DNA of 27,296 nucleotides from a virus. Under the pieces are notes generated by a model. It was not told where the DNA came from. It made no database searches and worked only from the letters and a program-made list of their open reading frames with translations. Made by a program: the position numbers and the translations under genes. Of the stretch, positions 1 to 27,296 are shown piece by piece (the first letter of the stretch is position 1; each line of letters starts with the position of its first letter). Where the stretch lies: IMG/VR virus record IMGVR_UViG_3300024262_000198, positions 1 to 27,296 of that record; one strand, 5' to 3'.

Positions 1-19
1 AATGTTTCCTCTTTTTAAG
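1..19 (-). terminator. Partial terminator arm downstream of capsid gene
   Basis: The left edge of the window, read on the minus strand, starts CTTAAAAAGAGGAA just after the capsid stop codon. The same string begins the complete hairpin terminator at 9074-9102, so this is probably the first arm of the capsid gene terminator, cut by the window edge. Confidence 0.5.
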
Positions 20-35
20 TTATTCCAATTAAGGA

Positions 36-1841
36 TTATATTAATACACCTTGTGTATCAGTAACTCTAATTGTCATAAATTGTTTCCAAGGAAAGAATC
101 CAATGTCTGCAATTGCATAACGGCTTCTGATTAACATTCTTGGTGCCCAAGTAGCTTCACTAATAAGTGAAATTGATTGTGCCATCAAGTAAGGAATAAA
201 GATAAGACCTGGTTGATCAACTGAGTTCTTACGTCCTAAGAAGATTCTATTGTCGTCCCATCTTTGGTAAGGATCTACATAGATTGCAATGTTTCCAACA
301 TTACCCATTGGATAAAGTTGTCCGTTTGCGTTAATGTTTGCACCTTTAACTGGGTTGATTGTGTAACCAGCAACATCTTGAATAACGGAAGCTAAGTTAC
401 CGTTTGTTACAAGGTATTGAGCAGGACCTACACGACCTTCAGTTGCGATGAAGTTTGATGCGTTGTTCAATTTTGCGATAAGTTTTCTCTGGATTGAGTG
501 AGTTGTTTCACCACCAGGTGCTGAACCTGAAATTGATAGGTAAGTATCAACGTCAAAGTCAAATTTAGAAATACCTGCTGCACTCTTAGGTGTAGTATGA
601 GCAATTCTATTTTGATCTGAAAGTTCTGCAACTTTATCAACAATTTGTTTAGAAATTGTTTGAGTTAACTCATTAACAAGAACTGATTCAAGTTTTTGAA
701 CGATATCCATTCCAGTTGCTGCTTTGATGTCCTCAATTTGAGTACGTTTCAATGCTGAACTGATTTCGATGTCACCAACTTGGATAGTTTTTGTGAAGAT
801 ATCAGGACCAATTACGCCAGGATATACTTTCTCATCAGTATCACGATTCATTGGAGAATTCATATACCAACCTGCTGAGAAGCCAGGAATATGATCTTCA
901 AGAAGTGAAACAAGAGATACAGTTACACCTGTTAACACGAAATTAGTTTTTGTTGCTGCTGCAAGTGAATTACCAGCAATTTGTAAAACTGCGGCATTTC
1001 CAAGAATATCAGCGATTGATTCTGCTGAATTTGGGAATGTATTTCTTGTTGCATCATAACCCCAAGATCCACCAACATTAGCGGCAGTATTAAACTGACG
1101 GAATGAACGGAACATTGGGTAACCATCAATACGTGACCATCCAAGGAATTCTAACCAACCTGCTTTATTAGCGGCTCCACCTACTGCTTTAAATGTAGGG
1201 TCAAAAGCTTGAATTGTTGCATATGTTTGAGGTTCTGTTACTTCAAAATAAGGTGCTGAAGTTGCAGTTCCACCTGATAATTTAACAAAAATTCTGTCTG
1301 TTAAACCACCTACTTTTTCTCTTACTGGTTCGCCATTAGCGTCCAATTTTTCAGCCATAGCTGCTCTAAGGTGAGCGGTTAAACCTGAAAGTCCAGTTAC
1401 AGTCATTTTGAAAACAATTGGTCTTTCATCTTTTTCAGCGCTATCTGATAAGTTATCATATTTAAAGTCAACGAAAAGTAAGTCAACTTTTGGTGATGAT
1501 GAAGGTTTTACTGCGATAAGGTCTAAACCTATTGTTTGTGCAGCTATTTTCATAGATACTGGAAGTAAATTCTGTCCGATATCACCTGAACCTATACCAC
1601 CTGGTGTACCAGCACCATAATCACCCCACACCAAACCTGGTGTTGTTGATGGTTGTGCTGACTGTACGTTACCCATACCATTAAGGTTACCTAATGTTGA
1701 ATATGCAACGTTTTCATTCAATGAGTGCATTTCTGCGTATTCTGCCATCCACTCTCTCTTATAAGCATCTTTCACGCCAAGTGAATCAAGAACTGGACTC
1801 CATTTCTTTTGTGCTTTTTGTTTATCAACTAAATAATTCAT
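36..1841 (-). CDS. 23: Major capsid protein, T4 gp23-like
   Basis: A 601-residue homologue of T4 gp23, which forms the hexamers of the head shell. Recognisable segments are LLPVSMKIAAQTIGLD near residue 93, followed by LLFVDFKYDN, and the C-terminal stretch around SEATWAPRMLIRSRYAIAD that is typical of gp23. T4 gp23 is 521 residues, so this one is somewhat longer. T4 gp23 loses its N-terminus to the gp21 protease; here an L-N-E at residues 41-43 fits that protease's [LI]xE preference and is a candidate cut site, although T4 is cut at residue 65. It is the last gene of the minus-strand head block in this window, has a 5' leader with an 18-bp palindrome, and an AT-rich promoter-like motif 60 bases upstream. 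A second, truncated copy of its N-terminus lies at 15674. Confidence 0.95.
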   Translation of the reverse strand: MNYLVDKQKAQKKWSPVLDSLGVKDAYKREWMAEYAEMHSLNENVAYSTLGNLNGMGNVQSAQPSTTPGLVWGDYGAGTPGGIGSGDIGQNLLPVSMKIAAQTIGLDLIAVKPSSSPKVDLLFVDFKYDNLSDSAEKDERPIVFKMTVTGLSGLTAHLRAAMAEKLDANGEPVREKVGGLTDRIFVKLSGGTATSAPYFEVTEPQTYATIQAFDPTFKAVGGAANKAGWLEFLGWSRIDGYPMFRSFRQFNTAANVGGSWGYDATRNTFPNSAESIADILGNAAVLQIAGNSLAAATKTNFVLTGVTVSLVSLLEDHIPGFSAGWYMNSPMNRDTDEKVYPGVIGPDIFTKTIQVGDIEISSALKRTQIEDIKAATGMDIVQKLESVLVNELTQTISKQIVDKVAELSDQNRIAHTTPKSAAGISKFDFDVDTYLSISGSAPGGETTHSIQRKLIAKLNNASNFIATEGRVGPAQYLVTNGNLASVIQDVAGYTINPVKGANINANGQLYPMGNVGNIAIYVDPYQRWDDNRIFLGRKNSVDQPGLIFIPYLMAQSISLISEATWAPRMLIRSRYAIADIGFFPWKQFMTIRVTDTQGVLI

Positions 1842-1862
1842 TATTTTTTATTTGTTTTTTTG

Positions 1863-1880
1863 AGACAAATTAATTTGTCT
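1863..1880. repeat. 18-bp perfect palindrome in capsid gene leader
   Basis: AGACAAATTAATTTGTCT reads the same on both strands. It lies 22-39 bases before the capsid start and downstream of the putative promoter, so it would be a 7-bp hairpin with a four-base loop in the capsid mRNA leader. On the plus strand it is followed by TGTTTTTTT, so it could also stop antisense transcription. Which role applies cannot be told from sequence. Confidence 0.6.
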
Positions 1881-1896
1881 TGTTTTTTTAGTCTTT

Positions 1897-1911
1897 GATT
1901 ATTATATATTT
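1897..1911 (-). promoter_or_regulatory. Candidate late promoter of capsid gene
   Basis: Minus-strand AAATATATAATAATC, related to the AT-rich motif that recurs before many genes here (compare T4 late consensus TATAAATA). It lies about 60 bases before the capsid start, leaving room for the hairpin leader. Confidence 0.45.
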
Positions 1912-1939
1912 ATCAAAAAATGTCATTTTTTTCCATTTT

Positions 1940-4327
1940 TTAACCATTAAGTCTTTCAAAGACAGCTTTCATTCTTGCTAATTCATCGTCAGAAATTTTA
2001 ACGTCACTAACTACCTTGTTTTCGTTTAATACTTTTTTAGCAGGTTTTTCGTTTGTGTACCTTTGTAAATCACGACTGTTCCAAAAACTTTCAAACTTTT
2101 GTTCTGTATTCAAGTTAGGGAATAATTTTGCTTGATTTAAAACGCTCTGTTGAACCTTTGGTTCAAGTTTTTCCCAGATTGGAGTTAAATCAGCAGGCAT
2201 AGAATCAATTAACATATCATTGAATGTCTTGTTCTTTGGAGACAATGCTTCGTTAATAATTGCTAATACTTGTGCTTCTGTAGTGTATTTACCTTCGCTT
2301 TCTTTTAATGCGATATTTACCTTTGCTCTATCATCTTGTGATAAATTGTAGTAAGCCGCTTTTTTCTTTTCTGATAAGAATAATAAGAAATTAGGTTCGT
2401 CTTGTTCTGAAGCCTTACGTTTTTTAGTTTCATAAATTAGACGGGAAATATTATTTTGTAATGATTTCTCTGAATTATAAATCTTGTCACCTAATCTGGT
2501 AACTTTAGATTCTAGTACTTCAACAGGTTCTTCTTGAGTGTCAAGTTGAACTGTTACTATACCATTTTGTGGGTTGTAAGCTAATACTTCACCTGAACTG
2601 TCACCAACAGCAACAACTTCACCTGGAGTTATTTCACCACCACCTTCAATTGGTTCTTCAATTGGAAGTTCTTCTTCACCTTCAATTGGTTCTTCAACTA
2701 ATTCTTCACCTTCAATTGGTTCTTCAACTAATTCTTCACCTTCAATTGGTTCGGCTACTGGTTCAGCTACTGGTTCAGCTACTGGTTCTTCACTAGTAAC
2801 ATCTAATCCTGTTGTTGCAACATTACCACCATCATCGGTTTGATAATATTGTTCAGTATCTGTAATTGCGAAATCTTGCTCTTGTATCAATTCAAATGTT
2901 TCATTTAATTTACCATCATTTTTCAATGTTTCGGTAAGTTTCTTTGTACCTTCAATTGATTTGTCAAGACTTTCAGCGATATAATTTGTATATGCCATTG
3001 AATCGTCAAGATTTTCTGCGATATACTCTGAATAAGAAATGTTATTATCTACATGTTCAGCGATATACTCTGAATACTCAATTGATTTATCAAGATTTTC
3101 TGCGATATACTCAGTATATTCAATAGATTTATCAAGATTTTCTGCGATATATTCTGAATACTCAATAGATTTATCTACATTTTCTGCAATATATTCTGAA
3201 TAATCAATAGATTTATCAAGACTTTCTGCAATGTATTCTGTGTAATCAATAGATTTATCAAGACTTTCAGCTAAATATTCTGAATACTTAATATTTTTAT
3301 CAACATGCTCAGCAATATATTCTGAGAAGTCGATGTTTTTGTCTAATGTTTCTGCAATGTATTTGCTATAATCAATAGATTTATCAACATGTTCAGCTAA
3401 ATATTCTGTGTAGTTGATTGATTTTTCAAGATTTTCTGCTAAATAATCGCTATGTGTAGCTAATTCAGAAGTGGTTTTCTTTAATGAAATATTTTCATTA
3501 ACCACAACTTGTACTTGCTCTGCAAGATAGTCTAAATACTTAGCGATTTTAGTTTGAGTTTCTTGCATTTTTTCGTAATATTCGAACATATCATTGAGTT
3601 TGTTAGGTTCAAATTTGCCACCATCAGTTTTGATTTTTTCGTTGATTTCGGTTTTAAACTTTTCAATTTCCTCAGTAAGATATTTTGAATATTCCAACAT
3701 TTGGTTTTTGGTTACCATTTCGTCTTTGTTCATTTCAAATAACTCATTTATTTTTGACTCATCGGATAAATCATATATCCTAAAGTTTGCGCCCTCGTTA
3801 AAACCGAGTGACTCATTTAAAGATTTTACTTCCATTCTAGCAGAACCAAACCCTGGGTCCGCAACTGCATCATAAGTAAATAATTTCTTAACTGTAACTG
3901 TACCATCACTCTCAGTAACACCTGCTGCTCTTGATGATACAAAAATAGGACATCCATCATCTATTAAGGCTTTAGCCTCTTTCCCCCAATGTGTGTTTAA
4001 TAATCGAATAGTACCTTCTACCAAATTTTTCTCTTTGTTAAAGGTAATACTTTCAATTAAGTGGGAAACTCTAGATAAGGATGTATCAAATACGTCTGGA
4101 TGGTCAAACTCTCCATAAACTACACCTAAAGTCTCTTTTCTATTTTTAAGTTCTTCAAGGTGGGGAAGAAACTTATCTGCGGTGTAAATTCTATCATTTC
4201 GGTTCTTTACGTTAAATTCCGTAAAGGTGCCGCCTAGGATATATTTACCTTGCTTTTTCGCTTCTTCGTTTAAAGTTGTAAGTCCGTCCAAACAATGTTC
4301 GACAATTAGAACAGGTTTTTTTGACAT
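1940..4327 (-). CDS. 21: Prohead core protease (gp21-like) fused to scaffold-like coiled coil
   Basis: The N-terminal ~170 residues match T4 gp21, the serine protease that matures the prohead: the GEFDHPD block (His about 76) and the FVSSRAAG block (Ser about 131-132) hold the expected catalytic residues. T4 gp21 is about 212 residues; this protein has 795. The extension contains twelve exact-length 14-residue repeats of the type Y[ST]EY[IL]AExxDKSIx at residues 292-459 (two heptads each, so a coiled coil), then an acidic Glu/Pro/Val segment (about 515-565) and a C-terminal domain. No separate gp22 scaffold gene lies between this gene and the capsid gene, where T4 has it, so the extension probably serves as scaffold. 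LNE and FNE sites right after the protease domain (172, 178) could be self-cleavage sites. The reading frame is open to 4384, but I chose the ATG at 4327: the AT-rich promoter motif (4348-4360) would lie inside the longer version, and gp21 proteins typically start shortly before a VLIVE-like strand. Confidence 0.88.
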   Translation of the reverse strand: MSKKPVLIVEHCLDGLTTLNEEAKKQGKYILGGTFTEFNVKNRNDRIYTADKFLPHLEELKNRKETLGVVYGEFDHPDVFDTSLSRVSHLIESITFNKEKNLVEGTIRLLNTHWGKEAKALIDDGCPIFVSSRAAGVTESDGTVTVKKLFTYDAVADPGFGSARMEVKSLNESLGFNEGANFRIYDLSDESKINELFEMNKDEMVTKNQMLEYSKYLTEEIEKFKTEINEKIKTDGGKFEPNKLNDMFEYYEKMQETQTKIAKYLDYLAEQVQVVVNENISLKKTTSELATHSDYLAENLEKSINYTEYLAEHVDKSIDYSKYIAETLDKNIDFSEYIAEHVDKNIKYSEYLAESLDKSIDYTEYIAESLDKSIDYSEYIAENVDKSIEYSEYIAENLDKSIEYTEYIAENLDKSIEYSEYIAEHVDNNISYSEYIAENLDDSMAYTNYIAESLDKSIEGTKKLTETLKNDGKLNETFELIQEQDFAITDTEQYYQTDDGGNVATTGLDVTSEEPVAEPVAEPVAEPIEGEELVEEPIEGEELVEEPIEGEEELPIEEPIEGGGEITPGEVVAVGDSSGEVLAYNPQNGIVTVQLDTQEEPVEVLESKVTRLGDKIYNSEKSLQNNISRLIYETKKRKASEQDEPNFLLFLSEKKKAAYYNLSQDDRAKVNIALKESEGKYTTEAQVLAIINEALSPKNKTFNDMLIDSMPADLTPIWEKLEPKVQQSVLNQAKLFPNLNTEQKFESFWNSRDLQRYTNEKPAKKVLNENKVVSDVKISDDELARMKAVFERLNG
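2630..2790 (-). repeat. Tandem repeats encoding Glu-Pro-rich acidic linker
   Basis: Short in-frame tandem repeats encode PVAE and EPIEGEELVE units within the protease-scaffold gene. They form a low-complexity, strongly acidic segment between the coiled-coil repeat and the C-terminal domain, and are likely to vary in copy number between relatives. Confidence 0.85.
2951..3454 (-). repeat. 12 x 42-bp tandem repeat (14-residue coiled-coil units)
   Basis: Exactly 504 bp made of twelve 42-bp units inside the protease-scaffold gene. Each encodes a 14-residue unit with conserved Tyr, Tyr, Ile/Leu, Ala, Glu and Asp-Lys-Ser-Ile positions. Fourteen residues are two heptads, so the array predicts one long uninterrupted coiled coil. 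Third-position differences between units show the repeat is not a very recent expansion. Confidence 0.92.
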
Positions 4328-4345
4328 ATCTTTTTGTATTATTTT

Positions 4346-4362
4346 TAATGTATATATTTTAC
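4346..4362 (-). promoter_or_regulatory. Candidate late promoter of protease-scaffold gene
   Basis: Minus-strand AAAATATATACATTAAAAA, about 20 bases before the ATG at 4327 and just after the terminator at 4392-4419. The terminator-then-promoter order supports the downstream start of the protease gene. Confidence 0.45.
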
Positions 4363-4391
4363 TTAAAATCTGTGTTTTTTCCATTTTTGCA

Positions 4392-4419
4392 TAAAAAAAG
4401 TCACAATAAAATTGTGACT
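4392..4419 (-). terminator. Rho-independent terminator after acidic core-like gene
   Basis: On the minus strand AGTCACAAT, loop TTT, ATTGTGACT (9-bp stem) is followed by TTTTTTTAT. It lies just downstream of the gene at 4441-4926. Confidence 0.85.
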
Positions 4420-4440
4420 CTCTTTTACTTAGAATATTTT

Positions 4441-4926
4441 TTATAGTAAATTTATTAAATTATCATCACCCTTCTTTTTTGATTTTCTATTAATCTTTGG
4501 GGGTTTAACTTCTTTTGGGGTTTCTTCTACTTTCTCAACCACATTAACCTCATCTTCAAAATTAAAATCATCATCTAAATCAATATCAAAATTATCTATA
4601 TCGTCATCAATTTTTTCATCACCATTAAATAAATCATCATCAATATCTTGAGCAATTGTGGTTACTGTAACTTTGATTGGCGAATCTTTTGTCTCTTTAA
4701 TAATATCATCAATTTTTTCATCCTGAGTTTTAATCTCAAAGGGCTGTTTAATTTCTTCTATTTGCTCATCAATATCTTCTATATACACTCTACCTTCTAA
4801 TGAAATATATTGAGTTTCATCATCTTTAACAATTTCAAGAACACCATCCTCATAATCAATTATTTCGACTGACGCTAAATCGTAAATTTCATTTGCTACT
4901 AAAATTGCTTTAATTCTTCTATCCAT
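4441..4926 (-). CDS. Acidic protein, positional match to prohead core gp67/gp68
   Basis: A 161-residue, very acidic protein with a compact N-terminal ~50 residues, a middle and C-terminal half full of Asp and Glu, and a basic tail (RKSKKKGDD). I see no family motif. It lies between the portal and the protease genes, where T4 has the small prohead core proteins gp67 and gp68, and charge and size agree with such an internal core role. That assignment rests on position and composition only. It is followed by a terminator, so portal and this gene probably share one transcript that ends before the protease gene. Confidence 0.55.
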   Translation of the reverse strand: MDRRIKAILVANEIYDLASVEIIDYEDGVLEIVKDDETQYISLEGRVYIEDIDEQIEEIKQPFEIKTQDEKIDDIIKETKDSPIKVTVTTIAQDIDDDLFNGDEKIDDDIDNFDIDLDDDFNFEDEVNVVEKVEETPKEVKPPKINRKSKKKGDDNLINLL

Positions 4927-4944
4927 TTTAATTCATTTTTATTT

Positions 4945-6723
4945 TTAGAATTGTGCTTCTGGTCCGCCTCCCTGTGCTTGACCTCCACCACCTTCTTCTT
5001 GTGAGCCACCTAAATCTCCACCACCGAATTCATCTCCACCACCGAAGTCCTCTCCGCCACCGAAGTCCTCTCCTCCGCCACCGAAGTCCTCTCCTCCGCC
5101 ACCGAATTCATCACCGCCTCCTTCACCACCTGGACCACTCGCACCACCACCTTCACCAGCAGCACCTCCACGTAACTTATATTTTTCATTCTCAGCGATA
5201 TCAGCATCAGTAAATTTCATGATATTTCTAACAACCCACTCAATACTTAAATAAGGATTACCTTCAGCATCCTGCAAGTTTGATGATAATGTTGATGCAA
5301 TTTCAGATCTCTTCGCCAAATTATTTAAAAATTTCCATTCTTCAAATAAATCATTGGAATTGAATTCTATTCTTATAAAAGTTTCAAATAATCTATCGTC
5401 TATTAATTCAGGAAAATCTAACACCATTTGAATTTGTAAAGGCTTAATTATTAATTCTTTAAACATAGTTCTAATTCTAGTTATAAAATTCTTAAATCTA
5501 ATTTCATCTCTCGTAATATTAGAAGTATCATCATAAAATCCGCCACCACCCGATTCTTCTTCAAATCGGCTAAATGGTAGTTTTGATGCTCTTTTAAAAT
5601 TTCTAAAGAACCATTGTAAAACTTCATCTTCATTTAATGATGCTTGTGTAGGTTGCATAATTTCCATTTCTGGAGATCCTTGATCTGATGATGGAAACCA
5701 ATAATCTTTTGAATGAGGTATCTTAGTTGAGCCATTGATATAAACTTCACCTGTTCTATTATCCCATTCAACATCCTCATGATATTCAGCCATAAGCTGT
5801 AATATCTGTTGTTCTGCCTGTTGTCGAGTTAATCCTCCAACTGGAATGACGAATTTTTTATATATTGCGGCTTGATTAATATTATACATTAATCTTGTTT
5901 GTTCTAACAATTTAAGTTCATTATAAGGTTTAATTAAACCTTCAACGTATGATGTTTCATCATATTCCATATTATTTGAATATGAAAGGTATATTATATT
6001 CGAATCTAATAATACTCTCCTTAATGTTGGAACATCAGGATTTTGAATCCAAACTAATGTTGAACTACCTGGTTCTGTTGCAATTATAAGTGTTAATGGA
6101 TCTAATAAATTTAAATCTATAATATTTTTCTGTTTATCATCATAAACTATTTCAAATGCCATAAATCCATCAATAAGAAAATGTTTCAAGAAATTCCATG
6201 CCTTTACCCCATCATTAAAGCCAAAGCCATTATAAATTTTTCTAAAATTTTCTTGAAATTTATCTCTAATTGTTTGATCATAAGATTCAGGCAAATCTAT
6301 CATTTTGCAGAAATAATTATTATCATTATAAATTATCGTCTCATCAGATATTCTTGTAATAAAATCTTTAATTTCTTCTTTAATTGAATATTGTCTTAAT
6401 ATTTTTCGTTTATCTAAATATTTTCTATCTAAATATGCTATTGATTTCTGTTCTAGGAATTTAGATATAATTTTCTTAGTAAATAAATCATACATATTAG
6501 TACCAGGATCATTAATCAAATTATCAGTATCCTCAAATGCACCTATCGCTTGACTATTTCTAACAACCATGTCATCAGTATCTTGTCCCCATTGTGATAA
6601 TCGTCTAAGAAGTTTATTTGTGAATGTTCTATTAGGATTTCTACCAAATTCATACATAGAATTTGGTTGATTATAACGATTATATGTTGATTCATTAAGT
6701 CGATTATATTGTTGCTTAGCCAT
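4945..6723 (-). CDS. 20: Portal vertex protein, T4 gp20-like, with Gly-rich tail
   Basis: A 592-residue homologue of T4 gp20 (524 residues), the dodecameric ring through which DNA is packaged and on which the head assembles. The body shows gp20-type sequence: LLDPLTLI and the preceding beta strands, NQAAIYKKFVIPVGG (near 285), the EVYINGSTKIPHSKDYWFP region that passes through the ring, and SRFEEESGGGGFYDD followed by a helical wing rich in Arg and Phe. Residues 519-592 are an added tail made of GGGEDF/GGGDEF repeats, not part of the usual gp20 fold. LNE at residues 9-11 is a candidate gp21 cut site. The gene is preceded by an AT-rich promoter-like motif 20 bases upstream and followed closely by the acidic core-like gene. 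Confidence 0.93.
   Translation of the reverse strand: MAKQQYNRLNESTYNRYNQPNSMYEFGRNPNRTFTNKLLRRLSQWGQDTDDMVVRNSQAIGAFEDTDNLINDPGTNMYDLFTKKIISKFLEQKSIAYLDRKYLDKRKILRQYSIKEEIKDFITRISDETIIYNDNNYFCKMIDLPESYDQTIRDKFQENFRKIYNGFGFNDGVKAWNFLKHFLIDGFMAFEIVYDDKQKNIIDLNLLDPLTLIIATEPGSSTLVWIQNPDVPTLRRVLLDSNIIYLSYSNNMEYDETSYVEGLIKPYNELKLLEQTRLMYNINQAAIYKKFVIPVGGLTRQQAEQQILQLMAEYHEDVEWDNRTGEVYINGSTKIPHSKDYWFPSSDQGSPEMEIMQPTQASLNEDEVLQWFFRNFKRASKLPFSRFEEESGGGGFYDDTSNITRDEIRFKNFITRIRTMFKELIIKPLQIQMVLDFPELIDDRLFETFIRIEFNSNDLFEEWKFLNNLAKRSEIASTLSSNLQDAEGNPYLSIEWVVRNIMKFTDADIAENEKYKLRGGAAGEGGGASGPGGEGGGDEFGGGGEDFGGGGEDFGGGEDFGGGDEFGGGDLGGSQEEGGGGQAQGGGPEAQF
4948..5169 (-). repeat. Repeats encoding Gly-Glu-Asp-Phe tail of portal
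   Basis: Tandem 12- to 18-bp units encode GGG(G)EDF and GGGDEF. On the plus strand this is a C-rich tract (CCACCG...) that stands out sharply from the AT-rich surroundings. Confidence 0.85.
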
Positions 6724-6742
6724 TAAATTATCTTAATTTTCA

Positions 6743-6757
6743 ATTATATATTATTAT
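6743..6757 (-). promoter_or_regulatory. Candidate late promoter of portal gene
   Basis: Minus-strand AATAATATATAATTG ends about 20 bases before the portal ATG, the same spacing as at other genes carrying the AATATATA motif. Confidence 0.4.
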
Positions 6758-6766
6758 TTGTGTTCC

Positions 6767-7477
6767 CTATTCATCAAACAACTTAAGATTAGCTTCAAAA
6801 TTTCTTAATGCACGATAAAATAATTCAACATCTTCTTCATAAAGTTTTAATAGTTCTTCATATTTTTCTATCTTTTTCTTCATTTCTGATTTATATTTAT
6901 CATTATCTAACGATTCTAATGTATCTAACATCATTCGGTGATTTATATATCTAGTATCTAAGAATATAAACCTATCAATTATGGTTGTTGATATTGCATA
7001 TATTTTTTCTATTTTTAATACATCAAATGCGGTAAGAGAGTACTCTTTTCTACCATTTGATTGTAACCATCTATAAACATTTTCAATATTTAGATCAAGG
7101 TTTTTTTCTAGTAAGACATTCTGAATATCTCTATTTTTATCCAATAATTTATAATTCGTCTTAAATAATTTACTCACAAAAATTATCTTATATTTATAAG
7201 GTAGGTAATCAAAATTTATAGCATATAAAATGTTTTTATTATTTTTCACCTTATATTCTAATGTGAGAATTGGACACCATATTTTATTACCATTATAGTT
7301 ATACTTTATAATGTAAAAACAACATTTTCTTAATTTTTTGATATTAGTTGGCTTTATCTGCCAAGTAGGGGTTTTAAAAGCAGTCTGGAATATCTGAGTA
7401 GTGGATTCTTTTTTCAATAATCTCACATTCTCATTATATTGACCCATCAATGCACGAACTTCTTCACTAAATTCCAT
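6767..7477 (-). CDS. Possible DNA end-protector (gp2-like) protein
   Basis: A 236-residue protein. The central part (about 50-105) has a strand-rich pattern of CCFYIIKYNYNGNKIWCPIL, a linker, then ILYAINFDYLPYKYKIIF. That resembles the PxxLP...GLNxHYLP pattern I associate with proteins annotated as gp2-like DNA end protectors in T4-like phages. In T4, gene 2 lies next to gene 4, and here the gp4 homologue is immediately upstream (11-base gap). The C-terminal 60 residues are a charged helix, probably coiled coil. The family call is tentative: without a profile search it should be treated as an unknown head-module protein. Confidence 0.4.
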   Translation of the reverse strand: MEFSEEVRALMGQYNENVRLLKKESTTQIFQTAFKTPTWQIKPTNIKKLRKCCFYIIKYNYNGNKIWCPILTLEYKVKNNKNILYAINFDYLPYKYKIIFVSKLFKTNYKLLDKNRDIQNVLLEKNLDLNIENVYRWLQSNGRKEYSLTAFDVLKIEKIYAISTTIIDRFIFLDTRYINHRMMLDTLESLDNDKYKSEMKKKIEKYEELLKLYEEDVELFYRALRNFEANLKLFDE

Positions 7478-7487
7478 GCTTTATATA

Positions 7488-8003
7488 TTATTTGGATGGT
7501 ATTAAACCTTTCTTCTTTAAATCATCTTCAGTAATAATTATAAATTTCATATTTCTTCTCTCACACCATTCTTTAGCGTAAGCCCATTTGTGTAAATTTT
7601 TCTTATACATTCTTAATGAATATTCATAACTCTCTAATAGCTTTAATGTTTGTTTACTTGGTTTATTTGGTGGTAAGGTTTCTGTTTTAGGTTTAATTTC
7701 AATGATAAGTCTATCATAAAATTCAGGATCTCCGTGTTTTATCATTTCTATATAAAAATCTGGATAATATCTATGTATTTCAGTTTGTCCTATATCATTA
7801 GATATATGATATGGTATTTCAATCTCTTCTGAACTCCATCTTCTAACTTTATCATTTAAATCACAGAATCTACAAAATGCAAATTCCCAAGAACTTAGAT
7901 ATTGTATATTTGTTGGATTTCCTAAATATTTATCAACATTTTGTAGTAAATATTTACCTTGATGATATTTTTTCTTATTTCCGTTTGATCTGTTCCTGCC
8001 CAT
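7488..8003 (-). CDS. 4: Head completion protein, T4 gp4-like
   Basis: A 171-residue homologue of T4 gp4 (also called gp50/65), needed to finish filled heads before tail joining. The family pattern is clear: KYHQGKYLLQNVDKYLGNPTNIQYLSSWE..F near the N-terminus, KVRRWSSEEIEIPY, HRYYPDFY, and LIIEIKPKTETLPP. The Glu of SSWE, the Asp of YPDF and the E-K of IEIKPK form a nuclease-like (TnsA/PD-(D/E)XK type) active-site set. Length agrees with T4 gp4 (about 150). Its start overlaps the end of the small gene at 7975-8145 by 29 bases, which suggests translational coupling. Confidence 0.9.
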   Translation of the reverse strand: MGRNRSNGNKKKYHQGKYLLQNVDKYLGNPTNIQYLSSWEFAFCRFCDLNDKVRRWSSEEIEIPYHISNDIGQTEIHRYYPDFYIEMIKHGDPEFYDRLIIEIKPKTETLPPNKPSKQTLKLLESYEYSLRMYKKNLHKWAYAKEWCERRNMKFIIITEDDLKKKGLIPSK

Positions 8004-8145
8004 TTTCTATCTTCTCTAATTTTTCTTTTCTCAGTTTATTCATTTCTTTATCACTTAAAAGTTCATTGATAGACTTCTCATTGTGCATTTTTCTCGCTTC
8101 TTCAACCCTATCAAAGTCCTCTTTATTTAACTTTTTATCAATCAT
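7975..8145 (-). CDS. 56-residue charged protein overlapping gp4 start
   Basis: An ATG-started frame of 56 codons, almost entirely Lys, Glu, Asn, Asp and Leu and predicted helical; no family recognised. It fills the gap between the 90-residue gene and gp4 and overlaps the gp4 start by 29 bases. Near its end it carries LRKEKLEKIEN, a version of the C-terminal peptide shared with eight small genes on the plus strand. The gp4 ATG lies within the codons that follow that peptide. Confidence 0.65.
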   Translation of the reverse strand: MIDKKLNKEDFDRVEEARKMHNEKSINELLSDKEMNKLRKEKLEKIENGQEQIKRK

Positions 8146-8152
8146 AACAAAA

Positions 8153-8425
8153 TTATTTTTTATTATATTGTTTAACTACACTCGGATCAGGTGGACTACT
8201 CTGCATCAAATCATAATTGTTTCTTACATTAATATAATTACCAGGATTTGCCATAGCAACATCATATAAACTATTAAAATGTTGTACTCTTCCTTTATAA
8301 ATGTCATCATATTGTATATTTCTAACAAGCATAATGAACTGTTCATCATTCAAATGATCAAATTGTTGTGGATTCGGTGTCGAATTCACAGGTCCTTCAT
8401 GTCTAACCCAATCTCGTAAAGCCAT
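8153..8425 (-). CDS. Small protein of unknown function in head module
   Basis: A 90-residue protein with a Pro/Asn-rich N-terminus and LNDEQFIMLVRNIQYDDIYKG in the middle. I recognise no family. It sits first in a run of small genes leading into gp4, after the sigma gene terminator, and an AT-rich TTTTAATATATA motif ends only 3-4 bases before the ATG, which would imply a very short leader if it is a promoter. Confidence 0.7.
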   Translation of the reverse strand: MALRDWVRHEGPVNSTPNPQQFDHLNDEQFIMLVRNIQYDDIYKGRVQHFNSLYDVAMANPGNYINVRNNYDLMQSSPPDPSVVKQYNKK

Positions 8426-8454
8426 ATGCTATATATTAAAATTTTGCTGACCAT

Positions 8455-8484
8455 AAAAAAAGACAACCGAAGTTGTCTTTTTTT
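8455..8484 (-). terminator. Terminator after late sigma gene
   Basis: A 13-bp stem (seven A-T pairs plus GACAAC/GTTGTC). On the minus strand the loop is TTCG closed by C-G, the very stable cUUCGg tetraloop, followed by a T run. It lies just past the stop of the gp55-like gene. The stem is symmetric, so it may work in both directions. Confidence 0.9.
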
Positions 8485-8498
8485 ATTATTTTTCCTTT

Positions 8499-8873
8499 TT
8501 AAATGTTATGCAAACCTTTTCCTTCATTAGAACTACTGAGACTTATCATTTTTGGAGGTACCTGATTATTCTTTTTTTGATAAAGTTCATTTAGTCCTGC
8601 AGCAATTCCTCTTTTACATATTTCTGAAAAATAAGGAAAAGCCTGTGTGTACCTTTTTTCGTTAAAATTTTGCCAATTCTTAAACATCATCATAATTCCA
8701 GACTGCATACAATCAAATTTATCATCACTTGTTTTGTATTTGCTTTCAAATTTCTGAATCATTTTTTCTCCAATAAGAATTATCATTTTTTGAGATTTGG
8801 GTGTAAGTTTACCTTTACCCTTGGACACAACAATTTCGTAGTAAAAATCGGCATCATCAAGATATTTCGCCAT
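8499..8873 (-). CDS. 55: Late-transcription sigma factor, T4 gp55-like
   Basis: A 124-residue protein matching the conserved core of T4 gp55, the small sigma-family protein that directs host RNA polymerase to late promoters together with gp33 and the sliding clamp. Visible family features are FYYEIVVSKGKGKLTPKSQKM near the N-terminus, then DDKFDCMQSGIMMMFKNWQNF (sigma region 2-like helix) and AFPYFSEICKRGIAAGLNEL. T4 gp55 is 185 residues, so this is a short form. The gene lies in the head module with its own terminator and a 250-bp upstream region holding a promoter-like motif and five 11-bp repeats. Its likely targets are the AT-rich motifs scattered through the window. Confidence 0.82.
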   Translation of the reverse strand: MAKYLDDADFYYEIVVSKGKGKLTPKSQKMIILIGEKMIQKFESKYKTSDDKFDCMQSGIMMMFKNWQNFNEKRYTQAFPYFSEICKRGIAAGLNELYQKKNNQVPPKMISLSSSNEGKGLHNI

Positions 8874-8944
8874 AAAATGGTGTTATTTTTTTGCGCCTTT
8901 TATTCCTCTTATGCCTTCGATATAATATTAAAATGTTTGTATAT

Positions 8945-8999
8945 TGATACAATAATGATACCATTTTGATATCAAATTGATATCATTATGATTATATGT
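8945..8999. repeat. Five tandem 11-bp repeats (TGATA-N6) upstream of sigma gene
   Basis: TGATA begins at 8945, 8956, 8967 and 8978, and TGATT at 8989: exactly 11 bp apart, about one helical turn. Two units contain the palindrome TGATATCA. The array lies 72-126 bases before the gp55-like start and next to an AT-rich promoter motif. It could be an operator or an origin iteron array. It is untranslated in any convincing gene. Confidence 0.7.
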
Positions 9000-9015
9000 A
9001 TATATTAAAATAAAA
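8998..9015 (-). promoter_or_regulatory. Candidate promoter of late sigma gene
   Basis: Minus-strand TTTTAATATATA (9010-8999) matches the recurring motif exactly. It lies about 125 bases before the sigma gene, with the 11-bp repeats in between, so the repeats would be in the mRNA leader or downstream DNA. Confidence 0.4.
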
Positions 9016-9073
9016 AAAGTTTTAAATTATTTTTATTTAGACTAAATTAATATAATTTAAATAGTTAGGTCAT

Positions 9074-9102
9074 AAAAAAAGAGGAACAATGTTCCTCTTT
9101 TT
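9074..9102 (-). terminator. Terminator after 428-residue gene
   Basis: On the minus strand AAAAAGAGGAAC, loop ATT, GTTCCTCTTTTT followed by TTATG: a strong hairpin with a T run, 23 bases past the stop codon of the gene at 9125. Confidence 0.9.
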
Positions 9103-9124
9103 AAGTAATTTGAAAATGAAAATA

Positions 9125-10411
9125 TTACTTTATATTTCTCTTAGCGTTAACCTTTGCTTCTTTAACGTTGTTAAGATTTTTATAAAGTTCGTGTTTGTAG
9201 ATTAATAAATTATTGAAAGTTTGTTTCAACTTATCATCTTCATTTACTAATTGCTCGTTTTCTTTTAACATTTCAATTGATGCATTACAATCTCTGATTT
9301 TTTCTTCAATTTTCTTTTCTTTATCTTCAAGTGCTCTAAGATTTTTCAACTCTTTTGAAAGTTTATTTTCAACAAATGGAGTTAAATCATAATCAAGATC
9401 TTTTTGAATATCAATAATCAAATCGTTTGGTGAAGCATACTCATAAAATGCACTACCTCTTCTTTGATCTTTTGTATAAACATATAATTTATCTTTATAA
9501 TTAAATACTGTTGCTTCAAGATAAGGATGTAAATTATTAGTAACTCTTAATGCTACGTCTAAATCAACAAATTTGTCAATATTCTGTGCTGTTGTGGATG
9601 CTAATACATAATACTCTTTTTTCAACCAAGGAATAATTTTTGAATCAAAAAGATTTTCAAGTGTAGTTTCTTTATCAAGTTTTTCTTCATTTAAAAATAC
9701 ATCTTTATTATTTTTAGTTGAAAGACTTAAAATTAAATTCTCATCAATTCTAAAACTAATTTTATCATCTTCAATTTCTGATAATGATAATGCTTTTTCT
9801 AAAATTCTAAACTCTTGCATTTTTTCTTTATCTTCAATATGGTTTTCTAATAAAGTTTGTTTAACTTCATCCTCACCAATTAAGAACCATCTATCACTCA
9901 CAAAAGCAAGATGTCCTTCTTCTACTTTCTCTACTAAGGTATAAACTTTGGTTCCTTTTCCTGAATTTCTATAATTTTGAATTTCAATTGGATTATTTGT
10001 ATAACCTTGTAAAAATTGTTTTACTTCAGGAATCCAATCATGAATAGTTAATTCGTTCATAATAGCTTCCATTTTTGAATCATCACCTTGAATATTAATA
10101 ATATTCAAAATTGAACTCATTGCTGGACGGTATAATTGACCATGATTTTTTCTATCAATAATCTTATATAAATGTTTAAGATTATAATTAAGAGGTTCTA
10201 CCTCTAATTCTTGTGTGAATGACTCCATCAAATTTTTAACTTTATTATCCCATGAGTGAGGTAATAACCTTTCTTTTAAATTGTGTACTAATTCTTTTTC
10301 TGAGTAATCATCATATTTTTGAATGAATCCTTCAACTATAAATGACAATTCACTTTCGTCTAATGAAAGTTCTCTCTTAAAATTGAATAAATCTAATTTT
10401 AAATTTTTCAT
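9125..10411 (-). CDS. Unknown protein of late module, possible virion protein
   Basis: A 428-residue protein with no recognised family. The N-terminal half is helical (SLDESELSFIVEGFIQKYDD; HLYKIIDRKNHGQLYRP), the middle has strands and a WFLIGEDEV segment, and the last 75 residues are Lys/Glu-rich coiled coil. It lies between gp15-like and gp55-like genes and is flanked by its own promoter motif and terminator, so it is probably a separately expressed late gene; a head or neck role is only a guess. The frame stays open to a TTG at 10450, but the ATG at 10411 is the more ordinary start and keeps a leader of about 60 bases after the motif. Confidence 0.75.
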   Translation of the reverse strand: MKNLKLDLFNFKRELSLDESELSFIVEGFIQKYDDYSEKELVHNLKERLLPHSWDNKVKNLMESFTQELEVEPLNYNLKHLYKIIDRKNHGQLYRPAMSSILNIINIQGDDSKMEAIMNELTIHDWIPEVKQFLQGYTNNPIEIQNYRNSGKGTKVYTLVEKVEEGHLAFVSDRWFLIGEDEVKQTLLENHIEDKEKMQEFRILEKALSLSEIEDDKISFRIDENLILSLSTKNNKDVFLNEEKLDKETTLENLFDSKIIPWLKKEYYVLASTTAQNIDKFVDLDVALRVTNNLHPYLEATVFNYKDKLYVYTKDQRRGSAFYEYASPNDLIIDIQKDLDYDLTPFVENKLSKELKNLRALEDKEKKIEEKIRDCNASIEMLKENEQLVNEDDKLKQTFNNLLIYKHELYKNLNNVKEAKVNAKRNIK

Positions 10412-10469
10412 AATGTTCTTTTTTATTTTTTGTATCTTGCAGTTTTTCAAAAATTTTTATTTAGAAAAT

Positions 10470-10488
10470 CTATATTATATATTATAAA
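10470..10488 (-). promoter_or_regulatory. Candidate promoter, possibly bidirectional
   Basis: TATATTATATATTATA is nearly symmetric and lies in the short gap between the divergent genes starting at 10411 (minus) and 10522 (plus). It resembles the AATATATA motif on both strands. Confidence 0.35.
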
Positions 10489-10521
10489 AAAAACTTCATT
10501 TTTTTCCAACTTAAATGAAAA

Positions 10522-10728
10522 ATGAAAATAATATACTATATGAAAAAATTAACAGCAAGGGAATTCATAGATCAAAGATTTCCAGAATTTAAAAAAATAA
10601 CAACAAGCGAATTACATAAAGTGATAAATGGGGACACAATTCTATCATTAATGACTGACTACCATTTATATAGTAGGATATTAGAAAGAACATCAGAAGA
10701 TGCTGATAATTATGATGAATATCATTAA
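10522..10728 (+). CDS. Small plus-strand protein of unknown function
   Basis: A 68-residue protein (62 if the second ATG at 10540, MKKLTAREFIDQRFPEF, is used). It has an N-terminal helix and an acidic end (SEDADNYDEYH). It is the only plus-strand gene inside the minus-strand late block, and its stop codon directly abuts the stop of the convergent gp15-like gene. No family recognised. Confidence 0.6.
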   Translation: MKIIYYMKKLTAREFIDQRFPEFKKITTSELHKVINGDTILSLMTDYHLYSRILERTSEDADNYDEYH

Positions 10729-11574
10729 TTATTCTATAATATCAGAATCTAAATTTTTATCTCTAAGTTTTTCTTCAATTAATTCCTTCTTACTTTTCTT
10801 CTCAACTAAATTATTATACCAATAAACTCGTTTTAATCCTTTACAATTTGTATCATCACCATTAGGTCTTTCTATACCTAAGAAATTCCAATCAATTTTA
10901 TCATCATTATCACACACCTCACAATCATCAGTATTAACTAAGAATATAGGGTACATCGTTTGAACTTCTAATTGCATTGATATTGTTGGTGTTACTTCAG
11001 AACTAAGGTTTTGTTCTCTTATAATTTCAATACTCTTATCTGCTGGTAATCTAAAAAATAAATCTAATTTTTGACCAAAATAATCAAAAGATGTAAATTG
11101 ATAATTATGTAACGTATCTAACAATTTTGCCATACAAGTATAAACCTCACCTTCATTATCCAATCGTATTTTAACTTCGTATGAAGAATGTACAGGAACG
11201 GCTCTAATTCTTGACCAAGTAGTTCTTAATTCATTATTAATCTTACCAGTTTTTGAAATATATTGATGCGGATTTGCAAACTCATCATCCATTGAAGTTA
11301 TACCATTAAATGTTATAATTCCTCTCTGCTTTTGAGTAGTGTCCAATTCAACTCGTCTATCTGGAATATCATCAACAAATGCGTCTAATATTAATCTTTC
11401 CTGACCCGCCATTGACGTATAAAATGGTAAAAGAACTCTCATTTTTTTAGTTTCAAAACGGTTAATCCATCTAACCCTACTATTTAAAACTCTAGCTAAT
11501 GTTATTGTCACCATTCTGAAGTAATTATCATCATAATGATATTCTTCATCTATCATATATTGTTTATTAATCAT
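10729..11574 (-). CDS. Tail sheath stabilisation/completion protein, gp15-like
   Basis: A 281-residue protein whose N-terminal plan resembles T4 gp15 (272 residues), the ring that caps the tail tube and sheath and joins it to the neck: NYFRMVTITLARVLNSRVRWIN, then MRVLLPFYTSMAGQERLILDAF, RGIITFNGITS, an Asn/Lys loop, and VPVHSSYEVKIRLDNEGEVYTCMAKLLDTL, the strand-helix order I associate with gp15-type proteins. Cys pairs near the C-terminus (DDCEVCDNDD) are unusual. It heads the minus-strand block and is divergent from the gene at 11608 with only 33 bases between the start codons. The family call is by pattern only. Confidence 0.55.
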   Translation of the reverse strand: MINKQYMIDEEYHYDDNYFRMVTITLARVLNSRVRWINRFETKKMRVLLPFYTSMAGQERLILDAFVDDIPDRRVELDTTQKQRGIITFNGITSMDDEFANPHQYISKTGKINNELRTTWSRIRAVPVHSSYEVKIRLDNEGEVYTCMAKLLDTLHNYQFTSFDYFGQKLDLFFRLPADKSIEIIREQNLSSEVTPTISMQLEVQTMYPIFLVNTDDCEVCDNDDKIDWNFLGIERPNGDDTNCKGLKRVYWYNNLVEKKSKKELIEEKLRDKNLDSDIIE

Positions 11575-11591
11575 ACAACCATTACTTTTTT

Positions 11592-11606
11592 AGTATATAT
11601 AAATAT
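11592..11606 (+). promoter_or_regulatory. Exact T4 late-type TATAAATA in divergent gap
   Basis: TATAAATA at 11598-11605 is the exact T4 late consensus, but it ends 2 bases before the plus-strand ATG at 11608, too close for that gene unless translation starts downstream. Read on the minus strand, the same 33-base gap would have to drive the gp15-like gene. The function is uncertain. Confidence 0.3.
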
Positions 11607-11607
11607 A

Positions 11608-11910
11608 ATGGCTTTGAAAAGAACATACATAATCAAATTTACAACTCCAAAATATGAAGAATTTTATATTAAGGAATTGGTAAAATATGATCTTGGTTAT
11701 AGATTCCATTCCACAAAAGATGTAGAATTATCAGAAATTTGGAAAAATAAAAAAAGTGTCGATAAAGTAGTAAAACAACTTAATGATGGACTATTTCAAC
11801 CTGGGTTTGATAAAGATATTAATAGCACCTATATATATGAATCTATTGAAATTACACCCATTAAAACATTAAGAGCATTAAAATTAAAAAATATTTCGAA
11901 AAAATATTAA
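11608..11910 (+). CDS. Small protein of unknown function
   Basis: A 100-residue basic protein starting MALKRTYIIKF. It has strands at the start and a Lys-rich end, with no recognised family. The frame extends upstream to 11536, but that would overlap the divergent gp15-like gene; the ATG at 11608 leaves a clean divergent gap. It is the first gene of the plus-strand half and is followed by a terminator at 11991, so it is a one-gene unit. Confidence 0.65.
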   Translation: MALKRTYIIKFTTPKYEEFYIKELVKYDLGYRFHSTKDVELSEIWKNKKSVDKVVKQLNDGLFQPGFDKDINSTYIYESIEITPIKTLRALKLKNISKKY

Positions 11911-11990
11911 ACCTACAGATATTTATTTTCTATAAGTGAGTAGTAGGTAGTAATTACCTGCTAATTCGATGTTCATAGTTGTTACGAAGG
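11911..11990 (+). other. Possible small RNA or 3' leader region
   Basis: This gap has no open frame. It holds a short hairpin (AGGTAG/TTACCT around 11946-11960) and runs straight into the strong terminator at 11991. Its base composition is less AT-rich than its surroundings, as in a structured RNA, but no known family is recognised. Confidence 0.3.
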
Positions 11991-12016
11991 GAGCCACCAA
12001 AGGTGGCTCTTTTTTT
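11991..12016 (+). terminator. Strong rho-independent terminator
   Basis: GAGCCACC, loop AAA, GGTGGCTC followed by seven T. It is GC-rich and unmistakable. It ends the unit containing the gene at 11608. Confidence 0.95.
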
Positions 12017-12052
12017 ATTTAAACTATTCTCACTTTTAACAATATATTTAGT

Positions 12053-12265
12053 ATGAAATATTTTAATATATCCGCAAGGGGAATAGGTAAAGTAAACGAT
12101 AAAGGTGAGGTTACTGATTATAAAGTAATATCTTATGATTTTGCTTCACTTTATCCTAATCAAATGAAAGACTTTACCAAAGATGCCAAATTTATGTCAG
12201 AACTTAAACGATTAGAAAGACGAAGAAAATTAGAACAAATAGAAAAAAATTCAGAATCCCAATGA
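12053..12265 (+). CDS. Mini-protein with polymerase motif-A-like segment and C-terminal tag
   Basis: A 70-residue protein. Residues 28-36, YDFASLYPN, closely match motif A of family-B DNA polymerases (DFASLYPS in many viral polymerases), where the Asp binds catalytic metal. Nothing else of a polymerase is present, so it cannot be an active enzyme. It ends with LERRRKLEQIEKN, almost the same peptide as at the end of the capsid fragment at 15674. It starts the run of overlapping plus-strand genes; its TGA overlaps the next ATG (ATGA). It could be a gene remnant, a regulatory fragment or a chance match. Confidence 0.6.
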   Translation: MKYFNISARGIGKVNDKGEVTDYKVISYDFASLYPNQMKDFTKDAKFMSELKRLERRRKLEQIEKNSESQ

Positions 12266-12453
12266 ATATAAAATTTACACAAAACGGCAACTTTGTTGGT
12301 ACACAACACTCTATGATTATAGATGATAAAGAAATATTCTTTGGAGTAGTCACCAATGAAGATGAGGTAAAGCCTGAAATGGTTAAATATCTAAAAGAAC
12401 ATATCGACTATCCAATAGATGATATAAAATTTGTTTGGGGAGGTAGATTATGA
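12262..12453 (+). CDS. Small protein of unknown function
   Basis: A 63-residue acidic protein, coupled to its neighbours by ATGA overlaps at both ends. It has a strand-rich N-terminus and a helix at VKPEMVKYLKEHI. No family recognised. Confidence 0.6.
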   Translation: MNIKFTQNGNFVGTQHSMIIDDKEIFFGVVTNEDEVKPEMVKYLKEHIDYPIDDIKFVWGGRL

Positions 12454-12686
12454 AAAAACGATATAGAAGTATAATAGTTGATGGGAAATCTTATAGTTGG
12501 AGCATAAGAAATGATCTTGATGGTGATGGTGGAAATTTTCTCAAAATATGGGAAACTCACAGTAAAGGTAAAAATATAAAATTTGATGATGTTTGTGATT
12601 TTAGAACAGAAGATGACGATATTATTGAAAATGTCACACCAAGAATGATTAAAGATATAATAGATGAACTCGAAAGAAATAAATAA
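12450..12686 (+). CDS. Small protein of unknown function
   Basis: A 78-residue protein with a strand-rich first half (RYRSIIVDGKSYSWSIRND), a DGDGGN turn that could bind a metal, and a C-terminal helix. It overlaps the previous gene by 4 bases and the next by 23. No family recognised. Confidence 0.6.
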   Translation: MKKRYRSIIVDGKSYSWSIRNDLDGDGGNFLKIWETHSKGKNIKFDDVCDFRTEDDDIIENVTPRMIKDIIDELERNK

Positions 12687-12882
12687 TAGAATAGCCCAGT
12701 TAGAATTGAATATCTTCAATATTAAAATTGAAGTTAATTCTGGAGGTTATTTATCAGGATTTGAAACTCAAAGTTTAATAAATGAAAGAGTTAAGTTAAA
12801 AAAAGAACTTTCACACTTAATGAAAGTGCAAAAACTTAGGGAAGAAAGAAAACAAAAATTAGAACAAATAAATGGAATTTAA
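12664..12882 (+). CDS. Small helical protein with C-terminal tag
   Basis: A 72-residue, Lys/Glu/Leu-rich protein, predicted as two helices joined by a GGYLSG turn. It ends RKQKLEQINGI, one of the clearest copies of the recurring tag. The ATG of the next gene (12872) lies inside the last codons of the tag. The function is unknown. Confidence 0.6.
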   Translation: MNSKEINNRIAQLELNIFNIKIEVNSGGYLSGFETQSLINERVKLKKELSHLMKVQKLREERKQKLEQINGI

Positions 12883-13126
12883 GGTAGGTGATAAAATATA
12901 CTCAAAATTCCATCAACACGGACTATTATTGATGGAGAGTATAAATGATCCATATGTGGTAGTTTTTAGATGCAAACCAATATATTTTGATGGTTCTATA
13001 ATAGATGAATGTGACGAAGAAAATCACACTATGGACTATCTTAAAAAAAATTATGTTCCAGTATCAAAAATTAGAAAAAGAAAACTTGATCAATTAAATA
13101 AAAAATTAGAAGAATATGAGAGATAA
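12872..13126 (+). CDS. Small KOW/Tudor-like protein with tag
   Basis: An 84-residue protein beginning EFKVGDKIYSKFHQHGLLLMES, the pattern of a small SH3-like barrel domain common in phage ORFs. It ends with RKRKLDQLNKKLEEYER, a variant of the recurring tag. The clamp-loader ATG lies within its last codons (11-base overlap), which suggests translational coupling to the replication gene. Confidence 0.6.
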   Translation: MEFKVGDKIYSKFHQHGLLLMESINDPYVVVFRCKPIYFDGSIIDECDEENHTMDYLKKNYVPVSKIRKRKLDQLNKKLEEYER

Positions 13127-14048
13127 CTTATTTTGGTATAAATTCCAACCGAAATCATTAAAAACAATAATTCTATTACCAAGAGTTAGAGAACTTATAA
13201 AAGATGGATTGCCAATGAATGTAATATTTTATAGTGACTCTCCAGGTACAGGTAAATCATCATTAGCAAAGATATTATGTCAGAATGCTGATGATATGGA
13301 GTTTAATTCATCAAAAGAAACCTCAGTAGATATACTTAGAAATGAAGTTGAAAGATTCTGCAAAACTTTAAACCCTTTCAAAAAAGGTTCTGAAAAAATA
13401 GTTTTCTTTGATGAATTTGATGGTGTTTCACCACAATTTCAAAAAGCTTTGAAAGGATTTTCTGATAAATATCAACATGTCAGATTTATACTAACAACTA
13501 ATTATATCGGTCAAGTTGATGATAAAATACTTTCAAGATTTACAAAAGTAGATTTTACACCAAGAAATCAAAAAGAAATAGAATATTTAACTGAAATGTA
13601 TTTTAAATATTTAAAAGCCATTTCAAAACGAATGAAAATTGATTTAACTGATGAAGAAATTCATAAGTTAATTGCAGTTAATTTTCCAGATTTAAGAAGT
13701 GCTGTACAAAAGTTAAATGAAATTTATATCACACAAAATAAAAGTGATTTACAAAATATTACAACTTCAGGGTATAAAGATATTTTTGACTTCTTAACAA
13801 ATGGTAATAATAACGTACAAGAAAATTGGCAATATGTTATGAACAATTTTCAAGATAAACCTTTAGATTTAATGAAAACTTTAGGTAGACCATTCTTCTC
13901 ATACTTTATGGAAAATAATGGCGATATTAAAAAATCAGCAACACTTTTAAATTTACAAAGAAGTTATAACGCTGAATATGAAAACACAATAGATCCTATT
14001 ATACACTTAATTAGTTACGTTACTGATATAAAAGAAATATTAAAATAA
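13116..14048 (+). CDS. 44: Sliding-clamp loader ATPase, T4 gp44-like
   Basis: A 310-residue AAA+ protein; T4 gp44, the large subunit of the loader that places the gp45 clamp on DNA, has 319. It starts with WYKFQPKSLKTIILLPRVREL, as clamp loaders do. Walker A is SPGTGKSS (Lys 47), Walker B is VFFDEFDG (Asp 99, Glu 100), sensor 1 is TTNY (127-130), and ILSRF (SRC-type motif, Arg 141) carries the arginine finger. The C-terminal third is the helical collar domain. The small subunit gp62, adjacent in T4, is not recognised in the next genes. Since T4 late transcription needs the clamp, this gene also links to the gp55-like factor. Confidence 0.9.
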   Translation: MRDNLFWYKFQPKSLKTIILLPRVRELIKDGLPMNVIFYSDSPGTGKSSLAKILCQNADDMEFNSSKETSVDILRNEVERFCKTLNPFKKGSEKIVFFDEFDGVSPQFQKALKGFSDKYQHVRFILTTNYIGQVDDKILSRFTKVDFTPRNQKEIEYLTEMYFKYLKAISKRMKIDLTDEEIHKLIAVNFPDLRSAVQKLNEIYITQNKSDLQNITTSGYKDIFDFLTNGNNNVQENWQYVMNNFQDKPLDLMKTLGRPFFSYFMENNGDIKKSATLLNLQRSYNAEYENTIDPIIHLISYVTDIKEILK

Positions 14049-14395
14049 TGACTTACAAAGAAATTCATATTCATAGTACTCCATATGTAGAATGTGATCT
14101 TAAGTCTGGTAAAATTAACAGAACTGGTAATGTGAATAGATGTAGAATTATTATGGAAGAAAATAATAATATTTTCTTTGATGAAGAAAAATTTTGGGTA
14201 AAAGATAATAAAGGAATTATATCTAGTGATAACGGAAATAAATGGTTTTTTGATAGTGAGAATGATGCGTTAATTTGTGTCGCAAAAGGAAATATATCAA
14301 AAAATGAAAATATCTTAAAAAAAATCAAAGAACATGGTTTTATGAATTTGACAACAGAAGAACAGAATTTTTTTAAAAAACACAATAAAAAATGA
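14048..14395 (+). CDS. Small protein of unknown function
   Basis: A 115-residue protein, with strands in the first 90 residues and a Lys-rich helical end. Its ATG overlaps the clamp-loader stop (TAATG), and its end overlaps the next ATG by 4 bases. By position it might be thought a gp62 clamp-loader small subunit, but it is shorter than T4 gp62 (187 residues) and I see no matching features. Confidence 0.6.
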   Translation: MTYKEIHIHSTPYVECDLKSGKINRTGNVNRCRIIMEENNNIFFDEEKFWVKDNKGIISSDNGNKWFFDSENDALICVAKGNISKNENILKKIKEHGFMNLTTEEQNFFKKHNKK

Positions 14396-14622
14396 TATGG
14401 GGAGTAACAGATAGTGATGGTAAATCATGTAAAATATATGAAAGAATACTAAATCCGATAGGTTTAGAATCTTGGGGTGGTACAAATAAAGGAATTCATA
14501 TATACAATAAAGATAAAACATTTGATATATATTTACCTGAAGATAAAATTAATGATATTGAAAAAATATACACTAAATGGTTGAGAAAAACCAAATTAGA
14601 AAAAATCAACAAGAATGAATGA
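14392..14622 (+). CDS. Small protein with C-terminal tag
   Basis: A 76-residue protein (IWGVTDSDGKSCKIYERI at the start) with strand-rich character and an end of RKTKLEKINKNE, a copy of the recurring tag. The next ATG (14619) overlaps its stop by 4 bases. No family recognised. Confidence 0.6.
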   Translation: MIWGVTDSDGKSCKIYERILNPIGLESWGGTNKGIHIYNKDKTFDIYLPEDKINDIEKIYTKWLRKTKLEKINKNE

Positions 14623-15656
14623 ATTGTTTTATAATTACATCTTATTGTGATACAATAAAAAAAGTAAATGAATTAAAGAAGTGTATTCAAAACTTAAAAC
14701 AATTTAATATTGATATTTTACTACATGCTCACTATCCATTAGATTTAGACATACAAAAAAGCGTCAATTACTACATATATAATTCCACAAATCCAGTTAT
14801 AACAGACGGTTCAAAAACCATAGTTCGATGGAAATGGTATATGACAGCATCTAAATTATTAACAATTCCCAAATTTGATTACTCATATGCTGTTATGAGC
14901 CAATGGAAAGATTCTATAAATTTTCTTAAAGATAAATATGAACAAATATATATCATCAATTATGATACATTCTTTAAAGGTAATATACTATTTAAACATC
15001 AGGAATACTTAAAAAATCACGACATCGTTTTTGAATACTACCCAACATTATGTCCTAGAGATCAATATGGAAATGTAATAGATGAAAAATTAATCTATCT
15101 AACATTCATATCTATAAAAAATACATTTTTTGATACTCTACTTGAAAATCTCTCACTAGAAAAATATATGAAGTCAGAAGATACAATGTTAGAAACATAT
15201 ATAATGGAGTTAATAGTGGAATATGAATCCAAATTTAAAATCAAAAAAAGTTGTGATTCAAATATACCATCAGCAAAATTTGATGTTGTTAATGATTATG
15301 ATATTTTTACAACTATAGAATTTATAGATGATTTTGATTCTCTAAAAAAAGTTGAAAATGGTGAAGATTTATACTGGGTATTTGGTGGCACTAATATAGA
15401 ATTTGAAAAATTTGAAATATTAATTTTTGAAATATTAAAACCTTTAAATGAAATAGTTATAGATATAGATGGTGAAATTATAAAAGCAAATAACATAACA
15501 GAAAAATATTATTCGTTTATAACAAATTATACCATGGACGAAATAAACAATATTATGGATAAAAATAAACTATCTATAAAAATTGATGGAGATATCGTGA
15601 GTCAAGATATTATAAACAGAATGAAAACATATGCAATATCACCAAAATTCGAATAA
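14619..15656 (+). CDS. Glycosyltransferase-like protein
   Basis: A 345-residue protein. The opening FIITSYCDTIKKVNELKKCIQNL, ILLHAHYPL and YYIYNSTNPVI, followed by YEQIYIINYDTFF (residues ~108-120), fits a GT-A-type glycosyltransferase of the kind found in large viruses, with the NYDT in the place of the metal-binding acidic motif. The C-terminal 120 residues are an extra acidic strand-rich domain. Its substrate cannot be told; phage enzymes of this sort modify virion proteins, phage DNA or host glycans. The neighbours are replication genes and small ORFs. Confidence 0.6.
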   Translation: MNCFIITSYCDTIKKVNELKKCIQNLKQFNIDILLHAHYPLDLDIQKSVNYYIYNSTNPVITDGSKTIVRWKWYMTASKLLTIPKFDYSYAVMSQWKDSINFLKDKYEQIYIINYDTFFKGNILFKHQEYLKNHDIVFEYYPTLCPRDQYGNVIDEKLIYLTFISIKNTFFDTLLENLSLEKYMKSEDTMLETYIMELIVEYESKFKIKKSCDSNIPSAKFDVVNDYDIFTTIEFIDDFDSLKKVENGEDLYWVFGGTNIEFEKFEILIFEILKPLNEIVIDIDGEIIKANNITEKYYSFITNYTMDEINNIMDKNKLSIKIDGDIVSQDIINRMKTYAISPKFE

Positions 15657-15673
15657 AAACAATTCACAAATAA

Positions 15674-16162
15674 TTGAAAATAGATAAAAAGAAAGCATTA
15701 GAAAAATGGAGTAGTGTAATAGAATCATTAAAAAATAATGAAAAAACGGGTTGGTTTGAACAGTATTCACAAAATTTTGGTGGAAATATTCCCATTTATT
15801 CAGGTGAAACAACATCATTATCAGCAAACACATTTCCATCGTTACTTCCAATGGCTATGAAAATTTCTGCTCAAACAATAGGAATGGGTGGAACAAAAAA
15901 ATCAAAGGCACAACAATTACGAGAAAACAGACTAAATAAACTTAGACAAATTGATGGTAAAGATCCGAATATTGTGTTGCCTGATGATGAAAAGGTGCCT
16001 GGGCTAGTTTCAGTTCAACCTTTGTCCGCACCTACAGGACAATTATTATATGTGGATTTCAAATATAGTGACATCAAAAAAGAGAGAAGAGATAAACTTG
16101 AGCAAATAGAAAAGAACCAGAAAATTCTCGAAATATTGGAAATGCTTAAAAATAATATATAG
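15674..16162 (+). CDS. Truncated capsid-protein N-terminus with insert and tag
   Basis: A 162-residue reading frame clearly related to the first ~130 residues of the window's own major capsid protein: DKKKALEKWSSVIESL matches DKQKAQKKWSPVLDSL, LLPMAMKISAQTIG matches LLPVSMKIAAQTIG, and LLYVDFKYSD matches LLFVDFKYDN. Between the last two lies an insert of about 40 residues containing RLNKLRQIDG, and the frame ends with RRDKLEQIEKN plus 14 residues, so the tag-like peptide appears twice. No ATG is available at the homologous start: a stop codon is followed by TTG, which would be the initiator. It may be a decayed duplicate or an expressed decoy/regulatory fragment; the open frame favours expression or recent origin. 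Confidence 0.7.
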   Translation: MKIDKKKALEKWSSVIESLKNNEKTGWFEQYSQNFGGNIPIYSGETTSLSANTFPSLLPMAMKISAQTIGMGGTKKSKAQQLRENRLNKLRQIDGKDPNIVLPDDEKVPGLVSVQPLSAPTGQLLYVDFKYSDIKKERRDKLEQIEKNQKILEILEMLKNNI

Positions 16163-16182
16163 AAAAAAATAATTCAATATAA

Positions 16183-16461
16183 ATGAATGAAATTAAAAAT
16201 TTAAAGGAAAAACAAATTAATGACTTTATCTATGATGTAGAATTAAATAATGCATCAGTATCAGAAATAAAAAAAGGTCTTAAGTATATTTTAGGTGAAG
16301 AACCAGGAGTAAAATTTAACTACACACAAGAGTTAAAGATCAACGAAACCACAGGTAAAAAAGAAAGACAAGAAAGTGAATTAGAATCAATTGAAATCTA
16401 TTACACTTACATAGGCGAAAATGATCAACAAACTTTTGGAACCTGCAAATATATCATCTAA
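16183..16461 (+). CDS. Small protein of unknown function
   Basis: A 92-residue charged protein, with a helix at the start (NEIKNLKEKQINDFIYDVEL) and strands at the end (IEIYYTYIGE...FGTCKYII). An AT-rich motif (AATAATATATAG) lies about 20 bases upstream. It precedes RNase H with a 16-base gap. No family recognised. Confidence 0.6.
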   Translation: MNEIKNLKEKQINDFIYDVELNNASVSEIKKGLKYILGEEPGVKFNYTQELKINETTGKKERQESELESIEIYYTYIGENDQQTFGTCKYII

Positions 16462-16477
16462 AAAATAAGACTTTAAT

Positions 16478-17452
16478 ATGCTTAAAATAAATTTAGTACT
16501 TGACGGTAACTATCTACTGTATAAGTCTGTATTCATCCTTGATAGACTAAAAACACTTTATGGTGACTTAGAAACTCTACTTCTACGAGATTATAATAAC
16601 ATATCTAACGTATTTCAATATGATATGATATATTTTGTATCTGACTCAAGACAAAGTTGGAGAAAAACACTTTATCCTGAATATAAAGATGGTAGGAAAA
16701 AGGATTCAAAAATTGATTGGGAATTTGTTTTTGATACATATGAATCATTTAAAGAAAATATCACAACAAGAAATAATTGTTTAGTATATACTATTGACCC
16801 CTTCGAAGGTGATGATATAATGGCACACATTATAAATGAAACTAATAAAGATGGATATTCTAATTTTATCATTAGTAATGATGGTGATATGCACCAATTT
16901 TTAAAATATGATATTGCTGAAAATTATATCAACATAATGTACAATCACAAATTTAATGATGAAAAATTATTCACACCTAAAAACTATAATATTTTTTTCA
17001 ATCATATTGAAAAAAATTCTGAACAAGATATTTTTGATTTAAATAATGATTCAGAATTTGTTGAACATTTTGAAAGATTGAAAGCAAGATGTAATGTAAT
17101 TGAAGTCAATAAAGAAGAATCATTATTCAAAAAAATCGTTACTGGTGATAAAGGTGATAATATTCTTTCAGTTGTTAAATTTGATAAAACGATGAGAGGT
17201 ATTGGTAAAGCAGGTGGGGAAACAGTTTGGAATATGTTTAAAGAAAGATATCCAAACGAAATAAACTTTGATTCTGATGAATTTATTGAAAATTTAGTAG
17301 AAATACTTTCAATTTATAAAAAAAATAAAGATGAGGATTATAAAGAAAAAATAAGAAAAAATATTATTTTTTCAAGAAAATTAACAAGATTGGAATCTAA
17401 ATATTTACCAAAAGGTATGTTAGAAACACTCAAATCCAGCATCATTATTTAA
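16478..17452 (+). CDS. rnh: RNase H / 5' nuclease, T4 Rnh-like
   Basis: A 324-residue FEN/5'-nuclease family protein; T4 RNase H, which removes RNA primers from lagging-strand fragments, has 305. Metal ligands are in the expected places: Asp 9 (LVLDGNYL), Asp 56 (FVSDSRQSWR), Glu 110-Asp 112-Asp 113 (EGDDIM), Asp 135-Asp 137 (SNDGDMHQF), and Asp 224-Asp 227 (VTGDKGDNI). YPEYKDGRKK gives the conserved basic patch. The helix-hairpin-helix follows at GIGKAGGETVW. It belongs with the clamp loader to a replication set; no SD sequence precedes the ATG. Confidence 0.92.
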   Translation: MLKINLVLDGNYLLYKSVFILDRLKTLYGDLETLLLRDYNNISNVFQYDMIYFVSDSRQSWRKTLYPEYKDGRKKDSKIDWEFVFDTYESFKENITTRNNCLVYTIDPFEGDDIMAHIINETNKDGYSNFIISNDGDMHQFLKYDIAENYINIMYNHKFNDEKLFTPKNYNIFFNHIEKNSEQDIFDLNNDSEFVEHFERLKARCNVIEVNKEESLFKKIVTGDKGDNILSVVKFDKTMRGIGKAGGETVWNMFKERYPNEINFDSDEFIENLVEILSIYKKNKDEDYKEKIRKNIIFSRKLTRLESKYLPKGMLETLKSSIII

Positions 17453-17479
17453 ATATATAGAAAAATGAACTGATAGAAA

Positions 17480-18625
17480 ATGTACACTTTTGAATCTAGA
17501 ATTGATTATGAAACCATTATAGTGGCGGTTAAATATGAAGGCACTATTATTGAAGAACGAAAATTTTCAAGCGTAACATTCACACAAGACAGCGCAATAG
17601 AAACTTTACAATTTGATGCAGAACATTTTGGGTTTTATGTGAATGGACAATCATATCCAGCATCAATAATTACACCTGAACCCGACCCACCATCTAATCC
17701 ACTTCAAGAAAATATAGATGGTGTAACTAGTTCATTGACAGAATTAAATGAATCATTAAGTCCAGATATGTTTAATATAGATATCGAATCTCAATTTATG
17801 TCAGATGATGAAGTACTCAAAAAAATGATTATTTCTCAAAGTAGTAGCATACCTGAGGAAAGAATTGGTGATGACACTGCGGACCAAATCGTTGCGGCTT
17901 ATCCAAAAAATCATCCCACCAGAACTTTCATAAAAGATAAAAAGAAAGAAGTAAAAACTGCAGCAAAAGAATTAGGGTTTAAAGGTAAAGAATTAACAGA
18001 CGGAATCACACAATTAACAATAGAAACTATAGCCTCATTTGTCACAATAGGTTCTTCAGCAGTCATTATGCCACCTGGGGCAGGGGTACCAACAGCATTT
18101 TCGGCTGTTCAAGGACTTTTTGCAAGTTTAAAAGCATTTCAAACAAAATTAAATCAACTACAGCCAGTTTTAGAACCATTGAAATATGTTGAAATGCTTG
18201 TACCAGAAGGTAGTTCAATAATATCAAGTATTAATACTGCGTTGGGTGCAGTTAATGGTATTGTATCTGGTGTGGCAGGAGTAACTGCGCCAATAAGTAC
18301 AGTACAAAGCTTATTAGGTAGCACATCTGTACCTGGTGTTAATGCACCTCCAGGTCCTATTGATTCTCCAGTTTTAGTGTGGGGGAACAATAATAATCAA
18401 GCTGTTGCTGCTGGAACCGCAGTATGGATAGGTTCTAATCCAAAAGGTGGTGATTGGAAATATAAATATTGGTGGACGGCAGATAATCCTAACGATCCTG
18501 TCATAAATTCAAACGCAAAAGCAGTAACAGTTTATCCAACAAAAACAACTAAATATAGTGTTGGAGTATCAAATGAAGATGGTTCTGGTACACAATGGGG
18601 AAGTTGGACAGTAGTTGTAGCATAA
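17480..18625 (+). CDS. Probable virion protein with C-terminal Ig-like domain
   Basis: A 381-residue protein of unrecognised family. The N-terminal ~65 residues are strand-rich, followed by a Pro-rich linker. The middle (about 165-300) is Ala/Gly/Val-rich and hydrophobic, without clear charged breaks, and the last 80 residues look like a beta-sandwich domain (VLVWGNNNNQ...TVYPTKTTKYSVGVSN...WTVVVA). T4-like phages carry such domains on head decoration, baseplate or fibre proteins, so a virion role is plausible but unproven. LNE occurs near residue 90. It is followed by an AT-rich hairpin. Confidence 0.6.
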   Translation: MYTFESRIDYETIIVAVKYEGTIIEERKFSSVTFTQDSAIETLQFDAEHFGFYVNGQSYPASIITPEPDPPSNPLQENIDGVTSSLTELNESLSPDMFNIDIESQFMSDDEVLKKMIISQSSSIPEERIGDDTADQIVAAYPKNHPTRTFIKDKKKEVKTAAKELGFKGKELTDGITQLTIETIASFVTIGSSAVIMPPGAGVPTAFSAVQGLFASLKAFQTKLNQLQPVLEPLKYVEMLVPEGSSIISSINTALGAVNGIVSGVAGVTAPISTVQSLLGSTSVPGVNAPPGPIDSPVLVWGNNNNQAVAAGTAVWIGSNPKGGDWKYKYWWTADNPNDPVINSNAKAVTVYPTKTTKYSVGVSNEDGSGTQWGSWTVVVA

Positions 18626-18635
18626 TATTTTTCAA

Positions 18636-18667
18636 TTTTACTTTTTAATATATAATAAAAAGTAAAA
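18636..18667 (+). promoter_or_regulatory. Promoter-like motif held in a 12-bp AT hairpin
   Basis: TTTTACTTTTTA and TAAAAAGTAAAA form a 12-bp inverted repeat with loop ATATATAA. The motif TTTTTAATATATA spans stem and loop, 20 bases before the ATG at 18676. It may be a combined terminator for the upstream gene and late promoter for the next. Confidence 0.5.
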
Positions 18668-18675
18668 ATCTACAC

Positions 18676-19734
18676 ATGAAAAACATACAATCAAGACAAG
18701 AATTTCTTTTAATAAAAGAGCAACAACTAAACGAAGGTTTAATGGGTTTCCTAAAAGGAATATTTAAAAGTATTGGTAAACTTTACGACAAAATAAAAGG
18801 CGGTAAAGAATTAAAAGCTAAAATCGAAGAGTATAAAGAAAAAATTAATAAAATTTTTCAAGGATTAACAAGTGCAGAACAAACAAAAACGGCTGTAAAT
18901 AAAAATGTTCAAGCGGCAGTCGAATCTAAACTTTATGAAGAAGAAATGGCGGGTGCGGATGTTTCCACAGCGCAAGCAAAAGGTGAAGATGTTAAACCTG
19001 AGCCAATAGATCAAGAACAAACTGCTCAAGGTGGTGAAGAAAATTTAGACAAAACTCAATTAAAAGGAAAAATTAACAATTCTAAAGAACACCTAAAACA
19101 ATTACAAAAAAGTTTTAGTAATGAAATTGATGTATTAAAGAGAAGATTTACAGGTAAAGATGGTAAAGTACCTAAAAAATTAGAGTATTCATTAGCACTT
19201 GCAAAAAATCAATTAAGTGACTATATCTATGAAAAATGGGAAGAACACTACACTCAAATAGGTGATAAGAAAACTATCGCAAATATTCAAAAACAAAGAG
19301 CGATAGTTGCAAAAGAAATGAAAACAAACACCGAAGCGTTACAAAAATTAATTGAAGGTGGAGATAAAGAAAAAATGACATTTGAAGTTGATAGAAAATA
19401 TAAATACACAGATTCAGAAGGTAATGTAAAAACTATCACAGTTAAAGAAGTTGATGAAAATGGTGATGTAACAAAGGCTGTAACTAGAAAAGGTAAAGAA
19501 ATTAACCCATATACTGATAATATTGGTGAATATTATCAAGAAGGCGAAACATACGAATACACTAATAAAGAAGGCAAACAGATTGAAGTAACAATAACAC
19601 AAATTTTAGATGGTGGTAATATACAAGTCAAAAGTAATGGAGCAACTTTTGTACCAATCACAAAAAACTTAGGTTATAAAGTAGAGAAAAACCCACAAAC
19701 ACAAGCACAACCAAAACAACAAGCACCGAAATAA
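18676..19734 (+). CDS. Putative internal head protein with targeting-like N-terminus
   Basis: A 352-residue Lys/Glu/Gln-rich protein. It starts MKNIQSRQEFLLIKEQQLNE, which resembles the T4 capsid-targeting sequence (MKTYQEFIAE) that directs internal proteins into the prohead and is then cut by gp21; LNE at 18-20 followed by Gly fits the [LI]xE cut. The body has coiled coil (about 25-75 and 130-220), then two SH3/KOW-like strand segments (KYKYTDSEGNVKTITV; YEYTNKEGKQIEVTI) and a Gln/Pro-rich end. The next gene's ATG overlaps its stop. The role is inferred from the N-terminus only. Confidence 0.65.
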   Translation: MKNIQSRQEFLLIKEQQLNEGLMGFLKGIFKSIGKLYDKIKGGKELKAKIEEYKEKINKIFQGLTSAEQTKTAVNKNVQAAVESKLYEEEMAGADVSTAQAKGEDVKPEPIDQEQTAQGGEENLDKTQLKGKINNSKEHLKQLQKSFSNEIDVLKRRFTGKDGKVPKKLEYSLALAKNQLSDYIYEKWEEHYTQIGDKKTIANIQKQRAIVAKEMKTNTEALQKLIEGGDKEKMTFEVDRKYKYTDSEGNVKTITVKEVDENGDVTKAVTRKGKEINPYTDNIGEYYQEGETYEYTNKEGKQIEVTITQILDGGNIQVKSNGATFVPITKNLGYKVEKNPQTQAQPKQQAPK

Positions 19735-20579
19735 TGTTATATAAATATTTAGAATTTATAAATGAAAGTTTTTATGATGATTTTAAAAGTAAATATTTTA
19801 AACTCTTTAAAGAATCTGATGAAGATATCAAAAATGAATTAGGTACATTATTTAAAAGAATAGATGATGAAACTGATTATCTAAAAGTAGTCAATACTTT
19901 TGACGATTTTCTATCTTCTAATCAAAACTCATTAAACACTAAAATTGATAATAGTGAAGGTCAAGATTCTATTAACAAATTACTTAGTGATAATTTAAAG
20001 GCAATATATTTCGCACTTAAATCTGTTCAAATAAAATTAGACGATAAAGATTTTGTTAATATTTTTGAACGAGCACAAGATAAAAATCTTAAAAATTTAA
20101 TGGACATGAAAAGAGATAAATTCTCCGATGCTGTTCCAACATATGTGAAAGATTATATGATACCTCAAATTGAAAAATCAGCAGGTATTGTAAAAACACA
20201 AGAAACTAAAGTCAATGAAGCTGACCAGGTGGCTCAACCAAATGTGGCTCAACCAACTCAAGTTCAGGCTCAACCCACAACACAAAATGAACCAGAAGAT
20301 AAAACTAAACAATTAGAAACATATAAAGAAAAATCAAAAGAATGGTTCAATTATATCTATGGTATGGTTTGGAATAAACTTAAACCAATTAAAAACAAAC
20401 TGAACACAAATAAACAGGTTAGTACACATATCGATCAATTAACCAAATTGATGAAAAATTCAACCAATGAAGAAGCTAAAAAACAACTTCTTAAAAAAAT
20501 ATCATCCTTATCAAAAGAAGGACTAGATAAATTAGGAGAATTTCTAAATTTAAATAAAGAAGAACTGGGAGAATTTTAA
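19734..20579 (+). CDS. Putative internal head protein
   Basis: A 281-residue helical, charged protein starting MLYKYLEFINESFYDDF; INE at residues 9-11 fits the prohead protease consensus and the start resembles a capsid-targeting sequence. A Val/Ala/Gln/Pro-rich linker lies near 165-190, followed by a helical C-terminal domain. It overlaps the previous gene by one base and ends one base before the next ATG, so three such genes form a tight operon. No family recognised. Confidence 0.65.
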   Translation: MLYKYLEFINESFYDDFKSKYFKLFKESDEDIKNELGTLFKRIDDETDYLKVVNTFDDFLSSNQNSLNTKIDNSEGQDSINKLLSDNLKAIYFALKSVQIKLDDKDFVNIFERAQDKNLKNLMDMKRDKFSDAVPTYVKDYMIPQIEKSAGIVKTQETKVNEADQVAQPNVAQPTQVQAQPTTQNEPEDKTKQLETYKEKSKEWFNYIYGMVWNKLKPIKNKLNTNKQVSTHIDQLTKLMKNSTNEEAKKQLLKKISSLSKEGLDKLGEFLNLNKEELGEF

Positions 20580-20580
20580 T

Positions 20581-20976
20581 ATGAAACATTTAAACGAATT
20601 TAATATTTTCAAAAACAAAGAAAAAGAACTGGGTGATAAAGTAGTTTCACGGATATTAGAAATAACCAAAGAAGAAAATATAACTATTCAACATACAGGA
20701 GGATTTCAAATAGAAATAGATGATAAAATATATTCCTTCTCTAGTTATAGTTCTATTGTTGGTAGTGATTGTCAATTAGGTGTGTATAATAAATCACAAA
20801 AAGTGACAACAGCAAAATATGGTGAAATAATATCTGGTGATTCAGTATCAAGATATAAATTTTCAAAAAAACTTTGGAATAAATTAGAAAAATTATATAA
20901 AGAACAACAAACAAATCAAAACGATTTAGAAGAACTATCTGATGTAAATAGAGCCGCAAATAAATATAATTTATAA
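20581..20976 (+). CDS. Small protein with targeting-like N-terminus
   Basis: A 131-residue protein beginning MKHLNEFNIFKNKEKE, with LNE at residues 4-6. The middle is strand-rich (GGFQIEIDDKIYSFSSYSS) and the end is a charged helix. It is third in the operon begun at 18676. No family recognised. The position of LNE so near the start makes cleavage less certain than for its neighbours. Confidence 0.6.
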   Translation: MKHLNEFNIFKNKEKELGDKVVSRILEITKEENITIQHTGGFQIEIDDKIYSFSSYSSIVGSDCQLGVYNKSQKVTTAKYGEIISGDSVSRYKFSKKLWNKLEKLYKEQQTNQNDLEELSDVNRAANKYNL

Positions 20977-21006
20977 TCTTTTTTACAATTTTCCACTATA
21001 TTTTAT

Positions 21007-21375
21007 ATGGAAAAATTTGTCTGTTTTAAACAACATGAAAATTTCACATTAGGTGAAATATATAACTGTTATGAAGTTATTCAAGGTTTAGTTTATATGC
21101 CTTATATTCCAATGGAAAGTATCAGTATTGTAAGCAATAATACATTCTCACCAACGAACACGATTAAAAGTCGGTACTCTAAAAAAATGATTAATAATAA
21201 TAATTTTGCTACAATAAAAACAACAGGCACAAAATCAGAATTGAAAACAGAAGGATATAATGTTTATTGGTGTGATGGATTTAAATATTTTGATGTTGAA
21301 AAATTTAATAAGCATTTTAAAAGTTTAAAAAAATTAAGATTAGAAAAATTACAACAAATCAATGGCACAATTTAA
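21007..21375 (+). CDS. Small SH3-like protein with C-terminal tag
   Basis: A 122-residue protein; FVCFKQHENFTLGEIYNCYEV suggests a small barrel domain. It ends LRLEKLQQINGTI, a clear copy of the recurring tag, and the next ATG (21362) lies within the tag codons. The function is unknown. Confidence 0.6.
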   Translation: MEKFVCFKQHENFTLGEIYNCYEVIQGLVYMPYIPMESISIVSNNTFSPTNTIKSRYSKKMINNNNFATIKTTGTKSELKTEGYNVYWCDGFKYFDVEKFNKHFKSLKKLRLEKLQQINGTI

Positions 21376-21655
21376 ATATGATGATTATGTTCGAAATTAT
21401 GAAATAGACTATTTTAATGATCTAACAGCAAATGAAACAATATTATTATCAAAAAAGTTAAGAATCTCTGAACAACACATTAAAAAATGTTTTTTTAAAT
21501 CAGGTGGGGAATGGTGTTGCATTGTTGGTGGTATGACTTTTAATATTAAAGATTGTGATTGGTATCCGATTATGAAAAAACATCTTGACAAAGAATTTGA
21601 AAGATTCATAAGAAAAGAAAAATTAAAACAAATAGATGATAGATATTGTAGGTAA
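21362..21655 (+). CDS. Small protein with C-terminal tag
   Basis: A 97-residue protein. A helix (ANETILLSKKLRISEQHIKKC) is followed by a Cys/Trp-containing strand segment (GGEWCCIVGGMTF) and an end of IRKEKLKQIDDRYCR, a variant of the tag. The frame of the next gene opens inside this tag. No family recognised. Confidence 0.6.
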   Translation: MAQFKYDDYVRNYEIDYFNDLTANETILLSKKLRISEQHIKKCFFKSGGEWCCIVGGMTFNIKDCDWYPIMKKHLDKEFERFIRKEKLKQIDDRYCR

Positions 21656-21839
21656 TATGGAAGGTATTCCAATATATGAAGATCCTCTAATGGAAGACAA
21701 CAAAATATTACAAGGTAGAAAACACGGGGTAGAAGGAATCATATATATTATTGCCAATCCAAAAACAGCACAACTTATCTATAAAACATTTCTTATAAAA
21801 TCAAGAAAAGAAAAGCTTGATTATCTTAATAATCTCTAA
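21636..21839 (+). CDS. Small protein with C-terminal tag
   Basis: 67 residues from the ATG at 21636, or 60 from the ATG at 21657 (MEGIPIYEDPLME), which begins just after the upstream stop and looks the more natural protein start. It ends SRKEKLDYLNNL, the most divergent copy of the tag. No family recognised. Confidence 0.55.
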   Translation: MIDIVGNMEGIPIYEDPLMEDNKILQGRKHGVEGIIYIIANPKTAQLIYKTFLIKSRKEKLDYLNNL

Positions 21840-21850
21840 AAATAATTTCC

Positions 21851-21866
21851 ATTTTTAATATATAAA
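21851..21866 (+). promoter_or_regulatory. Candidate late promoter
   Basis: ATTTTTAATATATAAA lies 16 bases before the ATG at 21883. It is one of the best matches to the recurring motif. Confidence 0.45.
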
Positions 21867-21882
21867 AGAAAAATTAGTATAA

Positions 21883-22293
21883 ATGAAAAAATTTAAAAAT
21901 TTTATACTTGAAGGTAATATGGATACTGAAGATTTTCAATTCAGAACCAAACTATCCGACCGTGAAATATATTTCACAAATTATGGTAAAGAATATGATG
22001 ATCATGATAATTTGAGTGCAACAGTTCTTTGGCACATTAAATTTGAATGGATGGGTGATGATGGAATAGATTATTATATAAATGTTGATAAAATAGAATT
22101 AGAATACACCGCAATCACATTTAAAGATGATGAAGATATTGAAGAACAAAAATCATTAACAATTGAAGATCCTGATAAAATTCAAATAGAAATAAGAGAA
22201 ATAGATGTTAACTCAGGTTATCCAAATAATTCAAGACAATTAATACCTAATGAAATTGAAATTGATGGAGATAAAGCTACAATAATATTTTAA
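21883..22293 (+). CDS. Putative internal head protein
   Basis: A 136-residue acidic, strand-rich protein. Its start MKKFKNFILEG is strikingly like T4 internal-protein leaders (MKTYQEFILEA), and ILE at residues 8-10 fits gp21 cleavage. It has its own promoter-like motif 16 bases upstream and heads a group of three genes with 2-4-base gaps. Apart from the leader, no family is recognised. Confidence 0.65.
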   Translation: MKKFKNFILEGNMDTEDFQFRTKLSDREIYFTNYGKEYDDHDNLSATVLWHIKFEWMGDDGIDYYINVDKIELEYTAITFKDDEDIEEQKSLTIEDPDKIQIEIREIDVNSGYPNNSRQLIPNEIEIDGDKATIIF

Positions 22294-22297
22294 TACT

Positions 22298-22612
22298 ATG
22301 AAAATTAGAAGATTTAACGAAAATGTTGAAGAAAAACATATAGATATTGATGAAGTGTGTCCAGAATGTGGAGCAATTGCAATGTATCTCATTGATCACC
22401 ATCAATTATATATACCTGAAAAATGGGAGGAACACCAAATAAATATTGATAATGAATTATACGCAGATATAAAATGTGATAATTGTGGATATAAAGAATC
22501 AATAATAGGTGATATTAAATGGAGAACTAAAAACATAAAAAAAAGAAAAGACTATATAGAACTTTATAAAAAAGGAATAAATCCTGTAGAAATACAAAAA
22601 TATAATTTATAA
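22298..22612 (+). CDS. Small zinc-ribbon protein
   Basis: A 104-residue protein with CPECG (about residue 21) and CDNCG (about 63) forming a likely four-Cys zinc ribbon, and His residues between them (IDHHQ). The start MKIRRFNENVEE is a weak targeting-like leader (FNE at 6-8). It lies between two other genes with such leaders. The function is unknown. Confidence 0.65.
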   Translation: MKIRRFNENVEEKHIDIDEVCPECGAIAMYLIDHHQLYIPEKWEEHQINIDNELYADIKCDNCGYKESIIGDIKWRTKNIKKRKDYIELYKKGINPVEIQKYNL

Positions 22613-22614
22613 AT

Positions 22615-23010
22615 ATGAAAAAACTAAAACACTTAAAATCATTTGAAGGTTTAGACTATGCTGAAGATGCAGGACTCTATGACCAAATGTCAGACAAATT
22701 AAATAGAGTGTCTGAACTATATAAAGAAATTACTGGCGAAGAATATGAATTCGTACCAGAAGAAGCAATCGAAGCCTTAGAAGAACTTCTAGGTAATGCT
22801 GAATATCAAGAAGAAGCACAACAATTAATTGATGATATTCAAGATTTAGAAGAACAAATTGATGAACTAGATGCTGAGGAATATTTTGATATGGATGATG
22901 TAACTTGTCCTGATTGTGAAGGAGAAGGGGAATATGAAAATGGTGATGAATGTGAGAGATGTGAAGGTGAAGGGAGAGTTGATAGACCTTATGATATTCC
23001 ACCAGATTGA
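22615..23010 (+). CDS. DnaJ-type zinc-finger protein, acidic
   Basis: A 131-residue acidic protein. After a helical region it has CPDCEGEGEYENGDECERCEGEG (about 100-122): two CxxCxGxG motifs, as in the zinc domain of DnaJ, which has four. There is no J domain. The start MKKLKHLKSFEG is leader-like (SFE at 9-11). It could be a small chaperone-like or structural protein. Confidence 0.65.
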   Translation: MKKLKHLKSFEGLDYAEDAGLYDQMSDKLNRVSELYKEITGEEYEFVPEEAIEALEELLGNAEYQEEAQQLIDDIQDLEEQIDELDAEEYFDMDDVTCPDCEGEGEYENGDECERCEGEGRVDRPYDIPPD

Positions 23011-23061
23011 AAATAATTTGAAAAAAATTAAACAAATCCTTTTTTTTATAATAAATGTTCG

Positions 23062-23070
23062 TATATTTGC
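23062..23070 (+). promoter_or_regulatory. Host-type -7 element TATATTTGC
   Basis: TATATTTGC matches the Bacteroidetes -7 consensus TAnnTTTG. I see no good -33 TTG at the usual spacing, so the promoter is only half recognisable. It lies 79 bases before the 36-residue gene. Confidence 0.45.
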
Positions 23071-23104
23071 AGTCTAATTCAAAAATAGAAAAAAGAGACT
23101 TAAA

Positions 23105-23118
23105 TTTAATAATATATA
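23105..23118 (+). promoter_or_regulatory. Candidate late promoter before 36-residue gene
   Basis: TTTAATAATATATA resembles the recurring AT-rich motif and lies downstream of the host-type element, so this gene may have both early and late promoters. Confidence 0.35.
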
Positions 23119-23133
23119 ACAATAATTAAAAAC

Positions 23134-23138
23134 AGGAG
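23134..23138 (+). promoter_or_regulatory. Shine-Dalgarno sequence AGGAG
   Basis: AGGAG lies 10 bases before the ATG at 23149. It is the only clear SD I see in front of a gene in this window, where most starts are preceded by A/T-rich sequence alone. Confidence 0.65.
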
Positions 23139-23148
23139 AAAATTTAAA

Positions 23149-23259
23149 ATGACAAACACAGTTAACATAACGACAACCACAGCGACTCGTCCCGTGGGAA
23201 CAACAGGCAGACCAGCCAAGTTGGGTGTGTTAACTATGTCTAATAGATTAATAATGTAA
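23149..23259 (+). CDS. 36-residue peptide with Thr-rich start and GRPAK core
   Basis: A complete 36-codon frame with an SD sequence, a host-type promoter element upstream and a terminator directly downstream (23287). The peptide starts MTNTVNITTTTATRP, then has GTTGRPAKLGV, whose GRPxK core recalls an AT-hook, and ends MSNRLIM. Its codons are more GC-rich than its neighbours'. Being a one-gene unit with strong signals, it is probably well expressed. It could be a host-directed effector, a leader peptide or a DNA-binding peptide; no family is recognised. Confidence 0.6.
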   Translation: MTNTVNITTTTATRPVGTTGRPAKLGVLTMSNRLIM

Positions 23260-23286
23260 AAATATTAAACAGACAAAAAAAGCACA

Positions 23287-23317
23287 CCCGAGATTGGAAA
23301 CAGTTTCGGGTTTTTTT
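23287..23317 (+). terminator. Terminator after 36-residue gene
   Basis: CCCGAGA, a ten-base loop, TTTCGGG (7 bp with one G-T pair), then seven T. Confidence 0.85.
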
Positions 23318-23342
23318 ATGTCTAAAAATTTAAAAATTAAAA

Positions 23343-23561
23343 ATGTCAATATACGCAGATAATTATATAGTAGATGAAAATACAGGTGAATCAAAACTCT
23401 TAAAACACCTCAACAAATGTAGAGTTGATAGAGGAACACATTTAAGAAGAAGAAAAGGTTGGAATAAATCAGGCATAAACGCAAGATACAGAAAACAATG
23501 GAATCTTCATAACAAAAGAATGAGAGTAGAAATAAAACTTGAATTAAAAAATATAGAATAA
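23343..23561 (+). CDS. Small basic protein at head of translation module
   Basis: A 72-residue, Arg/Lys-rich protein (HLRRRKGWNKSGINARYRKQW), probably nucleic-acid binding. No family recognised. It is followed after one base by the next gene and then by the DUF4295-like gene and the tRNAs, so an RNA- or ribosome-related role is suggested by context only. Confidence 0.6.
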   Translation: MSIYADNYIVDENTGESKLLKHLNKCRVDRGTHLRRRKGWNKSGINARYRKQWNLHNKRMRVEIKLELKNIE

Positions 23562-23562
23562 A

Positions 23563-23790
23563 ATGGCAAATTTAGAATCAAAAGGAAAAAGAAGAAATCA
23601 ATCAAGAGGAAGGGATAAAAGATTTTATACTCAACTTGATATGGCAATCATAAAACACGATCACGCATCAAGAAACGCAAAAATTAACAGAGGTGAAATT
23701 GTAAAAAGAGGAAACAACGAACTAATATATGAATGTGGATGTGGAGGCGAAGGTTGTTTCATACACACAGACTTTGAAAGTAAAAAATAA
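23563..23790 (+). CDS. Small basic protein with Cys-rich knuckle
   Basis: A 75-residue protein with a basic N-terminal half (SKGKRRNQSRGRDKRFY) and CGCGGEGCFIH near the end, a possible CxCxxxxCxxH zinc knuckle. It lies between the gene at 23343 and the DUF4295-like gene, with 1- and 9-base gaps. No family recognised; RNA binding is plausible. Confidence 0.6.
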   Translation: MANLESKGKRRNQSRGRDKRFYTQLDMAIIKHDHASRNAKINRGEIVKRGNNELIYECGCGGEGCFIHTDFESKK

Positions 23791-23799
23791 AAAATAGAA

Positions 23800-23949
23800 A
23801 TGGCAAAGAAAACAGTAGCATCACTACAATCAGAATCAGCAAAAGATTATGTGAAAGTAATCAAAATGAGAAAAAACGAAAAAGGAAATTATCAGTTCAT
23901 TGAAAAAATTGTTAAAAAAGAAAATGTTGAAAAATATTTTGAAAAATAA
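23800..23949 (+). CDS. DUF4295-like small ribosomal protein (bL38-type)
   Basis: A 49-residue protein beginning MAKKTVASLQ, then DYVKVIKMRKNEKGNYQF, IEKIVKKENVEKYFEK. This is close over its whole length to DUF4295, a ~50-residue family I know from Bacteroidetes genomes, where it sits next to the ribosomal protein genes for bL28 and bL33; I recall it being identified as a ribosomal subunit in the Flavobacterium ribosome structure (named bL38), but cannot verify that here. A phage copy directly before 16 tRNA genes suggests the phage equips or replaces part of the host ribosome. The frame is short but complete, ATG-started and tightly spaced after its neighbour. Confidence 0.75.
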   Translation: MAKKTVASLQSESAKDYVKVIKMRKNEKGNYQFIEKIVKKENVEKYFEK

Positions 23950-23955
23950 TAACAT

Positions 23956-24031
23956 CTAGGTGCGATCCATGTGTGTGAGGTTCCTTCGTTTGGAGCGAAG
24001 ATTATTGCGAGTTCGACTCTCGTCACCTAGA
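23956..24031 (+). tRNA. tRNA-Pro (TGG), first copy
   Basis: Acceptor CTAGGTG/CACCTAG, anticodon arm CTTCG-TTTGGAG-CGAAG, T-arm GCGAG-TTCGACT-CTCGT, discriminator A as expected for Pro. The D-loop lacks the usual GG pair (ATGTGTGTGA). The 3' CCA is not encoded; CAA follows. Confidence 0.8.
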
Positions 24032-24077
24032 CAAAAGAATTAATGGTTCATTGACGTATTGAAATTTAAAGAGTATC

Positions 24078-24096
24078 GGGTAGATAAAATCTACCC
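24078..24096 (+). repeat. Hairpin between tRNA genes
   Basis: GGGTAGAT, loop AAA, ATCTACCC: an 8-bp stem with no T run, five bases before the next tRNA. It may be a processing signal. Confidence 0.5.
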
Positions 24097-24100
24097 ATAT

Positions 24101-24175
24101 CAGGGTGTCATGCAGTTGGTTATACTTCCTTGCCTTGGACGCAAGTGTTCGTGAGTTCGAATCTCACCACCCTGA
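24101..24175 (+). tRNA. tRNA-Pro (TGG), second copy
   Basis: Acceptor CAGGGTG/CACCCTG, anticodon arm CTTGC-CTTGGAC-GCAAG, T-arm GTGAG-TTCGAAT-CTCAC, discriminator A. The D-loop has GG (AGTTGGTT) and the variable loop has 5 bases, so this is the regular Pro copy. Confidence 0.9.
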
Positions 24176-24180
24176 CAAAT

Positions 24181-24262
24181 GCCGACTTCGCATAGTGGCT
24201 ATTGCACTACACTTGTAATGTAGCACCGAAAGGTATCGTGGGTTCGAGTCCCACAGTCGGCT
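24181..24262 (+). tRNA. tRNA-Thr (TGT) with long variable arm
   Basis: Acceptor GCCGACT/AGTCGGC, D-stem GCA/TGC, anticodon arm CTACA-CTTGTAA-TGTAG, T-arm GTGGG/CCCAC. The variable region has 14 bases and contains ACC-GAAA-GGT, a GNRA-capped hairpin, unusual for Thr (normally 4-5 bases). Confidence 0.85.
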
Positions 24263-24306
24263 CAATTTTTTATCTACGTGGAAACCGAAAACATTTTTTG
24301 GCTTTT

Positions 24307-24320
24307 ATTTTTAATATATA
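24307..24320 (+). promoter_or_regulatory. Candidate late promoter of first HNH gene
   Basis: ATTTTTAATATATA lies 16 bases before the ATG at 24337, so the endonuclease can be transcribed independently of the tRNAs. Confidence 0.45.
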
Positions 24321-24336
24321 CAATAAAAAAGATATT

Positions 24337-25041
24337 ATGAAAAAATGGACAAAAAAAGAGGAAGATATAGTTTTAAAGTTATTAAAAGATGGTAATTCTT
24401 ATTTAGAAATTTCTGATAAACTAAATAGAACTAAACGTAGCATTAAAGAAAAAGTAAATAAATTGGGATATAATTCGAAGTCTTTCTCAATAAAAAAACA
24501 AAAATGTTTAAATTGTGATAATGAAATTGATATTTCCACATTAAATAAGAACGAAAGAAAATTTTGTTCAAATTCTTGTTCAGCATCTTTTAACAATAAG
24601 TTAAGAATAAAAAAAGTTAAAGAAATAAAAAAATGTCTATGTTGTGATAAGGAGATTAAAATCAATTGGCATAATAATATTTTTTGTAATAAGAAATGTC
24701 ATAATGATTATGTATATAGAGAGTATATTAAAAATTGGAAAAATGATAAAGAAAATGGTAAAAGAGGTGAATATGGAGTATCAAATTATATTCGTAGATA
24801 TTTATTTGAAAAATATAACAATAGTTGCACAAAATGTAATTGGAGTGAAGTTAATTTATTCACTAACAAAATACCGTTAGAAGTTGAACATATTGATGGA
24901 AACTCAAATAATAATAAAGAAGAAAATTTAACTCTATTGTGTCCAAATTGCCACTCTTTAACAAAAACATACAAAGGTGGAAATAAAGGAAATGGTAGAC
25001 ATAACAGAATGAAAAGATATTATGAAGGAAAATCATATTAA
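24337..25041 (+). CDS. HNH homing endonuclease with Myb/SANT-like N-terminus
   Basis: A 234-residue protein. Residues 1-45 (WTKKEEDIVLKLLKDGNSYLEISDKLNRTKRSIKEKVNKLG) form a SANT/Myb-like helix-turn-helix. Two Cys pairs follow (CLNCDNE..CSNSC and CLCCDKE..CNKKC), and the C-terminal HNH nuclease has a structural CxxC, LEVEHIDGNSNN (catalytic His) and ENLTLLCPNCH. The open frame continues upstream to a TTG inside tRNA-Thr, but the ATG at 24337 sits properly after the promoter motif. It is inserted between two related tRNA-Thr genes, as expected for a homing gene. Confidence 0.88.
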   Translation: MKKWTKKEEDIVLKLLKDGNSYLEISDKLNRTKRSIKEKVNKLGYNSKSFSIKKQKCLNCDNEIDISTLNKNERKFCSNSCSASFNNKLRIKKVKEIKKCLCCDKEIKINWHNNIFCNKKCHNDYVYREYIKNWKNDKENGKRGEYGVSNYIRRYLFEKYNNSCTKCNWSEVNLFTNKIPLEVEHIDGNSNNNKEENLTLLCPNCHSLTKTYKGGNKGNGRHNRMKRYYEGKSY

Positions 25042-25051
25042 AACAAAAAAT

Positions 25052-25134
25052 GCCTTCTTCGCATAGTGGTCGATTGCAATGGATTTGTAACCCATCTCCG
25101 AAAGGACCCGTCAGTTCGAATCTGACAGAAGGCT
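25052..25134 (+). tRNA. tRNA-Thr (TGT), second copy, long variable arm
   Basis: Acceptor GCCTTCT/AGAAGGC, anticodon loop TTTGTAA on stem ATGGA/CCCAT (one A-C mismatch), T-arm GTCAG/CTGAC. The variable region has 14 bases with TCC-GAAA-GGA. It shares CTTCGCATAGTGG with the copy at 24181, and the variable-arm pair has swapped from A-T to T-A. Confidence 0.8.
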
Positions 25135-25144
25135 CAATATAAAT

Positions 25145-25225
25145 GCACCAGTAGTCACAATGTTCTTCTAAAGCATTATAGTGTAATTGGATCTGAAAAT
25201 GTGGGTTCGACTCCCACCTGGTGTT
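25145..25225 (+). tRNA. Odd tRNA, anticodon TCT (Arg), nearly no D-arm
   Basis: Acceptor GCACCAG/CTGGTGT, T-arm GTGGG-TTCGACT-CCCAC, anticodon loop CTTCTAA on stem ATGTT/AGCAT. Only 8 bases separate acceptor and anticodon stem, so no D-arm can form, while 24 bases lie between anticodon arm and T-arm. That segment (AGTGTAATTGGAT) itself resembles a D-loop. Discriminator T is unusual for Arg. Confidence 0.6.
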
Positions 25226-25229
25226 CAAT

Positions 25230-25308
25230 GGATTAGTAACCAGTTCGGTCTTCGAAACCGTTATCTGTAATGGAGTTGGAAATGTGGGTTCGACCCCCAC
25301 CTAATCCT
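25230..25308 (+). tRNA. Odd tRNA, anticodon TCG (Arg), nearly no D-arm
   Basis: Acceptor GGATTAG/CTAATCC, T-arm GTGGG-TTCGACC-CCCAC, anticodon loop CTTCGAA on TCGGT/ACCGT (outer T-T mismatch). It has the same plan as the tRNA at 25145: 8 bases before the anticodon stem, 22 bases after it, beginning TAT and ending GGAAAT. Discriminator T. Confidence 0.6.
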
Positions 25309-25310
25309 CA

Positions 25311-25334
25311 ATAGTATTATGGTATTAATACTAT
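25311..25334 (+). repeat. 9-bp hairpin after odd Arg tRNAs
   Basis: ATAGTATTA, loop TGGTAT, TAATACTAT. No T run follows; it is possibly a processing or stability element. Confidence 0.5.
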
Positions 25335-25342
25335 ATTAAGAA

Positions 25343-25432
25343 ATATCTAGGTGCACCCGTGGAGGGTACCGAAATCTTAGGATAAAATCTTACAATCTGG
25401 TATAAAAAGTTCGCTACTTAAAAGTCAGATAT
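25343..25432 (+). ncRNA. Candidate structured RNA, tRNA-sized
   Basis: A 90-base non-coding stretch closed by ATATCT/AGATAT, with an inner hairpin GGT-GC-ACCC-GTGGA-GGGT-ACC and a T-loop-like TTCGCTA with a weak stem. It lies where another tRNA would be expected but does not fold as one. It could be a decayed tRNA or another phage RNA. Confidence 0.35.
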
Positions 25433-25453
25433 ATTTTTTAATGAATTTTTTGC

Positions 25454-25484
25454 GAACCATCAAAAAAGGGGGTTCATTTTTTTT
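25454..25484 (+). terminator. Possible terminator before second HNH gene
   Basis: GAACC, 12-base loop, GGTTC, then A and eight T. The stem is short, so it is moderate at best; the candidate promoter of the next gene starts in its T run. Confidence 0.5.
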
Positions 25485-25494
25485 ATATATAATA
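25481..25494 (+). promoter_or_regulatory. Candidate late promoter of second HNH gene
   Basis: TTTTATATATAATA lies 14 bases before the ATG at 25509. Confidence 0.4.
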
Positions 25495-25508
25495 ATAAAA
25501 AATGTTTT

Positions 25509-26174
25509 ATGGAAAATAGATATGAAGAAAACTACTTTACTGGTGTAGTTAAAAATAGTAAAAATATATCAGATATAGCAATAAAGTTAAAATTGAATAC
25601 TGGACATGGTAATAGGCAAACTATCATTAAATATATTAAATTATACAAAATAAATACAGAACATTTTGAATATGTTTCTATGGATAATTCAGCAAATTTT
25701 AATAAACGAGACTTATCTGACATATTAACAGAAAATTCAACATACCCTACTACACATTTAAAAAAGAGATTATATAAAGAAGGATTAAAAGAAAGAATAT
25801 GTGAGTTATGTAAACAGGACGAAAATTGGAAAGGAAAAAAGATGAGTTTAATTCTTGACCATATCAACGGTATAAATGATGATAATAGATTAGAGAATTT
25901 AAGAATTGTTTGTCCTAACTGTAACGCAACATTAGATACACACTGTAGCAAGGGAAACAATTTTAAACCACAAAAAATTGTAAAACATTGCAAATGTGGT
26001 AAAAAAATAAACAGTTCTTCTATAATGTGTGTAGAGTGTAATGCTATATATCAAAGAAAAGTTAAAAGACCCGAACTAAATGTATTAATGGAAGATATTA
26101 AGACTTTAGGATATAGAGGTACAGGTAGAAAATATGGAGTAAGTGGTAATGCCATAAAAAAATGGATAAAATAA
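25509..26174 (+). CDS. HNH endonuclease inserted in tRNA array
   Basis: A 221-residue protein. The HNH core is CELCKQDENWKG, LILDHINGINDDNR (catalytic His in DHING), LENLRIVCPNCN. A further zinc knuckle follows (HCKCGKKI..CVECN), and the C-terminus (TLGYRGTGRKYGVSGNAIKKWIK) is a helix-turn-helix that probably binds DNA. The N-terminal part (ISDIAIKLKLNTGHGNRQTIIKYIK) also looks like a DNA-binding helix pair. Its stop codon directly abuts the first base of tRNA-Gly at 26175. It is not closely similar to the first HNH gene apart from the nuclease core. Confidence 0.88.
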   Translation: MENRYEENYFTGVVKNSKNISDIAIKLKLNTGHGNRQTIIKYIKLYKINTEHFEYVSMDNSANFNKRDLSDILTENSTYPTTHLKKRLYKEGLKERICELCKQDENWKGKKMSLILDHINGINDDNRLENLRIVCPNCNATLDTHCSKGNNFKPQKIVKHCKCGKKINSSSIMCVECNAIYQRKVKRPELNVLMEDIKTLGYRGTGRKYGVSGNAIKKWIK

Positions 26175-26257
26175 GCGGATATCGTATAATGGAGTGTAAA
26201 AACAAATTATGTCGTCCTTCCAAGTCGAAGATGAGAGTTCGATTCTCTCTATCCGCT
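26175..26257 (+). tRNA. tRNA-Gly (TCC) with enlarged D-arm
   Basis: Acceptor GCGGATA/TATCCGC, T-arm GAGAG-TTCGATT-CTCTC, anticodon loop CTTCCAA on TCGTC/GTCGA (one T-T mismatch), discriminator T as expected for Gly. The start TATCGTATAATGG is typical of tRNA-Gly, but the D region has about 10 extra bases and can fold as ATAAT/ATTAT with a 15-base loop. Confidence 0.8.
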
Positions 26258-26262
26258 CACAA

Positions 26263-26336
26263 GGTCCTGTAACTCAATTGGATAGAGTTTTTGACTTCTA
26301 ATCAAAATGTTGTGGGTTCGAGTCCCGCCAGGATCA
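26263..26336 (+). tRNA. tRNA-Arg (TCT), regular
   Basis: Acceptor GGTCCTG/CAGGATC, D-arm CTC-AATTGGATA-GAG, anticodon arm TTTGA-CTTCTAA-TCAAA, T-arm GTGGG-TTCGAGT-CCCGC, discriminator A. All parts are canonical, in contrast to the same-anticodon gene at 25145. Confidence 0.93.
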
Positions 26337-26338
26337 CA

Positions 26339-26382
26339 AAGGCATTAGGTCCGTGCCTTAAGAGAATGAATAACTCAGGACC
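26339..26382 (+). other. Structured spacer or truncated tRNA
   Basis: AAGGCA/TGCCTT form a hairpin whose loop contains GGTCC, which can pair with GGACC at 26378, giving a pseudoknot. GGTCC and AGGACC also resemble the acceptor ends of the neighbouring tRNA-Arg, so this may be an internally deleted copy. Confidence 0.35.
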
Positions 26383-26388
26383 CTCTAT

Positions 26389-26467
26389 GGGGCAGAAGCT
26401 TAAATTGGCTAAGCACTTGGTTTGCAACCAAGGAGTATTGCGGATTCGATGCCCGTCTGTTCCACCA
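26389..26467 (+). tRNA. tRNA-Ala (TGC), with encoded CCA
   Basis: Acceptor GGGGCAG/CTGTTCC contains the G3-U70 pair that marks Ala tRNAs. D-stem GCTT/AAGC, anticodon arm CTTGG-TTTGCAA-CCAAG, discriminator A followed by CCA, the only encoded CCA in this array. The T-arm has one A-C mismatch. Confidence 0.92.
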
Positions 26468-26475
26468 GAGTTTTT

Positions 26476-26502
26476 ATAGTTTCTCATTGAAGAAAAAACT
26501 AT
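26476..26502 (+). repeat. Hairpin between tRNA-Ala genes
   Basis: ATAGTTT and AAACTAT form a 7-bp stem with a 13-base loop in the spacer between the two tRNA-Ala genes. Confidence 0.4.
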
Positions 26503-26508
26503 AATTAT

Positions 26509-26583
26509 GGGGAATGGGACTGCTAGGGTGGTCATCTCGCTTGCACCGAGAAAATCAGACGGTTTCGAATACCGTATTCTCCA
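26509..26583 (+). tRNA. tRNA-Ala (TGC), second copy
   Basis: Acceptor GGGGAAT/ATTCTCC again has the G3-U70 Ala mark. Anticodon arm TCTCG-CTTGCAC-CGAGA, T-arm ACGGT-TTCGAAT-ACCGT, variable loop 7 bases, discriminator A, followed by CAA. The body differs almost completely from the first Ala copy. Confidence 0.87.
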
Positions 26584-26588
26584 CAATT

Positions 26589-26661
26589 GGTGATATAGTT
26601 TAGTAGGCAAAATACATCCTTGGTATGGATGAGAGCATCGGTTCGATTCCGATTATCACCT
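26589..26661 (+). tRNA. tRNA-Thr (GGT)
   Basis: Acceptor GGTGATA/TATCACC, anticodon arm CATCC-TTGGTAT-GGATG, T-arm ATCGG-TTCGATT-CCGAT, short variable loop, discriminator T. A regular tRNA. Confidence 0.88.
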
Positions 26662-26698
26662 CAAAGATTAAAATGAATACGAACAGCAAAAAAACTTT

Positions 26699-26716
26699 CA
26701 AGGGGCAAAGACCCTT
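26699..26716 (+). repeat. Hairpin in tRNA spacer
   Basis: AAGGG, loop GCAAAGA, CCCTT in the 94-base spacer between tRNA-Thr and tRNA-Pro. Nothing else is recognised in this spacer. Confidence 0.45.
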
Positions 26717-26755
26717 TACCAAAAAAGAAGTTATTCAGAAATCTTTTTACACTAT

Positions 26756-26840
26756 CTGGGTGTAGTTCAGTTGGTAGAATACCTGGTTTGGGACCAGGAG
26801 GATGCGTATGCGATCGCAGGTTCGAGTCCTGCCACTCAGA
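26756..26840 (+). tRNA. tRNA-Pro (TGG), third copy, enlarged variable loop
   Basis: Acceptor CTGGGTG/CACTCAG, D-loop with GG, anticodon arm CCTGG-TTTGGGA-CCAGG, T-arm GCAGG-TTCGAGT-CCTGC, discriminator A. The variable region has 17 bases; removing ATGCGTATGCGA would restore a normal AGGTC loop, so about 12 bases look inserted. Confidence 0.87.
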
Positions 26841-26843
26841 CAA

Positions 26844-26913
26844 TCTAAATTGAAAGGGAGGAAACTATCCATAAAGTTAGTCCATAATAAACCAATCCAA
26901 GAGTAAATTTAGA
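26844..26913 (+). other. tRNA-sized spacer closed by 8-bp stem
   Basis: TCTAAATT and AATTTAGA, 54 bases apart, can pair perfectly. Inside, AACT-ATCCATAA-AGTT makes a small hairpin. There is no T-loop TTCG, so it is not a normal tRNA. Confidence 0.35.
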
Positions 26914-26916
26914 AAT

Positions 26917-27009
26917 GATTAAATGGCGGAAAGGTAGACGCTATCCAAGACATGGGGAGAGAGTTGCTGGTAACACAGACTCATACGGGTTCGATTCCCG
27001 TTTTAATCA
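26917..27009 (+). tRNA. Class II tRNA (Leu-like), anticodon unclear
   Basis: A 93-base tRNA. Acceptor GATTAAA/TTTAATC, D-arm GGCGGAAAGGTAGACGC as in Leu tRNAs, T-arm ACGGG-TTCGATT-CCCGT, long variable arm GAGT..CTG/CAG-ACTC. The best anticodon arm is TATCC-AAGACAT-GGGGA with an A-G mismatch and A instead of T at position 33, so the anticodon cannot be called with confidence. Confidence 0.7.
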
Positions 27010-27014
27010 CAAAT

Positions 27015-27086
27015 GCGATAGTATATCAATGGTAGATAGTCAGGTTGCCAATCTGAAGGCTGTGGGTTCGAGTCCCATCTATCGCT
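27015..27086 (+). tRNA. tRNA-Gly (GCC)
   Basis: Acceptor GCGATAG/CTATCGC, anticodon arm TCAGG-TTGCCAA-TCTGA, T-arm GTGGG-TTCGAGT-CCCAT, discriminator T as in Gly. A regular 72-base tRNA. Confidence 0.92.
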
Positions 27087-27099
27087 CTAATAATCAAAC

Positions 27100-27171
27100 G
27101 CTCCCATGGTGTAAAGAGTAGCATCTTTGTGTTACATACAAAGGGAACTAGTTCGAGTCTAGTTGGGAGTA
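27100..27171 (+). tRNA. tRNA-Val (TAC), first copy
   Basis: Acceptor GCTCCCA/TGGGAGT, anticodon arm TTTGT-GTTACAT-ACAAA, T-arm ACTAG-TTCGAGT-CTAGT, discriminator A. The D-loop (TAAAGAGTAG) lacks the usual GG. Confidence 0.85.
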
Positions 27172-27176
27172 CATAA

Positions 27177-27250
27177 GCACCCATATTTCAGCGGTTCAGA
27201 AGGCTACTCTTACAAAGTAGAGGTCGGTGGTTCGAATCCACCTGGGTGCA
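27177..27250 (+). tRNA. tRNA-Val (TAC), second copy
   Basis: Acceptor GCACCCA/TGGGTGC, anticodon arm CTACT-CTTACAA-AGTAG, T-arm GGTGG-TTCGAAT-CCACC, variable loop AGGTC, discriminator A followed by CAA. The regular Val copy. Confidence 0.93.
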
Positions 27251-27296
27251 CAATGTTGTTTAAAGTCAACACTAATCATTCACTAAATATCAATTT

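Follow-up and report, generated by a model that had tools for sequence, protein, structure and literature searches.

Why should small phage genes of otherwise unrelated sequence end in, or close to, the same short peptide? The question is raised by a 27,296-nt stretch of viral DNA (IMGVR_UViG_3300024262_000198; hereafter the window), which belongs to a clade of huge phages that includes LR756501 (735 kb). Most genes of the largest phages are without a known function, and a search of the literature on C-terminal tags in huge phages found no published description.

A recurrent C-terminal peptide in the window

The original prediction listed nine small genes sharing such a peptide. All the listed peptides were found at the predicted genes, in unlike codons, and a tenth gene was added; in each of these, RxxKLxx[IL] lies at or close to the C-terminus. 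The added gene (11608–11910, plus strand, 100 aa) has the C-terminal end LRALKLKNISKKY, which is kept by its orthologues on other contigs (G001_12659, G010_22965, G016_21830, and one in L308). Also on the plus strand, the 72-residue product of 12664–12882 ends in RKQKLEQINGI (tag at 12847–12879) and has two relatives in L308 with the ends ERKQKLKKLEQIYNEN and ERKQKLKKLENAE, while the product of 12872–13126 (84 aa) carries RKRKLDQLNKK (13073–13105), the same tag as its L307/L308 orthologue (92% nucleotide identity). The gene at 14392–14622 (plus strand, 76 aa) ends in RKTKLEKINKNE (tag at 14584–14616), and that at 21362–21655 (plus strand, 97 aa) carries RKEKLKQIDD (21611–21640). On the minus strand, 7975–8145 (56 aa) carries RKEKLEKIEN (8031 down to 8002), and the motif is kept in the L042 and G008 orthologues. 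The close relative L308 includes an additional tagged gene (4061–4306, end RKKKLDEIERNK) that is missing from the window. Scans of viral contigs with the 12872 and 12053 genes as queries returned one close relative, and none was returned by those with 15674, 21007, and 21362.

As predicted, the large genes of the window, i.e., those for the major capsid protein (MCP), portal, prohead protease, clamp loader, and exonuclease, are without the tag. The peptide stands well above a control in which each 25-residue tail was randomised in 20 shuffles: among 42 non-overlapping window ORFs, a loose regular expression gave 8 C-terminal matches (0.40 in shuffled tails) and a strict one gave 6 (0.00 in shuffled tails). 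A second tail is also present in this lineage, as the products of 20581–20976 (plus strand, 131 aa) and 22298–22612 (plus strand, 104 aa) end in ANKYNL and QKYNL, respectively, and KYNL terminates 22 ORFs in G001, the contig closest to the window.

Virion-protein and polymerase pieces as tagged bodies

Two observations go beyond the original prediction: the tag varies with the phage lineage, and among the tagged genes there are several that consist of a fragment of the phage's MCP or DNA polymerase. The full-length MCP (36–1841, minus strand; PHROG 138 major head protein, E value 2.8e-22) is untagged and represents the source family for three tagged fragments in the window. The product of 15674–16162 (plus strand, 162 aa) corresponds to the N-terminal part of MCP (residues 5–131, gapped) and has two tag copies, RLNKLRQIDG within an insert (15929–15958) and RRDKLEQIEKN (16085–16117); tagged orthologues are present in G006, G010, G016, G001, and G002. 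The product of 21007–21375 (plus strand, 122 aa; E value 2e-6 with Pfam Gp23) consists of MCP residues 545–600 followed by RLEKLQQING (21337–21366), and that of 21636–21839 (plus strand, 67 aa; E value 7.6e-7 with a single MCP sequence) of residues 512–549 followed by RKEKLDYLNN (21804–21833). The C-terminal MCP piece that is joined to RLEKLQQIN in the window has different tails elsewhere, namely DPYGEEDW in LR756501 (W01_145891) and RKRKIENIF in W03_255010. Virion-protein pieces are enriched among the tagged genes, with 13 of 36 tagged versus 10.7% of other small ORFs (p=6e-5).

The gene at 12053–12265 (plus strand, 70 aa), tagged with RRRKLEQIEKN (12218–12250), includes motif A of B-family DNA polymerases (YDFASLYP), in the form found in the polymerase of the clade itself, and matches Pfam DNA_pol_B_2 with an E value of 0.008. 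The polymerase W01_90179 also contains YDFASLYP, and its phmmer match with this gene is weak (E value 0.012). The L308 orthologue keeps the tag as RQRKLDEIEKN, and comparison of the two bodies gave pN 0.125 and pS 0.419.

Across the clade, tagged bodies include pieces of MCP, portal, protease, and sheath, along with LRR repeats and transmembrane proteins; searches of Pfam, PHROGs, and PADLOC with the tagged bodies assigned hardly any function except to virion pieces, LRR, and a few others. Some bodies would appear to have been cut from resident genes, i.e., those for MCP, portal, prohead protease, tail sheath, and DNA polymerase, and such an origin suggests that they act as binders, as decoys, or in a dominant-negative way. 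The capsid protein triggers host defence in the Lit/Gol and CapRel systems (PMC12926258, PMC9712102). Several of the MCP pieces cover MCP about 90–148, a region whose alignment with T4 gp23 reaches roughly residue 120; for the pieces described here, a decoy role remains putative.

Lineage-specific tags under selection as peptides

In relatives of the window, dozens of unrelated small proteins end with one short peptide per lineage, including some that were cut out of the capsid, portal, or polymerase of the same phage. These motifs are strong and lineage-specific: DPYGEExW in LR756501, R[DEN]xK[IL]xx[IL][LG] in LR745206 and LR756502, RKxxIxxLL in LR756504, KMGLL in one contig, and both RKxKLxKIN and KYNL in G001. 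Each tag was found solely within its own lineage. LR756501 and G001 each have two tags together, so that a scheme with a single tag for each phage would be an oversimplification. Tag matches in W02, W03, W04, G012, G001, G000, and W08 nearly all fall in the C-terminal 25 residues; unlike the other tags, DPYGEE in LR756501 is internal or N-terminal in 63 of 101 copies.

In six megaphage genomes and fragments, the C-terminal motif reached z-scores of 16–40 versus 6–9 for interior windows, except for one zinc-finger-like signal in W01. With paralogues merged, the controls T4, phiKZ, and phage G gave z-scores of 7 or less; T4 and phiKZ had nothing above noise, and phage G had a paralogue array alone. 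Together with the tail shuffles, these results exclude a chance likeness of Lys/Leu/Glu-rich helices, which had been raised as the main alternative. Tags are not universal among members, since none was seen in contig G003 (159 kb; MCP 77%) and Lak-C1, with TAG read as Gln, had no tag over the null (7.3 versus 6.8–6.9).

The tags might also be the sole visibly conserved part of one highly divergent protein family. Tandem arrays do exist, and in phage G 26 paralogues with a common C-terminal segment form one family; the apparent parallel there, strong at 26 unmerged ORFs, was rejected for this reason, and the array served as a positive control for paralogy, in which blastp reduced the 26 ORFs to 1 cluster. 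By the same procedure, which distant paralogues could escape in some bodies, the tagged bodies are unrelated: independent bodies numbered 83 of 83 tagged ORFs in LR745206, 43 of 43 in LR756502, and 8 of 8 in the window, while the two sets each of G001 (25 ORFs/25 bodies and 22/21) and LR756501 (36/35 and 22/21) were similar. Such counts, and the range of bodies from virion-protein pieces to LRR repeats and transmembrane proteins, make a single family very improbable.

The original prediction held that conservation lies in the peptide and not in the DNA, and this is supported. In LR745206 the tag codons match genome codon usage, and the similarity of the flanking DNA is that of the background (0.30–0.35). 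The comparison of flanks gave identities of 0.30–0.40, near background, with varied third codon positions. Furthermore, among orthologue pairs found by body alone (median body identity 43%), the tag was retained in 28 of 48 by the strict and 38 of 48 by the relaxed definition, versus backgrounds of 14% and 22%. At the level of sequence comparison, codons, flanks, and orthologues show that selection acts on the peptide and not on a DNA cassette. That the tag is a mobile coding cassette, or else a promoter, ribosome-binding site, or other signal in DNA or RNA read as protein, could be argued from the excess of CCT and TAC codons in LR756501 and from the ATATGA end of some LR745206 tags, which overlaps the next start. 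Several LR756501 codons are indeed off genome usage, so some spread via DNA copying is possible in that phage. However, no shared DNA was found past the peptide, the synonymous sites in LR745206 are varied, and orthologues keep the tags as amino acids, so that this explanation is scarcely credible. The ribosome-binding-site or promoter reading was specifically rejected on LR745206 codon usage and because the tags are not bound to a downstream start. Rickettsia palindromic elements also place the same peptide in many unrelated genes, but there the DNA itself is repeated, whereas the tags have diverse codons and unrelated flanks.

A candidate address or docking tag

We propose, with a probability of roughly 55%, that the peptide works as a tag at the C-terminus, for addressing proteins or docking them to a shared putative partner. 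Localisation, degradation, and docking had all been suggested beforehand; this was the right family of ideas, within which we favour docking or addressing. A degradation tag, by which early proteins with a short lifetime would be handed to a protease of the host or the phage, with proteases or adaptors differing between lineages, would suit proteins that are small and presumably transient, and several tags (KMGLL, KYNL, LGI) stop exactly at the carboxyl end. Nevertheless, the tags of related phages are wholly unlike (DPYGEExW versus RxxKLxxI) even though housekeeping proteases are conserved, a lineage specificity that speaks against a ClpXP/SsrA-type degron; DPYGEE is frequently internal or N-terminal, and in many genes 0–12 residues follow the tag. 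We regard degradation as rather unlikely.

An unlikely reading, too, is that the peptide is a cargo signal that brings proteins into the capsid, as the targeting sequence of internal proteins does. In T4, ten residues of the capsid targeting sequence (CTS) are enough to direct a protein into the head (PMC9026906). Like the CTS of IPI–IPIII, the tags are short terminal peptides shared by small proteins of divergent sequence, whose bodies in LR745206 are unrelated; the CTS, however, is N-terminal and gp21-cleaved, whereas the tags are lineage-variable and mainly C-terminal, as in the seven genomes and contigs above. The clade carries a CTS-like signal separately (N-termini of the form KxFxxF..E), which is abundant in W01 (111 of 984 proteins versus 26 in shuffles) and associated there with N-terminal or internal DPYGEE (16/49 versus 89/898, p=3e-5). 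In W02–W04, by contrast, RxxK[IL]-tagged proteins seldom have it (2/136 versus 179/1676), and thus the tag is not merely a capsid route.

The amphipathic pattern, and the helix at the C-terminus of the 21007 protein in a model of low confidence (pLDDT 52, predicted without an alignment), would fit tags that bind one another and gather their proteins in one assembly, with no need for a separate receptor. DPYGEExW and KYNL are unlike oligomerising helices, and the strict conservation of R and K points to a particular partner; self-association is therefore quite unlikely.

RXLR-type effectors of oomycetes also pair a short, invariant address motif with bodies that change rapidly, but are N-terminally marked, eukaryotic, and secreted, unlike the proteins described here. 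The PEP-CTERM, GlyGly-CTERM, and MYXO-CTERM systems employ a short C-terminal homology region on many unrelated proteins per genome, which a dedicated machine reads (PMC1569441, PMC3237569, PMC11980579). The phage tags likewise mark many unrelated proteins within one genome. Those signatures are followed by a transmembrane segment and a basic cluster; among the phage tags, a hydrophobic segment within the final 45 residues was seen in only 1 of 320 tagged ORF counts, at most one per set.

In the proposed mechanism, a putative partner, most likely phage-encoded, would recognise a short terminal peptide, in the window a basic amphipathic segment of about ten residues (RxxKLxxI[NDE]), and thereby link many fast-changing small accessory proteins with one common machine or place. 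Partner and tag may diverge between lineages, giving every lineage its own tag, while gene turnover would supply new genes bearing the current one. The tagged set would have an accessory or arms-race role. More tentatively, we speculate that the tag is a per-lineage protein barcode, read by a phage receptor that co-evolves with it and directs between 40 and 100 proteins, or several per cent of the proteome, to a single location. In this picture new effectors would keep arising as the tag is fused to unusual bodies; those that are pieces of virion proteins from the same phage would decoy host sensors or poison rival phages.

The tag groups many proteins of unknown function into one functional class per phage and is a handle for finding their common partner, and it identifies accessory genes made from virion-protein pieces as a type that recurs. 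It has the look of a hitherto undescribed label for addressing or docking proteins. Should it prove to be an address signal, it would, to our knowledge, be the first proteome-scale C-terminal targeting system in a phage, with a code that changes from lineage to lineage.

A recurrent C-terminal tag in the window and its relatives

The window is a piece of a T4-type huge phage, and its major capsid protein (MCP; 36–1841, minus strand) has 60% identity with that of LR756501 (W01; 735 kb), 50–53% with those of LR756502 (W02), LR745206 (W03) and LR756504 (W04), and up to 78% with those of IMG/VR contigs (G numbers below). In Al-Shayeb et al. 2020 (PMC7162821) the largest genomes are assigned to the Mahaphage clade, with Bacteroidetes hosts predicted for those >634 kb. 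The window also carries thirteen tRNA genes (23956–27251), with repeated anticodons (three Pro-TGG, two Thr-TGT, two Arg-TCT and two Val-TAC) and two HNH endonuclease-like genes (24202, 25509) between them.

The original prediction named nine small window genes ending in or near a common peptide, roughly RxxKLxQI[NDE], encoded by differing codons. All nine are present with these ends and codon differences, and a tenth tagged gene lies at 11608–11910. C-terminal matches to a strict pattern occur in 6 of 42 window ORFs, and in none after each tail was shuffled; a loose pattern gave 8 matches against 0.40. Because these counts exceed those of shuffled tails and the named genes were confirmed, the recurrent tail is real. 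The 12664 gene falls outside the 42-ORF set, the greedy filter discarding overlapping ORFs, and the genome behind the window is known from 27 kb only.

A pattern-free scan, with paralogues counted once, asked which three-residue gapped patterns are over-represented among the 20 C-terminal residues. It covered genomes whole or in large part, with samples from W02, W04, LR756500 (W08), T4, phiKZ, phage G and Lak-C1. Because the mechanical ORF calling worked on pieces of 20–50 kb, genes at piece ends are cut or missing. The strongest signal was in W01 (z=40; DP.YG.E.W), followed by W04 (27; R...I..L), W03 (23; R..K...IL), G001 (18; A..YNL and R..KL), G012 (16.5; E..KMGL), W02 (16; R...L..LGI) and W08 (10), where the tag is NADDFGF[FL]DN. 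Stretches of 20 residues from the interior of these proteins gave z of 6–9, except for zinc-finger-like C..C patterns in W01 (14.8). In the same scan T4, phiKZ and phage G reached 7 or less, contig G003 had no signal, and Lak-C1, scanned without paralogue merging, gave 7.3 against a null of 6.8–6.9.

Near or at the C-terminus, DPYGEE is found in 38 W01 ORFs, R..K[ILV]..[ILVM][LG] in 85 W03 ORFs, K[ML]GL plus one residue in 43 G012 ORFs, and KYNL in 22 G001 ORFs; these patterns were counted in the genomes that defined them, so only the three-residue scan and its controls are free of that bias. Each tag occurs in its own lineage and is essentially absent from the other genomes compared. A second W01 tag, KRTK[LM][IM]DxML, resembles the window tag in form and occurs in 22 ORFs, in tandem arrays at 215–223, 274–278 and 672–675 kb. 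DPYGEExW, with 101 copies in W01, differs from other tags in lying also within long proteins (four copies in W01_154863_158564) and directly after N-terminal targeting sequences. Searches of the open-access literature yielded no description of a C-terminal tag in huge phages.

Unrelated bodies and a conserved peptide

A hidden protein family could also produce a shared tail. After the last 30 residues were removed, however, 83 tagged W03 ORFs formed 83 body clusters, 43 from W02 formed 43, and eight from the window formed eight; the two tag sets gave 25/25 and 22/21 (ORFs/clusters) in G001, and 36/35 and 22/21 in W01. Some paralogues were present in G012 (47/33), W04 (34/25) and W08 (12/4). 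The comparison is able to detect ordinary paralogy, since 26 ORFs of a phage G array merged into one cluster. This tandem array of about 26 paralogues of unknown function (352560–371001; gp444–gp474 region) has a strongly conserved C-terminal segment, YWKENDRYLAKIL. In most genomes tagged genes tend to adjoin one another.

A mobile cassette would spread the tag as DNA, and the original prediction suggested that the peptide rather than the DNA is kept. This stands in W03, where codons at the fixed positions follow genome usage (for Arg, AGA 55, AGG 11, CGT 7 and CGA 4, against genome fractions of 0.77, 0.12, 0.06 and 0.04) and DNA on both sides of the tag is at background identity. It needs qualification elsewhere: CCT and TAC are in excess in W01 tags and TTA is used in 22 of 22 G001 KYNL tails, and in these two the DNA itself may to some extent have been copied or constrained. 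Among genomes and contigs with RxxK[IL]-type tags, 48 orthologue pairs chosen by body alone (median body identity 43%) had both partners tagged in 28 cases under a strict pattern, against 13.7% of all small ORFs, and in 38 under a relaxed one, against 22%. The 12053 orthologue in L308, a close relative, retains the tag, the bodies differing with pN 0.125 and pS 0.419; an additional L308 gene lacking a window counterpart ends in RKKKLDEIERNK. Selection thus acts on the peptide.

Tagged pieces of virion proteins

The MCP is the source of three window genes: 15674 (residues about 5–131), 21007 (545–600) and 21636 (512–549). Across genomes, 36 small ORFs are pieces of virion proteins (MCP 23, portal 6, prohead protease 6, tail sheath 1), and 13 of these carry a tag, whereas the tagged share among the remaining small ORFs is 10.7% (odds ratio 4.7, p=6e-5); this test pools genomes of unequal tag rates and scores 15674 and G001_10147 as untagged, their motif being slightly further in or off-pattern. 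One piece from the MCP C-terminus has the tail RLEKLQQIN in the window but DPYGEEDW in W01, and a further W03 copy has RKRKIENIF, which is the best single argument that differing tags may fill the same role.

Another small gene, from MCP residues about 32–86, recurs in several lineages (L066:1486–1959, L089:1360–1680, W01_730457, G019_12611, W03_93266, W02_80294), mostly untagged, and includes LNE, a likely prohead-protease site. Mini-MCPs (W01_276342, W01_565330, G012_147588) retain the N- and C-terminal parts and lose the middle, and some portal or capsid pieces do not follow the order that they have in the parent gene but are permuted (L066:1956–2210; window 21007 and 21636). The 12053 gene contains the polymerase motif A YDFASLYP of the clade's own polymerase (a weak match, E 0.008 to 0.012). 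The B-family polymerase itself looks split in this clade, because the motif-A ORF has only about 500 residues and ends some 100 past the motif (W01_90179_91693, W03_232803_234344, G019_102659_104173).

Capsid targeting and a proposed role

In T4, a ten-residue N-terminal capsid targeting sequence (CTS) routes small internal proteins into the head (PMC9026906). The same kind of N-terminus is abundant here, in 111 of 984 W01 proteins (26 after shuffling) and 91 of 914 in W03 (27.5). Such starts (MKKFKNFILE, MLYKYLEFINE) occur on very many proteins of W01–W04, G012, G001 and others, including window genes 18676, 19734, 20581 and 21883; their presence on >10% of W01 proteins suggests that the heads hold very large amounts of internal protein.

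Tagged proteins might likewise be virion cargo. In W02–W04, however, tag and CTS rarely share a protein (CTS in 2 of 136 tagged against 179 of 1676 untagged), an avoidance significant within single genomes only in W03 (p=0.01). N-terminal or internal DPYGEE in W01 is commoner with a CTS (16/49 against 89/898). Basic tags of the window's kind therefore look like an address separate from the CTS, and DPYGEE may have a different function.

A degron and self-association were considered besides the alternatives already weighed. We favor, at somewhat better than even odds (about 0.55), a role in docking or addressing, in which each lineage would have a single putative partner that recognizes its tag peptide. 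Host sensors of phage proteins exist (PMC9712102), and the virion-protein pieces might serve as decoys for them or as dominant-negative pieces against rivals. Being so numerous, turning over quickly and switching tags between lineages, the tagged genes would resemble an arms-race repertoire, in which the address is constant and the bodies change.
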